Origin: Marivita sp.
GTDB lineage: Bacteria; Pseudomonadota; Alphaproteobacteria; Rhodobacterales; Rhodobacteraceae
Reading direction: 5' to 3'
NCBI RefSeq assembly: GCF_020055675.1
Contig: NZ_JAIPUS010000001.1
Span: 124,001 to 188,000 of the forward strand
Length of the DNA stretch: 64,000 bases
A model generated the notes under the pieces. That model had not been told where the DNA came from. It worked only from the letters and a program-made list of their open reading frames with translations, and ran no database searches. The translations under genes and the position numbers were made by a program. Of this stretch, positions 1 to 64,000 are shown in pieces (within the stretch, counting starts at the first letter, position 1; the number at the start of each line of letters is the position of its first letter).

Positions 1-330
1 TGTCAGCTTCATCGCGGTTGCCGCCCTCAGCAATCGGTCCATTCGGTCAACGGACACATCGGACACAACCGCGAGGGTCTCCACGGTTTGCGGTCCCTCC
101 ATCAGCCGGTGCAGAACCCGCAGCTCGACCAACGCAAAAAGAACCTGTGATTTGACAAAGCCCTGAACGATATCGAAAAGTTCGGCCCCGTCTTTGGCTG
201 CCATTCTACGGGTCAGCGCAAATGCGGAGGCCCAACGCTGAAATCCGGGTCGGGCGATCAGGCGCATGAAACGCGTGCGTAGATTGAAAGACGGACGGGG
301 CCGAACCGGCGTATCCGAGGCCAGGGCCAT
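1..330 (-). CDS. crtF: Hydroxyneurosporene O-methyltransferase CrtF, N-terminal part (runs off window start)
   Basis: Minus-strand frame open from ATG at 330 to the window edge (MALASDTPVRPRPSFNLRTRFMRLIARPGFQRWASAFALTRRMAAKDGAELFDIVQGFVKSQVLFALVELRVLHRLMEG...); position directly after crtE as in Rhodobacter crtEF. Confidence 0.85.
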   Translation of the reverse strand, partial: MALASDTPVRPRPSFNLRTRFMRLIARPGFQRWASAFALTRRMAAKDGAELFDIVQGFVKSQVLFALVELRVLHRLMEGPQTVETLAVVSDVSVDRMDRLLRAATAMKLT

Positions 331-331
331 T

Positions 332-1207
332 TTACCCTGCTTGGGCTGCGCTGTGGGCCGGAACCGGTGTCAGGCGTTCAGCCTGGAGCCGCACCATTTC
401 GGCCAGTTGCGCTTCGCCGGGGCAGGATGGAATGGATGAAATCGCCCCTGACAGAACATCCCGCAGGCGCGATTGCGCCCCGTCAACGCCAAGAACCGCA
501 ACCGCATTGGGTCTGCCATGCAGGTCATCCTGTCCAACGGGCTTGCCCAGCGCAGCGCTGTCATAAAGAGCATCCCGCAAATCATCAGCGACCTGGAAAG
601 CCTCGCCAATGCGAGCGCCCAGTTCGAACCAGGGTTCCTCGTCCTGGCCAGCCGCAATCGCCCCCATCTGCGTCGCTGCGATGAACAGCGCGCCGGTTTT
701 GGATCGGTGATAGGCCGACAGGTCGATCTTGCTTTCGCTTTCCCACCCCTGGCCGGCGCAAATGCCATGCGGCATTCCGGACTGACGAGTCAGCGTGCGG
801 ATCAAACGCACGGCCCGGTCCGGCGCATCCCCGGCCGCCATGGCCAGGACCTCGAACGCCAGGATGATGAGTGAATCGCCCGCCAGGACCGCAAGAGGCT
901 CGGAATAGGCCCGATGTACGGACGGTTTGCCCCGACGGATTTCCGCATCGTCGAAACAGGGAAGATCATCATGCACAAGGCTTGCGCAATGGATCAATTC
1001 GAGCGCGGCAGCAGCCGCATCCGTCACTTTGGGATTGTCATCCCCACAAGCCATTGCAACCGACATCAGGATCGTTGGGCGGATCCGCGCGCCGCCGGGT
1101 GTGCAGGCATAATATAACGCGTCCGACAGTTGTTCGGGAGGTGTTCCATCCTGTCCGATGCGAATAGCCGCTTCGACTGCGGCATTGATGCGGGTCTGTA
1201 GGTTCAT
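332..1207 (-). CDS. crtE: Geranylgeranyl diphosphate synthase CrtE
   Basis: Polyprenyl synthetase motifs LVHDDLPCFDDAEIRRG and FQVADDLRD; likely start MNLQTRI at 1207 rather than the upstream ORF start at 1282. Confidence 0.93.
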   Translation of the reverse strand: MNLQTRINAAVEAAIRIGQDGTPPEQLSDALYYACTPGGARIRPTILMSVAMACGDDNPKVTDAAAAALELIHCASLVHDDLPCFDDAEIRRGKPSVHRAYSEPLAVLAGDSLIILAFEVLAMAAGDAPDRAVRLIRTLTRQSGMPHGICAGQGWESESKIDLSAYHRSKTGALFIAATQMGAIAAGQDEEPWFELGARIGEAFQVADDLRDALYDSAALGKPVGQDDLHGRPNAVAVLGVDGAQSRLRDVLSGAISSIPSCPGEAQLAEMVRLQAERLTPVPAHSAAQAG

Positions 1208-1231
1208 CGAACACTCCCAAAAACAGTGTAT

Positions 1232-1249
1232 TGTCATCTTAAACTTACA
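1232..1249. promoter_or_regulatory. PpsR/CrtJ-type operator TGT-N12-ACA (crtE-crtD intergenic, site 1)
   Basis: Exact TGTcatcttaaacttACA. Confidence 0.75.
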
Positions 1250-1255
1250 CATTAG

Positions 1256-1273
1256 TGTAAACCATACTGGACA
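1256..1273. promoter_or_regulatory. PpsR/CrtJ-type operator TGT-N12-ACA (crtE-crtD intergenic, site 2)
   Basis: Exact TGTaaaccatactggACA, 6 bp from site 1. Confidence 0.75.
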
Positions 1274-1299
1274 CCTGACCAAAGCGAGTCAACAATTCG

Positions 1300-2874
1300 A
1301 TGATGAAAAAGCCAGATCACAGCTCTGACCGCGTTATTGTCATTGGCGCTGGGATCGGTGGATTGGCGGCGGCCCTGCCGCTTGTTCATCGCGGGTTCGA
1401 TGTAACGCTGCTGGAACAGCACGGCGCGCCGGGCGGCAAGATGCGACAGGTGAACGGCGTGGATGCCGGGCCAACCGTCCTGACCATGCTTGATGTTTTC
1501 GAAGCAGTGTTCGACGAAGTTGGCGAGGCGCTCCAAGACCATGTGAGCCTGATCCCGCAGCCGATCCTCGCCCGCCATTGGTGGCCCGACAGCGGCCCGC
1601 TGGACCTCTTCCCGAACCAGACCCAAAGCGCCGATGCGATCGAGGCGTTTGCGGGGCCAACGGCACGCACGGAGTTTACAAACTTCGCGCAACGCGCCGC
1701 GCGGTTGTTCGATGGGTTCCGCGACCCCATGATGCTGCGCCCGGAACCCAGGCTGAGCGCCTTGACCCTGCATGTCTTGCGGAATCCGAGGCTGATCCAG
1801 GATATGGGAGTGGGGCAAACGCTCGGACATCTCCTGAAAAACAGCTTTACCGATCCGCGCTTGCGGCAGCTCTTCGGACGTTACGCCACCTATGTCGGTG
1901 GGTCGCCGGATCGGTCGCCAGCGCTGCTTTCACTGATCTGGGACGCCGAAGCCCGCGGCGTCTGGTGCGTCAAAGGCGGGATGAGCGCGCTTGCCCGCGC
2001 CATGTCCGATTTGATCACGGCGCGGGGCGGTACCCTGCGAACGAATGTAAAAGTTCAAAGGATCGACGCCGCGTCCGGTGCTGTGTCCGGCGTCACGCTG
2101 GCATCGGGCGAAACGCTTTCTGCCGATCATGTCGTCTTCAATGGAGATCCGCGCGCGCTTGCGACAGGGCTTCTGGGCACCGACACGCGTCATACAGCCC
2201 AGATCACCACCAAACGCGCGCGCAGCCTTTCCGCAAATGTCTGGAGCTTTCATGCGGCCCCGTCCGACATCGATCTTTCCCATCACAACGTGGTCTTCTG
2301 TGACCCGTCCAGGACCGAGTTCGCGAAGATCGAAAAGGGGCAAATCCCGTCCGATCCCAGCCTCTACATTTGCGCCGAGGATCGCGGCCAGAACACAGCA
2401 CTGCCCGATATCGAACGGTTCGAGATCATCATGAACACCCCGCCGCTTACCCAGCGCGCGGCAACACCCGAGGATTACGAGATATGTCACAGTCGGACCT
2501 TCCCACGTCTGCGCAACTTCGGGCTGAGCTTCTCACCGGAGCCGGGGCCAGAGGCGCTGACCACGGCCAGGCGGTTCGACACGCTGTTTCCCGGCAGCAG
2601 CGGCTCCCTCTACGGGCAGACCCCACATGGAATGACCGCAGCGCTGGAACGGCCGACGGCGCGGACGCGGATCACGGGTCTATACCTCGCGGGGGGAGGG
2701 ACACATCCGGGGGCAGGCGTTCCAATGGCAGCGCTCTCCGGCAGGCACGCGGCCGCGGCGATCGTTGCGGACCGAACTTCAACCTCGCGGTCCCGAAAAA
2801 CGGATACGCATGGTGGTATGTCGACGGGATCAGCAACGACGGCACGCGGGCTGTCTCGGTCATCGGGTTCATAG
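1300..2874 (+). CDS. crtD: 1-hydroxycarotenoid 3,4-desaturase (methoxyneurosporene dehydrogenase) CrtD
   Basis: FAD-binding N-terminus VIVIGAGIGGLAAALPLVHRGFDVTLLEQHGAPGGKMRQ; C-terminal GLYLAGGGTHPGAGVPMAALSGRHAA; divergent from crtE. Confidence 0.92.
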   Translation: MMKKPDHSSDRVIVIGAGIGGLAAALPLVHRGFDVTLLEQHGAPGGKMRQVNGVDAGPTVLTMLDVFEAVFDEVGEALQDHVSLIPQPILARHWWPDSGPLDLFPNQTQSADAIEAFAGPTARTEFTNFAQRAARLFDGFRDPMMLRPEPRLSALTLHVLRNPRLIQDMGVGQTLGHLLKNSFTDPRLRQLFGRYATYVGGSPDRSPALLSLIWDAEARGVWCVKGGMSALARAMSDLITARGGTLRTNVKVQRIDAASGAVSGVTLASGETLSADHVVFNGDPRALATGLLGTDTRHTAQITTKRARSLSANVWSFHAAPSDIDLSHHNVVFCDPSRTEFAKIEKGQIPSDPSLYICAEDRGQNTALPDIERFEIIMNTPPLTQRAATPEDYEICHSRTFPRLRNFGLSFSPEPGPEALTTARRFDTLFPGSSGSLYGQTPHGMTAALERPTARTRITGLYLAGGGTHPGAGVPMAALSGRHAAAAIVADRTSTSRSRKTDTHGGMSTGSATTARGLSRSSGS

Positions 2875-3701
2875 GGTCGGTCTTTTCACCGTGGTACAGA
2901 TGGTCTGGCCGCAAGAACCCCGAGGACCACGTCTGCATCAATGTCGCGACCTATGGACCCGGTGGACGCTTTACGATGACGGATCGCGGGACCCCTGCCC
3001 TGCAGCAATCTGAAACCACGCTGACCGTCGGACCCTCTTCGATGACGTGGGAAAACGACAAACTGGTGATCGACGTGGACGAGGTGTCTGGTCCGCCGAT
3101 CATCAGCCGCGTGCGCGGCACAATCACCGTCACGCCAAGCGCTATCACCGATGTCGAGCTTGCCCTGACCGACGACGGCGCGCATATCTGGCGGCCATTC
3201 GGTCCAGTCTCGGGGATTTCGGTTGGTCTGGAGGCCCCGGGATGGACATGGGAAGGGCACGGATATTTCGACGCGAATTTCGGCACACGCGCGCTCGAGG
3301 AGGATTTCACCTATTGGACCTGGGGCCGTTACCCGGCACAGCGCGGAAGCACCTGTTTCTACGACGCGACACGGTTGGATGGATCGACGCTTGGCGCCGG
3401 CTTTCACTTTGACAGCGACGGCGCCGCCTCTGAACCCGATTTGCCACCGAAGACAAAGTTCAAACGATCACTTTGGGCGGTGAAACGGGAAACGCGCAGC
3501 GATCCGGGGTATCAGCCACGACAGGTGATGAACATGCTCGACGCGCCGTTCTATTCCCGGTCGATGGTAGAAACCAGACTGGATGGTGAAGCAACAGTCG
3601 GGGTACATGAAGCGCTGGACCTGAAACGGTTCCGCTCTCCGTTGCTGAAACCTATGCTCGCGATGCGCGTCCCGCGCCGCCGAAACTGGAGTTTCGATTA
3701 G
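2700..3701 (+). CDS. crtC: Hydroxyneurosporene synthase / carotenoid 1,2-hydratase CrtC (start uncertain)
   Basis: Frame-3 ORF with GYAWWYVDGISNDGTRAVSVIGFIGSVFSPWYRW and INVATYGPGGRFTMTDRG; position after crtD. No in-frame ATG/GTG/TTG close to the expected N-terminus, so the start coordinate is approximate. Confidence 0.85.
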   Translation, partial: DTSGGRRSNGSALRQARGRGDRCGPNFNLAVPKNGYAWWYVDGISNDGTRAVSVIGFIGSVFSPWYRWSGRKNPEDHVCINVATYGPGGRFTMTDRGTPALQQSETTLTVGPSSMTWENDKLVIDVDEVSGPPIISRVRGTITVTPSAITDVELALTDDGAHIWRPFGPVSGISVGLEAPGWTWEGHGYFDANFGTRALEEDFTYWTWGRYPAQRGSTCFYDATRLDGSTLGAGFHFDSDGAASEPDLPPKTKFKRSLWAVKRETRSDPGYQPRQVMNMLDAPFYSRSMVETRLDGEATVGVHEALDLKRFRSPLLKPMLAMRVPRRRNWSFD

Positions 3702-3748
3702 CGCGTTGCGTGAACACACGTTACCGCGACAGGTTTTGGCCTCACACC

Positions 3749-4231
3749 CTAAGACGCAGCCGTTCCACCTTCTTTGGCCTCGTCGGGGTTGAGTCGCCAG
3801 ACGCTGGCATTCAATGCCCCGGCAATCGTGACCCAGACCAAATACGGGATGAACAAAAATCCCGCGATCAGATCGACCTGGAACAGCGCCCAGATGGTCG
3901 CCGCCACCGACAGCCACAGCGCGGACAGGACGATCATTCCCAGTTTGATCCACTTCAATCCGAAAAAAACCGGTGTCCAAAGGCCGTTAAGCGCAATCTG
4001 TAACGCCCAGAACGCCATCGCCAGGCCATTGTCCGGCAAAAGTGCGACCCGCGCACCCGCCACTGCCATGCACAGGTAAAGCGTCGTCCACGTCACGGGA
4101 AAGGCCCAGTCGGGTGGTGTCCATGAGGGTTTGTTCAGGTTGCGGTACCAAGATCCGGGCGAAAACAGGGCCCCGGTGGACCCCGCAGCAAGGCAGGCAA
4201 CAAGAAAAATGAGGAACAGGACCCAGAACAT
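3749..4231 (-). CDS. tspO: TspO/MBR family tryptophan-rich sensory protein
   Basis: LNKPSWTPPDWAFPVTWTTLY...WALQIALNGLWTPVFFGLK motif; located between crtB and crtC as in Rhodobacter. Confidence 0.92.
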   Translation of the reverse strand: MFWVLFLIFLVACLAAGSTGALFSPGSWYRNLNKPSWTPPDWAFPVTWTTLYLCMAVAGARVALLPDNGLAMAFWALQIALNGLWTPVFFGLKWIKLGMIVLSALWLSVAATIWALFQVDLIAGFLFIPYLVWVTIAGALNASVWRLNPDEAKEGGTAAS

Positions 4232-4249
4232 TCGGTTTACGTAAACCGA
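4232..4249. repeat. Perfect 18-bp palindrome TCGGTTTACGTAAACCGA at the crtB stop / tspO start junction
   Basis: Sequence equals its reverse complement; covers the crtB stop codon and abuts the tspO ATG. Confidence 0.8.
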
Positions 4250-5277
4250 CCCTCGGCACCTTGCAAGGCATCGCGCTGATCTCTTTCCCGCTGGGCCACT
4301 TGGGACAGCGCCTCGAAAACCGCGTCGGACCTTGATCGACGCTCGGTGCCCTGCCCTGCTGCATGCACGAGAAACTCGGTCTCGGGCAAGCTACGGGCAT
4401 AAAGAACGGCGGATCGCGGCATCACCATGGTTGTCGCCGCCTTCGCGGCGGAGGCCGCAACCCAACCGAGCTTCTGCGCTTTCGACGTGTGTGCGCGTGC
4501 CGAGATCGAATCGTACCCGCCGCGCTGCACCTGCCCGCCAATACCGGCATAGATAAATCGCGCCGCGTAGATGCCGGTGCGCGAGGACAGCGGGAGCGCC
4601 GCGACCCCGGCCTCGGAGCGCATGTAAAGACGGTTCGCCTGCATCACGAGCCGTCGTGTCATCTGGCGGATCGCCTTTGTCGGTTTCGGGTCGGCAAGAA
4701 ACGCATCCACATCAATTCCCGCTTCGCCAAGCCACTCCAACGGCAGGTAAATCCGCCCCTCGAGGGCGTCTTCGCCGATGTCGCGCGCTATATTGGTCAG
4801 CTGCATCGCCACACCCAGATCGGCGGCGCGGGCCAGGGCGTTCGGATCGCGGACGCGCATCAGAACGCACATCATCACACCGACGGCAGATGCCACACGC
4901 GCCGAATAATCGAAAAGGTCGGACAGTGTGTCGTAACGCCGGCCCATCGCGTCCCACGCCAATCCCTCGAGAAGCGCATCCGGCAAGGCGCGCGGCATCT
5001 CGAAGTCTTCGACCACGCGCGCAAAAGCCCGGTCTGGCGCGGCGTTGTCAGGGCAGCCGTTATAAATCCGTTCCAGACGGTCCTGAAGTCGCAGAACCGC
5101 CGCGGCCTTATGTTGTTGCAGATCAACCGCGTCATCCGCCAATCTGCAGAAGGCATAAAGCGCAAGGGATGGATCGCGTACATTATCCGGCAACAGGCGC
5201 GAGGCCATGTGAAAGGACAGCGATCCATGGCGGATCGCCTCGCGGCAGGCGTCGATATCGCTCTGCGCAGAGCTCAT
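4237..5277 (-). CDS. crtB: Phytoene synthase CrtB
   Basis: MSSAQSDIDACREAIRHGSLSFHMASRLLP, YAFCRLADDAVD, GVAMQLTNIARDIGEDALEGRIYLPLEWL; ATGA overlap with crtI stop. Confidence 0.95.
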   Translation of the reverse strand: MSSAQSDIDACREAIRHGSLSFHMASRLLPDNVRDPSLALYAFCRLADDAVDLQQHKAAAVLRLQDRLERIYNGCPDNAAPDRAFARVVEDFEMPRALPDALLEGLAWDAMGRRYDTLSDLFDYSARVASAVGVMMCVLMRVRDPNALARAADLGVAMQLTNIARDIGEDALEGRIYLPLEWLGEAGIDVDAFLADPKPTKAIRQMTRRLVMQANRLYMRSEAGVAALPLSSRTGIYAARFIYAGIGGQVQRGGYDSISARAHTSKAQKLGWVAASAAKAATTMVMPRSAVLYARSLPETEFLVHAAGQGTERRSRSDAVFEALSQVAQRERDQRDALQGAEGRFT

Positions 5278-6824
5278 CCCCGCACCAGGGCGGGATCGGG
5301 AACCAATTGCGCCAGAACCTCGGCCGAGGAAATCACACCTGGCAGCCCTGCACCCGGATGGGTGCCTGCCCCGGTCAGGAACAACCCGTCCAGTTCCTCG
5401 CTCACATTGTGCGGCCGGAACCACGCGCTTTGCAGAATACGGGGTTCGATGGAAAAGCCCGTGCCATGCGGCGACATGTACCTGTCCTTGAAGGTCTCCG
5501 GGGTGAACACCTCGCTTGCGGTGACACGGCTTGCGAAGCCGGGAAGCAATTGATCCTCCAATGTCTTGGTCAGGCGAACACGATATTCGCGCTCCAGCTC
5601 CTCCCAATTGGCGGCGTCCTCGTGACCCAGATGCGGAACCGGGCTGAGGATATAGAACGTGTCGTCCCCCTCTGGCGCCGCGCTGGGGTCGGTCACCGTG
5701 GGACGGTGAACATAAAGGGAATAATCCTCGGGCACAGCGCCCTTCTTGAATATGTCTTGGACAAGACCGCGATAGCGTGGCCCGTTCAGGATTGTGTGGT
5801 GGCCCACATCCTTCCACATGTCGCGGGTGCCCTTGGTGCCGAAATACCAGACATAAAGCCCCATCGACCAGCGCCGCGACTTGAGCTTCTTCGGGGTCCA
5901 GCGTTTGCGTTTTTGGTTGCGCAGCAGGTGGTCATAAGTAAACCCGGCATCTGCGTTCGAGACAACGATATCGGCGGTCAGGACCTCCCCCGACGCCAGT
6001 TTGACACCCCGTGCCCGCCGGTTCTTGACAAGGATCTCGTCGACCTCGGTCTCCATCCGCAGGCTGCCGCCCTGGTCGGTGATGATCTCGGCCATGTTTT
6101 CGGCAATCGCAGCAACACCGCCCATCGCGTAATGGACCCCGAATTCCTTTTCGAGATGCGAAACAAGAATATACATCGAGGTCACGTTGAACGGATCGCC
6201 GCCGATGAACAGCGGATGGAACGACAGCGCCATCCGCAGCCGCTCATCCTTTACGCGTTTTGCGGCATGGGCATAGACCGACCGATCCGCGCGCAGCATC
6301 GCAAAACGCGGCAAGACACGAATCAGATCGATCAGCTTGTGCATCGAGCGCCGGCCCAGATCTTCGAACCCGAACCAATAGCGTTCCTCGCTGTCGCGCA
6401 AGAACCGGTCATACCCATCGACATCGTCAGGGGACAAGCGCCGCACCTCTTCGCGCATTGCAGCGGTGTTCTGTCGCGCGGTGAATTTCGATCCATCCGG
6501 CCACCGGATTTCATAGAAGGGGTCCAACGGGCGGAGGTCCACTTCCTTGTGGAAATCACGCCCACAAGCGGCCCATAACTCCTTGAAAATCTGCGGAACG
6601 GTGACGATCGTCGGCCCCAGATCAAAGCGATGGCCATCCTTCCAGATGCACGATCCGCGGCCCCCCGGCACGTCCAGTTTGTCAATCACTGTCACGCGGT
6701 AACCAAGCGCGCCCAATCGCATGGCCGAGGCAAGGCCCCCCAAACCGGCGCCAATCACGATGGCATGGGCCGATGTCAGCTTGTCAGAATGAGCCGCGAG
6801 GGCGGTATCGAGTTTTGTCATCAT
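5274..6824 (-). CDS. crtI: Phytoene desaturase CrtI
   Basis: AIVIGAGLGGLASAMRLGALGYRVTVIDKLDVPGGRGSC...HRFDLGPTIVT...GLFLTGAGTHPGAGLPGVISSAEV; start MMTKLDTA taken at 6824. Confidence 0.95.
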   Translation of the reverse strand: MMTKLDTALAAHSDKLTSAHAIVIGAGLGGLASAMRLGALGYRVTVIDKLDVPGGRGSCIWKDGHRFDLGPTIVTVPQIFKELWAACGRDFHKEVDLRPLDPFYEIRWPDGSKFTARQNTAAMREEVRRLSPDDVDGYDRFLRDSEERYWFGFEDLGRRSMHKLIDLIRVLPRFAMLRADRSVYAHAAKRVKDERLRMALSFHPLFIGGDPFNVTSMYILVSHLEKEFGVHYAMGGVAAIAENMAEIITDQGGSLRMETEVDEILVKNRRARGVKLASGEVLTADIVVSNADAGFTYDHLLRNQKRKRWTPKKLKSRRWSMGLYVWYFGTKGTRDMWKDVGHHTILNGPRYRGLVQDIFKKGAVPEDYSLYVHRPTVTDPSAAPEGDDTFYILSPVPHLGHEDAANWEELEREYRVRLTKTLEDQLLPGFASRVTASEVFTPETFKDRYMSPHGTGFSIEPRILQSAWFRPHNVSEELDGLFLTGAGTHPGAGLPGVISSAEVLAQLVPDPALVRG

Positions 6825-6839
6825 AGGTCCATGATATAC

Positions 6840-6857
6840 TGTCAACTTTACTTTACA
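6840..6857. promoter_or_regulatory. PpsR/CrtJ-type operator TGT-N12-ACA, crtI-proximal
   Basis: Exact TGTcaactttactttACA in the crtI-crtA divergent intergenic region. Confidence 0.72.
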
Positions 6858-6913
6858 ATAATAGCCAGCAAAATGTATCAAAAAATTATGATCTTCCCTC
6901 ATTCTGTGAAATG

Positions 6914-6931
6914 TGTCAGATTAAGTTTACA
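6914..6931. promoter_or_regulatory. PpsR/CrtJ-type operator TGT-N12-ACA, crtA-proximal
   Basis: Exact TGTcagattaagtttACA just upstream of the crtA start. Confidence 0.72.
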
Positions 6932-6945
6932 CTATGGGAACCGAA

Positions 6946-7653
6946 ATGCAGACCGTAAGCCTGAGCTTTTACCGCTTTGCCGCACCGTTATCGCGGATGT
7001 GGGCGCTCGGTATGATGGGCGCAGCCCGTCTGTCCTTGCCGCGAATCGACGGACTCCAATTCTGGAAGTTGTGCGGGTCCGGCACCGGAGAAGGGTTCAC
7101 ACCCATTCCCAATACCGCCGTTTACGCGATCCTCACGGTGTGGCCCGATCTTGCCCGCGCGCGCGACGCGATCGTCAACGAACCCCTGTTCACCCGCTAC
7201 CGCGCAAGGGCCGATGAGCATTGGACCGTGTTTCTCACACCCTATTCGGCCCGCGGTGCGTGGTCCGGACAAACCCCGTTTATCGAGGAATCACCCGCGC
7301 CAACCGGCCCCATCGCTGCGTTGACCCGTGCAACCGTGCGTCCCGGCGTTGCCGCGCAGTTCTGGAAGCGCGTGCCGGATATCAGCGGCGTGATCGGATC
7401 GGATCCCAACGTCCTGTTCAAGATCGGCATCGGCGAGATACCACTTCTGCAACAGATCACCTTTTCCATCTGGCCGGATTCCCGCTCCATGGCGCAATTC
7501 GCCCGCGACAACGGCCCCCATGCCAACGCCATTCGCGCCGTGCGAGATGGCAAATGGTTCCGCGAAGAGCTTTATGCCCGCTTCCGAGTCACCGATGAGC
7601 TTGGCAGCTGGGACGGCCAATCTCCCCGCATTCTCAAGGACATCGCTGCATGA
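6946..7653 (+). CDS. crtA: Spheroidene monooxygenase CrtA
   Basis: MQTVSLSFYRFAAPLSRMWALGMMGAARLSLPRIDGLQFWKLCGSGTGEGFTP; adjacent to bchI. An upstream ATG at 6934 is also possible. Confidence 0.92.
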   Translation: MQTVSLSFYRFAAPLSRMWALGMMGAARLSLPRIDGLQFWKLCGSGTGEGFTPIPNTAVYAILTVWPDLARARDAIVNEPLFTRYRARADEHWTVFLTPYSARGAWSGQTPFIEESPAPTGPIAALTRATVRPGVAAQFWKRVPDISGVIGSDPNVLFKIGIGEIPLLQQITFSIWPDSRSMAQFARDNGPHANAIRAVRDGKWFREELYARFRVTDELGSWDGQSPRILKDIAA

Positions 7654-8654
7654 GACATTCCTTCCCCTTCTCGGCCATCGTTGGACAGGACCAGATGAAG
7701 CTGGCCATGATCCTCACCGCCATCGACCCCGGCATCGGCGGTGTTCTGGTATTTGGCGACCGGGGCACCGGCAAATCCACCGCGGTGCGCGGGCTCGCGG
7801 CGCTGCTTCCGCCGATCACCAAGCTGGAAGGCAGCGTCACCAATGCCGAAACGCAGGACGACATGCCCGCCTGGGCAGAGCCTGTTTCCGGCGCCTCGAT
7901 CAGCGCACCGACGCCGGTGGTCGACCTGCCCCTGGGCACAACCGAGGATCGCCTTGTCGGCGCGCTGGATATCGAACGCGCGCTCAGCCGGGGGGAAAAG
8001 GCGTTTGAACCCGGTCTGCTGGCCAAGGCCAATCGTGGCTATCTTTATATCGACGAGGTGAACCTCCTGGAGGATCACCTCGTCGATTTGCTGCTGGACG
8101 TCGCACAATCGGGCGAGAACGTGATCGAACGCGAAGGTCTGTCCGTGCGCCACGACGCGCGCTTCGTGCTGGTGGGCTCTGGCAACCCTGAAGAGGGCGA
8201 ATTGCGTCCGCAACTCTTGGACCGGTTTGGCCTTTCGGTCGAGGTGCGGTCGCCTGACGACATTGATGAACGGGTCGAAGTGATCCGCCGCCGTGCCGCG
8301 TTCGACACCAACCCGGATGCCTTTGTCGAAAAATGGTCCGTCGAAGATACCAGGATCCGCGATGCGATCCTGGCCGCCCGCGCCGTGTTGGCTTCAACCG
8401 ACGCGCCGGACGCCACGTTGCGCGATTGCGCCGGCCTGTGTGTTGCCATCGGTTCCGACGGCTTGCGCGGCGAGCTCACGCTGCTGCGCGCCGCCCGTGC
8501 GCTGGCCGCGTATCAAGGAAGCGACAAGGTCACGCGAGATCATCTTCGCGCAGTCGCCTCCATGGCCCTCAGCCACCGCTTGCGGCGCGATCCGCTCGAC
8601 GATGCCGGCTCATCCACCCGCGTCGACCGCACGGTCGAGGAAGTCTTTGCATGA
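7650..8654 (+). CDS. bchI: Magnesium chelatase ATPase subunit I BchI
   Basis: FPFSAIVGQDQMKLAMILTAIDPGIGGVLVFGDRGTGKSTAVRGLAALLP; ATGA overlaps with crtA and bchD. Confidence 0.97.
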   Translation: MRHSFPFSAIVGQDQMKLAMILTAIDPGIGGVLVFGDRGTGKSTAVRGLAALLPPITKLEGSVTNAETQDDMPAWAEPVSGASISAPTPVVDLPLGTTEDRLVGALDIERALSRGEKAFEPGLLAKANRGYLYIDEVNLLEDHLVDLLLDVAQSGENVIEREGLSVRHDARFVLVGSGNPEEGELRPQLLDRFGLSVEVRSPDDIDERVEVIRRRAAFDTNPDAFVEKWSVEDTRIRDAILAARAVLASTDAPDATLRDCAGLCVAIGSDGLRGELTLLRAARALAAYQGSDKVTRDHLRAVASMALSHRLRRDPLDDAGSSTRVDRTVEEVFA

Positions 8655-10345
8655 AGCAAGACCCGGCTGCCATCCAGGTGCAGGGCCAGTTGGCGCTGAC
8701 ACTCTTGGCGGTTGATCCGGCCGGGTTGGGCGGACTTCACCTGCGCGCGAGGGCAGGGCCGGTCCGGGACCGGTTTTGTGCTCCGATCAAGATATTTTTT
8801 CCCAGTTCGCGCCGTATCTCACCGTCGATCTCCGATCTTCAGCTCTTTGGCGGTGTCGATATCGGCGAAACCCTGACGCGGGGTAGGCTGGTGCATGCCA
8901 AGGGTCTGCTCGACGCGCCGACACCGCTCGTCTTCACGATGGCGGAACGCTGCGAACCCGGGCTTGCAGCGCGGCTGGCGCAGGGGCTCGATTCCGGCGT
9001 CGGTCATGCGCTGATCCTGCTGGACGAAGGGGCGGAGGATGATGAAATCGCCCCAACCACGCTAACCGAGCGGCTGGCCTTTCGCGTCGATCTTGATGGT
9101 TTGCGGCATGCAGACCTGCCCAGCCTCGTGATCCCCGATGCCGATGTGGACCGGGCCCGCGAGGCTCTGACCGATGTGAATATCCCCCAGGATGTGCCAA
9201 CGGCGCTTGCCGTGACGGCAATCCGCTTCGGCATCGGGTCCCTGCGCGCGCCCCTTCTGGCGCTTGCGGCCGCGCGGGCGAATGCCGCCTTGAACAACCG
9301 GGACGCGGTCAATCAGGACGATCTTCAGATCGCGGTTCAACTGGTTTTCGCCCATCGCGCCACGCAACTGCCAGCCGAGGAGGAGGAAGACGACCCACAG
9401 GATGACAGTCAACCGGACGACACGCCGGACGATCAAGCACCTGATGATCAGGACGACACTGATCTGGCTCTACCCGACGAGCTCTTGATCGAGGCGGTGA
9501 AGGCGATGTTGCCCTATGATGTGCTGTCCATGCTCGAAGGATCGGGCCGCACCAAAACCGGCGGCGGAAGCGGCGGTGCAGGGCAGAAGAAACGGGGTAA
9601 TCGGCGCGGACGGCCTTTGCCCTCGCGGCGGGGACGGCTGGATGGGGGCAACCGGATTGATCTTGTCGCCACCCTGCGTGCCGCGGTTCCGTGGCAAACG
9701 ATCCGCCGCAAGCAAAATCCCGAACGCTCCGGCGTGTTGATTCAGCCATCGGACATCCATGTGAAAGTCTACCAGGAAGTGTCCGACCGTCTTCTGATCT
9801 TTGCCGTGGATGCCTCGGGCTCGTCCGCCGTGGCCCGCCTGGCCGAGGCGAAAGGCGCGGTCGAGCTGATGCTGGCTGACGCCTATGCCCGCCGCGATCA
9901 TGTGTCACTTGTTGCCTTTCGCGGTGAAAGCGCCGATCTGATCCTGCCGCCAACGCGGTCTCTGGTGCAAACCAAGCGCCGACTTGCCGGTCTGCCCGGC
10001 GGCGGCGGTACACCGCTGGCCGCCGGTCTCAAGGCTGCGGCAGAGCTGGCGCAACGCGCGCGCGCGCAAGGGATGTCGCCGTCGGTCGCGGTGCTGACGG
10101 ATGGGCGTGCCAATGTCCCGCTGCCGGGAAAATCGGGACGCGCCGCTGCGCAGGGTGATGCCCAGGCGATGGCGCGGCATATCCGGGCGCTCAGGATCCC
10201 GAGCGCTATGATCGACACATCCGTACGGCCGCACCGCGATCTTCGTACGCTTTGCGACGTGATGGGCGCGCAGTACATCCCACTTCCCCGTGCTGATGCC
10301 AAAGGTCTGAGCCGAGCCATCGACACCGCTTTGGGTGAGAGCTGA
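8651..10345 (+). CDS. bchD: Magnesium chelatase subunit D BchD
   Basis: AAA-like N-terminus, acidic linker (EEEEDDPQDDSQPDDTPDDQAPDDQDD), VWA domain LLIFAVDASGSSAVARLAEAKGAVELML. Confidence 0.95.
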   Translation: MKQDPAAIQVQGQLALTLLAVDPAGLGGLHLRARAGPVRDRFCAPIKIFFPSSRRISPSISDLQLFGGVDIGETLTRGRLVHAKGLLDAPTPLVFTMAERCEPGLAARLAQGLDSGVGHALILLDEGAEDDEIAPTTLTERLAFRVDLDGLRHADLPSLVIPDADVDRAREALTDVNIPQDVPTALAVTAIRFGIGSLRAPLLALAAARANAALNNRDAVNQDDLQIAVQLVFAHRATQLPAEEEEDDPQDDSQPDDTPDDQAPDDQDDTDLALPDELLIEAVKAMLPYDVLSMLEGSGRTKTGGGSGGAGQKKRGNRRGRPLPSRRGRLDGGNRIDLVATLRAAVPWQTIRRKQNPERSGVLIQPSDIHVKVYQEVSDRLLIFAVDASGSSAVARLAEAKGAVELMLADAYARRDHVSLVAFRGESADLILPPTRSLVQTKRRLAGLPGGGGTPLAAGLKAAAELAQRARAQGMSPSVAVLTDGRANVPLPGKSGRAAAQGDAQAMARHIRALRIPSAMIDTSVRPHRDLRTLCDVMGAQYIPLPRADAKGLSRAIDTALGES

Positions 10346-10346
10346 C

Positions 10347-11201
10347 ATGGGGGTGGTTGACCTCTCGATGGAGTGGCCACACGCAGAACACTCGCGCATC
10401 GTGCAGGTACGCCCCCATCGCTGGCATGTTCAGGAAATGGGGCAGGGCGAAACCGTCCTGCTGCTGCACGGCGCCAGCGGCTCTACCCATTCGTGGCGTG
10501 ACGTGATGACCGATCTGGCCCGGGATCATCATGTCGTGGCGGTTGATCTTCCGGGCCATGGTCAGACAAAGCTGGGCTCGCGCCACCGGTCGTCCTTGTC
10601 TCTGATGGCGCAGGATCTGCAAAGCCTGATCGACCACGAAGGTTGGGTTCCAAAGGCGATCCTTGCGCATTCCGCAGGCGCGGCCCTCGGGCTACGTCTT
10701 TTGCAAGTCGCGAATAAAGACATTCAGCTTGTCGCGGTCAATCCGGCCCTGACGCCCTTCAAGGGGTTGGCGGGTGTGCTCTTTCCCATCGCGGCGCGTC
10801 TGGTCGCGCTCAGTCCGGCGATGGCCAAGCTGATCAAGCGGCGCATGGCAGGTCCAGGGCAGGTGGTGTCCCTGATGGAAACCACCGGCTCCAAGATCTC
10901 GCCCGAAGGTCTGAACCTGTATGCCAAGCTTTTTCGCAGCGAGTCGCACCTGGATGGCGCGTTGCTGATGATGGCGCAGTGGAAACTGGACGGGCTTGTT
11001 GCGGATCTGCCCAAGATCACCGCGCCCTGCACGTTTATCGTCGGCACGAACGACAAGGCGGTGCCGCCTTCGTCTGTCTTTGACAGTGCACGCAAAATGC
11101 CGAATGCGGAGGTTATCGCGTATGACGGATACGGGCATCTTCTGCACGAGGAAGCACCCAGCCTGGTTGCTGATCACCTGCGCGCGGATCTGCGCAAGTA
11201 G
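10347..11201 (+). CDS. bchO: Alpha/beta hydrolase BchO, putative magnesium chelatase accessory protein
   Basis: HGASGSTHSWRDVMTDLARDHHVVAVDLPGHGQT, AHSAGAALGLRL; follows bchID. Confidence 0.9.
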   Translation: MGVVDLSMEWPHAEHSRIVQVRPHRWHVQEMGQGETVLLLHGASGSTHSWRDVMTDLARDHHVVAVDLPGHGQTKLGSRHRSSLSLMAQDLQSLIDHEGWVPKAILAHSAGAALGLRLLQVANKDIQLVAVNPALTPFKGLAGVLFPIAARLVALSPAMAKLIKRRMAGPGQVVSLMETTGSKISPEGLNLYAKLFRSESHLDGALLMMAQWKLDGLVADLPKITAPCTFIVGTNDKAVPPSSVFDSARKMPNAEVIAYDGYGHLLHEEAPSLVADHLRADLRK

Positions 11202-11761
11202 ACATAGAACGCCCCGCCGCCGCCGTGGCGGATATGCGCCTCTGACACATCCAGAACCGCCGTCTGCAACGGTGCCATCCTGAGCCAGATCGGCACCTGC
11301 CTTTTCAACACGCCGCGCTGGCGTGGCATCGGGTCGTGCGGATCCTCCTGCTGGCCCTTGCCCGTGATGACAAGAACAAGGCGCAACCCGCGTGAATAGG
11401 AAGTCAGGATAAAGCGGGACAATGCCGGATGCGCCTGATCCAGCGTCATGCCATGCAGGTCGATCCGGGCCTCGGGTGCGAGTTTGCCACGCCGCATCTT
11501 GCCAAAGGTCTTGTTGTCCATCGCCGGTTTGGACCGCGTCGATGGCTGCGGCGTGCTGATTTGGCTTTGTGGCCGCGGCGCCTTGGTACCAACATCGAAC
11601 GCCTTGTACAGGTCGTCCATCGGCGCGGGATCGCGTGACTTCTCGGGGCTTGGCGTCGGCGCGGCCCTTTCGCGGCGCAACGCTTCGGGCAGCGGCGTCG
11701 TCGAATGGGCAACTTTTTGCCAAAGCTCCCGTTCTTCCGGATGGAGCTTGCGGCGGGTCAT
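11174..11761 (-). CDS. Smr domain protein
   Basis: RIDLHGMTLDQAHPALSRFI...LRLVLVITGKG; 3' end overlaps bchO by 28 bp (convergent). Confidence 0.9.
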   Translation of the reverse strand: MTRRKLHPEERELWQKVAHSTTPLPEALRRERAAPTPSPEKSRDPAPMDDLYKAFDVGTKAPRPQSQISTPQPSTRSKPAMDNKTFGKMRRGKLAPEARIDLHGMTLDQAHPALSRFILTSYSRGLRLVLVITGKGQQEDPHDPMPRQRGVLKRQVPIWLRMAPLQTAVLDVSEAHIRHGGGGAFYVYLRRSARR

Positions 11762-12801
11762 TGCAAAGTCTCCGGCAGGAACGCGTAGGCGCGCTGGATC
11801 GGCATCAGGACAACCATGCGGCCGGGATCCTTGATCCGCCCAGCCATTTGCCCGGCTTCATCTCCGGTGCCGAAAAACACATCCGCGCGCTGCGCACCCT
11901 TGATCGCGGAACCGGTGTCCTGCGCCACCATGAGCCGCCGCAACGGATCATTCCCGTCTTTTTCGATCCAGACAGGTGCCCCCAAAGGCGTGGTGGCAGG
12001 ATCGACAGCGATCGAACGCATCGGCGTTATCGACCGGTTCATCGCACCAAGTGGCCCCAGGTCGGCAGGCACCTGGCTCACCTCGCGGAAAAAGACGTAG
12101 GACTCATTGTGAAACAACAGAGCCTCGCCATCCATCGGGTTGCGTCGCACCCAGTTCTTGATCACCTCTGCCGAGACCTGATGCGCGTCATACATGCCGC
12201 GCCGGACCAGTTCTTGTCCGATCGATCGATATGCGTGTCCGTTCGCGCCGCCATACCCGACGCGGATCATGCGCCCGTCGCGATAGCGGATACGGCCCGA
12301 CCCTTGCACTTGCAGGAAGAAAAGCTCCACGGGGTCATCGACCCAGGCAATTTCCAGCCCCCGGTTGTCCATCACACCGCTGGTCAGGATGTCCCGGCGG
12401 GTCAGCCATGGGCGCCGGTCATTCGCTTCCGGCGGCATCTTGTAGACGGGATAGCGGTAGGTTGGCGTGCGCACCGGGGAGCCTGACAATTCCGGCTCGA
12501 AATAGCCGGTGAACAAGGGCTCTTGGCCATCTGTAATCAGCATGGGCCGAAAGAACAGTTCGAAAAATTGCCGGGCGTCGGTCGCATCGAAGGCAAGCGC
12601 ACACAGCGCGGCCCAATCGGGTTCATCAAGGTCGATGCACGTGTTCTTGAACACCGTCAGGGCCGCATCGTGGTCGTCTGCGGCCCATCCGTTCAGATCC
12701 TCGAAGCCAAGGATCGCATATCGGGTTTCCGGCTCATTCGGCACAGCAGGTCCTGTCATCAGAACGCTCACGCTTAGCGCTGCGCCGAGCCGCCGAATCA
12801 T
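11758..12801 (-). CDS. mltA: Membrane-bound lytic murein transglycosylase A (MltA)
   Basis: PLFTGYFEPELSGSPVRTPTYRYPVYKMP; VQGSGRIRYRDGRMIRVGYGGANGHAYRSIG; VAQDTGSAIKGAQRADVFFGTGDEAG. Confidence 0.93.
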   Translation of the reverse strand: MIRRLGAALSVSVLMTGPAVPNEPETRYAILGFEDLNGWAADDHDAALTVFKNTCIDLDEPDWAALCALAFDATDARQFFELFFRPMLITDGQEPLFTGYFEPELSGSPVRTPTYRYPVYKMPPEANDRRPWLTRRDILTSGVMDNRGLEIAWVDDPVELFFLQVQGSGRIRYRDGRMIRVGYGGANGHAYRSIGQELVRRGMYDAHQVSAEVIKNWVRRNPMDGEALLFHNESYVFFREVSQVPADLGPLGAMNRSITPMRSIAVDPATTPLGAPVWIEKDGNDPLRRLMVAQDTGSAIKGAQRADVFFGTGDEAGQMAGRIKDPGRMVVLMPIQRAYAFLPETLQ

Positions 12802-13457
12802 TCGCCGGTGGCGACAAGCTGCCAGTTCGGATCATCTGCGCCCATGCGGCGGGCGAAGGTCCAGACATCTTTTTGCCGCTTCACCTGTGTCGGCGATCCC
12901 TCGATCACCTCACCCGAGCTGTCGCGAACGACATATGTCAACTCGCCGATGTACTTCACCGTGATTTCCGCCGTTTGCGAGGTCTCGTCGAAGCTCGCAT
13001 CGAAAAGCGACAATTCCCGCACACCGATGAACTCTGCTTCGACAGTCAGGCCCTGTTCTTCCCGCGTCTCAAGAACCTCGGCAAAGGTGTCCGCGACATC
13101 GGGTGCCAGAAGTGGTCGGATCTCGTCCATTTCGCCGCGTTCGAACCCCATCAGGATCATCTCGTAAGCGCCGCGCGCGCCACCGAGGAAATCGCCTACG
13201 CCGAAGGACGGCTCGACACGTTTCATCCGGGCCAGAGCGTCAGCGGCATCGCTGTTCGCATCGACATGGTCGACGATGTCGTGGTCCGGCCCGCCTTCGA
13301 TCACTTCGAAGTCGCGTCTGGCCGATGGGCCAGTGTCCTCCCGGGGGGCGGATGGCTTTTCAAATCCTTCTCGGGTGCCAAGCACACTCTTCAAACGAAG
13401 GATCAAAAATACGGCGATGCCGGCAAGCACCAAAAGCTGTAGCAGCGGAGAATTCAT
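12798..13457 (-). CDS. Tim44-like domain protein
   Basis: N-terminal TM segment; FEVIEGG...GARGAYEMILMGFERGEMDEIRPLLAPDVADTFAEVLETREEQGLTVEAEFIGV...DVWTFARRMGADDPNWQLVATGE. Confidence 0.85.
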   Translation of the reverse strand: MNSPLLQLLVLAGIAVFLILRLKSVLGTREGFEKPSAPREDTGPSARRDFEVIEGGPDHDIVDHVDANSDAADALARMKRVEPSFGVGDFLGGARGAYEMILMGFERGEMDEIRPLLAPDVADTFAEVLETREEQGLTVEAEFIGVRELSLFDASFDETSQTAEITVKYIGELTYVVRDSSGEVIEGSPTQVKRQKDVWTFARRMGADDPNWQLVATGE

Positions 13458-13561
13458 CAGGACCTCGCCCAGACCAAAGTGGAAACATCGTTCTTCGATC
13501 CCTATGTAGGTGTTGGGCGCGACTTAGTCCACCGCGCGCCCGGTGAAAGGAGTGCCTTGCC

Positions 13562-14056
13562 ATGTGGCTATTTGTGCCTTTTGTAGCAGTTCCGCTGGTC
13601 GAGATCGGTCTTTTCATCCAGGTCGGCGGGTGGATCGGGCTCTGGCCCACTCTGCTGATTGTCGTTCTCACAGCTGTGCTTGGCACGTATCTGGTGCGGT
13701 CGCAGGGGATCATGGCGATGAATAACCTGCGGGGGTCGTTCTCTCGGCTGGAAGACCCGTCAGAACCCTTGGCCCACGGTGCGATGATCCTGATTGCAGG
13801 CGCATTACTGCTCACTCCGGGTTTTTTTACCGACGGGGTCGGTTTTTCCCTCCTTGCGCCGCCGATCCGGGCGGCGCTGATCCGCCACGCGCGCAAGCAC
13901 ATCAAGGTGAAGCGGTTTGATATGGGACCCGATCATCCCCCATATGGCCCGGACCCCCGCACACCGCCGCGTGACGCGGTCATCGACGGCGATTTTCATG
14001 ATGTGACGGAGTCCAAAAAGCCCAACCATGATGGTTCCGGCTGGACGAAGCATTGA
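13562..14056 (+). CDS. FxsA family membrane protein
   Basis: MWLFVPFVAVPLVEIGLFIQVGGWIGLWPTLLIVVLTAVLGTYLVRSQG...ILIAGALLLTPGFFTD. Confidence 0.92.
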   Translation: MWLFVPFVAVPLVEIGLFIQVGGWIGLWPTLLIVVLTAVLGTYLVRSQGIMAMNNLRGSFSRLEDPSEPLAHGAMILIAGALLLTPGFFTDGVGFSLLAPPIRAALIRHARKHIKVKRFDMGPDHPPYGPDPRTPPRDAVIDGDFHDVTESKKPNHDGSGWTKH

Positions 14057-14122
14057 GGCTTGCAAAAACCGCTGGTAAGCACCAATCAGCTTTCACAACT
14101 GCGTGACCCGAGGGAGATACAC

Positions 14123-14632
14123 ATGGCTGATACGCCTGAAACCACTGGAAACGGCGCCGCTGAACAGCAGGCCGCTCCTGTCAAAATGAACGTCATGGCA
14201 CAATTCGTGCGGGATTTGTCGTTTGAAAACATTCTCGCACAAAAAGGCGTGCAGGGAGACGTGCAGCCCGATGTGCAAGTTCAGGTGAACCTGGACGCCA
14301 AGAAGCGGACCGCCGATCATCAATACGAGGTGATCATGAAGCTACAGGTCACATCAAAGGCAAAGGAAAGCGGCGACACCCTGTTCGTGCTCGAGTTGGA
14401 ATATGCCGGTGTTTTCCACGTCGAAAACGTACCTGACGAACAACTGCACCCATTCCTTCTGATCGAATGCCCGCGGATGATCTTCCCCTTCGTGCGCCGC
14501 ATCGTCAGCGACGTGACCCGCGATGGTGGCTTCCCGCCGCTTAACCTTGAAACGATTGATTTCCTTCAGCTTTATCGCAGCGAACTGGCCCGCCGCAACA
14601 GCGAGCAGCAATCAGAAAAAGCCGACGCGTAA
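14123..14632 (+). CDS. secB: Protein-export chaperone SecB
   Basis: VMAQFVRDLSFENILAQKG...YAGVFHVENVPDEQLHPFLLIECPRMIFPFVRRIVSDVTRDGGFPPLNLETIDFLQLYR. Confidence 0.96.
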   Translation: MADTPETTGNGAAEQQAAPVKMNVMAQFVRDLSFENILAQKGVQGDVQPDVQVQVNLDAKKRTADHQYEVIMKLQVTSKAKESGDTLFVLELEYAGVFHVENVPDEQLHPFLLIECPRMIFPFVRRIVSDVTRDGGFPPLNLETIDFLQLYRSELARRNSEQQSEKADA

Positions 14633-14636
14633 GCGG

Positions 14637-15326
14637 TCAGAGCCGCTTCCACAAAGCGGCATCCCCAAGCGTTTCGACAAAGGCGGCATGTGCCGCCTTT
14701 TCACTATCCGACAGTCGGGATGGCAAGGGGTCCGGGCGCGGTCTCGGACGCCAATCGCCGATGTCACTGCCTTCGGTCATCCCGCCTTGCGACACGTTGA
14801 GCGCAAAATCCGGCTGTTTGCCGCCGATCAGTTCAAGATAGACTTCAGCCAAGATTTCGGAATCGAGAAGCGCGCCGTGCAGTGTCCGCGACGAGTTGTC
14901 GATCCCGAACCGGCGACACAGCGCATCAAGCGATGCTGGCGATCCGGGAAATCGGCGCCGGGCGATTGCCAGCGTATCAATCGCCTGATCCATTGGGATC
15001 ACGGCCCGCCTGACCCAGGACAACTCCGCATTGAGGAATTTCATGTCGAAGGCTGCGTTATGGATCACCAGCTTCGCATCTCCGATAAATTCAACAAAGG
15101 CCTGCGCGATGCTGGAAAACACCGGCTTGTCCCGCAGGAAATCATCACCCAGCCCATGCACCTCGAACGCCTCCTGCGGCATGCCGCGTTCGGGGTTGAT
15201 ATATTGGTGATACGTGTTTCCCGTTGGCACATGATTGAAAAGCTCGACGGCGCCGATCTCGACGATCCTGTCCCCTTGATCCGGCTCGAACCCGGTTGTT
15301 TCCGTATCAAGAACAATCTCACGCAT
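14637..15326 (-). CDS. dnaQ: DNA polymerase III epsilon subunit
   Basis: [59 protein letters not shown] (DnaQ exonuclease). Confidence 0.96.
14679..14701 (+). terminator. Intrinsic terminator for secB lying inside convergent dnaQ coding sequence
   Basis: AAAGGCGGC-atgt-GCCGCCTTT plus T; about 47 bp downstream of the secB stop. Confidence 0.6.
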
Positions 15327-15912
15327 CGGTCATGTATCTCCTGATGTCTGACACCACATCGTGAACCTGCTGGCGTGCGTGTTCAAGCGTATCGGTCTCG
15401 ATCACGTAATCCGACCGGTGGCATTTCTCTGCATTTGACATCTGTTTGTCACGGATCGACGAAAATTGATCGCGGGTCATCGTCTGACGCGCCATAACCC
15501 GGTTTTCCTGTATGTCCGCCGAAACAGTGACACATGTCACCGCGTCCATCTCTGTTTCGGACCCGGTTTCGAAAAGCAGGGGAATGTCGAACACGATGAT
15601 ATCTGCCTCTGCCTCATCGGCAAAGCGCGCTCGATCCGCGCGTACCAAGGGATGCACGATATTTTCGATCTGACGGAGCGCGTCCGGGTCCGCATCAATG
15701 ACCTGCCGCAACGCCGTGCGATCCACCACATCCGCTACGACCGCATCCGGGAACAAATCACCGATAGCCGCCACCGCAGAACCGCCTTTGGCGTAAAGAC
15801 GGTGCACCGCCGCATCTGCATCCCAGACTGCGCATCCCGCATCGGAAAACATCCGGGCAGTGGTCGACTTGCCCATACCGATAGATCCGGTGAGCCCCAA
15901 CCTGAAGGTCAC
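15319..15912 (-). CDS. coaE: Dephospho-CoA kinase
   Basis: [38 protein letters not shown]. Confidence 0.95.
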
Positions 15913-16742
15913 TGCAAGACCGCTTTGCGGATGTTTTCATCGACGTCGGGCCGTTTTCCAAACCAGTGTTCGAACCCCGGCACGGCCTGATGCAGCAACA
16001 TGCCCAAACCGTCCACCACGCGGCATCCCTTTTCCTCGGCGGTGGCAAGCAAACCTGTCCGCAGGGGGCTATAAACAAGGTCGGCCACGATCACGCCTAG
16101 TTTCAATCCATCCAGCGGGACGCCCATTTCCCTATGTCCGGTCATGCCAAGCGAGGTCGTGTTCACGACCAGATCCGAATCGGCAAGACTATTCCCGGCG
16201 TCCGCCCAATCCGCAACCTCGATCCGATTGCCAAAATCGTCCCGTAATTTTTCGGCACGCTCTCGGGTCCGGTTGGTCAGGATGATCCGCGGCACGCCAA
16301 CATCCAGCAAAGAGAACAGTACCGCGCGCGCCGCGCCTCCGGCACCAAACACCACCGCCGTCCCGGATTTCGGGTTCCAGTTCGGAACAGTCTGGCGAAT
16401 ATTCTCGATGAACCCATATCCATCGGTGTTATCCGCGAGAATCCGCCCATCCTTTTGAAAAGTCAGCGTATTCGCCGCACCGATCACTGTGGCACGGTCA
16501 GTGATCTCGTCAGCGATATTCATCACGGTTTCCTTGTGCGGAATCGTGACATTGGCCCCGACAAAACCAAGGTCCGGCAAACGCGGCAACAGGTCCGTCA
16601 GGTCATCCGGTGCGATATCCAGCGGGATATAATGCCCCGGTATCCCATATTTGCGAAGCCAGTAGCCATGCACATCCGGGCTCTTGGAGTGGGCAATCGG
16701 GTGGCCGATCACAGCGGCCAAGGGGATTTTTGCGTTACTCAT
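15909..16742 (-). CDS. aroE: Shikimate dehydrogenase
   Basis: [36 protein letters not shown]...[10 protein letters not shown]...[15 protein letters not shown]. Confidence 0.95.
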
Positions 16743-17338
16743 CCGTCGATCCGTCCCGTCAATACAAGGTGGTTCAAAAGCTCCAGCAGCGGAAGTCCAA
16801 GCACAGTGAAATAGTCCCCCTGCACCTGTGTAAAGAGCCGCGCGCCTTCTTCTTCCAACTTGTAGGCCCCCACCGAATGGCGCACGCTGTCCCAGTTCCG
16901 CTCTATGTAACTATCGAGAAAAGCATCGGAAAAATCGCGCATCCGGAGCCGGACCACACCGACGTGGCGCCATGTCGGCTTAGCATCCTCGTACAATACC
17001 GCAGCCGATAGCAGCGTGTGGGACGTATTCCGCAAAAGACGTAATTGATCCCGCGCCTCGTCCGGGCTTTTGGGTTTCGACAGCACTGCCTTGTTCACCG
17101 ACAGGACCTGGTCGCAGCCCAGAACCAGAGTTCCGGGCGATTTTTCCGACACCTTGCGCGCCTTCATCTCGGCCAGGGTATCCGCGATATCTCGGGACGC
17201 GGCCTCTTCGGCCTCAAGCGCCTGCCGGATCGACTCCTCATCGATTCGTGCGGGTCGGACATCTATCCTGAGTCCCGCATTTCGTAGGAGGTCTGCTCGG
17301 ATCTGGGAGCCGGATGCGAGGATCAGATCAAGATTCAT
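16739..17338 (-). CDS. maf: Maf family nucleotide pyrophosphatase
   Basis: [25 protein letters not shown]...LVLGCDQVL...[35 protein letters not shown]. Confidence 0.93.
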
Positions 17339-17849
17339 GGGGACAACTCTTCGGACAACCTGGGTTTGTTTACCGGAGTGTTTTGGTGAAAACCGGTCCA
17401 AACGGCAAGGAAGAAGAGAACTCGGCAAGTTGCCCTGTCGTCCAATCCGGGTTCTGCCCCATGTGGAAAGGATAAGTCAGTTGCCCACGCTTGTCTCGTC
17501 AAGTATCGGAAATGCGAGTTTATCCCGGTTTTATCCACAAGAGATATATCTATATATAGACATAATTTCAGGTACTTACGCGCGTTAAATCCATACAGTC
17601 CCGGTTTTGCCCACAAAAGCGCAAGTTCAGTCTGGCCTTGGGATAAGTCTTGAACAGATTGTTAATCCACAGGCAGGGGACGGCACTACTAACCACAAAA
17701 ACTTTACTTTTTTCTTTATTATTTTAACGTGACCCGGACGTTTGACAGCATGCCAAGCCTCGACTAAGAGCAACACAGTCCTGTTCTGGACCTTACTTTC
17801 CTGAGACAACGAAGATACGACTGCCAACCTGCGCAGTCCGGGATATTTC
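17339..17849. other. oriC: Candidate chromosomal replication origin (oriC)
   Basis: AT-rich maf-rho intergenic region; perfect DnaA box TTATCCACA at 17531-17539; one-mismatch box TAATCCACA at 17663-17671; degenerate TTATCC/GGATAA elements at ~17470, ~17519, ~17641; AT-rich tracts agatatatctatatatagacataattt and aaaactttacttttttctttattattttaac; flanking genes on each side mostly transcribed away from it. Confidence 0.75.
17531..17539 (+). promoter_or_regulatory. Perfect DnaA box TTATCCACA
   Basis: Exact 9-mer in the AT-rich maf-rho intergenic region. Confidence 0.75.
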
Positions 17850-19118
17850 ATGACCGAAAAATTGAACCTTGCCGACCTCAAGGCAAAAAGCCCCAAAGAC
17901 CTTCTTTCGATGGCCGAGGAGTTGGAAATCGAAAACGCATCAACGATGCGTAAAGGCGAGATCATGTTCCAGATTCTGCGCGAACGCGCGGATGAAGGGT
18001 GGACGATCTTCGGGGATGGTGTGCTTGAAGTGCTCCAGGACGGCTTCGGTTTCCTTCGCTCGCCTGAGGCAAACTATCTTCCCGGTCCTGACGATATCTA
18101 TGTTTCCCCGGAAATGATCCGCAAGTTTTCACTCCGCACCGGCGATACCATCGACGGTGAGATGAAGGCGCCCGAGGACAACGAGCGATATTTCGCTCTG
18201 CTGAATTGCACGCAGATCAACTTCCAGGAACCAGAACGCGCCCGGCACAAGATTGCCTTCGACAACCTGACACCGCTCTATCCGGACGAGCGGTTGAACA
18301 TGGAAATCGAGGATCCAACGATCAAGGATCGGTCCGCCCGGATTATCGACCTGGTTGCACCGATCGGTAAAGGCCAAAGATCACTCATCGTCGCACCACC
18401 CCGGACGGGCAAAACTGTTTTGTTGCAGAACATTGCGAACTCCATCGAACGCAACCATCCGGAATGCTACCTGATCGTTCTCCTGATCGACGAGCGGCCC
18501 GAAGAGGTCACCGACATGCAGCGCTCGGTCAGGGGCGAGGTCGTTTCCTCCACCTTTGATGAACCGGCGACGCGCCACGTCGCAGTGTCTGAAATGGTGA
18601 TCGAGAAAGCCAAACGCCTCGTGGAGCATAAACGAGATGTAGTGATACTGTTGGACTCGATAACTAGACTTGGTAGAGCGTTCAACACGGTGGTGCCCTC
18701 GTCGGGGAAGGTTCTGACCGGGGGTGTAGACGCGAATGCGTTGCAACGGCCCAAGAGGTTCTTTGGCGCAGCCCGGAATATCGAAGAAGGAGGATCGCTC
18801 ACGATCATCGCGACGGCCCTGATCGATACTGGCAGCCGGATGGATGAAGTGATCTTTGAGGAATTCAAGGGTACGGGCAACTCGGAAATTGTTCTGGATC
18901 GCAAGGTTGCAGACAAGCGCGTGTTCCCATCGATGGACATCCTGAAATCCGGCACGCGCAAGGAAGAACTGCTGGTCGACAAGGGCGATCTCCAGAAAAC
19001 CTTTGTCCTGCGCCGCATCCTGAATCCGATGGGCACAACCGACGCGATCGAATTCCTGCTCTCCAAGCTCAAGCAAACGAAAACAAATTCGGAATTCTTC
19101 GACTCCATGAATTCGTAG
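17850..19118 (+). CDS. rho: Transcription termination factor Rho
   Basis: [43 protein letters not shown]...[21 protein letters not shown]...[11 protein letters not shown]. Confidence 0.98.
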
Positions 19119-19138
19119 ACCAAGCCACGTGAGACATC

Positions 19139-20422
19139 ATGGACACTATCTTTGCCTTGGCCACAGTGCCGGGAAAATCAGGCGTTGCTGTTGTCCGTGT
19201 CTCTGGTCCGGATGCATTTGACTGCTGTCGCACCTTCGGTTTCGAGCCGCCTCTGCCGCGAAAATCCGCGTTGCGCCAGTTATCCCATGGGGAAAAGGGC
19301 TTTCTTGATGAAGCCTTGGTCCTGACCTTCGAAGAAGGCGCAAGTTTCACTGGTGAAAACGTGGTCGAGTTCCATCTGCATGGCAGCTTGGCGATCATCA
19401 ATTCCGTGCTGGAATGTTTGGGCAAGTTGCCGAATTACCGGTCGGCGCTGGCGGGAGAGTTTACGCGCCGCGCAATGGCCAACGGTCGGCTTGATTTGAC
19501 GCAGGTCGAAGCGTTATCGGATTTGATCGACGCCGAGACCGAAATGCAAAGAAAGCAGGCGTTGAAGGGATTTACTGGACGGCTGCGCGATCAGGCGGAA
19601 ACCTGGCGAATGGACCTGGTCCATGCGGTGTCGCTGCTTGAAGCGACGATAGATTTCGCGGATGAGGAAGTCCCAGTCGACGTATCGTCAGACGTCAATC
19701 GTTTTCTATCCGGTGTCACTTCCACCATTGAAAACGAGGTCAACGGGTTCGGTATAGCGGAGCGGGTCCGAACTGGATTCGAGGTTGCAATCATCGGTCC
19801 TCCGAATGCGGGGAAATCGACATTGCTCAACGCGCTCGCTGGACGCGACGCGGCGATCACGTCCGAGATTGCAGGAACAACGCGTGACGTGATCGAAGTC
19901 CGCATGGATTTGGACAGTCTCCCTGTTACGTTCCTCGATACTGCGGGTCTTCGGGACACTGATGATACTGTCGAGTCAATCGGGATTCATCGGTCACTTG
20001 GTCGGGCCAAAGCTGCGGACCTTCGCGTTTTTCTCAAGGGAGAGGGCGACTTTGGCGATCTGAATCCTTTGGCGGGTGATATCGTCGTTCAAGGGAAATC
20101 GGACCTCTTTGCAGACGGGACGGGTGTGTCCGGGGTCACCGGGCAAGGGATCAAGGATCTAATCGACCAGGTGAAACTTTTCCTGGTTGATAAATCGTCC
20201 TCCGCCGGACTTGTTTCGCACCAACGTCAGCGCGACGTGTTAAAACAGGGGTTGAGCGCTCTGTTGAGGGCGCAAGGGTTTGTTGCCGCTGGCCCAGGAC
20301 GGTATGATTTGGCGTCCGAAGAGATTCGCACTGCAATAATAACGCTAGAGCGACTCGTCGGGCGGGTTGATGTAGAGGATGTTCTTGATAAGATTTTCTC
20401 CAGTTTTTGCATCGGAAAGTAG
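19139..20422 (+). CDS. mnmE: tRNA modification GTPase MnmE
   Basis: [26 protein letters not shown]...[31 protein letters not shown]...C-terminal FCIGK. Confidence 0.97.
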
Positions 20423-20425
20423 GGA

Positions 20426-22309
20426 GTGTTTCACGTGAAACAATTTGATTTCGATGTCATCGTTGTTGGAGGCGGTCACGCTGGTTGCGAGGCTGCACAT
20501 GCGGCCGCACGGATGGGCGCTCGGACTGCGCTTGTCACGCTGACGGAAGAGGACATTGGTGTCTTGTCGTGTAATCCGGCGATTGGTGGCCTTGGCAAGG
20601 GCCATCTTGTCCGGGAGATTGACGCGTTTGACGGGATTATGGGACGCGTCGCTGACAAGGCTGGGATACAATTTCGATTGCTGAATCGCCGCAAGGGACC
20701 CGCGGTCCAAGGACCACGCGCACAGGCAGATCGCAAAATCTATCAAACAGAAATGCTGGCGGCGACGAAAGCCCAAGGCAATCTGGAGATTGTTCTCGGA
20801 GAGGTGACGGACCTTTGTAAAACTGGTTCAACGATAGATGGGGTAGTGATCAATGGCGATCAAGAGATCACAGCGCCATCCGTTGTTCTGACAACGGGAA
20901 CGTTCCTGCGTGGTGTAATCCACATCGGAGACCAACAGATTTCTGGTGGCCGTATGGGGGAACGACCGTCAAATGATCTGGCCAAAACACTGGAGTCCTT
21001 CGATCTGCCTTTGGGCCGTCTAAAAACGGGAACACCACCTCGGCTTGATGGCCGGACAATCAATTGGGATGACCTTGAAGACCAGCCTGGCGACGACAGC
21101 CCGGTGATGTTCTCTTTCATGTCGAAAGCGCCAACTGCACCACAAGTTGCCTGCGCTATTACGCATACGAATGAACGGACGCACGACATCATCCGCACAA
21201 ACCTGGACAGATCCGCGATGTATGGCGGCAACATTGATGGTGTGGGCCCGCGATATTGTCCATCGATCGAGGACAAGGTTGTGCGTTTTGCAGACAAGAC
21301 ATCCCACCAGATTTTTCTCGAACCGGAAGGCATAAACGACGATACGGTTTATCCGAACGGGATTTCGACGTCACTGCCTGAAGAGGTTCAGCTCGAATAT
21401 GTCCGGTCGATCAAAGGCCTTGAACGAGCAGAGATTTTGCAACCGGGATACGCGATTGAGTATGATTATGTTGATCCGCGTGCCTTGAACCTTGATTTGG
21501 CTGTGAAGTCGGCTGCTGGGTTGTACCTGGCTGGCCAGATCAACGGAACCACAGGCTATGAAGAAGCAGCTGCGCAGGGTCTTGTGGCTGGCCTTAACGC
21601 AGCCAGTCGATCGATGGATAAGGGGGGGGTAACCTTCAGTCGAGCCGACAGTTATATTGGTGTCATGATCGATGATCTGACAACACGGGGCGTATCTGAG
21701 CCTTACCGGATGTTCACATCGCGTGCCGAGTATCGCTTGTCCCTGCGGGCAGATAACGCTGACCAAAGGCTGACTCCAAAAGCGCTTGACTTGGGCTGTG
21801 TGTCTGAAGAGCGCAAAACTGCATTCATGGCGAAAATGGAGTTGATCGAGGCGGGGAGGCGGGATCTTGACAATCTGATGGTTTCTTCGAAGCAACTTGT
21901 CGAGGCAGGCGTATTGATCTCTCAGGATGGGACAAAAAGAACAGGGTTTGAGTGCCTTGCGATTGAAGCCGTCTCGTGGGACGCCCTCGTGTTAATTTCG
22001 CCCGACCTGGCGAACATTGACAATGGGACACGGGCACAGCTTTCGAAGGATGCGCTTTATGCCAATTATATTGCGCGTCAGCAAAGGGATATCGAATCTC
22101 TACGTCGGGACGAAGCTCAGGTGATACCTGTGGACTTCGATTTTACGCAGATTGAAGGGTTATCGAATGAGCTGAAGTCAAAACTGGACAGTCAAAAACC
22201 CGCGAACATTGCCCAGGCGTCCCGGGTTGATGGCATGACACCCTCTGGCCTTCTTTTGCTGTTGTCTAAAATACGTGCCGCGTCCGCGAAAAAGCAGGCT
22301 GTGGGATGA
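20426..22309 (+). CDS. mnmG: tRNA uridine-5-carboxymethylaminomethyl synthesis enzyme MnmG (GTG start)
   Basis: [30 protein letters not shown]...[21 protein letters not shown]. Confidence 0.97.
20427..20442. promoter_or_regulatory. parS: parS centromere site 1 (perfect 16-bp palindrome)
   Basis: TGTTTCACGTGAAACA; overlaps the mnmG start codon and encodes its MFHVKQ N-terminus. Confidence 0.93.
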
Positions 22310-22893
22310 ATGCTTCACGTGAAACAACAGACCGGTTTAAACTCTACTTGAACTTGCTCCGTAAGTGGTCGCCAAAGATCAACTTGGTTTCAAAAGCTTC
22401 TTTGGCAGATGCTGGGAAACGTCATTTCTCGGATTCCTTGCAGTTGGTTGAGTTATGTCCGGTGCCACCAGCGCATTGGGTCGACCTAGGGTCTGGTGCC
22501 GGCTTTCCCGGCGCCGTGGTTGCAATAGCCTTAGCGCGCACCCACACCAGGGTAACCTTGGTCGAGAGTGATCAGCGCAAGGCGGCGTTCTTGCGCACTG
22601 TTTCACGTGAAACAAATGTTCCATTTGATGTTGTTGCCAACCGAATCGAGAGCTTGGATCCGTTGGAAGCTGATGTCCTCAGCGCACGCGCGCTTGCCCC
22701 TGTTGATGTTCTTTTGGAATTCACAAACCGTCACATGAAAAAGAACGGAACCGCCTTTTTTCCGAAAGGAGAAACCTGGGCAAACGAAGTGGCTCACGCC
22801 GAAAAACAGTGGCGATTCTCCCTGGAAGTCCATAAAAGTAAGACAAACGCAAACGCGGCAATCCTACAGATCGGAGATCTATCTCGTGTATGA
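22306..22893 (+). CDS. rsmG: 16S rRNA (guanine527-N7)-methyltransferase RsmG (GidB)
   Basis: [34 protein letters not shown]...[18 protein letters not shown]. Confidence 0.96.
22311..22326. promoter_or_regulatory. parS: parS site 2 (one mismatch)
   Basis: TGCTTCACGTGAAACA versus TGTTTCACGTGAAACA; lies in rsmG codons 2-7. Confidence 0.85.
22599..22614. promoter_or_regulatory. parS: parS site 3 (perfect 16-bp palindrome)
   Basis: TGTTTCACGTGAAACA inside rsmG (encodes ..TVSRET..). Confidence 0.93.
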
Positions 22894-23698
22894 TCCGACA
22901 CGCCCCGCTGGACCCAAGATAATAGCAATCGCGAACCAGAAAGGTGGGGTGGGCAAGACGACAACCGCGATAAATTTTGCATCCGCCTTGGCCGAGATCG
23001 GCCAACGTGTTCTTGTTGTTGATCTTGATCCACAGGGAAACGCGTCGACTGGTCTGGGCCTGATGCCTGAAAACAGGAATGCAACGACGTATGATCTGCT
23101 GCTGGACGATTTTCCGCTGGGAGATATCATTTGCGAAACAACCCAAAAAGGGTTGAGCATCGTGCCGTCCACAACCGACCTTAGCTCTGCCGACATTGAA
23201 TTAATTGCCAACGAAAAGCGCAGCTACCTTTTGCACGACGCTTTGCGACAGCCAGAAATGGATAGATTTGGCTTCGATTTTATCCTGATCGATTGTCCAC
23301 CATCTCTTAACCTTTTGACGGTAAACGCCATGGTGGCGGCGCATTCTGTTCTCGTACCTTTGCAAAGCGAGTTCTTTGCTTTGGAAGGATTGAGCCAATT
23401 GATGTTAACGATCCGGGAAGTTCGCCAATCCGCCAACCCGAAACTCAGGATAGAAGGGGTGGTTCTTACCATGTACGACGCGCGAAATAACCTATCTCAA
23501 CAAGTTGAAAACGATGCGCGGGATAATCTTGGGGATTTGGTGTTCGAGACGGTAATACCAAGAAATGTAAGGGTGAGCGAAGCGCCGTCCTATGCGATGC
23601 CGGTTCTTGAATATGATACAAACTCTAAAGGTGCCGCAGCGTATCGCGCGTTGGCACGGGAGTTTCTGACCAAAAATGAAACGATGACAGCAGCGTAG
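22886..23698 (+). CDS. parA: Chromosome partitioning ATPase ParA
   Basis: KIIAIANQKGGVGKTTTAINFASALAEIGQRVLVVDLDPQGNASTGLG. Confidence 0.97.
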   Translation: MYDPTRPAGPKIIAIANQKGGVGKTTTAINFASALAEIGQRVLVVDLDPQGNASTGLGLMPENRNATTYDLLLDDFPLGDIICETTQKGLSIVPSTTDLSSADIELIANEKRSYLLHDALRQPEMDRFGFDFILIDCPPSLNLLTVNAMVAAHSVLVPLQSEFFALEGLSQLMLTIREVRQSANPKLRIEGVVLTMYDARNNLSQQVENDARDNLGDLVFETVIPRNVRVSEAPSYAMPVLEYDTNSKGAAAYRALAREFLTKNETMTAA

Positions 23699-23707
23699 AG
23701 GCGGATC

Positions 23708-24616
23708 ATGTCAGAGAAAAAAGAGCAGCGACGAGGGCTGGGGCGGGGTCTTTCCGCATTGATGGCAGATATAGAGCCCGAGGCTGAGCCTGCAACCGAA
23801 CCCGCCCAACGCCCGACGCAGGTTTTGCCAGTCGACCAGTTGTTTCCCAACCCGGACCAGCCACGCCGGTCATTCGATACCGAAGCATTGGAAGAGCTGA
23901 CAAATTCTATCCGGAGCAAAGGCGTCATCCAGCCGTTAATCGTCCGTCAACGCGGAGAGTCCGGATCGCAATTCGAGATCGTCGCTGGTGAACGTCGATG
24001 GCGGGCGGCTCAGGCGGCTGGCGTGCATGAAGTTCCAGTGGTTTTGCGCGACTTTTCCGATGAGGATGTCCTTGAAATCGCGATTATCGAGAATATCCAG
24101 CGCGCTGATTTGAACCCGATCGAAGAGGCGGCTGGATACGAGCAATTGATGAATCGCTTTGGTCACACGCAGGAAAAGCTCGCCCAGGCTTTGGGTAAGA
24201 GCCGTAGCCACATCGCAAATCTGTTGCGGCTTCTCAATCTGCCGGACGTCGTCAAGACGGCTGTGACGGATGGAAAACTGTCTGCGGGACACGCGCGCGC
24301 CTTGGTAACGGCGCCTGATCCCACTCATCTGGCAGGGCGGATCGTGCGAAATGGGCTATCCGTGCGCGAGACGGAGCGGCTGGTTAAAGAAGCGCTTAAC
24401 CCAACGGCAGAATCAAAACCCAAAGGGGCGTCCAAACCGAGCGCCACGGCGAAGGATGCGGATACCAAGGCGCTCGAAGCAGATCTGTCAGCGGCCTTGG
24501 ATATGAAGGTCTCAATCACGCATCAGGCGGGCAAAGAATCCGGCACTGTGTCAATCGGGTACGAGTCGCTCGAAGATCTGGACGCATTGTGTATGGTGCT
24601 TAGCGCGACCAAATAA
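23708..24616 (+). CDS. parB: Chromosome partitioning protein ParB
   Basis: RRGLGRGLSALMAD...LFPNPDQPRRSFDTEALEELTNSIRSKGVIQPLIVR...VAGERRWRAAQAAG. Confidence 0.97.
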   Translation: MSEKKEQRRGLGRGLSALMADIEPEAEPATEPAQRPTQVLPVDQLFPNPDQPRRSFDTEALEELTNSIRSKGVIQPLIVRQRGESGSQFEIVAGERRWRAAQAAGVHEVPVVLRDFSDEDVLEIAIIENIQRADLNPIEEAAGYEQLMNRFGHTQEKLAQALGKSRSHIANLLRLLNLPDVVKTAVTDGKLSAGHARALVTAPDPTHLAGRIVRNGLSVRETERLVKEALNPTAESKPKGASKPSATAKDADTKALEADLSAALDMKVSITHQAGKESGTVSIGYESLEDLDALCMVLSATK

Positions 24617-25792
24617 TCAGGCTTTGGCAAGCTGAGAAATTAGATAATTCAGAACGGGGCGGCCTTTCTTGGTTGCCCCGAATTTCTTTTCTGACTGCCA
24701 AACCAGACCGTCTGATTCAAAGGTTCGAAATTTCGACCAGTCAATCAGATGAGTTACATCATCGATATATAGACCCTCAAGAAGCCGAAGCCCCATTATC
24801 AGGCGTTCATCCGCAATATCTAGTTGCGACATGGGCGTTTCTGACCGGACCCCGGTTGTCGCTTGCACGGCGCGCAGCCATGCTTCTGGTTGTTTCCAGG
24901 AGTCAGTCGCTATGCGCTGGCCGTCTATGGTCAATCTTCCATGCGCACCGGGCCCGATCCCGGCGTAATCGCCGCCACGCCAGTAGAGACGGTTATGCAG
25001 CGACTCTGCGCCGGCGCGCGCATGGTTGGATACTTCGTAAGCGATGAAGCCCGCATCCTCGCACATAGTCTGGGTCAAATGGTAAAGATCCGCGCCTAGA
25101 TCGTCGGTGGGCAAGCCGCGCAAGTTTCCGCGTTCCGCGCGATCCCAGAATGCGGTCCCTTCCTCGATCGTCAATTGATAAAGCGACAGATGATCGACCG
25201 CCATGTCCAGAGCCTGACCCAGCTCCTGCTGCCAGTCAGACAGGCTCTGGGTCTGGCGCCCATAGATCAAATCGAAGCTCACACGTTCAAAATTCTGGCG
25301 GGCAATTCCAAAGGCATCCTGCGCCTCTTCAACGGAATGCAATCGACCGAGTTTGCGCAGATCCGTATTGTTCAAGGCTTGCACGCCGAGCGATACCCGA
25401 TTGACCCCGTGCTTGGCGTAGCCTTCGAAGCGGTGTGCCTCGACCGACGTCGGATTGGCTTCTAGGGTAATCTCGATATCGTTGGCAAAACTCCAGACAT
25501 CACGCGCCGCAGCCAGAACGGTGGCCACCGTTTGCGGCTCCATAAGGCTCGGGGTGCCACCACCAAAAAAGACAGAGGATAAAACCCGTGGACCTGTCCG
25601 TTCCCCGGTCCTGCGGATTTCGAGAGCCAAGGCATCGGCCCATTGGGCCTGATCCACGGCAGATCGAACATGGCTGTTGAAATCGCAATAGGGACATTTG
25701 GCAGCGCAAAACGGCCAGTGGACGTAGAGACCGAATCCGCGTTCCTGCCAAAGCTCAGCCAAAGCAGCCGGCCACGAACTTGCGGAAGGCAT
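24617..25792 (-). CDS. hemW: Radical SAM heme chaperone HemW
   Basis: FGLYVHWPFCAAKCPYCDFNSHVR; FFGGGTPSLM; start MPSASSW at 25792; stop directly abuts the parB stop. Confidence 0.94.
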   Translation of the reverse strand: MPSASSWPAALAELWQERGFGLYVHWPFCAAKCPYCDFNSHVRSAVDQAQWADALALEIRRTGERTGPRVLSSVFFGGGTPSLMEPQTVATVLAAARDVWSFANDIEITLEANPTSVEAHRFEGYAKHGVNRVSLGVQALNNTDLRKLGRLHSVEEAQDAFGIARQNFERVSFDLIYGRQTQSLSDWQQELGQALDMAVDHLSLYQLTIEEGTAFWDRAERGNLRGLPTDDLGADLYHLTQTMCEDAGFIAYEVSNHARAGAESLHNRLYWRGGDYAGIGPGAHGRLTIDGQRIATDSWKQPEAWLRAVQATTGVRSETPMSQLDIADERLIMGLRLLEGLYIDDVTHLIDWSKFRTFESDGLVWQSEKKFGATKKGRPVLNYLISQLAKA

Positions 25793-26366
25793 CAGCGCGG
25801 TGGCTGATCTTGTTTTTTTCCCACCGATCCATTTCGCCAAAGGTCAGGGAATACCCTTTCGGCTGGAAAACGGGGTCATATCCGTGTCCCTGATCGCCGC
25901 GCATCGGCCAGATGATCTGGCCTTCCATCTTGCCCGGAAATACCTCGTCATGGCCATTGGGCCAGGCAAGGACGAGGGTGCAGCAGAACCGCCCCGTCCA
26001 TGGTGGCGAGATCCCGGTGCCAAGAATGGCGGTATGTGCCTTTTCCATGGCCATGACAAAGTCGCGACCAGTCTCTGTTTCGGCCCAATCGGCGGTATAG
26101 ACACCCGGTGCGCCATTCAATGCGTCGATTTCGAGTCCACTGTCGTCGGACAGGGCCGGCAGGCCGGTTGCCTTGGCCGCCGCATGGGCCTTTATCCGGG
26201 CGTTCTCGACGAAACTTGTCCCGTCTTCGACCGGCTCGGCCAAATCCATGTCAGCGGCGCCAACAACCGTCACGCTGAAATCCTTGAGCAGGTCGGCAAT
26301 CTCTTCCAGCTTGCCCTGGTTGTGGGTTGCCACAAGAAGCCGATTACCGTCGAACTTGCGTGTCAT
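25755..26366 (-). CDS. rdgB: RdgB/HAM1 non-canonical purine NTP pyrophosphatase
   Basis: [18 protein letters not shown]...[27 protein letters not shown]. Confidence 0.95.
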
Positions 26367-27076
26367 TCCGCAGCCTTCAGTTGCATCCTGACCAGTTCCT
26401 GAACTCCGGCATCGGCGAGATCGAGCAGTTCTGACATTTGATCACGCGAAAAGGTTGCTCCCTCGGCGGACATCTGCACTTCGATCAATTGGCCATCGCC
26501 ACGCAGGATGAAATTGCCATCCACACCGGCTTCGGAATCTTCGGGGTAATCGAGGTCGAGCACGGGTTGTCCCGCGTAGATGCCACAGCTGACGGCGGCG
26601 ACGGGCGATACAAGCGGATCGCTTATCACGTCACCGGCTTTCATCAGCTTGTTCACCGCAAGACGCAGTGCGACCCAACCGCCAGTGATGGAGGCGCAGC
26701 GGGTTCCGCCATCGGCCTGGATCACGTCGCAGTCGACGGTGATTTGCCGCTCTCCCATTGCGACACGGTCCACGCCGGCCCGCAAGCTGCGCCCGATCAA
26801 CCGTTGGATCTCGACCGTGCGGCCCTGTTGTTTGCCGGCCGAGCTTTCCCGACGCATCCGGCTCGTGGTGGAGCGGGGCAGCATCCCGTATTCGGCAGTG
26901 ACCCAGCCAAGACCCGAACCCTTGATGAACGGCGGCACCCGGTCTTCTATCGTGGCGGTACACAGGACATGGGTGTCGCCCACGCGGATCATGCAGGATC
27001 CTTCTGCGTGCTTGCTGATACCGGTTTCGATTGAAACCGCGCGCATTTCGCTTAGTTTTCGGCCTGATGGTCGCAT
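26363..27076 (-). CDS. rph: Ribonuclease PH
   Basis: [70 protein letters not shown]. Confidence 0.97.
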
Positions 27077-27182
27077 GGGATGTCCTCTTGATTATTGTGT
27101 ACGGATACAAGCAGGCTTTCAGGTTCCGCAAGCCGATAAGTCTACGCAACAGGTGTGGGCCAAAGCGCAATGAGGTGAGTGA

Positions 27183-28253
27183 TTGACCGACGGATCAAAA
27201 GTTCTGGAAGAAATGAATGACCGCTCCCGCGAGGTGTTTCGCAAGGTGGTCGAAGGCTATCTGTCCAGCGGTGAACCCGTTGGATCACGCACGCTGACAC
27301 GGTCGCTGGATGAAAAGGTGTCGGCGGCGACGATCCGCAATGTGATGCAGGACCTCGAGTTTCTTGGCCTGTTGGACAGCCCGCATATCAGCGCGGGACG
27401 TGTGCCGACACAGCTTGGTCTGCGCATGTTTGTCGATGGTCTTCTTGAAGTGCGGGATCTCGATCTCGATGATCGGCAAAAGATCGACGAAACGGTGACA
27501 AGCAACAGTCAAGACGTAGGCTCCATCCTGGATCGGGTCGGGTCGGCCCTGTCGGGTGTCACCCATGGCGCATCGCTTGTCTTGACGCCAAAACACGAGG
27601 CGGCGATCAAGCATATCGAATTTGTGCCAGTGGGGGGCGATCAGGCCCTGGTGGTCCTGGTGTTTGCCGACGGGCATGTGGAGAACCGCCTTTTCACGCC
27701 ACCACCGGGGCAGACACCAAGTTCCATGCGCGAGGCCGCGAATTTCCTCAATGCGCTTGTCGAAGGTAAAACGCTGTCGGAATTGCAACGGACAATCAAG
27801 GACGACATGGCGGACAAACGGCGCGAACTTGATGCGCTGGCGGCAACTTTGGTTGAGCAGGGGCTTGCCGTTTGGGATGAGACCGCCGATATGTCAGGCC
27901 GCCTGATCGTGCGCGGCCGGTCGAACCTGCTGGCCGAAGAAACTCACGCCGATGAACTGGAGCGCATCCGCGAGCTGTTCGACGATCTTGAACGTAAGCG
28001 GGACATTGCCGAATTTCTGGAATTGACAGAAGAGGGCGACGGTGTGCGCATTTTTATCGGTTCTGAGAATAAACTTTTCTCACTTTCGGGTTCCTCTTTG
28101 GTTGTCTCTCCTTATATGAACGCTGACCGTAAGATAATCGGTGCGGTTGGGGTCATTGGCCCGACACGTCTGAATTACGGGCGGATCGTACCGATCGTAG
28201 ACTACACAGCGCAGCTCGTCGGGAAATTGCTCGGCGACCGCAACCAAGGGTAA
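27183..28253 (+). CDS. hrcA: Heat-inducible transcription repressor HrcA
   Basis: REVFRKVVEGYLSSGEPVGSRTLTRSLDEKVSAATIRNVMQDLEFLGLLDSPHISAGRVPTQLGLRMFVDGLL. Confidence 0.96.
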   Translation: MTDGSKVLEEMNDRSREVFRKVVEGYLSSGEPVGSRTLTRSLDEKVSAATIRNVMQDLEFLGLLDSPHISAGRVPTQLGLRMFVDGLLEVRDLDLDDRQKIDETVTSNSQDVGSILDRVGSALSGVTHGASLVLTPKHEAAIKHIEFVPVGGDQALVVLVFADGHVENRLFTPPPGQTPSSMREAANFLNALVEGKTLSELQRTIKDDMADKRRELDALAATLVEQGLAVWDETADMSGRLIVRGRSNLLAEETHADELERIRELFDDLERKRDIAEFLELTEEGDGVRIFIGSENKLFSLSGSSLVVSPYMNADRKIIGAVGVIGPTRLNYGRIVPIVDYTAQLVGKLLGDRNQG

Positions 28254-28257
28254 CAAG

Positions 28258-28824
28258 ATGGCGGATACGGATCACACAAAGGATTTTCTCGACAGCTTGG
28301 CAGATGCCGAGGCAGAGGAAAACGAAGCACTGGAAGAAGAGATCAGCGAAGAGGCCGCTGATCTGGATGCTTTGCGTGCTGAACGGGATGATCTGAAAGA
28401 CAAGTTCATGCGCGCACTGGCCGATGCAGAAAACGCGCGCAAGCGGTCCGACAAGGATCGCCGCGAAGCGCAGCAATATGGTGGTTCTCGCCTCGCTCGG
28501 GATTTGCTGCCGGTGTATGACAACCTGTGCCGTGCCCTCGAATCGATATCGGAAGAACAACGTGAATCGTCCGAGGCCTTGATTGAAGGTCTGGAACTGA
28601 CGCTGCGGGAATTGCGGAGCGTTTTCAGCAAACATGGTGTTCAGCCGATAAAGCCGGAAGTCGGCGACAAGTTTGATCCTCAGCACCACGAAGCGATGTT
28701 CGAAGCACCTGTACCCGGCACAACCGCAGGCGACATCATTCAGGTCTCTGCCGAAGGATTCATGTTGTACGACAGGCTTTTGCGCCCGGCGCAGGTCGGC
28801 GTCAGCTCAACACCGAAATCCTAA
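28258..28824 (+). CDS. grpE: Nucleotide exchange factor GrpE
   Basis: LKDKFMRALADAENARKRSDKDRREAQQYGGSRLARDLLPVYDNLCRAL. Confidence 0.95.
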   Translation: MADTDHTKDFLDSLADAEAEENEALEEEISEEAADLDALRAERDDLKDKFMRALADAENARKRSDKDRREAQQYGGSRLARDLLPVYDNLCRALESISEEQRESSEALIEGLELTLRELRSVFSKHGVQPIKPEVGDKFDPQHHEAMFEAPVPGTTAGDIIQVSAEGFMLYDRLLRPAQVGVSSTPKS

Positions 28825-31511
28825 TCGCCGTCTTCCTGTACCAGGGTTTTGAGCTGGTACAGAGCCTGTAGCGCCTCCATGGGTGTCATCGTGTCGGGGT
28901 GCAGATCCTTGATCTGTGCCTCGATCTCGTTTTCGGATTTTGAGGTTGCCGGCTGTGGTGCGCTGGCGACGGCGGAAAACAACGGAAGATCGTCGATCAG
29001 CGCCTTGGGCGAAGTGTTTTCCCGCTCGCCTTTTTCCAGCGCCTCGAGAACTGATCGGGCGCGGGTGATTACCGCGGGTGGCAACCCGGCCAATTGCGCA
29101 ACTTGCACACCATAAGACCGATCCGCCGCCCCGTCCCGCACCTCGTGCAGGAAGATCACGTCGCCGTCCCATTCGCGCACCGCGACGGTCGCGTTCGTGA
29201 CCCCGTCGAGCGTTGCGGCCAGCGCCGTCAGCTCGTGATAATGCGTGGCAAAAAGCGCGCGCACCCGGTTCTGCGATTGCAGGTGTTCCAAGGTTGCCCA
29301 TGCGATCGAGAGCCCGTCATACGTCGCCGTGCCCCGTCCAATCTCGTCCAGAATAACAAGAGACCGATCATCCGCTTGGTTCAGGATCGCGGCGGTTTCG
29401 ACCATTTCCACCATGAACGTCGATCGCCCGCGCGCAAGATCGTCAGACGCGCCAACGCGGCTGAAAACCTGGCTGACCAGCCCGATATGTGCCGATTGCG
29501 CCGGAACGTAGGATCCAACCTGCGCCAATAGGGCAATCAGCGCGTTCTGGCGCAGGTAGGTGGACTTGCCGGCCATGTTCGGACCCGTGAGCAGCTTTAT
29601 CGCGGCAGCGTCTCCTGCGGCGTTCAATTGGCAATCATTGGCGACGAAGCCTGTATCGCCGCTTTTCAATGCGCGTTCCACGACCGGGTGGCGGCCCGCG
29701 GCGATCTCGAAGGCGCGGCTGTTATCCACCGTGGGACGGCACCAGTCCAGATCGCTTGCAAGATCGGCCAGAGCCGTTGCAAGATCCAGCTCGGCAAGCC
29801 CGGTCGCAAGCGTATTGAGCGCCGCTTGTTGGTCCAGAATTGCGGCTTTCAATGTCTCATAGAGCCGCTTTTCAATCTCGATCGCTTCGGTTCCGGCACT
29901 CATGATGCGCCGTTCAAGTTCGGAGAGTTCGACCGTGGTGAACCGGATCTGGTTGGCTGTCGTTTGCCGGTGAATAAAGGTTTCGTTCAGCGGCGGCGCC
30001 ATCATCGTTTGTGCATGGGTGGCGGTGGTTTCAATGAAATAGCCCAAAACGTTGTTGTGCTTGATCTTAAGCGACGACACCCCCGCCATCTCGGAATATT
30101 TGGCCTGAAGGCCTGCGATGACACCGCGTCCTTCGTCACGCAGCGTGCGGGCTTCATCCAGCTCGGCGGCGTAGCCCGGCGCAATGAATCCCCCATCCCG
30201 CGCCAGAAGCGGGGGGTCGGCCACAAGCGCATCATCGAGAAGATCGAGAAGCGCGTCATGTCCGGTGCAGGCGGTAACCGATGCTTGCAACAGATGGGGC
30301 AGTGTATGTGGCTCTAACACAACCGTAATTGCATTTGCCTGCTCCAGAGCATTGCGAATGGCCGTCATGTCTCTGGGGCCGCCGCGATCCAGCCCAAGCC
30401 GTGACAGCGCCCGGTCAAGATCGGCGACCCGTTTCAACGCATCCCGCACGTGTTTGGCTGCGGCTACGTTTGACATTGCCCAATCGATAGCTTCTTGCCG
30501 GTCGCGGATCGTGGCAAGATCACACGAAGGGGTGGACAGTCGACGTTCCAACAACCGCGCACCGCTGGCTGTTGCGGTGCGGTCGATGACCGATAACAAG
30601 GATCCGGCCCGGCCTCCGTTCAGGCTGTGTGTCAGTTCGAGGTTTCGCCGTGTTGCCGCATCGATAAGCATCGCGTGGCCCAGCTTTTCCTGCTGCGGCG
30701 GACGCAAGAGCGGCAAGCGCCCCTTTTGCGTCAGATCGAGATAATCGAGCAATGCACCCAACGCGGACAATTCCGGCCGTGAAAATCGCCCGTAGGCTTC
30801 CAGCGACGAGACAGCGAAGTGTCGTTCCAGCCGAGTCTGTGCACTGGTCGAATCGAAGCTGGATTTGCCCAGCGACGTCGCTTCGATTCCAAGATCTTTC
30901 AACACTTCGGAGACAACCGTATCCATTTCGTCGGCCATCAAGACCTCGGCCGGGGACAGTTGCGCCAATTCCGGACCGACGCGGGCCAGGGGCAGGGGCA
31001 AGACATGCAGCGCACCGGTCGAGATATCTGTCCAGGCCAGCGCCCATTCGTCTCTGACGCAGGCCAAAGCGGCAAGGAAATTGTGGCGCCGGGCTTCGAG
31101 AAGCGTGTCTTCTGTCAGGGTGCCGGGCGTGACGAGACGCACGACGTCACGCTTGACCACGGATTTGTGCCCGCGCTTTTTCGCCTCGGTGGGACTTTCC
31201 ATCTGTTCGCAGACGGCCACCCGAAACCCCTTGCGGATCAGCGTCAGCAAATACCCTTCGGCACTATGGACCGGCACGCCGCACATCGGGATGTCATCGC
31301 CATCATGTTTGCCCCGCTTTGTCAGCGCGATGTCGAGCGCTTCTGCGGCGGCAACCGCATCGTCAAAGAACAATTCATAAAAATCACCCATGCGGTAGAA
31401 CAATAAAGCGTCTGAATACTGGGATTTTATTTCCAGATATTGCGCCATCATGGGTGTGACGGGTGATTTATTCGCGTTCACAATCTTCCCCTTGGTGCTT
31501 TGGCATGACAT
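28821..31511 (-). CDS. mutS: DNA mismatch repair protein MutS
   Basis: TPMMAQYLEIKSQYSDALLFYRMGDFYELFFDDA...LLTGPNMAGKSTYLRQNALIALLAQVGSYVPA; exact start uncertain (31511, 31481 or 31451). Confidence 0.96.
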   Translation of the reverse strand: MSCQSTKGKIVNANKSPVTPMMAQYLEIKSQYSDALLFYRMGDFYELFFDDAVAAAEALDIALTKRGKHDGDDIPMCGVPVHSAEGYLLTLIRKGFRVAVCEQMESPTEAKKRGHKSVVKRDVVRLVTPGTLTEDTLLEARRHNFLAALACVRDEWALAWTDISTGALHVLPLPLARVGPELAQLSPAEVLMADEMDTVVSEVLKDLGIEATSLGKSSFDSTSAQTRLERHFAVSSLEAYGRFSRPELSALGALLDYLDLTQKGRLPLLRPPQQEKLGHAMLIDAATRRNLELTHSLNGGRAGSLLSVIDRTATASGARLLERRLSTPSCDLATIRDRQEAIDWAMSNVAAAKHVRDALKRVADLDRALSRLGLDRGGPRDMTAIRNALEQANAITVVLEPHTLPHLLQASVTACTGHDALLDLLDDALVADPPLLARDGGFIAPGYAAELDEARTLRDEGRGVIAGLQAKYSEMAGVSSLKIKHNNVLGYFIETTATHAQTMMAPPLNETFIHRQTTANQIRFTTVELSELERRIMSAGTEAIEIEKRLYETLKAAILDQQAALNTLATGLAELDLATALADLASDLDWCRPTVDNSRAFEIAAGRHPVVERALKSGDTGFVANDCQLNAAGDAAAIKLLTGPNMAGKSTYLRQNALIALLAQVGSYVPAQSAHIGLVSQVFSRVGASDDLARGRSTFMVEMVETAAILNQADDRSLVILDEIGRGTATYDGLSIAWATLEHLQSQNRVRALFATHYHELTALAATLDGVTNATVAVREWDGDVIFLHEVRDGAADRSYGVQVAQLAGLPPAVITRARSVLEALEKGERENTSPKALIDDLPLFSAVASAPQPATSKSENEIEAQIKDLHPDTMTPMEALQALYQLKTLVQEDGD

Positions 31512-31566
31512 TAAGACGAGCGAGGCGGGCGGAAAACCCGAATTTGATCAATGAGGCCCTGACTGC

Positions 31567-33822
31567 ATGTCCAATCCAAAGTTCACCCGCGAGGAGGCTC
31601 TTGCCTTTCATCTTGAACCGACCCCCGGCAAGTGGGAGGTGCAGGCGACCGTTCCGATGACAACGCAACGGGATCTGTCTCTTGCCTATTCCCCCGGTGT
31701 CGCCGTCCCGTGCGAGGATATCGCAAAGGACCCGGGGCTTGCCTATGATTATACGAACAAGGGCAACCTTGTTGCGGTGATCTCGAATGGAACGGCGGTT
31801 CTGGGGCTGGGCAATCTTGGCGCGCTTGGGTCCAAACCGGTGATGGAGGGCAAATCGGTTCTCTTCAAGCGGTTTGCGGATGTGAACTCCATCGACATCG
31901 AACTCGATACCGAAGACCCCGACGCCTTTTGCCAAGCCGTGCGCCTGATGGGTCCGACCTTCGGGGGCATCAACCTGGAAGACATCAAGGCGCCCGAGTG
32001 CTTCATCATCGAGCAGCGGCTCAAGGAAGAAATGGACATCCCCGTTTTCCATGACGACCAGCACGGAACAGCGGTGATCTGTGCGGCAGGGTTGATCAAT
32101 GCGCTGCACCTTTCCGGCAAGAAGATCGAGGATGTGAAGATCGTGCTGAACGGTGCCGGGGCGGCGGGCATTGCCTGTATCGAACTGCTCAAGCGCATGG
32201 GGGCACGGCACGACAATTGCGTCGTGGCCGATACCAAGGGTGTGATCTACCAAGGCCGCACGGAAGGCATGAACCAGTGGAAATCCGCCCATGCGGTCAA
32301 GACGGATTCGCGCACGCTGCAAGAGGCGATGGTCGGGGCCGACGTGTTCCTCGGGGTCAGCGTCAAGGGGGCCGTGACGCAGGACATGGTGCGGTCGATG
32401 GCCGACAACCCGGTGATCTTTGCCATGGCGAACCCCGATCCCGAGATCACGCCGGAAGAGGCCCACGAGGTGCGGGTCGATGCCATCGTCGCCACCGGGC
32501 GCAGCGACTATCCGAACCAGGTGAACAACGTTCTGGGCTTTCCCTACCTGTTCCGTGGCGCGCTCGACATCAATGCGCGGGCGATCAACGACGAGATGAA
32601 GATCGCCTGCGCGCAGGCGCTGGCAGAGCTTGCGCGCGAAGACGTGCCTGACGAGGTGGCGCTGGCCTATGGCAAGAGCCTGAGCTTCGGACGCGACTAC
32701 ATCATCCCAACGCCCTTTGATCCGCGTCTGATCCACAGGATTCCGCCTGCCGTGGCCAAGGCGGGAATGGACACCGGAGCGGCGCGGCGACCGATCATTG
32801 ATCTGGATGCCTATGAAGATTCGCTGAAATCACGGATGGATCCGACCGCCAGCATCCTGCGCAGCATAAACGCGCGGGCGCGGTCGGCGCAGGCACGCAT
32901 GATCTTTGCCGAAGGCGATGATCCGCGCGTGTTGCGCGCCGCGGTGATGTATCAGCGCAATGGCTTTGGAAAGGCGCTGGTTGTCGGGCGAGAGTCCGAT
33001 GTGCAGGCCAAGCTCGAAGAGGCGGGTCTGGCCGATGCCGTGCGCGAGATCGACGTCGTGAACGCCGCCAAAACCCAGCATCTGGAGCGCTACAAGCAGT
33101 TTCTTTACGGCCGGCTTCAGCGCAAGGGACATGACCGGCAGGATATCCACCGGCTCGCTGCCCGGGATCGGCACGTGTTTGCGGCGCTGATGCTGCAACA
33201 AGGGCATGGCGATGCGTTGGTCACCGGGGCCACGCGGAAATCCGCGCATGTGATGGAGTTGATCAACCATGTTTTCGATGCCGACGCGTCGCATGGGGCG
33301 GCCGGTGTCACCGCGCTTTTGGTCAAGGGGCGCATCGTCCTGATGGCGGACACACTCGTGCACGAATGGCCGAACGAGGAAGAGCTTGCCAATATTGCGG
33401 AACAGGGCGCCGATGTGGCCCGCCTTCTGGGCCTGGAGCCGCGCGTGGCGTTCGTGTCGTTCTCGACGTTTGGATACCCGGTGTCCGAACGCGCAGAGAA
33501 GATGCATATCGCGCCTCGCGTGTTGGACAAGCGTGGCGTGACTTTCGAGTACGAGGGCGAGATGACAGTCGATGTCGCGCTGAATCGCACTTCGCAGAAG
33601 TCTTATCCCTTCCAGAGGCTGACCGGTCCCGCGAATGTCCTTGTCGTGCCCGCGCGCCATTCCGCGTCAATATCGGTCAAGCTGATGCAGGAAATGGCCG
33701 GCGCGACGGTCATCGGACCGATTTTGGCCGGTGTGGACAAGTCCATCCAGATTTGCTCCACCTCCAGCACGGCGAGCGATATCTTGAACATGGCGGTTCT
33801 GGCAGCCTGCAAGGGAGGCTGA
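31567..33822 (+). CDS. maeB: NADP-dependent malic enzyme with C-terminal phosphotransacetylase-like domain (MaeB type)
   Basis: LSLAYSPGVAVPCEDIAKDP...VFHDDQHGTAVICAAGLINAL...IIPTPFDPRLI; C-terminal PTA-like half ARMIFAEGDDPRVLRAA. Confidence 0.94.
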   Translation: MSNPKFTREEALAFHLEPTPGKWEVQATVPMTTQRDLSLAYSPGVAVPCEDIAKDPGLAYDYTNKGNLVAVISNGTAVLGLGNLGALGSKPVMEGKSVLFKRFADVNSIDIELDTEDPDAFCQAVRLMGPTFGGINLEDIKAPECFIIEQRLKEEMDIPVFHDDQHGTAVICAAGLINALHLSGKKIEDVKIVLNGAGAAGIACIELLKRMGARHDNCVVADTKGVIYQGRTEGMNQWKSAHAVKTDSRTLQEAMVGADVFLGVSVKGAVTQDMVRSMADNPVIFAMANPDPEITPEEAHEVRVDAIVATGRSDYPNQVNNVLGFPYLFRGALDINARAINDEMKIACAQALAELAREDVPDEVALAYGKSLSFGRDYIIPTPFDPRLIHRIPPAVAKAGMDTGAARRPIIDLDAYEDSLKSRMDPTASILRSINARARSAQARMIFAEGDDPRVLRAAVMYQRNGFGKALVVGRESDVQAKLEEAGLADAVREIDVVNAAKTQHLERYKQFLYGRLQRKGHDRQDIHRLAARDRHVFAALMLQQGHGDALVTGATRKSAHVMELINHVFDADASHGAAGVTALLVKGRIVLMADTLVHEWPNEEELANIAEQGADVARLLGLEPRVAFVSFSTFGYPVSERAEKMHIAPRVLDKRGVTFEYEGEMTVDVALNRTSQKSYPFQRLTGPANVLVVPARHSASISVKLMQEMAGATVIGPILAGVDKSIQICSTSSTASDILNMAVLAACKGG

Positions 33823-33824
33823 GC

Positions 33825-34700
33825 ATGGCGGTCTATAACCTTGGCTCTATCAACGCCGATCTGTTCTACCGTGTGCCGCATCTTCTTGCACCGGGGGAAA
33901 CATTGGCCGCGACAGAACACAGCCGGGGCCTGGGCGGCAAAGGGGCAAATATGTCCGTCGCCGTCGCCCGGGCGGCAGCGCGGGTGAAGCATGTCGGCGC
34001 GGTCGGGCCGGATGGGCGCTGGGCCGTTGAACGGATGCTGGAATACGGCGTCGATACCCGCGCCATCATCGAGGTCTCCGCGCCGACGGGCCATGCCGTC
34101 ATCATGATCGACGACCAAGGCGAAAACGCGATCCTGATCCATCCCGGAGCAAATCACGCCTTGTCAGAGACTGATATACAGCAGGCGTTGACCGACGCGA
34201 CAGAGGCCGACCTCTTCCTGTTCCAGAACGAAACCTCGTGCCAGGTGATTGGCGCCACGCAGGCCTCGGCCAGAGGCATGCGCGTGATTTACGCGGCCGC
34301 ACCCTTTGATGCCGAATCGGTGAAAACCGTGATGCCCCTGCTTGATATCCTCGTGATGAATGCGGTCGAAGCGCAGCAATTGTCGGATGCGACGGGCGCC
34401 GACCTAGCCGACCTGCCGGTGCGTGACATTATCGTGACATTGGGCGCTGAGGGCTGCCGATGGTTGAACACGGACGACGGATCCGATCAGAGCTTTCCCG
34501 CCATTCCGGTCGATCCGGTCGATACCACCGGCGCGGGGGACACCTTTACCGGTTTCCTCGTGGCCGGTCTGGATCGTGGATTGCCGATGGCGCAGGCGAT
34601 TTCTCTGGGACAACAAGCCGCCGCGATCATGGTCACGCGGCAAGGCACGGCCGATGTGATCCCTGACCTGAAAGATGTGCAGGACGCCCGTTTCGGTTAA
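33825..34700 (+). CDS. PfkB family carbohydrate kinase (ribokinase-like)
   Basis: MAVYNLGSINADLFYRVPHLLAPGETLAATEHSRGLGGKGANMSVAVARA...PVDTTGAGDTFTGFLVAGL. Confidence 0.9.
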   Translation: MAVYNLGSINADLFYRVPHLLAPGETLAATEHSRGLGGKGANMSVAVARAAARVKHVGAVGPDGRWAVERMLEYGVDTRAIIEVSAPTGHAVIMIDDQGENAILIHPGANHALSETDIQQALTDATEADLFLFQNETSCQVIGATQASARGMRVIYAAAPFDAESVKTVMPLLDILVMNAVEAQQLSDATGADLADLPVRDIIVTLGAEGCRWLNTDDGSDQSFPAIPVDPVDTTGAGDTFTGFLVAGLDRGLPMAQAISLGQQAAAIMVTRQGTADVIPDLKDVQDARFG

Positions 34701-34861
34701 CTTGCCAGGAATGGCACGTTGGCATCCCCCAGCGCCTTTCTCCGGTCCTTTGACCACAGCCTTTGCGATATCGCCTGTTTGAGTGCGCCCTGGCGGATTT
34801 CGTGGACCGGACATTCCGAGCCTATCGCAATCTCGAAGCAATCAAGCGCGGCGTAATACGT
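34697..34861 (-). pseudogene. Possible C-terminal remnant of a lost gene (no start codon)
   Basis: Open frame TYYAALDCFEIAIGSECPVHEIRQGALKQAISQRLWSKDRRKALGDANVPFLAS*, bounded upstream by an in-frame TAG; protein-like composition but no ATG/GTG/TTG at its 5' end. Confidence 0.3.
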
Positions 34862-34954
34862 CTACGTTGGCATGAGTGTTTGCCGCTGGTCACGGGCCAC
34901 ATATCGCCCCGGAGGGGATATCAACGCAGCGCCCGGCGTTGTCATGGCCATGGG

Positions 34955-34975
34955 GCCCGTCGAAGGTCGACGGGC
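34955..34975. repeat. 9-bp stem / 3-nt loop hairpin downstream of argG
   Basis: GCCCGTCGA-agg-TCGACGGGC; no U-tract on either side. Confidence 0.6.
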
Positions 34976-34985
34976 TGTTCCATGT

Positions 34986-36215
34986 TCACTTGTCTGCCAG
35001 GCGCCGGTTCCGCGCCGCCAGAAGTTTCAGGCGCAGCGCGTTGAGCTGGATGAATCCCTGCGCGTCTTTCTGATCGTAGGCGCCGGCATCTTCCTCGAAG
35101 GTGACATGCGCCTCGGAGTAGAGAGAGTGGTCGGACCAGCGGGCGACCGTGTTGACTGATCCCTTGTAGAGCTTCACGCGGACCGTGCCGGTAACCTGCT
35201 CCTGGCTCTTGTCTATCAGCGCCTGCATCATCTCGCGCTCCGGCGAATACCAGAAGCCGTTATAGACCAATTCCGCATAGCGCGGCATGATCGAATCCTT
35301 CAGGTGGCCCGCGCCGCTGTCCAGCGTGATCTGTTCGATCCCGCGATGCGCCTCGAGCAGAACCGTGCCGCCCGGTGTCTCATAAATGCCACGCGACTTC
35401 ATCCCGACGAAGCGGTTTTCAACGAGGTCGAGCCGCCCGATACCATGCTTTCCGCCGAGCTCGTTCAGCTTGGTCAGGATCGTGGCAGGGCTCATCGCTT
35501 CGCCATTGATCGCAACGGCATCGCCCTTTTCGAAGGTGATCTCGACCATCTCGGGTGTGTCGGGCGCGTCTTCGGGATGCACGGTGCGCTGGTAGACGTA
35601 ATCGGGCGCTTCCTGCGCCGGGTCTTCGAGCACCTTGCCCTCGGAAGAGGTGTGCAGAAGGTTCGCATCGACCGAAAACGGCGCTTCGCCGCGCTTGTCC
35701 TTTGCAATCGGGATCTGGTTCTTTTCGGCAAAATCCAGCAGCCTGGTGCGCGAGGAAAGATCCCATTCCCGCCATGGCGCAATGACCTTGATATCCGGGT
35801 TGAGCGCATAGGCCGCCAGCTCGAACCGAACCTGGTCGTTGCCTTTGCCGGTTGCCCCGTGACTGACCGCGTCGGCCCCGGTCTCCGCCGCGATCTTGAC
35901 CAGGCGCTTGGAAATCAGCGGGCGGGCAATCGAGGTGCCGAGCAGGTACAACCCCTCATAAAGCGCATTCGCGCGGAACATCGGAAAGACAAAATCACGC
36001 ACGAATTCTTCGCGGATATCCTCGATATAGATGTTCTCGGGCTTGATCCCCAGCATGACCGCCTTTTCGCGCGCCGGTTCAAGCTCTTCTCCCTGGCCCA
36101 GATCGGCGGTGAAGGTGACCACGTCGCAGCCATACTCGGTTTGCAACCATTTGAGGATGATCGAGGTATCGAGGCCACCGGAATAGGCCAGCACAACTTT
36201 TTTGGGCGCAGACAT
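34986..36215 (-). CDS. argG: Argininosuccinate synthase
   Basis: [52 protein letters not shown]. Confidence 0.97.
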
Positions 36216-36306
36216 GGGTTTTCCTTTAACGGGTTTGCCGGGGCGATTACTTGTTTTTCCGGACAGGGGCAAGAAGTGGCTGCTTGGCAGGCTTCACAAG
36301 AGCAGG

Positions 36307-37071
36307 ATGATACGCATGGCGCAGGGTTGGCTGATTTTCCGACATTCCTTCAACCTGTTGATGGAAAATCTCGAACAGGCGTTCCGCCTGTCATTATTGC
36401 TGTACCTGGTTCAGAGTTCATACGTGATTTACGTTTTTTTCAACCCGCCGCAAACAACCGAAATGGAAGGCATGCAGGTCATGGTGACAGCGCCCGAAGA
36501 CATGCTGCCAACCGTTTTCTTCGGTTTTATCGCCATTGTCGGAAGCGTCTGGATCGCCGTCGCATGGCACCGGTTCGCATTGAACGGGGAGGTGACGCGC
36601 GGGTGGCTTCCAGAGTTTCGAGGATCATTGATCCTCGGGTATCTGGGGCGGTCGATCCTGATCGGAGCCTTGGTGATTTTTGGCGTCATTGTCCTGTCGA
36701 TCCCGATCAGCATCATCGCGATCGGGCTACCGGGGTTGGCCGGGCTGATGACATTGATCATGATCGGGGCAGGGGCCTATTTCTTTTTCCGGCTCGGGAT
36801 CATGTTGCCGGCCGCAGCGGTGGGTGAGCACCTTACATTGGCGGATGCATGGGATGCGACCAGCGGAAAAAGCGACACGATCCTGACACTGGCCTTGATC
36901 GTGGTCGGTGGCAGTGTCGTGATCCAGCTTCCCTCGCAATTCAACGATGCGCCCGATTCGACCATCACCCTTGTTTACACTCTGGTCGTGAACTGGTTCG
37001 CCACGATCATCGGGATTTCTGTTCTGACGACGCTTTATGGGCATTACGTCGAAGAGCGGCCCATCAACTGA
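36307..37071 (+). CDS. Hypothetical multi-pass membrane protein
   Basis: Several hydrophobic segments (e.g. SILIGALVIFGVIVLSIPISIIAIGLPGLAGLMTLIMIGAGAYFFF); family not recognised. Confidence 0.7.
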   Translation: MIRMAQGWLIFRHSFNLLMENLEQAFRLSLLLYLVQSSYVIYVFFNPPQTTEMEGMQVMVTAPEDMLPTVFFGFIAIVGSVWIAVAWHRFALNGEVTRGWLPEFRGSLILGYLGRSILIGALVIFGVIVLSIPISIIAIGLPGLAGLMTLIMIGAGAYFFFRLGIMLPAAAVGEHLTLADAWDATSGKSDTILTLALIVVGGSVVIQLPSQFNDAPDSTITLVYTLVVNWFATIIGISVLTTLYGHYVEERPIN

Positions 37072-37096
37072 CCTCTGTTTCCCTGAAGGGGGATCA

Positions 37097-38323
37097 ATGA
37101 CCGACTTTGCTCAATCAGCGCGTGATGCGACCCAGGCGATGCGCGACGTGTTTCCGCAGACGCCTCTTTTGCGCAATGCGCATCTGTCCGATCTTTACGA
37201 TGCCAACATCTATCTCAAACGCGAGGATCTCTCGCCGGTGCGCAGCTACAAACTGCGCGGTGCATTCAATGCCATGCGCAAACGGCCCGACGCCAATCTC
37301 TTTGTTTGTGCCAGTGCCGGAAACCATGCGCAGGGCGTTGCGTATATGTGCCGACATTTCGGCAAGAGCGGCGTGATCTTCATGCCGGTGACAACGCCGC
37401 AGCAGAAGATCCAGAAAACAGCGATGTTCGGCGGCGACAGCATCGAGATCCGCCTGACCGGGGATTACTTCGACGATACTTTGGCGGCGGCACAGGCGTT
37501 TTGCGCCGAAGCGGGTGGGCACTTCCTGTCACCCTTCGACGACGAGGATGTGATCGAAGGGCAGGGCAGCGTGGGTGTCGAAATCCTCGCACAACTGGGC
37601 GGAATGCCCGATCATATCGTCTTGCCCGTGGGGGGCGGTGGCTTGTCGGCAGGAATGCTCAGCTATCTTGGCACCGGGTGCCAATACACCTTCGTTGAAC
37701 CGGCGGGCGGTGCCAGTTTGCGTGCGGCGCTCGAAGCCGGCCGGCCGGTGCGCCTGCCGCATGTGGATACATTTGCCGATGGTGCCGCGGTCGGGCAGAT
37801 CGGGCAACGTACATTCGCGCGGTTGAAGGGGGTCGGATTGGCCAATACCCTGACAATTCGCGAGGATCGGCTGTGTACGACGATCCTGGAGATGCTGAAT
37901 GTGGAAGGGATCGTCCTGGAGCCTGCCGGCGCGCTGTCTGTCGATGCCTTGCAGGATCTGGGCCAGTCGATTCGCGGGCGTACCGTTGTCTGCGTGACCA
38001 CGGGTGGAAATTTCGATTTCGAACGCCTGCCCGAGGTGAAGGAGCGCGCCCAGAAATACCTTGGTTTGAAGAAATACTTTATCCTTCGCCTGCCGCAGCG
38101 ACCGGGGGCGCTCAAGGATTTCCTGAACTTGCTTGGACCGGATGATGATATCTCGCGGTTCGAGTACCTGAAGAAATCCGCGCGCAATTACGGATCCGTC
38201 CTGATTGGAATCGAAACGCGTGACGCAGCGAATTTCGGTTTGTTATTCTCGAAGTTGGAAGAATCCGGGTTCACCTATCAGGATATCACCCATGACGATC
38301 TGCTGTCGCAGTTCGTGATCTGA
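37097..38323 (+). CDS. ilvA: Threonine ammonia-lyase / dehydratase
   Basis: IYLKREDLSPVRSYKLRGAFNAMRK...VCASAGNHAQGVAYMCRHFG; C-terminal ACT-like region. Confidence 0.94.
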   Translation: MTDFAQSARDATQAMRDVFPQTPLLRNAHLSDLYDANIYLKREDLSPVRSYKLRGAFNAMRKRPDANLFVCASAGNHAQGVAYMCRHFGKSGVIFMPVTTPQQKIQKTAMFGGDSIEIRLTGDYFDDTLAAAQAFCAEAGGHFLSPFDDEDVIEGQGSVGVEILAQLGGMPDHIVLPVGGGGLSAGMLSYLGTGCQYTFVEPAGGASLRAALEAGRPVRLPHVDTFADGAAVGQIGQRTFARLKGVGLANTLTIREDRLCTTILEMLNVEGIVLEPAGALSVDALQDLGQSIRGRTVVCVTTGGNFDFERLPEVKERAQKYLGLKKYFILRLPQRPGALKDFLNLLGPDDDISRFEYLKKSARNYGSVLIGIETRDAANFGLLFSKLEESGFTYQDITHDDLLSQFVI

Positions 38324-38329
38324 GACTCG

Positions 38330-38650
38330 TCAGGCCGCGAATCGTTTGGCGTACCCCGCCTCGAAAAAACGGCGCGACCGGGCGTACAGATCCTTGAGCG
38401 TTGCAACATCAATCCCTGCGCTGTTCGCTTCGCCCTGGCTGCACACTGTGGAAAGGTCGGAAAAGCCGAGATTCAGGGCCGATCCCTTCAGAAAATGCAT
38501 CAATTCGCGCATCTCTTCGGGGTTGTCAGCCGCGCCATCAAGGCGGAACAGCGTGTCCTCAACCTCCAGCAGGAACAGCTCCGCCACCTCGGCAAAATCC
38601 TCTGCGCCGATTTCATCCCGCAATTGTGCTACGCGACTCCAGTCTATCAT
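38330..38650 (-). CDS. Histidine phosphotransfer (Hpt) domain protein
   Basis: AELFLLEVEDTLFRLDGAADNPEEMRELMHFLKGSALNLGFSDLSTVCSQGE (Hpt HxxKGSA motif). Confidence 0.85.
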   Translation of the reverse strand: MIDWSRVAQLRDEIGAEDFAEVAELFLLEVEDTLFRLDGAADNPEEMRELMHFLKGSALNLGFSDLSTVCSQGEANSAGIDVATLKDLYARSRRFFEAGYAKRFAA

Positions 38651-38785
38651 GGACGCCTCCATCCTCAGGGATGCGTAGCAGAAAAGCATGACCATCCCTC
38701 GATACGCAAAGTTCGAATGAGGCGAATTTTAACATTCACCTGTGCTTAACTTCTGCGGCCTAGATCGGATGCGGGGGCCGACGCA

Positions 38786-40069
38786 TTGGTTGGTAAATTG
38801 GTTATGGTACAGGACGCAGAATATGCGTTCCCTGATGTTCAGGACACTGAATTTCGCCGCGTTCTCGTGGTGGATGATAGCCTTGTGCAGCGTCGGATCC
38901 TCACCCTCATGCTGGAAAGATGGGGGTTTGATGTGATCGCAGCTGAAGATGCCGAACGCGGTCTGGCCCTGTGTGATGGCTTTCAGCCGGACTTCATCAT
39001 TTCCGATTGGATGATGCCGGGAATGAGCGGGCTTGATTTCTGCACCGCCTTCCGGGCCGCGCCGCGTGACAGCTATGGCTATTTCATCCTCCTGACCTCG
39101 AAATCCGACAAAGCCGCCGTCGCCTCTGGCCTGGAATCGGGGGCGGATGATTTCCTGACCAAGCCTGTGAACGGGGACGAACTGCGCGCCCGTATCAATG
39201 CAGGGGCACGCATCCTGTCGATGGAGCGGGAACTGAAGGCAAAGAACCGCGTGATCGCGGACACATTGTCCCAGCTTCAGACGATTCACGCGTCCATCGA
39301 CAAGGATCTGCAACAGGCACGCGTGCTGCAGCAATCGCTCATGCCGCTGCGTCAGGCCACTTTCGGCCAAAACCGGGTGAGCGTCCTGCTGCGCTCCTGC
39401 GGTCATGTCGGCGGTGATCTTGCCGGTATGTTTGGCGCAGACTCCGGCGATTTCGGCCTGTTCAGTCTTGATGTGTCCGGGCATGGTATCACCTCCGCCA
39501 TGATGACCGCACATGTCGCGGGCTATCTAAGTGCGGAGTATCCCGGCGAAAACCTGGCGCTGACACGACAGGGGGAGGAGCTTGTTTTCTTGCCGCCGCA
39601 CCGTGTGGCGGCGCGGCTCAACGCGCGGGTGGCGGGCCAACAAGGGGTTACTGAATACCTGACACTGGCCTATGTCCATGTCTGCCCGTCAACCGGGATC
39701 GCGCGGTTCGTGCAGGCGGGGCATCCGCCGCCGCTCTTGCTGCGCCGGAACGGCGACGCGGCGTTTATCGGCACCGGCGGTCTGCCGGTCGGCCTCATCA
39801 AGGACGCCACATTCGAGGACCACGCGATCCAGTTGGCGCCCGGGGATCGTTTGCTGCTCTATTCCGACGGCTTCACCGAGGCGCGCATGCCGGACCAGAC
39901 CATGCTCGAGGAAGACGGCCTGTTGCGGCTTGTCCAATCGCTCCCGCCGGACAAGACCGGGCCGGATTTCCTCGATGCGCTCTACGATGCGCTTTCGGTG
40001 GCCGCGCAGGGTACCGATGACTTTGCCGATGATATTTCAGCCGCGCTTCTGGAATACAGCGGCGCGTGA
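38786..40069 (+). CDS. Response regulator receiver-PP2C (SpoIIE/RsbU-like) phosphatase
   Basis: VLVVDDSLVQRRILTLMLERWGFDV...PDFIISDWMMPGMSGLDF...LLTSKSD; SpoIIE-type LFSLDVSGHGITSAMMTAHVAGYLS and LLLYSDGFTEARM. Confidence 0.9.
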   Translation: MVGKLVMVQDAEYAFPDVQDTEFRRVLVVDDSLVQRRILTLMLERWGFDVIAAEDAERGLALCDGFQPDFIISDWMMPGMSGLDFCTAFRAAPRDSYGYFILLTSKSDKAAVASGLESGADDFLTKPVNGDELRARINAGARILSMERELKAKNRVIADTLSQLQTIHASIDKDLQQARVLQQSLMPLRQATFGQNRVSVLLRSCGHVGGDLAGMFGADSGDFGLFSLDVSGHGITSAMMTAHVAGYLSAEYPGENLALTRQGEELVFLPPHRVAARLNARVAGQQGVTEYLTLAYVHVCPSTGIARFVQAGHPPPLLLRRNGDAAFIGTGGLPVGLIKDATFEDHAIQLAPGDRLLLYSDGFTEARMPDQTMLEEDGLLRLVQSLPPDKTGPDFLDALYDALSVAAQGTDDFADDISAALLEYSGA

Positions 40070-40501
40070 CGCAAAGCGCGCAACGAACGCGCGGTCGCCG
40101 GAATTGGCAAGCTCTGGCATTGCATCGTCAATGGTCATCCAGAGCGCGGTGTGACCCGGCTCTGACGGAGCGCTGTATTGCATCACGGGCAACGCCATGT
40201 AGATCAGGCATATCTTTTCCGCCCAAAGATCGTATTCCGGCATATAGGTGAACCGGCGATACGCACCCAGCCGCTGCGCTCGTGCGATCCGCCAGCCGGT
40301 TTCTTCGTACACCTCCCGGATCAATGCCTGCACGGGTGATTCACCGGGGTCGAGTCCTCCGCCGGGCAATTGAACCTCCGGCTCTGGCGCGTCCTGATGC
40401 GTGAGCAGAAGCCCGTCCCCCATGGGCAGAATCGCGTATGCGCCCGTGCGCTGAATATAGGATCGCCCGTTTTCCGGCGGGTCGCCAAACCTGCGCATCA
40501 T
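40037..40501 (-). CDS. NUDIX hydrolase
   Basis: LPGGGLDPGESPVQALIREVYEETGW. Confidence 0.88.
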   Translation of the reverse strand: MMRRFGDPPENGRSYIQRTGAYAILPMGDGLLLTHQDAPEPEVQLPGGGLDPGESPVQALIREVYEETGWRIARAQRLGAYRRFTYMPEYDLWAEKICLIYMALPVMQYSAPSEPGHTALWMTIDDAMPELANSGDRAFVARFASRAAVFQKRG

Positions 40502-40559
40502 GCCAAACCCCGTTCGCCCCCCTTGGACCTGTGCCTGTGTCGTTTATATAGTCACGAAC

Positions 40560-41582
40560 ATGCCCGAAGACGGCAAGCAAGGAAATTTCATGACACTTGG
40601 TTCGAAACTCGCCTGGGACGATACCGTCCTGCCATTCCAACTTGACCACTCGGACACGCGGGGTCGTGTGGCGCGGCTGGACGGTGTGCTGAGCGGCATT
40701 CTCAAGCAGCACGATTATCCGCCGGCCGTCGAAGCGTTGGTGGCCGAGATGGCGCTGCTGACCGCGCTCATCGGCCAGACGATCAAGTTGCGCTGGAAGC
40801 TGTCGCTCCAGGTGCAGTCCAAAGGCGCTGTGCGCATGATCGCCACCGATTTCTATGCCCCGGAGTCCGAAGGCGATCCCGCCTTGATCCGTGCCTATGC
40901 GAGCTTTGATCCTGCCAAGGTCACGGATGGCCCGGCGATGGAACAGATCGGAGACGGCTATTTCGCGATCCTGATGGACCAGGGTCAAGGGATGCAGCCT
41001 TACCAGGGGATCACGCCACTCTCTGGCGACTCGCTGGCCAGCTGCGCAGAGGCGTATTTTGCGCAATCCGAACAATTGCCGACCAGGTTCGCGCTCAGCT
41101 TTGGACAATCACTGGAGCCGGGTGTCGCGCAGCATTGGCGTGCGGGCGGTATCATGATCCAGCATATGCCCAAAGCGTCGCCCTTCGCCTCCGAAGAGGG
41201 CGGATCCGGAGAGGAAGGGTTGCTTTTGGCCGATGATCTTCTGGACGCGGAGGAGGGCGAGAACTGGAACCGCGTCAACAGCCTTCTCGCCACGGTCGAG
41301 GAAATCGAGTTGATCGGACCCTCGCTGCCAGCGACGGATCTGCTCTTCCGCCTCTTTCACGAGGAAAAGCCGCGGGTTTTCGACGCCATGCCGGTACGCT
41401 TTGGCTGCACCTGTTCCGAAGACCGCGTGCGGCAAAGCCTGTCGATCTATTCCGCCAAGGATATCGCGAAGATGACAACCGACGACGGCCGGGTCACGGC
41501 GGACTGTCAATTCTGCGGCGCGCATTACGATCTGGACCCGGCCACAGTCGGGTTCGAGGCGGACGATGCGTCGGGTGAATGA
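40560..41582 (+). CDS. hslO: Hsp33 family redox chaperone
   Basis: LTALIGQTIKLRWKLSLQVQSKGAVRMIATDFY; C-terminal FGCTCSEDRV...CQFCGAHYDLD zinc motif. Start may be 40590. Confidence 0.92.
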   Translation: MPEDGKQGNFMTLGSKLAWDDTVLPFQLDHSDTRGRVARLDGVLSGILKQHDYPPAVEALVAEMALLTALIGQTIKLRWKLSLQVQSKGAVRMIATDFYAPESEGDPALIRAYASFDPAKVTDGPAMEQIGDGYFAILMDQGQGMQPYQGITPLSGDSLASCAEAYFAQSEQLPTRFALSFGQSLEPGVAQHWRAGGIMIQHMPKASPFASEEGGSGEEGLLLADDLLDAEEGENWNRVNSLLATVEEIELIGPSLPATDLLFRLFHEEKPRVFDAMPVRFGCTCSEDRVRQSLSIYSAKDIAKMTTDDGRVTADCQFCGAHYDLDPATVGFEADDASGE

Positions 41583-42171
41583 CCGTGCCCGGCTTGTGGC
41601 CGCGTTGGAGCAGAACACGGTCGCGTCGTCCGATTTCGATCTGAACGCGGATATTGCCTTGCCGGTGGGGCGCAAACTGCGGCTCGCGGGCGTTCTGGTG
41701 CCGATCCTGCCCACGTCGAAAGGTGCCGATGTATTGCTGACCAAGCGGTCGTCCCGGCTCAAGCATCATCCGGGCCAAATCGCTTTCCCCGGCGGCAAAC
41801 AGGACGAGGGCGATTCGAGTGTGATCGACGCGGCCTTGCGCGAGGCGGAAGAAGAGGTCGGGTTGCCGCGCGATCACGTCGCGCCCCTTGGCACGCTGCC
41901 GACCCACGAAACGGTGACGGGCTTCCTTGTCACACCCGTTTTGGGGTGGATCGACCGCCCCTTCGACATCGTGTCCGAGATCGGAGAGGTTGCCGAGGTG
42001 TTTCGTGTGCCGCTGGCCCATGTGACCGAAACGCGTCTCTATTCCGTCCAGTCCCGCCGTTGGCGTGGCACCCTGCGCAATTACTATACAGTTCCCTTCG
42101 GACCCTATTACATCTGGGGGGCCACGGCGCGTATCCTGCGCGGGCTGGCCGAGCGGATGGAGAGGCTATGA
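41566..42171 (+). CDS. NUDIX CoA pyrophosphatase-like protein
   Basis: RLKHHPGQIAFPGGKQDEGDSSVIDAALREAEEEVGL; start may be 41578. Confidence 0.88.
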   Translation: MRRVNDRARLVAALEQNTVASSDFDLNADIALPVGRKLRLAGVLVPILPTSKGADVLLTKRSSRLKHHPGQIAFPGGKQDEGDSSVIDAALREAEEEVGLPRDHVAPLGTLPTHETVTGFLVTPVLGWIDRPFDIVSEIGEVAEVFRVPLAHVTETRLYSVQSRRWRGTLRNYYTVPFGPYYIWGATARILRGLAERMERL

Positions 42172-43313
42172 AGGTTACAGGCGACTGGCTGACGCGGGAC
42201 AGCACGCAGGCGGTGTTCGCGGCACTCCAGGTTCAAGGGCATGTCGCCCTGGCCGTGGGGGGATGCGTGCGCAACGCGCTGATGCAGGTGCCGGTGACCG
42301 ATGTGGATATTGCCACCGATGCCACGCCCGAACAGGTTCAGGATTTGGCCAGGGCCGCCAACCTGAAATCCGTCCCGACCGGCATCGACCACGGCACCAT
42401 CACCGTCGTGGCAGACAAGCTCGGATACGAGATCACGACGTTTCGCGCGGACACCGAAACCGACGGACGGCACGCCATCGTGCGCTTTTCAACCGATATC
42501 ACAGAGGATGCAAAGCGGCGCGATTTCACCATGAACGCGCTTTATGCCCATGCGGACGGCACGGTGATCGACCCGCTGACCGGGCTTGCTGACCTCAAGG
42601 CGCGGCGCGTGCGTTTCATCGGGGACGCGCATGCGCGGATCACCGAAGATTACTTGCGAATCCTGCGGTTTTTCCGGTTTTCCGCGTGGTACGGCAACGC
42701 GGATCACGGGTTCGATGCCGATGCTCTTGCCGCGATTGCCGAGACACGTGAAGGTTTGGCGGGCCTGTCCCGCGAACGCGTCGGCGCCGAAATGATCAAG
42801 CTGTTGTCAGCCCCGGACCCGTCTCCGGCGATTGCATCAATGGCGCTGGTCGGGGTGTTGCACGCAACGCTTCCCGGCAGTCAAGCGCGCGCGCTTGGCC
42901 CGCTTGTGCATCTGGAACAGAGCGTCGACCGCGCGCCCGATCCGTTGGTGCGACTTGCGGCGCTGGGCGTTTTTGATGGCACTGCCCTTCGCCTGTCGAA
43001 GAAGGATCAAAAGCGACTTGCGCAGTATCAGAGCCTGATATCGACGGTCATGGCCCCGGCGGAACTGGGCTATCGGCATGGCAGGCGCATCGCACAGGAT
43101 GTCATTCTGCTTCGCGCGGCGATGCTTGAAAGATCCCTCGACACATCAGATCTGGTCACGGCTGAAAAGGCTGCGACGCAGAGGTTCCCCGTGAAGCCCG
43201 GAGACTTGATGCCCGCCTATTCGGGCGCGGCGCTTGGCCAAAAGCTGCAGGAGGTCGAGGACCGGTGGATCGCGTCAGGCTTCGCGTTGTCGCGGGACGA
43301 GCTTCTCGACTGA
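42168..43313 (+). CDS. CCA tRNA nucleotidyltransferase / poly(A) polymerase family
   Basis: VALAVGGCVRNALMQVPVTDVDIATDATPEQV...RRDFTMNALYAHADGTVIDPLTGLADLKARRVRFIGDA. Confidence 0.93.
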   Translation: MKVTGDWLTRDSTQAVFAALQVQGHVALAVGGCVRNALMQVPVTDVDIATDATPEQVQDLARAANLKSVPTGIDHGTITVVADKLGYEITTFRADTETDGRHAIVRFSTDITEDAKRRDFTMNALYAHADGTVIDPLTGLADLKARRVRFIGDAHARITEDYLRILRFFRFSAWYGNADHGFDADALAAIAETREGLAGLSRERVGAEMIKLLSAPDPSPAIASMALVGVLHATLPGSQARALGPLVHLEQSVDRAPDPLVRLAALGVFDGTALRLSKKDQKRLAQYQSLISTVMAPAELGYRHGRRIAQDVILLRAAMLERSLDTSDLVTAEKAATQRFPVKPGDLMPAYSGAALGQKLQEVEDRWIASGFALSRDELLD

Positions 43314-43410
43314 GTCGGGATCCTATCGCGAAAAAAACCCGCGCTAGACTTTCGCCGCGATAGAGACAACACCGGGGATTGCATTATCTCTTGTCACGGC
43401 GCGGCCGCGG

Positions 43411-45300
43411 ATGGCGGCGGCAATGGCCTCAATCCAAGCTTCAGGAGTCCGTCGGGTGTTCCGTTTCTTCGAAAATCTGGTGGACCCCTACGTTTCCTAC
43501 GAGGAAAAGGACACGCCGCCGCAGCGGCTTTTGCCCTTCATGCTGGATTATGCCCGTCCGTTCCGTCGCATCTTTGCCTATACCGCCATGATGTCGGTGG
43601 TGATCGCCGCGATCGAGATCGGACTGATCTGGGCAATGGGCTGGGTCGTCGACATTCTCGCGGGTGATCCTGCCGAGGTATGGCAGGCGCATGGAGGCAC
43701 TTTGATCGCCCTGGCGGTGTTCATCCTGTTGATCCGCCCTTTGTTGCAGGCGTTGGACGTGCTGCTTTTGAACAATACGATCCTGCCGAATTTCGGCACC
43801 CTGATCCGGTGGCGCGCGCATAAACACGTGTTGCGCCAATCCATTGGCTGGTTCGAAAACGATTTCGCCGGGCGCATTGCAAACCGGATCATGCAAACAC
43901 CCCCCGCCGCCGGCGAAGCGGTGTTCCAGGTTTTCGATGCGATCACATACGCGCTGGCCTATGTTGTCGGTGCGCTGGTGCTGCTCGGGCAAGCCGATCC
44001 CCGGCTTGCCATCCCGCTGGTCGGCTGGCTGCTGCTTTACGGCGCGCTTGTCCGCTGGACCGTCAAACGTATCGGTCCGGCAAGCCAGGCCGCGTCCGAC
44101 GCCCGGTCCGAAGTGACGGGCCGCGTGGTGGACAGCTACACCAACATCCATTCGGTCAAGATGTTCGCCCATGGCGCCAGCGAATTGACCTATGCCAAGG
44201 ATGCGATCGAAAACACGCGCCGCACCTTCCAGACGGAAATGCGGCTTTTCACAATCATGGACATCGTGCTTGTCACGCTGAATGGTCTTTTGATCGTGGC
44301 CGTTGTCGGCTGGGCGTTCTGGCTCTGGATGCAGGGCCAGGCGAGCGTCGGGGTGGTTGCGGCCGCCACCACGCTGACGCTGCGGCTCAACTCCATGACC
44401 GGGTGGATCATGTGGGCGCTGACATCCTTCTTTCGCCAGCTTGGCATCGTTCGCGAAGGCATGCAGACCATCGCGCAACCGATCACGCTGGTCGACGATG
44501 CGGATGCGCAACCGCTCACGCTTGATCGGGGGCGGATCGAAATCCAGTCCCTGACACACCATTACGGGCGTGAAACCGGCGGTCTGGATAATATCAGCCT
44601 GATTATCGAACCGGGGGAAAAGGTGGGTCTGATCGGGCGGTCCGGCGCCGGGAAATCCACCTTGGTCAAACTCCTCCTGCGGTTTTACGACCCCGAGGGC
44701 GGGCGCATCCTGATCGACGGTCAGGATATCACCACCGTCACCCAGGATAGTCTGCGGCTGGCCATCGGCATGGTACAGCAGGACAGCTCCCTCTTGCACC
44801 GCTCCGTGCGAGACAACATCCTGTACGGCCGTCCCGATGCCACCGAAGCCGAACTGATCGCCGCCATCCGGCAAGCGCAGGCAGATGAATTCGTTCACAC
44901 GCTCCAGGACCCTCGGGGTCGCACGGGATTGGACGCCCAAGTGGGCGAGCGCGGTGTGAAACTGTCCGGCGGACAGCGCCAACGCGTGAGCCTTGCCCGC
45001 GTGATCCTGAAGGATGCGCCGATCCTGCTTCTGGACGAAGCGACAAGCGCGCTCGATTCCGAGGTCGAGGCGGCGATACAGGACACGCTTTATGGCATGA
45101 TGGAAGGCAAGACGGTGATCGCCATCGCGCACCGCCTGTCGACCATTGCCCATATGGACCGTATCCTGGTTATGGACCAGGGTCGGATCGTCGAAGAAGG
45201 TGCACATGACGCGCTCTTGGCGCAAGGCGGGCTCTATGCGGCGTTCTGGGCGCGGCAATCGGGCGGATTCATCGACCCGGACACGAAAGCGGCAGAATGA
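43411..45300 (+). CDS. ABC transporter ATP-binding/permease protein (exporter half 1)
   Basis: TM domain plus VGLIGRSGAGKSTLVKLLLRFYDPEGG, LSGGQRQRVSLARVILKDAPILLLDEATSALDSE; possible GTG start near 43456. Confidence 0.93.
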   Translation: MAAAMASIQASGVRRVFRFFENLVDPYVSYEEKDTPPQRLLPFMLDYARPFRRIFAYTAMMSVVIAAIEIGLIWAMGWVVDILAGDPAEVWQAHGGTLIALAVFILLIRPLLQALDVLLLNNTILPNFGTLIRWRAHKHVLRQSIGWFENDFAGRIANRIMQTPPAAGEAVFQVFDAITYALAYVVGALVLLGQADPRLAIPLVGWLLLYGALVRWTVKRIGPASQAASDARSEVTGRVVDSYTNIHSVKMFAHGASELTYAKDAIENTRRTFQTEMRLFTIMDIVLVTLNGLLIVAVVGWAFWLWMQGQASVGVVAAATTLTLRLNSMTGWIMWALTSFFRQLGIVREGMQTIAQPITLVDDADAQPLTLDRGRIEIQSLTHHYGRETGGLDNISLIIEPGEKVGLIGRSGAGKSTLVKLLLRFYDPEGGRILIDGQDITTVTQDSLRLAIGMVQQDSSLLHRSVRDNILYGRPDATEAELIAAIRQAQADEFVHTLQDPRGRTGLDAQVGERGVKLSGGQRQRVSLARVILKDAPILLLDEATSALDSEVEAAIQDTLYGMMEGKTVIAIAHRLSTIAHMDRILVMDQGRIVEEGAHDALLAQGGLYAAFWARQSGGFIDPDTKAAE

Positions 45301-47153
45301 TGCGAAATTTCTACCATGGCCTGATCCTGCGAGCGGGCAACCTGATCAATCCGAAATCACCGGCGCTGGGTGTGCCGCCACGCCAGCTTCGGGCGTTCAT
45401 GGCTTGGTGCCTGCGCGGCGGGTGGCGTATCGTCTGGTTCGGTGTCCTGATCTCGGTTCTGGCGGGCATCACGGAAGTCGTCTCGATGCGGCTCCTGGGG
45501 TCGGTTGTCGATGCCGTTGCCGCCACACCTTCGAACGATTTTCTCGGTGAACATGGCTGGCTGGTCTTGGCCTGCGTCCTTGTTCTGCTGGTGGCGCGCC
45601 CGCTTTTGTTTGGCGGTCTGGCGCTGACGCAATCGGTGATGATCGGTCCGAACATCGGCATGCAGACGATGGCCCGCATGTTCCGCTGGACGCTGGGCCA
45701 GTCGGTGACATTCTTCGACAATGACTTTGCCGGCCGCCTGGCGCAGAAGAAGATGCAGGCCTCGACATCCCTGACGGAAATCGTGATCGAAACGGTGAAC
45801 GCCGTGACCTTTGGACTGGCCACGGTTCTGGGCACGGCGGTCCTGGTGGGGGCGGTCAATCTGTGGATGGTGCTGGCCCTGGCGCTCTGGTTCGCGGTCT
45901 ATGTCCTGTTCCTGCGCGTCATGCTGCCGATCATCCGCACGCGTTCTGCCGCGCGGGCCGAGGCGAAGGCGCAGGTCACCGGGCAGGTCGTGGACACGAT
46001 CAGCAACATCAAGACGGTCAAGCTGTTCGCCGGAGACCGTCACGAAGACAGCAAGGCGCTGGGCGCAATGGAAGATCTGCGCCACACTGCCCTGCGCTTT
46101 GGCGAAGCGCAGACCCTGTTCCGGCTTGGCCTGATGTTCATCGCCGGTATCCTGCCCGTCGTCTTGGTGGCCATGGCCATCGCCCTGCGTGGCACCGGCG
46201 TGACACCGGGTGACGTGGCCGCTGTCGGAGCGGTGGGGATTCGCCTGTCACAGATGACCGGCTGGATCAGCTATACGATGATGGTGATCTATAGCCATCT
46301 GGGAGAGGTCGAGGACGGCATGAACACCCTCGCCCCGCCCGACCGGATCGAAGATGCGGCAGAGGCGCGCGATCTGGATGTGACCGATGGGGCAATCCGT
46401 TTCGAAACCGTATCATTTGCCTATGGCCAGCGCGATGGCGGGATCGAGAATGTCACGCTCGACATTCATCCAGGCGAAAAGCTCGCCATTGTCGGCGCGT
46501 CAGGTGCCGGCAAATCGACCCTCGTGTCTTTGCTGTTGCGGCTCTATGATACGGAAAAAGGCGCGATCAGCATCGACGGGCGGAACGTGATGCACGTCAC
46601 ACAGGAAAGCCTGCGGCGCCAGATCGGCATGGTCACGCAGGAAACCGCGATGTTCAATCGCTCCGCTCTTGACAATATCCGTTATGGACGGCCCGACGCC
46701 TCTGCCGAAGAGGTCTATGCCGCTGCCCGCAAAGCCGAGGCGCATGAGTTCATCCAGGACTTGTCCGACCATCGCGGGCGCAAGGGATACGAGGCGCATC
46801 TGGGTGAACGTGGTGTCAAGCTGTCCGGCGGTCAGCGGCAGCGCATCGCGCTCGCCCGTGCCATTCTCAAGGATGCGCCGATCCTCGTTCTGGACGAAGC
46901 GACAAGCGCGCTTGATTCCGAGGTCGAAGCCCAGATCCAGTCGGCACTGGAGCGGGTGATGCAGGGCAAGACGGTTCTTGCCATCGCGCACCGCCTGTCG
47001 ACCATCGCCAGCATGGACCGGATCATTGTCATGGATCACGGCCATATCGCCGAGATGGGGACACATGACGACCTGTTGTCCAGGAACGGTCTTTATGCGC
47101 GCTATTGGGACAGGCAATCGGGTGGCTTCATCGGCGCGAAGGCGGCAGAATAG
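45297..47153 (+). CDS. ABC transporter ATP-binding/permease protein (exporter half 2)
   Basis: TM domain plus LAIVGASGAGKSTLVSLLLRLYDTEKG, LSGGQRQRIALARAILKDAPILVLDEATSALDSE; ATGA overlap with the previous gene. Confidence 0.93.
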   Translation: MMRNFYHGLILRAGNLINPKSPALGVPPRQLRAFMAWCLRGGWRIVWFGVLISVLAGITEVVSMRLLGSVVDAVAATPSNDFLGEHGWLVLACVLVLLVARPLLFGGLALTQSVMIGPNIGMQTMARMFRWTLGQSVTFFDNDFAGRLAQKKMQASTSLTEIVIETVNAVTFGLATVLGTAVLVGAVNLWMVLALALWFAVYVLFLRVMLPIIRTRSAARAEAKAQVTGQVVDTISNIKTVKLFAGDRHEDSKALGAMEDLRHTALRFGEAQTLFRLGLMFIAGILPVVLVAMAIALRGTGVTPGDVAAVGAVGIRLSQMTGWISYTMMVIYSHLGEVEDGMNTLAPPDRIEDAAEARDLDVTDGAIRFETVSFAYGQRDGGIENVTLDIHPGEKLAIVGASGAGKSTLVSLLLRLYDTEKGAISIDGRNVMHVTQESLRRQIGMVTQETAMFNRSALDNIRYGRPDASAEEVYAAARKAEAHEFIQDLSDHRGRKGYEAHLGERGVKLSGGQRQRIALARAILKDAPILVLDEATSALDSEVEAQIQSALERVMQGKTVLAIAHRLSTIASMDRIIVMDHGHIAEMGTHDDLLSRNGLYARYWDRQSGGFIGAKAAE

Positions 47154-47192
47154 ATCTCGACCCCCGCCCCGCGCTGAGGCACAAGCCGCATC

Positions 47193-48413
47193 ATGACAAC
47201 AGTAACGATCAAGCGCCTGGGCCATCTTGGTGACGGCATCGCCGACGGCCCGGTCTATGTGCCTGCCGCGCTTCCCGGTGAAGTGGTGAGCGGAACCCTA
47301 GTTGGCGATCACCTGCGCGACCCCAAGATCGATACGCCGTCCGGGCACCGGGTCAAACCGCCCTGCCAACATGCCAAATCCTGTGGCGGGTGCCAATTGC
47401 AGCACGCGGCGGATGCGTTCGTGTCCGACTGGAAGCGAGACGTGGTGCGACAGGCGCTCGCCGCGCATGGCATCGCGATTGATCTGCCGGCCCCGATCAC
47501 CTCGCCGCCGCAGTCGCGCCGCCGCGCCACCTTTTCGGTGCGCCGCACCAAGAAAGGCGCGCTGGCCGGGTTTCACATGAAAGCGTCGGATACGATCATC
47601 GCGGTGACGAATTGCCAATTGGTGCATCCCGATTTGACAGCCGCCCTCCCGATGGTCGAGGCGCTGGGCATGTTGGGCGCGTCGCGCAAAGGCGAAATGT
47701 CGGTGCGTCTCACGCGGACCGATACCGGGCTGGACGTCGCGGTCTCCGGTGGCAAACCGATGGATATAGATCTGCACCAGGCGCTCGCCGGTCTGGCGCG
47801 GGAATACGATCTGGCCCGCATCTCGTGGGAGGGCGAGATTGCCCTGCAACGCCGCGCGCCGGTACTGCGGATTGGCCCGGCGGATGTCACAGTGCCGCCC
47901 GGTGCGTTCCTGCAAGCCACCCAACACGGCGAAACCGCGCTGATCACCGCGGTTGTTCAGGCTCTGACAGGGGCAAAACGCATCGTGGACCTGTTTTCGG
48001 GCTGCGGCACCTTTGCGCTGCCACTGGCGCAAAATGCCATGGTGCATGCCGTCGAAGGCGACCGCGACATGACCAATGCGCTGGACCAGGCCTGGCGCAA
48101 CACAGCCGGTCTCAAGCGTATCACCCACGAGCCGCGCGACCTGTTTCGCAACCCTGTCCTGGCCGAGGACCTGGTGCGGTTCGACGCGGCCGTGATCGAT
48201 CCGCCACGGGCCGGGGCCGGGGCCCAAGTGGCAGAGTTGGCACAGGCGCGGATTCCGCGGATTGCCCATGTGTCCTGCAACCCGGCGACCTTTGCGCGGG
48301 ATTGTGCGACCCTGATCCGCGCGGGATACAGCCTTGATTGGGTAAGAGTGGTTGACCAGTTTCGATGGTCCACCCATGTGGAACTCGTGGCGCTGTTGCG
48401 TCTCGACGGATAA
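47193..48413 (+). CDS. Class I SAM-dependent RNA (uracil-5) methyltransferase, RlmD/TrmA-like
   Basis: IKRLGHLGDGIADGPVYVPAALPGEVV (TRAM-like), CQHAKSCGGCQLQH, IVDLFSGCGTFALPLA, IDPPRAGAGAQV, ISCNPATFARD-like IAHVSCNPATFARD. Confidence 0.92.
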   Translation: MTTVTIKRLGHLGDGIADGPVYVPAALPGEVVSGTLVGDHLRDPKIDTPSGHRVKPPCQHAKSCGGCQLQHAADAFVSDWKRDVVRQALAAHGIAIDLPAPITSPPQSRRRATFSVRRTKKGALAGFHMKASDTIIAVTNCQLVHPDLTAALPMVEALGMLGASRKGEMSVRLTRTDTGLDVAVSGGKPMDIDLHQALAGLAREYDLARISWEGEIALQRRAPVLRIGPADVTVPPGAFLQATQHGETALITAVVQALTGAKRIVDLFSGCGTFALPLAQNAMVHAVEGDRDMTNALDQAWRNTAGLKRITHEPRDLFRNPVLAEDLVRFDAAVIDPPRAGAGAQVAELAQARIPRIAHVSCNPATFARDCATLIRAGYSLDWVRVVDQFRWSTHVELVALLRLDG

Positions 48414-48424
48414 GAGGCAACGCA

Positions 48425-49189
48425 ATGCGCAGCACGGTCGCGGACTTCATTGAACAAGGCTGGGTCACGAATTTCATCATCGGTGTGATCCTGTTCAACG
48501 CCATTCTTCTGGGCCTTGAAACATCGGATCAGGCGATGGCGGTGGCGGGACCGCTGATCCTCGCCCTCGATACCCTGTGCCTGTTCATCTTCGTCGTGGA
48601 AATCGCGCTCAAGATATTTGCGCATGGCTGGCGCTTTTTCCGCAGCGGCTGGAACCTTTTCGATTTCTTCATCGTCGGCATTGCCCTTGTGCCTGCAAGC
48701 CAGGGGTTCTCGGTGTTGCGGGCCCTGCGAATCCTGCGTGTGCTGCGCGTGATCTCGACGGCCCCGCGGCTGAGACGGGTGGTGGAAGGATTCGTCACCG
48801 CGCTTCCGGGCATGGGCAGCGTATTTCTCCTGATGGCGCTGATCTTCTATATCGCGTCGGTGATGGCGACCAAGCTGTTCGGTGATGCCTTTCCCGCTTG
48901 GTTCGGCGACCTTGGAAAGTCCGGCTATTCCCTGTTCCAGATCATGACGCTGGAATCCTGGTCCATGGGCATCGTGCGCCCGGTGATGGAGGTATTCCCC
49001 TGGGCGTGGGCGTTCTTTGTGCCGTTCATCATGGTCACGACCTTTGCTGTCGTGAACCTTCTGGTCGGCCTGATCGTGAATTCGATGCAGGACGCGCATG
49101 CCGAGGAATCGAACGAGCGCACGGATGCCTACCGCGACGAGGTGCTGGCCCGGCTCGAGGCGATTGAAAAACGCCTGAACGAGCGATGA
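48425..49189 (+). CDS. Bacterial voltage-gated (sodium) ion channel, NaChBac/NaVSp type
   Basis: Six TM segments; S4-like VLRALRILRVLRVIS with Arg every third residue; pore filter TLESWSMG; C-terminal charged tail ARLEAIEKRLNER. Confidence 0.88.
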   Translation: MRSTVADFIEQGWVTNFIIGVILFNAILLGLETSDQAMAVAGPLILALDTLCLFIFVVEIALKIFAHGWRFFRSGWNLFDFFIVGIALVPASQGFSVLRALRILRVLRVISTAPRLRRVVEGFVTALPGMGSVFLLMALIFYIASVMATKLFGDAFPAWFGDLGKSGYSLFQIMTLESWSMGIVRPVMEVFPWAWAFFVPFIMVTTFAVVNLLVGLIVNSMQDAHAEESNERTDAYRDEVLARLEAIEKRLNER

Positions 49190-49260
49190 CATCACGCTTT
49201 TGTTTGTCGCCTCCGCAACAATTCGTGTAGCGTGGGGCAAAACAAACGAGCAGCTTTTTC

Positions 49261-49746
49261 ATGTTACGAATTCTGTGCCTTCTGGCCTTGGCGCTTGGGC
49301 TCACCGCCTGTGGCAAGTTTCCGACCTATGATGGTCCCGAAGTGACCCGCGTGATCGTGCAAAAGGCGGATCGCAAGATGCACCTGCTGCATCATAACGC
49401 GATCCTGAAGACCTATGACGTCGGTCTCGGCTTTGCCCCCAATGGCCACAAGCAAGTCGAAGGGGACGGCAAAACCCCCGAAGGGGATTACCTGATCGAC
49501 CGTCGCAACCCGAACAGCAGCTTCTACCTGTCGATCGGGATCGACTATCCGCGCCCCCGCGACATCGAATATGCCCGGTCCATGGGCAAATCGCCGGGCG
49601 GCGATATTTTCATTCATGGCCGGCCCTGGAAATACCGCAAGGGTGGGCGGGATTGGACATGGGGGTGCATTGCCGTGACCAACCGGGAGATGCGCGAGAT
49701 TTACGCGATGGTGAAAAACGGCACGCCGATCACGATCAACCCGTAG
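49261..49746 (+). CDS. L,D-transpeptidase (YkuD) family lipoprotein
   Basis: Lipobox-like LALGLTAC; GDGKTPEGDYLIDRRNPNSSFYLSIGIDYPRP...GGDIFIHGRPW...DWTWGCIAVTNREMREIY. Confidence 0.88.
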   Translation: MLRILCLLALALGLTACGKFPTYDGPEVTRVIVQKADRKMHLLHHNAILKTYDVGLGFAPNGHKQVEGDGKTPEGDYLIDRRNPNSSFYLSIGIDYPRPRDIEYARSMGKSPGGDIFIHGRPWKYRKGGRDWTWGCIAVTNREMREIYAMVKNGTPITINP

Positions 49747-49761
49747 GGTCCAGACCGCAGA

Positions 49762-50316
49762 TCAGGATGGCGCGTTCATCGGGGTGAACCCGCTTTCGTC
49801 CGGCGAGCCAAGCACAAGGTTCCACCAAATCTTGCCATTGGATTCCTGGAACCAGGCAAAGCCCATGTCCCGCGCCGATGGATCGAGTATCACGGTGCGC
49901 GTGTTGTTGGCTTCCATCCAGGCGCCCAGTGTCTCAAGCTCGGTCTCATAGGTTTCCGAGATCGCTTCACCGACAAGCCGGCCGGTGTAGCCGGCGCGTT
50001 GAACCCGGTCGATCGGTGACGACCCGTCCGACCCGAAATGCCAAGGGCGGTTCTGCACGCTCATGTCACGGGAATGGGTCGCCGCGGCGGCAGTCAACCG
50101 GGCATTGAGTTCGAGCGCCGGTGCGCCGGACGCTTGCCGCAGCGCGTTGATCGCGTCGAGCATACGGAACTGGACGCGCGCGGTATCACCCGAGCGGATG
50201 CGATAGACCTTGGGCAGCGGCTTTCCGTCGGGGCCAAGCTGTGGGGGCGCGGGCGCGGTTGCGCACGCGGTCAAGGCAAATCCCGCAATCCCCAACAAGA
50301 ACGTCGAACACTTCAT
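49762..50316 (-). CDS. CAP domain (SCP-like) lipoprotein
   Basis: FALTACATAP lipobox; ALELNARLTAAAATHSRDMSVQNRPWHFGSDGSSPIDRVQRAGYTGRLVGEAISE. Confidence 0.82.
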   Translation of the reverse strand: MKCSTFLLGIAGFALTACATAPAPPQLGPDGKPLPKVYRIRSGDTARVQFRMLDAINALRQASGAPALELNARLTAAAATHSRDMSVQNRPWHFGSDGSSPIDRVQRAGYTGRLVGEAISETYETELETLGAWMEANNTRTVILDPSARDMGFAWFQESNGKIWWNLVLGSPDESGFTPMNAPS

Positions 50317-50488
50317 TTCCAGCCACCCACTCCTGATCCTGCACGGGCTTATCCGCAGACATGGGTGGGATCAAACACACAAAACCGCGATTTGCCGAAA
50401 TGACATTCCTTTGAATTGCGACTGAGGCATTCACGCCATATGCTAATCACGTTGAATCACGATATTTCCAATACGAGGGGCCACAGAG

Positions 50489-51088
50489 ATGGCAAATTCA
50501 CCGCGCTTTCCCGTGAACCGTCGCAGCTTTCTGGCTGGATCGGCTGCGATGATCGCAACGCCCGCGATTGCGCAGGATGTTAATGACGGGTCCACGGTCG
50601 AGATCGAGAGCGATATCACCTCGAACGTGCGCCGCAATATTTCGAGCTTCCGCACATTGGATTGGCGCCCGTATTTCAGCGACCTAAACAATGGCGCGAT
50701 CCTGGTCGATATCGATTCGCGCGCCCTGCACTATTGGCAGGAAAATGGGAATTACCGGCTGTACCCATCCTCTGTCCCGTTGACAGACGATCTGACGCGC
50801 CGCGGCCGCACCAAGGTGACGTTCAAGGATCCCGAACCCGACTGGCGCCCGACGCCCTCGATGAAAGAACGGAACCCCGAGTGGCCGGATTACGTGCCTC
50901 CCGGTCCGGACAACCCCTTGGGCACCCGCGCGCTACATCTCAGCTGGACCTATTATCGCATCCACGGCACGCATGACACGCGCAAGATCGGACGGCGATC
51001 GTCCAATGGCTGCATCGGTTTGTACAACGAACATATCGAGGAACTTTACGGGCTGGCAGAAGTGGGCACTCAGGTGTTGCTAATTTGA
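50489..51088 (+). CDS. L,D-transpeptidase (YkuD) with Tat-like signal
   Basis: NRRSFLAGSAAMIATPAIAQ; LHYWQENGNYRLYPSSVPL...YYRIHGTHDTRKIGRRSSNGCIGLYNEHIEELYGLAEVGTQVLLI. Confidence 0.88.
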   Translation: MANSPRFPVNRRSFLAGSAAMIATPAIAQDVNDGSTVEIESDITSNVRRNISSFRTLDWRPYFSDLNNGAILVDIDSRALHYWQENGNYRLYPSSVPLTDDLTRRGRTKVTFKDPEPDWRPTPSMKERNPEWPDYVPPGPDNPLGTRALHLSWTYYRIHGTHDTRKIGRRSSNGCIGLYNEHIEELYGLAEVGTQVLLI

Positions 51089-51237
51089 CGACATCACGTC
51101 GAGGTTGGAAAGTTGTGCAAGAAGATAGATTTGCATTTGCCATGATAAGCTGGTTAGACAGTTTTACGAGGTAAGTCTTGGGTGCTTGTCGCGTGTCACT
51201 TCTATGTGCACCGACTTGCGAATATCTGGAGGTTAAT

Positions 51238-51429
51238 ATGAAGAAACTCGTTCTCGCCGCTGCGTTCGCCGGTGCTGCTTCGACAGCAATGGCCGGTTCT
51301 TACGCAAAAGACGACGTGGTCATGGAGCCGGTTGTTGTTGTTGAAGAAGCACAGCAAAGCTCCTCGTCCGCAGGTCTTATCATCCCGCTGGTCGTGATCG
51401 CCCTGCTGGCTGCAGCAGCTTCCGACTGA
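51238..51429 (+). CDS. Small (63 aa) protein: signal peptide, acidic Val-rich segment, Ser-rich linker, C-terminal TM
   Basis: MKKLVLAAAFAGAASTAMAGSYAKDDVVMEPVVVVEEAQQSSSSAGLIIPLVVIALLAAAASD; preceded by a ggagg RBS and followed by a strong terminator. Confidence 0.75.
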   Translation: MKKLVLAAAFAGAASTAMAGSYAKDDVVMEPVVVVEEAQQSSSSAGLIIPLVVIALLAAAASD

Positions 51430-51453
51430 TCCACATCGGATGAACAGAATAGA

Positions 51454-51485
51454 AAAAGGCGGTGTGCAAACACCGCCTTTTTTTG
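51454..51485. terminator. Bidirectional Rho-independent terminator (small protein / hemH)
   Basis: AAAAAGGCGGTGT-gcaa-ACACCGCCTTTTTTT. Confidence 0.88.
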
Positions 51486-51513
51486 TTCCGGGACCGGGGT
51501 ATCCGGTCAGACG

Positions 51514-52578
51514 TCAATCAAGCCATCCGGTCATGTTCTCTTCGACGACCGCCGCGAGAGCCTTGATATGGGCCTCGTCATCATTGAGACACGGGATATA
51601 GGTGAAATGCTCGCCGCCCGCCTCTTCGAAACTCTCCTTGATCTCTTCGTTGATCTCTTCGAGCGTTTCGATGCAATCCGCTGAAAACGCGGGGGCACAT
51701 ACGGCGATGTTCTTTTTCCCGTCCTCTTCGGCCAGCCGTGCCACCTCTTCCACCGTATAGGGCTTGAGCCACTCTTCCGGACCGAATTTCGACTGGAACG
51801 TGGTGGTGATTTCCGTGTCCTCCCACCCCAGTCGCTCCTTCAGCAAGCGCGTGGTTTTCTGGCACTGGCAGTGGTACGGGTCGCCTTCCAGGAGGTATCG
51901 CTTGGGAACCCCATGGTAGGAACACACAAGGATATCGGGCCGCGTGTCGAGCTTGTCATAGGCCCGTTCGATGGATTGCGCGAGTGCTTCGATATACTTG
52001 GGGTGCTGGAAATAGGGCTCGACGGTGCGCACCGTGGGTTGCCACTTTTCGTCCATCAAGGCGCGGAAAAACTGGTCATTCGCGGTTGCGGATGTCGCCC
52101 CCGCATAATGCGGATAGAGCGGGAAAAACAGGATTTTCCGGCACCCCGCCTCGATCATGTTGCGGACCTTTGATTTCGTCGATGGATTTCCGTAGCGCAT
52201 GCAGAAATCCACCATGACCTGATCGCCGTAGCGGTCCTGCATCGCCTTGCTCATCTTGGCGGTCTGGTCCTTGGTGATCGTCATGAGGGGGCTTTCGCCC
52301 TGCTCTTCGTTCCAGATCGACTTGTAGGCCTCACCCGAGCTGAACGGCCGCTTGGTCAGAATGATCAACTGCAAGAGCGGTTGCCAGAGCCATGGACTGT
52401 AGTCGATCACACGACGATCCGACAGGAATTCATTCAGATACCGCCGCATCGACCAGTAGTCATAGTTGTCCGGCGTGCCAAGATTGGCCAGGAGAACACC
52501 CACTTTCTCGGCCGGGATCTTGGGGTGGTCCGCCGGGGCGTGGGTGGGGCGTTGTGCTGTTTTCGTTGCATCCAACAT
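51514..52578 (-). CDS. hemH: Ferrochelatase
   Basis: KVGVLLANLGTPDNYDYWSMRRYLNEFLSDRRVIDYSPWLWQPLLQLIILTKRP...LVCSYHGVPKRYLLEGDPYHCQC. Confidence 0.95.
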   Translation of the reverse strand: MLDATKTAQRPTHAPADHPKIPAEKVGVLLANLGTPDNYDYWSMRRYLNEFLSDRRVIDYSPWLWQPLLQLIILTKRPFSSGEAYKSIWNEEQGESPLMTITKDQTAKMSKAMQDRYGDQVMVDFCMRYGNPSTKSKVRNMIEAGCRKILFFPLYPHYAGATSATANDQFFRALMDEKWQPTVRTVEPYFQHPKYIEALAQSIERAYDKLDTRPDILVCSYHGVPKRYLLEGDPYHCQCQKTTRLLKERLGWEDTEITTTFQSKFGPEEWLKPYTVEEVARLAEEDGKKNIAVCAPAFSADCIETLEEINEEIKESFEEAGGEHFTYIPCLNDDEAHIKALAAVVEENMTGWLD

Positions 52579-52633
52579 CGGGCCTGAATCCTTGAACAGT
52601 TTAGCGGGCTAACTAACCTCTCCAGAGGTCAGG

Positions 52634-53455
52634 TCAATCTTTCACCGGCGTTTCCACCGCGTTGAGCGCATCAGCAAGCCGCTGCGACGCGGATCCGGGG
52701 CGCAATGGCTGTGGTTGCGACGCATCCGGGGCCCAGCCCGTCAGGGTCATGATCTCGAAGGTGGCAGTCACCCGCCCGGCCTGATCCGAATATGTATCGG
52801 CATAAAGCGCCATCGCCTTGGCCAGCACGTCCCGCCGTGTGAAATTTCGGACGCGCGCGGCCAGCGCGTTGCTTTCCCCCATCGCGCGCAGATCGCGCAT
52901 CAGGTGCATCGGCGTCTCGTAGCTCGTGGTCAGAACCGCGCTGTCCGCGACCGGCAGGGCAAACCCGGCGCGCTGCAACAAGGCGCCCAGATCGCGGATA
53001 TCCGCCATCGGCGCGACGCGGGGCGACAACCCGCCCGTCACCGCGATTTCCGCCTGCCCCATTGCCGCGCGCAATTCCCAAAGCGTCTGCCCGCCCAGCG
53101 TCAGAACCAGCATCAGACCATCGGGTTGAAGCGCCCGCCGACACTGGATCAACTGCCCGACGGGATCATTTGCCCAGTGCAGCGCCATGGCATGGATCAC
53201 AAGGTCATGCGCAGCCTGTTCGAGGTCGAGAACCTCGGTATCTGCCACCAGCCGCGCCCCGGGAAAGCTGTCCTGCCAGATATGGGCAAATGGTGTGACG
53301 ATCGCAGGCGATTGAAAGGATTTGTTAACGAACGACAGGCGATCCTGCACGTCGGCCCGCGCCTCTTCGTGCAGGAACAGCGCAGCGTCGGCGCGCGCCC
53401 GCGCCCGGTATCGGGCCAGCGCATCGCAGTCTGTCAGGATAGGAGTTTCGGACAT
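52634..53455 (-). CDS. SAM-dependent methyltransferase (BioC/NDUFAF5-like)
   Basis: MSETPILTDCDALARYRARARADAALFLHEEARADVQDRLSFVNKSF...VIHAMALHWANDPVGQLIQCRRALQPDGLML. Confidence 0.85.
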   Translation of the reverse strand: MSETPILTDCDALARYRARARADAALFLHEEARADVQDRLSFVNKSFQSPAIVTPFAHIWQDSFPGARLVADTEVLDLEQAAHDLVIHAMALHWANDPVGQLIQCRRALQPDGLMLVLTLGGQTLWELRAAMGQAEIAVTGGLSPRVAPMADIRDLGALLQRAGFALPVADSAVLTTSYETPMHLMRDLRAMGESNALAARVRNFTRRDVLAKAMALYADTYSDQAGRVTATFEIMTLTGWAPDASQPQPLRPGSASQRLADALNAVETPVKD

Positions 53456-53457
53456 GG

Positions 53458-54186
53458 GTGCCAGATAGGATGCTGCGGACCGGATTGCAAACCGCGCTGC
53501 GCATGGTCTACCCGCCGCGCTGCCTTGCCTGTGGCGGGTTGGTCGAACAGGACAACGGCCTGTGCGCATCCTGTTTCACACAGACACCGTTCATCACGGG
53601 GCTGGTCTGCGATTTATGCGGTATTCCCCTGCCCGGCCAATCGGACGAGGCGGTTCACTGCGATTCCTGTCTGTCGATGGCCCGTCCCTGGACCCGGGGT
53701 CGCGCCGCGCTGAGGTATGAAAGCGTTGGCCGCCGCCTTGTTCTCGCCCTCAAGCATGGGGACCGGCATGATATCGTCGGTACGGCCGCGGACTGGATGG
53801 CGCAGGCGGTGCCGCAATCCTTGCCCGATGACACCGTTGTGATTCCCGTGCCTTTGCACCTTACCCGTCTGCTGCGCAGGCGGTTCAACCAATCCGCGCT
53901 TCTGGCGCAGGCGGTCGCGCGACGGCTCGGCCTCGATTACATGCCCGACGCCCTGAACCGCACCCGGCGCACCGAATCGCTGAACGGTAAATCCCGCGAT
54001 GCGCGGTATTGCGAGCTGTCGGACTCGATCACGGCCAATCCGCGCCGAGTGCAGAAACTGTGCGGCAGGCCGGTTCTGCTGGTCGATGACGTGATGACCT
54101 CCGGGGCCACGGTTTCGGCCTGCGCCACCGCGTGCCACGCGGCACAGAGCGGGGAGGTCACCGTTCTGGTCCTGGCCCGCGTTTAG
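53458..54186 (+). CDS. ComF family phosphoribosyltransferase-like protein
   Basis: YPPRCLACGGLVEQDNGLCASCF...VIPVPLHLTRLLRRRFNQSALLAQAVARRL...VLLVDDVMTSGATVSACATA. Confidence 0.92.
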   Translation: MPDRMLRTGLQTALRMVYPPRCLACGGLVEQDNGLCASCFTQTPFITGLVCDLCGIPLPGQSDEAVHCDSCLSMARPWTRGRAALRYESVGRRLVLALKHGDRHDIVGTAADWMAQAVPQSLPDDTVVIPVPLHLTRLLRRRFNQSALLAQAVARRLGLDYMPDALNRTRRTESLNGKSRDARYCELSDSITANPRRVQKLCGRPVLLVDDVMTSGATVSACATACHAAQSGEVTVLVLARV

Positions 54187-54273
54187 AACGCCACAGGCTT
54201 TCTGCCCATGGCCCTCTGGCACGCGTTGCAAAGGGTGCTTAAATCCCTGACAACAGCAAAAAGGGGAACCAAA

Positions 54274-54531
54274 ATGCCGAATATCGAAATTTATACATCG
54301 CCGCTCTGCGGATTCTGCCACTCTGCCAAACGCCTGCTCAGCCAGAAAGGCGCGTCTTTCAACGAGATCGACGTTCTGTCCGACCCCAACCGCAAGCCCG
54401 AGATGATCAAGCGCGCCAATGGGGGCCGCACCGTGCCGCAGATTTTCATCGGAGAGACCCATGTGGGAGGATGCGACGAACTCTTCGCGCTCGACCGCGC
54501 CGGCAAGCTCGATCCGATGCTCGCGGCCTGA
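54274..54531 (+). CDS. grxC: Glutaredoxin 3
   Basis: IEIYTSPLCGFCHSAKRLLSQKGASFNEIDV...GGRTVPQIFIGETHVGGCDEL. Confidence 0.93.
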   Translation: MPNIEIYTSPLCGFCHSAKRLLSQKGASFNEIDVLSDPNRKPEMIKRANGGRTVPQIFIGETHVGGCDELFALDRAGKLDPMLAA

Positions 54532-54536
54532 CCAAA

Positions 54537-55370
54537 ATGCGGGCGGCGCTGCTTCAGCTCACTTCGTCCGATGATCCGCACAGCAACCTGCGGATCATCT
54601 CGGACCTCCTGCGCATGGCCGCCGCCGACGGGGCCGAGCTTGTCCTCACACCCGAGGTGACGAATTGCGTCAGCAACAGCCGCACCCATCAGCGCCACGT
54701 TCTTTGCCAGGAAGCAGATGATCCGACCCTTGATGCGCTGCGCAATGACGCGGCCCGGCTCGGTGTCTGGCTGTCGATCGGCTCACTCGCGCTCAAGGCC
54801 GAGCCGCCCGAGGCCCGGTTCCTGAATCGCGGCTTCCTGATCGGTCCTGACGGCATGATCGCTGCGCGGTATGACAAGCTGCACATGTTCGACGTGCAGG
54901 TCACCGAGACCGAAACCTACCGCGAATCGGACGGGTTCAAACCCGGCCAAACCGCCGTGACCTGCGAAACGCCCTTCGGCGTGATCGGCATGAGCATCTG
55001 CTACGACGTTCGCTTCCCCTATCTCTACCGTGCTCTGGCACAGGCCGGGGCCGAGATCATGATCGTGCCCGCCGCTTTTTCGCCAGCAACGGGACCAATG
55101 CATTGGAACCCTCTGCTGCGCGCCCGCGCCATCGAGACCGGGTCCTATGTCCTTGCCGCTGCGCAAGGCGGACAGCATAGCGCCACACGTGGCCGCGCCC
55201 GCACCACCCACGGGCATTCTCTGGCGGTGTCGCCCTGGGGCGAAATCCTGCTTGATGCGGGGCAGATGTCTGGCATTCATATGGTCGATGTCGACAGGAC
55301 CAAGGTGGCAACCGCCCGGCACAAGGTTCCGTCGCTACAGCACGACATGTCGTTCACCGGCCCGGCATGA
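54537..55370 (+). CDS. Carbon-nitrogen hydrolase (nitrilase/Nit) family protein
   Basis: LVLTPEVTN...ARYDKLHMFDV...GVIGMSICYDVRFPYLYRALAQAGAEIMIVPAAF. Confidence 0.92.
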   Translation: MRAALLQLTSSDDPHSNLRIISDLLRMAAADGAELVLTPEVTNCVSNSRTHQRHVLCQEADDPTLDALRNDAARLGVWLSIGSLALKAEPPEARFLNRGFLIGPDGMIAARYDKLHMFDVQVTETETYRESDGFKPGQTAVTCETPFGVIGMSICYDVRFPYLYRALAQAGAEIMIVPAAFSPATGPMHWNPLLRARAIETGSYVLAAAQGGQHSATRGRARTTHGHSLAVSPWGEILLDAGQMSGIHMVDVDRTKVATARHKVPSLQHDMSFTGPA

Positions 55371-55819
55371 GCGACAGCAGCGCGCTTGCCATATCGCTTT
55401 TCAGCGAATTGCTGACGGCCGACCAATTGCTGCGCAACCGCCTGACACGGGTTTTGCCGAACAGGATGGAAATCTCCCATTTCTCGGTACTCAATCAACT
55501 CGCCCGTGGCGGGTCCGAAAAAACCCCGGCCCAACTGGCCAAGGCCTTCCACGTCACCCGTGGCGCGATGACCAATACGTTGAGCAAGCTGGAAGCGGCG
55601 GGATATGTGCATATTCGCCCAGATTGGGACGATGCCCGCCGCAAACAGGTGTCGATCAGCCCTGCCGGTCTGGCGGCGCGGGATGCCGCCCTTGCCGCGA
55701 TCACACCGCTGATCACCGAAATGGTCCAGGAGCTGGGCGACACCAAGGTGCGTGCCGCGATCCCGGTCCTGCGCGAATTGCGGGTCAAGCTGGAAGGTCC
55801 GGGCACACGCAGCCAGTGA
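55367..55819 (+). CDS. MarR family transcriptional regulator
   Basis: EISHFSVLNQLARGGSEKTPAQLAKAFHVTRGAMTNTLSKLEAAGYVHIRPDWDDARRKQVSISPAGL. Confidence 0.9.
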   Translation: MSDSSALAISLFSELLTADQLLRNRLTRVLPNRMEISHFSVLNQLARGGSEKTPAQLAKAFHVTRGAMTNTLSKLEAAGYVHIRPDWDDARRKQVSISPAGLAARDAALAAITPLITEMVQELGDTKVRAAIPVLRELRVKLEGPGTRSQ

Positions 55820-55850
55820 CCCAGGGCCAGTGGCGCGTGCCTTCAAATGA

Positions 55851-55889
55851 AAAAGACACGCTCTCGGGGTCCTTCCCGGACAGAGCGTC
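55851..55889 (-). terminator. Intrinsic terminator downstream of ubiG
   Basis: Minus strand: GACGCTCTgtCCGGGaaggaCCCCGAGAGCGTGTCTTTTT; overlaps the ubiG stop codon. Confidence 0.65.
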
Positions 55890-56646
55890 AGCCGGGTTTC
55901 ACGGCAGCCGTGATATAATTCACGCTCAGGTCCCGATCCGACAGCCGCCATTGTCCCGACAGCGGGTTGTACCGGAACCCCTTGCGATCGACCGGCGTCA
56001 GCCCCGCTTTGCCGATCAGCTCATAAAGCTCGTCCGGGGTGAGGAACTTGGACCAGTCATGCGTGCCTGTCGGCAACCATCGCATGACAAACTCTGCCCC
56101 GACAATTGCGGCGGCAAAGCTCTTGGTGGTGCGGTTGAGCGTGGAACACAGGTGTAACCCGCCGGGCGCCAGGCATCGTGCACCCGCCTCCACAAGGGCA
56201 AGCGGATCGCCCACGTGTTCGATCACTTCCAGCGTCAGCACCACGTCGAAAACCTCGCCCGCCTGCGCAAGGCTTTCGGCACTGGTGTGGCGATAGTCGA
56301 TCTGGAGTCCCGATTGTTCCGCGTGAGTCCGCGCGACCGGGATCGCGGCGCCGCCGGCGTCTATCCCGACAACATCTGCCCCCAACCGTGCAAGCGGTTC
56401 ACACAGCAATCCACCGCCACAGCCGATATCCAGCACGCGCAGACCGTCAAACGGGTGCGGAGCTTCGAGGTCGCGGTCAAACTCTGCCGCGATCTGCGTG
56501 GTGATGTAATCCAGCCGAACCGGGTTCATCATATGCAGCGGTTTGAACGTGCCATTCGGATCCCACCATTCGGCGGACATTGCTTCGAACTTGGCAATTT
56601 CGGCAGGATCGACGGTTGTGGCTTCGGTCACAGGATAATTCCCCAT
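55888..56646 (-). CDS. ubiG: 3-demethylubiquinone / polyprenyldihydroxybenzoate O-methyltransferase
   Basis: [29 protein letters not shown]...[28 protein letters not shown]. Confidence 0.95.
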
Positions 56647-56681
56647 GGTCTTTTGGTGTGTGAAGGCAATATAGGTGAAGT

Positions 56682-57659
56682 ATGGATAAATTCCCGAGCC
56701 AAAAGCGCGCAGTGCAGTATCTTTATCCGCCCATCGACCCCTTCGATCAGCGCATGCTGGCCGTCGGGGACGGCCATTCCGTCTATGTCGAACAATGCGG
56801 GGCGGAAAACGGGATACCCGTGATCGTTCTGCATGGCGGCCCCGGAGGCGGGTGCAGCCCGTCGATGCGGCGGTACTTCGATCCGCGCGTGTTCCGCGTG
56901 ATCCTGTTCGACCAGCGCGGCTGCGGCCGGTCCCGCCCGCATGCAAGCGTGGTCAACAACACCACCTGGGACCTGGTCGCCGATATCGAAGCGATCCGCG
57001 AAACGCTTGGCATCGACAAGTTCATCGTCTTCGGCGGCAGCTGGGGGGCGACGCTTGCCCTGATCTACGCGATCACGCATCCGGACCGCGTGCGGCAGCT
57101 TGTTCTGCGCGGCGTGTTCACCATGACAAAGGCAGAACTGGATTGGTTCTATGGCGGCGGGGCCGGACAATTCTGGCCGGAAACCTGGGCGCGTTTTGTC
57201 GACATGGTGCCCGAGGACGAACGCGACGACATGATCAATGCCTACCACCGTCGCCTTTTTTGTGGCGACCTGCGCACGGAGACCCGCTTTGCCCGGGCGT
57301 GGTCGGCCTGGGAAAACGCGCTTGCCTCGGTTTACTCCAGTGGATCGGGCGGTGAAGCGCCTGGCGATTACGCGCGCGCGTTTGCGCGTCTGGAAAACCA
57401 TTACTTCATCAATAGCGGATTTCTCGAAGAGGACGGGTGGATTCTCAATAACATGGATCGCCTGTCGGGAATTCCCGGCGCGATCGTCCAGGGCCGATAC
57501 GATATGATCTGCCCGCCCGTGCGTGCCTGGGAACTGGCCCGCGCCTGGCCCGACTGCGATCTGAGGATGGTCCGAAATGCCGGCCACGCCCTGTCCGAGC
57601 CCGGCATCAGTTCCGAGCTGGTTCGGATCATGGACCAGATCAGCGAAAGCCATTCGTAA
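56682..57659 (+). CDS. pip: Prolyl aminopeptidase
   Basis: [44 protein letters not shown]...[21 protein letters not shown]. Confidence 0.95.
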
Positions 57660-57761
57660 GGTGCCCCCACCCAAACCGCGCGCCCCGGACCGGATGGTCC
57701 CGATGTCGTCCTTGCGTGACTTCATGTTGCCAGTCGGCCTGTATGACCCCATGTTGATGTC

Positions 57762-59315
57762 ATGACCAAGGCTCCATGCATCAGGCGCAGACGATTGTTG
57801 ACGACGGGCGCTGCCGCGTCGGTGCTGGCCGCGTCCGGATTGTCTTTACAGGCGTCTTCCCGGCGGGGCGGTCTCTTGCGCGTCGGAGTGTCCGGGGCAA
57901 ACAGTTCGGACAACTGGGACAGCCGCACCCATGCCGACACCTTCATGGCCATGGCTGGCCATGGTGCGGTGTTCGACTGCCTGACCGAAGTGGCCGCGAA
58001 TGGCGAACTCGTGGGTGAACTGGCCGAAAGCTGGGACGCGTCCTCGGATGCCGTTACCTGGATGTTCAAACTGCGCCGGGACGTGACCTTCCACAACGGC
58101 AAGCCGTTCGGCGCCGACGACGTGCTGGCATCGCTCGACATGCACATTGCCAAAGGCGCGCGATCTGCGGCCAAACCGATCGTTCAAAACATCGCCGAGA
58201 TGAGAAAGATCAGCGACAGCGAGGTGGAATTCACCCTCAAGGCCGCCAATGCGGATTTCCCCTTCTTGCTGTCTGACTATCACCTTTGCATGTTCCCGGC
58301 GGGCCAGACCCAAGAGGCGATGGCCAAGGGCATCGGCACCGGCCTCTACAAGGTCGAAAGCTTCGATCCGGGTGTCCGCATCCGGCTTAGCCGCGTGGAC
58401 AGCCACTACAAGGACGGCAAGGCCGGCTGGTTCGACCAGGTAGAGATGATCGCGATGAACGATGCCTCGGCCCGCATGAACGCTCTCATGACCGGTCAGG
58501 TCGATGCGGTGAACCAGGTTGATTTCAAGCTCGAACCGCGCATGCGCGCGAACCCGATGATCAATATCTTCGAGGTCACGGGCAACCAGCACCTCACCTT
58601 CCCGATGCAGATCAACGCCGATCCGTTCACCAGTCTCAAGCTGCGCCAGGCGCTCAAGCACGCGATCAACCGTCAGGACATGGTCGACACGATCCTGCAC
58701 GGCCACGGGGCTGTCGCCAATGACCACCCGATCGGCCCGGCGAACCAGTATCACGCCGCTGATCTTGAGCAGACCGTCTATGACCCGGACCGTGCCGCCC
58801 GGCTTCTCAGGGAGGCGGGCTTGGCAGGCATGTCGATCGAGCTTTTCGCAGCCGACGCCGCTTTCACCGGCGCCATCGACGCGGCCCGGCTTTATCAGGC
58901 TTCGGCCAAGGCGGCTGGTCTCGATATCAACCTGGTACAGGCGCCGGATGACGGGTACTCGTCCAATGTCTGGCTGAAAAAGCCATGGCGCGCGTCTTGC
59001 TGGTCGGGCCGCGCGACCGAGGACTGGATGTTCTCGACCGCATACGAGACGGCGGCGCCGTGGAACGACACCAACTGGGACAACGACCGCTTCCAGCACT
59101 TGCTCTTGACCGCGCGTGCCGAACTGGACAGCGACAAACGCCGCGAGATGTACACGGAAATGCAGAGGCTGCTGTCCAGGGAGGGCGGGTCGGTGATCCC
59201 GGTCTACGCCAACTTTGTCGATGCGCAGTCGACCAGGCTGGCCAATTCCGGCACCATCGGCAATGTCTCGGGGATGGACAGCGGGCGCTTGATCGAACGC
59301 TGGTGGCTCGCCTGA
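57762..59315 (+). CDS. ABC transporter substrate-binding protein (family 5, peptide type)
   Basis: RRRRLLTTGAAASVLAASGL signal; ELAESWDASSDAVTWMFKLRRDVTFHNGKPFGADDVLASLDMH; LKLRQALKHAINRQDMVDTILHGHG. Confidence 0.92.
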   Translation: MTKAPCIRRRRLLTTGAAASVLAASGLSLQASSRRGGLLRVGVSGANSSDNWDSRTHADTFMAMAGHGAVFDCLTEVAANGELVGELAESWDASSDAVTWMFKLRRDVTFHNGKPFGADDVLASLDMHIAKGARSAAKPIVQNIAEMRKISDSEVEFTLKAANADFPFLLSDYHLCMFPAGQTQEAMAKGIGTGLYKVESFDPGVRIRLSRVDSHYKDGKAGWFDQVEMIAMNDASARMNALMTGQVDAVNQVDFKLEPRMRANPMINIFEVTGNQHLTFPMQINADPFTSLKLRQALKHAINRQDMVDTILHGHGAVANDHPIGPANQYHAADLEQTVYDPDRAARLLREAGLAGMSIELFAADAAFTGAIDAARLYQASAKAAGLDINLVQAPDDGYSSNVWLKKPWRASCWSGRATEDWMFSTAYETAAPWNDTNWDNDRFQHLLLTARAELDSDKRREMYTEMQRLLSREGGSVIPVYANFVDAQSTRLANSGTIGNVSGMDSGRLIERWWLA

Positions 59316-59364
59316 CCGAGCCTGCCCCCATGAATGGGTCCAGACCCCTCAGACCTCCCATGCC

Positions 59365-60399
59365 CTATGTCTCGATTTCCGCGAACTCGGCATAGAGGTG
59401 CAGCGCCAGGTCGCGCGGCAGGGCGGCAGAGCCCGCCGCATGCAGGCAATTGCAGAAAAGGCGATACCCCGTTGGCGTTCTGACAAGCTCCCGCGCCCTG
59501 TTACGATGCCAGTCACATGCCTGTTCATGCAGGCCTGCCACGCCGGGCAGACTGCGCAGCGCGGCGATCTCCGCGTCCAAGGCCGCGTCCCATTTCGACA
59601 GCGCGGTGTTCTTGACCGTGTTGAAATTGCGCTCGACCCAATAGCTCAGGTCAATGTCCTTGCCGCGCCGATTGGCCAATCCGCGCCATGCTTTCACAAG
59701 AAAGCTTTGCGCGGAGCGCAGCGAATAATGGTTCACTTCTACCAGGTCCCGCCCGCCCGACAGCGTCGGTATGGAAATCCGTCCGTCATGTTCGGAAAAC
59801 GCCTCGGACATCGGCGCACCGGACCCATCCACCCAGCGGGGCAAAGGCAATGCTGGGTCCCGCTTGGGCCGGTGGATTCCCGGTTTCCCGAAACGGCCGG
59901 GGCGAAAGATCGTCTTGATGAACCGCCCCGCAACCGGGTGATACAAATCGCGCGGCGCGGAGCGTGTGAACTGCCGCGTCACGGGGTGATCCTCGAACAT
60001 CACCTTGCCGCCCGATCCGAAAAGCCGCCACGGCATCGCGACCGCATCGGTATCCCCGGCAATCCCGGCAAACAGATCGGCCAGCCGCCCGTCACCTGCA
60101 TGGATCACCGGAAACTCGTCTACATCGGTAAACATCGCCCAGTCGAAATCATCGCTCCAACGGGACTTGTGCACGCGGTGAACGGCCTGCCACTGCACGC
60201 CTTTGTCGGTTTCGACCGTCTGTTCGACATGGCGAAGGACGCCTTGCTTGGCCAAGGCATCGAGCAACCGGTCGCTGCCATCGTCGCAATCGTTGGAAAA
60301 GACGATGAACTCCGTCACTCCGATCAAACGGTGATAGGCAATCCATTCCAGCAGGAATGGACCTTCGTTCCGCACGCAGGTCCAGGACAAGGTTTTCAT
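59365..60399 (-). CDS. Glycosyltransferase family 2/92-like protein
   Basis: MKTLSWTCVRNEGPFLLEWIAYHRLIGVTEFIVFSNDCDDGSDRLLDAL...FDWAMFTDVDEFPVIH. Confidence 0.85.
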   Translation of the reverse strand: MKTLSWTCVRNEGPFLLEWIAYHRLIGVTEFIVFSNDCDDGSDRLLDALAKQGVLRHVEQTVETDKGVQWQAVHRVHKSRWSDDFDWAMFTDVDEFPVIHAGDGRLADLFAGIAGDTDAVAMPWRLFGSGGKVMFEDHPVTRQFTRSAPRDLYHPVAGRFIKTIFRPGRFGKPGIHRPKRDPALPLPRWVDGSGAPMSEAFSEHDGRISIPTLSGGRDLVEVNHYSLRSAQSFLVKAWRGLANRRGKDIDLSYWVERNFNTVKNTALSKWDAALDAEIAALRSLPGVAGLHEQACDWHRNRARELVRTPTGYRLFCNCLHAAGSAALPRDLALHLYAEFAEIET

Positions 60400-60675
60400 C
60401 TGTGTTCCGTGCCGTCTCTCTGCTCGTCCCCGCATCGGCCCTTGGCATACCCGCGGCCCTGCCGGTTAGGGGTTTGGCAAGCCTAGTCGTGGCGCCGTGG
60501 ATGGGCAAGCACGATGCCCATGCCGCGACAAGCCGCATCAGAGTGCCAATGGCTTTCACAGGCTCCGGGAGTGTCAGGCAAATCCGCCTGATCCGTCGGG
60601 GCGTGGCGCGTCTTGGTCAGGCATGTGCTCCGCGGCGTTCGTCACCGTCAGCAGTTGTGACACCGGGTCCAGGCG

Positions 60676-61353
60676 CTAAAGCCAACGGTCATAATCCGAT
60701 ACCAGCAAGTGCACCGGCGGCGTATCTTCCTCGATCCGGGAAAAGCGTCCGATCGGGTGTTCAAAAATATTGTCGGTCAGATCGTCATTGACGGTTGAAA
60801 CCTCACCGATCAGGACATTGCCCCCTTCGCCCCAGAAGGCGTGCCAATTGTCCGGATAAAGCGTTACGGATTCGCCGGGTGCCAGCTTCAAATGTCCGCC
60901 TGCGGGCAGGGTCCGAGCCGTTCCGTCCACCTGCACGGTCACATCCCGTAGGCGATCAATCTCACCGGCGGCATCCGCCTGGTAAAGTTCGATCACCAGC
61001 GTTCCGCCTCCTCGATTGATGATGTCCTCTACCTTGACGTCATGTCGATGCATCGGGCTCAGCTGGTTTTCGCGCGAGATCATGATCTTTTCGGCGTAGA
61101 GCATCCCGCGTGTCTTGCCCAGGTCACTGGTCCGCCCGTTTCGGGTGGTGAACAGGACCAGGCCCATCTCGTCGAACCGTCCGGCCCCGTAATCTGTGAT
61201 GTCCCACCCCATTCGCCGTGCCTTGATCTCGGCATGGTCGCTGGCGCTGAGCGCCTCTGGCGACTGGTGGGCAAAGGGCGGCAGGGCATAGCCGAAGGAC
61301 CGAATGAACGCGTCGCTCTCGCGCAGGATATCGTTGATCCGGGATCGTTTCAT
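60676..61353 (-). CDS. D-lyxose isomerase-like sugar isomerase
   Basis: MGWDITDYGAGRFDEMGLVLFTTRNG...YAEKIMISRENQLSPMHRHDVKVEDIINRGGGTLVIELY...LAPGESVTLYPDNWHAFWGEGG. Confidence 0.82.
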   Translation of the reverse strand: MKRSRINDILRESDAFIRSFGYALPPFAHQSPEALSASDHAEIKARRMGWDITDYGAGRFDEMGLVLFTTRNGRTSDLGKTRGMLYAEKIMISRENQLSPMHRHDVKVEDIINRGGGTLVIELYQADAAGEIDRLRDVTVQVDGTARTLPAGGHLKLAPGESVTLYPDNWHAFWGEGGNVLIGEVSTVNDDLTDNIFEHPIGRFSRIEEDTPPVHLLVSDYDRWL

Positions 61354-61495
61354 ATGCGCCTCGCTGCCAAGGCCGGTTGGCCCGATCATCACTCTAGCGG
61401 GTCACGCGCCTATTGAAAGCCCGATGCCGGGGCGAAGGTTTAACAAATGGTAAATCTGCCCCTGCAAGCCATTGATTTTGTTCAGGCCGGTGCCC

Positions 61496-61511
61496 GTCCC
61501 ACGCGTGGGAC
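61496..61511. repeat. Perfect 16-bp palindrome GTCCCACGCGTGGGAC just 3' of hslU
   Basis: Sequence equals its reverse complement; 4 bp beyond the hslU stop codon. Confidence 0.7.
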
Positions 61512-61515
61512 AGCG

Positions 61516-62832
61516 TTACAGCACGTAGCGGCTCAGGTCGGTGGAGCGGGTCAGCTCGCCCAAATGAGTCTCTACGAAATCGGCATCCACGGTCACGGTC
61601 TGCCCCATCTTGTCCGGCGCGTCAAAGCTCAGTTCCTCGAACACACGCTCCATCACGGTATAAAGCCGCCGCGCCCCGATATTCTCGATCGACTGGTTCA
61701 CATCTGCCGCGATCTTGGCCAGTGCGGCGATCCCCTCCTCGGTGAAGGAAACGGTCACGTCCTCGGTTTTCATCAGGGCGGTATATTGCAGGGTCAGCGC
61801 ATTGTCCGTCTCGGTCAGGATACGCACGAAATCCTCTTCGGTGAGGGCCCGCAGGTTTACCCGAATGGGCAGGCGCCCCTGTAGTTCCGGCAGCAGATCC
61901 GACGGCTTGGCGATATGAAACGCACCCGAGGCGATGAACAGGATATGATCCGTCTTCACCGGCCCATGCTTGGTGCTGACCGTCGTCCCCTCGATCAGCG
62001 GCAGCAGGTCCCGCTGCACGCCTTCGCGGCTCACATCACCGCCCCGCGTTTCCTGCCGCGCGGTGACCTTGTCGATCTCGTCCAGAAAGACGATGCCGTT
62101 TTGCTCGACCGCCTCAAGCGCGAGCTCCTTGACCTGCTCATCGTCCAGCAGCTTGTCCGCCTCCTCGGCGATCAGAATGTCATAACTTTCCGCCACGGTC
62201 ATCCGCTTGCGCACGGTCCGACCCGAGAACGCCTTGCCGAACAGGTCACCGAGATTCATCATCCCGGCCCCGCCGCCGCCCATGCCGGGCTGGCCGGGGA
62301 TATCCATCGTCGGGAACGGGCTGGAGGTGTCCTGGAGGTCAAGCTCGATCATCGTGTCGTCCAGAAGCCCATCCTTGAGCTTCTTGCGGAACATGTCCCG
62401 CGTGCCGTCACGGGCACCCTCTCCGGCGATTGCCTCGATCACCCGTTCCTCGGCCGCTTCATGCGCGCGGGATCTCACGTCTTCGCGCATCTGATCGCGG
62501 GTCATCGCAATGGCGGCGTCCACGAGATCACGGACAATCTGTTCGACATCGCGGCCGACATAACCCACCTCGGTGAATTTCGTCGCTTCCACCTTGATGA
62601 AGGGAGCCCGTGCCAGCTTGGCCAGACGGCGGCTGATCTCGGTTTTCCCGACGCCTGTGGGGCCGATCATCAGGATGTTCTTGGGGTAAACTTCCTCGCG
62701 CAGATCATCGCTCAACTGCTTGCGCCGCCAGCGGTTGCGCAGCGCGACGGCCACGGCACGTTTGGCATCCTTCTGTCCAATGATGAAGCGGTCCAGCTCG
62801 GACACGATTTCTCGGGGGGTCAGATCGGTCAT
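61516..62832 (-). CDS. hslU: HslU ATPase subunit of HslVU protease
   Basis: [37 protein letters not shown]...[51 protein letters not shown]. Confidence 0.98.
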
Positions 62833-62865
62833 TGAGGTATCCTTTCCGGCAACAGGAGGCTGGCC

Positions 62866-63423
62866 TTAGGCCTGAATGGTCTCGACCGTCAGGTTGCCGT
62901 TTGTGTAGACGCAAATGTCGGATGCAATGGCCATCGCCGCGCGTGCGATCTGTTCCGCGTCCTTGTCAGTGTCCATGAGGGCGCGGCCTGCGGCCAGTGC
63001 GTAATTCCCACCCGATCCGATGGCAGTCACGTCATGCTCGGGTTCAAGCACGTCGCCGGCGCCCGTGATGACATAGAGATCCTTACCGTCCGACACGATC
63101 AGCATCGCTTCGAGCTTTTGCAGGTACTTGTCGGTGCGCCAATCCTTGGCCAACTCCACGCTGGCGCGCTGCAACTGGCCCGGGGTGGCTTCGAGTTTCG
63201 TCTCTAGACGCTCCAGCAAGGTAAATGCATCCGCTGTGGACCCGGCGAACCCCGCGACGATATCATACCCACCGGGGGAAATGCGGCGTACCTTGCGCGC
63301 AGTACCCTTGATCACGGTCTGACCCAGGCTCACCTGGCCATCGCCGGCAATTACAACGGTTCCGCCCTTGCGCACACCAATGATGGTGGTGCCATGCCAG
63401 CCGGGAAAGTCGGTTTCAGCCAT
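62866..63423 (-). CDS. hslV: HslV protease subunit
   Basis: [40 protein letters not shown]. Confidence 0.98.
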
Positions 63424-63449
63424 GTGTCGCCCCTTTCACGTTTGTGACG

Positions 63450-63478
63450 ATATGGGCCGAACGGCAGTGCCACACAAG
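63450..63478 (-). promoter_or_regulatory. Candidate RpoH (sigma-32-type) promoter for hslVU
   Basis: Minus strand CTTGTG-N17-CCATAT, 27-55 bp upstream of the hslV start. Confidence 0.6.
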
Positions 63479-63491
63479 CCCTACAACGCAC

Positions 63492-63517
63492 AACGCCCGG
63501 CGCTCTGGCCGGGCGTT
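63492..63517 (-). terminator. Hairpin terminator-like element downstream of trxA
   Basis: AACGCCCGG-cgctctgg-CCGGGCGTT; weak U-tract. Confidence 0.5.
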
Positions 63518-63537
63518 TGTCTGAATTTCAATTGAAA

Positions 63538-63858
63538 TCAGATGCTCTCGTCGATCCAGCCCTTGAGCGCTGCCTTGGGTGCGGCGCCGGTTTTGTTCGA
63601 CACCACCTGTCCATCCTTGAAGATGAAGAGCGACGGAATGCCCCGTACACCCATGGACGCTGCAGTGTTGGGATTGCTGTCGACATCGACTTTGGCAACC
63701 TTGATCGCGTCGCCGTATTCGGCAGCAAGCTCTTCCAAAGCGGGGCCAATCTGCTTGCAGGGGCCGCACCATTCGGCCCAGAAATCGACAACAACGGGAA
63801 CACTGGAATTCTTCACTTCGGCATCGAAGGTATCATCGGTAACGGCAACTGTGGACAT
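63538..63858 (-). CDS. trxA: Thioredoxin
   Basis: [63 protein letters not shown]. Confidence 0.97.
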
Positions 63859-63906
63859 GTGAGCTCTCCTTGCGGTTCGGACGCGTGTTTCGGTCAGACC
63901 ACGAAG

Positions 63907-64000
63907 CTATGGAGCCTCGGTCGGGGCGTCAAGGTGCGCCGACCTCACGAGAGCTTGTGACACGATGGTTTCCGGCAGAGGCATATAGGTCGCGTTTCGG
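63907..64000 (-). CDS. C-terminal fragment of an unidentified gene (possibly addA) entering from the right edge
   Basis: Minus-strand open frame RNATYMPLPETIVSQALVRSAHLDAPTEAP* to the window edge; too short to identify, addA suggested only by typical synteny upstream of trxA. Confidence 0.25.
   Translation of the reverse strand, partial: RNATYMPLPETIVSQALVRSAHLDAPTEAP

Follow-up and report, generated by a model that had tools for sequence, protein, structure and literature searches.

A probable chromosomal replication origin between maf and rho in a Roseobacter-group alphaproteobacterium close to Marivita

Does the 511-bp gap between maf and rho (17339-17849) contain the chromosomal replication origin of this bacterium, and if so, how much of the gap belongs to it? 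The window, i.e. the whole stretch of 64,000 nucleotides that was analysed, is part of a 374,919-bp contig (C8) of a draft assembly (3.60 Mb, 82 contigs); the closest named rho, at 97%, comes from a Marivita MAG. Earlier work makes an origin at this locus expected: Kopejtka et al. (2019, PMC6699656) used Ori-Finder to predict the oriCs of 101 closed Rhodobacteraceae genomes and counted proximity to parAB among their criteria, and R. sphaeroides oriC1 has been predicted from skew and ParB foci (PMC6315104). What is added here is the base-level architecture and the boundary of the expected origin, and with them an origin map at base resolution for a large marine family whose origins have so far mostly been predicted by software.

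The first-pass annotation had proposed the entire gap as a candidate oriC. GC skew, parS sites, closed genomes of relatives, and conserved boxes together with a conserved module support an origin, and judging from the sequence we consider it very probable that the gap is the oriC of this bacterium, an alphaproteobacterium of the Roseobacter group near Marivita. The proposed core, however, comprises only the left ~395 bp.

Genes and sequence elements of the gap

The genes and elements in and next to the gap are the following (window coordinates).

16739-17338, minus strand: maf (Maf-like nucleotide pyrophosphatase), left boundary gene (Pfam PF02545, 8e-44)
17339-17732, unstranded: proposed oriC core, with a DnaA-box array and two AT-rich unwinding candidates (from boxes, stability and family alignment)
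17462-17475, minus strand: reverse DnaA element of degenerate sequence (CTTTCCACA and a GGATAA half-box), at a family-conserved reverse position ~190 bp before the module
17531-17539, plus strand: perfect DnaA box TTATCCACA, at a family-conserved forward position ~130 bp before the module
17539-17568, unstranded: central AT tract, the least stable 30 bp of the window, matched in position by an AT peak across 43 loci
17638-17646, minus strand: weak reverse DnaA box TTATCCCAA with 2 mismatches, at a family-conserved position 10-30 bp before the module
17663-17671, plus strand: DUE-proximal DnaA box TAATCCACA (one mismatch), the family's most conserved box (exact match, alignment)
17672-17685, unstranded: GC-rich spacer GGCAGGGGACGGCA (alignment)
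17686-17732, plus strand: CTACTA element and AT/T-rich tract, proposed DUE, equivalent of the family consensus CCTACnnAnnCATCATCCTTTCTT...
17741-17849, plus strand: probable rho promoter and 5' leader, with TTGACA at 17743 (suggested by comparison with a Marivita relative)
17850-19118, plus strand: rho, right boundary gene (Pfam PF07497, PF07498, PF00006)

Both flanks are largely transcribed away from the gap. Pfam searches confirm maf, aroE, coaE and dnaQ on the minus strand to the left, and rho, mnmE, mnmG, rsmG, parA and parB on the plus strand to the right; secB and fxsA, left of the gap on the plus strand, are exceptions that fit the earlier wording of the claim, which had spoken of the right flank and most of the left one.

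The perfect box and the one-mismatch box that the first-pass annotation had named are both exact. A half-element (17520-17525) precedes the perfect box, and the "several" TTATCC/GGATAA half-elements of that annotation amount to 4 in the gap, where 0.20 are expected from the density in the window. In Markov-simulated gaps, a perfect box in 511 bp has P ~0.002, two boxes at ≤1 mismatch have P ~0.007, and the six boxes at ≤2 mismatches found in the gap (1.5 expected) have P ~0.004. Perfect boxes are rare in the assembly (19 only), and the sole one on C8 is the one in the gap. The cluster is therefore denser than chance would have it, with the caveat that this species has only two boxes at ≤1 mismatch. 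Box count alone makes it convincing to a moderate degree; conservation and position give it its strength. The two AT-rich tracts, which had been described as suited to a DNA unwinding element, coincide with the two 30-bp segments that nearest-neighbour energy ranks as least stable in all 64 kb (17539-17568, then 17697-17726). They adjoin boxes and are sequence-level candidates for unwinding.

The right end of the gap has a different character. Its last stretch, 17741-17849, is strongly conserved relative to the Marivita relative, and the conservation reaches the start of rho. The right ~110 bp are, as far as the comparison indicates, more likely rho promoter and leader than origin, and on this reading the origin core is 17339-17732. 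Rfam returned no match for the conserved region or leader, and a known RNA element was accordingly rejected; promoter predictions gave matches at chance level. The conserved stretch with its TTGACA could be an autoregulatory leader of rho.

Conservation in the family and comparison with Caulobacter

We compared 30 rho loci from the family, one per genus and including the present one. Divergent maf and rho were found in 29 of the 30. In a relative, L030, maf could not be found beside the origin, yet the DnaA box, the module, a hemJ-like ORF and rho were all retained. In many loci of the family an ORF of 149 aa, hemJ in the named loci, separates the origin from rho.

Alignment revealed a conserved 68-bp module, nTAATCCACAG, a spacer, CCTACnnAnTCATCATCCTTTCTT and a T/AT-rich tract, so that the order is last box, spacer, CCTAC...CATCATCC, AT tract. 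An HMM of the module that was trained without the window sequence finds the copy in the window at E 2e-6 as its sole match in the 375-kb contig, and in 15 of 19 named loci outside the training set it finds the module equally far from maf (E < 1e-4). Across 43 Rhodobacteraceae loci, boxes at ≤1 mismatch number 95, against 4.9 in shuffles, a count that shows conservation rather than probability, given the non-independence of related loci. The positions of the boxes are fixed (reverse at about -190, forward at about -130, reverse at about -20, forward at the module), with maxima of AT content at -105 to -75 and at +45 to +75. The sites in the window match all four box positions, and AAAGGATAAGTC of the degenerate element at 17462-17475 is identical in the Marivita relative. 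The distance from module to maf is 274-334 bp in the 43 loci, whether hemJ or rho comes next. As its spacing to maf and to the remaining boxes does not depend on which gene lies downstream, the module goes with the box array rather than with that gene.

The predicted Rhodobacteraceae oriCs (PMC6699656) were picked by DnaA boxes, a local GC minimum and proximity to the GC-disparity minimum and to parAB, and the present locus shows all of these. The position-specific architecture and the conserved module are not mentioned in the excerpt of that paper to which we refer.

In C. crescentus, the proven origin lies between hemE and COG1806/DUF299 (PMC1914354). In the loci that we fetched from Phenylobacterium, Brevundimonas and other orders, the gene order is aroE-maf-ppsR, gap, hemE ... 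rho; we take ppsR (Pfam PF03618) to be the DUF299 gene. The maf-rho gap corresponds to the same chromosomal slot, recognizable by the surviving neighbours maf and rho, but differs in its surroundings: ppsR (COG1806) was not found in the genome, hemE is 95 kb from the gap (C8:237040), and hemJ is on another contig (C71). The loss of ppsR and the displacement of hemE and hemJ are what makes maf and rho the present flanks. The first-pass annotation had noted that the usual intervening genes were missing and had given hemE as its example; this was right, and the set can now be completed as ppsR, hemE and hemJ. The origin seems to have kept its slot while genes on both sides left. The locus would then be a case of an alphaproteobacterial origin that holds its position while landmark genes are lost or moved, and a search by hemE and COG1806 would miss it.

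Few good boxes plus weak ones, and an AT-rich region, are further traits that the gap has in common with Caulobacter Cori. For Cori, the use of moderate G-boxes together with weak W-boxes has been described (PMC4468827), whereas a perfect TTATCCACA box is present here. The gap contains no full CtrA site (TTAA-N7-TTAA), no GANTC and no IHF consensus. Over the first 400 bp of 48 relatives, full CtrA sites number 5, and GANTC is not enriched in the relatives (64 vs 69.7 expected). Control by CtrA or CcrM was therefore rejected. The absence of CtrA sites from the gap is in line with PMC4468827, according to which most other alphaproteobacterial origins show no such sites.

Chromosomal position and competing readings

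Cumulative GC skew was computed over the whole of C8, and skew was sampled every 105-215 kb in four closed genomes from other genera of the family. The contig minimum is at C8:142483 (window 18483), 634 bp to the right of the gap. A minimum elsewhere would have spoken against the origin, and as far as a draft permits, the outcome is favourable. Skew on C8 is weak, with a local reversal at C8:170-200 kb: at C8:170000-200000 (window ~46000-64000 and beyond), on the expected leading-strand side, it goes negative, possibly because of a recent inversion or an acquired segment. In two of the four closed genomes (G013, G045) the interval of the skew switch includes rho, and in the other two (G049, G055) the best sampled switch is 0.1-0.3 Mb from rho. 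In all four, the opposite switch, i.e. the terminus, coincides with the rho antipode or is no more than about 0.25 Mb from it.

A search for parS TGTTTCACGTGAAACA at ≤1 mismatch found three sites in the 3.6-Mb assembly, all of them 2.6-4.8 kb to the right of the gap, and none elsewhere. They lie close to the partition genes.

20427-20442, unstranded: parS, perfect (motif search)
22311-22326, unstranded: parS, one mismatch (motif search)
22599-22614, unstranded: parS, perfect (motif search)
22886-24616, plus strand: chromosome partition genes parA (22886-23698) and parB (23708-24616) (Pfam)

The gap could instead be a DnaA-controlled promoter region for divergent maf and rho (or hemJ in relatives), with the module serving the downstream gene as promoter or leader element. 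Divergent genes do require promoters in the gap, the right 110 bp resembles a rho promoter and leader, and DnaA boxes occur in promoters too, a probable example being the pair of perfect boxes on C14 that precedes a gene for ribonucleotide reductase. We nevertheless regard this explanation as very improbable: the constant spacing of the module to maf and the boxes ties it to the array, the gap is accompanied by the skew minimum and by every parS site, and neither the Rfam search nor the promoter predictions lend it support. Even less credible is an origin that lies nearby but elsewhere, e.g. next to dnaA (C8:50166, 91 kb to the left of the gap) or to the displaced hemE. Many bacteria have oriC at dnaA, the Caulobacter origin is beside hemE (PMC1914354), and GC-skew minima are coarse, but compared with the contig minimum the cumulative skew is ~1400 units higher at dnaA and ~1300 units higher at hemE, and C8 has its only perfect DnaA box, and the assembly its only parS sites, in or near the gap.

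The C14 pair (C14:84262-84313) consists of two perfect inverted DnaA boxes, 34 bp apart and ~270 bp upstream of an ORF for a B12-type ribonucleotide reductase. It was considered as a rival origin and rejected, as this location makes a DnaA-regulated promoter more likely. A box pair on C4 has ordinary surroundings, with exonuclease III-like and transketolase-like ORFs as read from translations. Tandem repeats carry TTATCCCCG in three copies at exact 185-bp steps (C29:17246-17624) and in two copies at a 184-bp step (C70:98015-98207).

A possible mode of origin opening

The sequence shows which elements are present, how conserved they are and where on the chromosome they lie; from this we infer DnaA binding, the melting site and initiation in the maf-rho gap as follows. 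DnaA would bind strong and weak boxes in a fixed arrangement, located ~190 (reverse), ~130 (forward) and ~20 bp (reverse) before the last forward box. This last box, TAATCCACA at 17663, would direct a DnaA filament over the GC-rich spacer and on into the T/AT-rich tract, so that 17686-17732 would melt; the central AT tract (17539-17568) is a second unwinding candidate. Helicase would then be loaded, forks would depart both ways along the co-oriented flanking genes, and ParB at the three nearby parS sites would segregate the new origins.

The BUS rule calls for a DnaA-box, a spacer of ≤16 bp and ≥3 DnaA-trios (PMC8287927); we tested it with at least three NTN triplets (3'-NAN-5'). The present locus is similar to a BUS in that a DUE-proximal box, a GC-rich spacer, CTA-type triplets and a T/AT-rich tract follow each other in the same order and orientation. 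It differs in that only two CTA triplets (CTACTA) follow the conserved box at 17663; enough trios are found only when the count starts from the box at 17689, which has 2 mismatches and lies in T-rich sequence. In one relative, CATCATC triplets begin ~23 bp from the box, as measured by eye. The strict rule holds in 23% of the 43 loci, compared with 41% of tail-shuffled controls, and a strict BUS/DnaA-trio reading of the conserved module was therefore rejected. Opening at 17686-17732 would, in our proposal, be directed by DnaA, but we do not class it as a BUS.

A more general idea, which we offer tentatively and think somewhat doubtful, is that Rhodobacteraceae origins share a lineage-specific unwinding junction. 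It would consist of TAATCCACA, a spacer of ~10-14 bp, CCTAC-nn-A-n-TCATCATCC and a T-rich AT tract, would be off the published DnaA-trio spacing, and might be engaged in a different register, by DnaA or by an unknown helper, without input from CtrA or CcrM. The conserved module makes a test case for origin opening where the standard DnaA-trio rule does not apply. As a separate observation, the bacteriochlorophyll genes bchD and bchO (window 8333-11201) are just 6-9 kb from the proposed origin.
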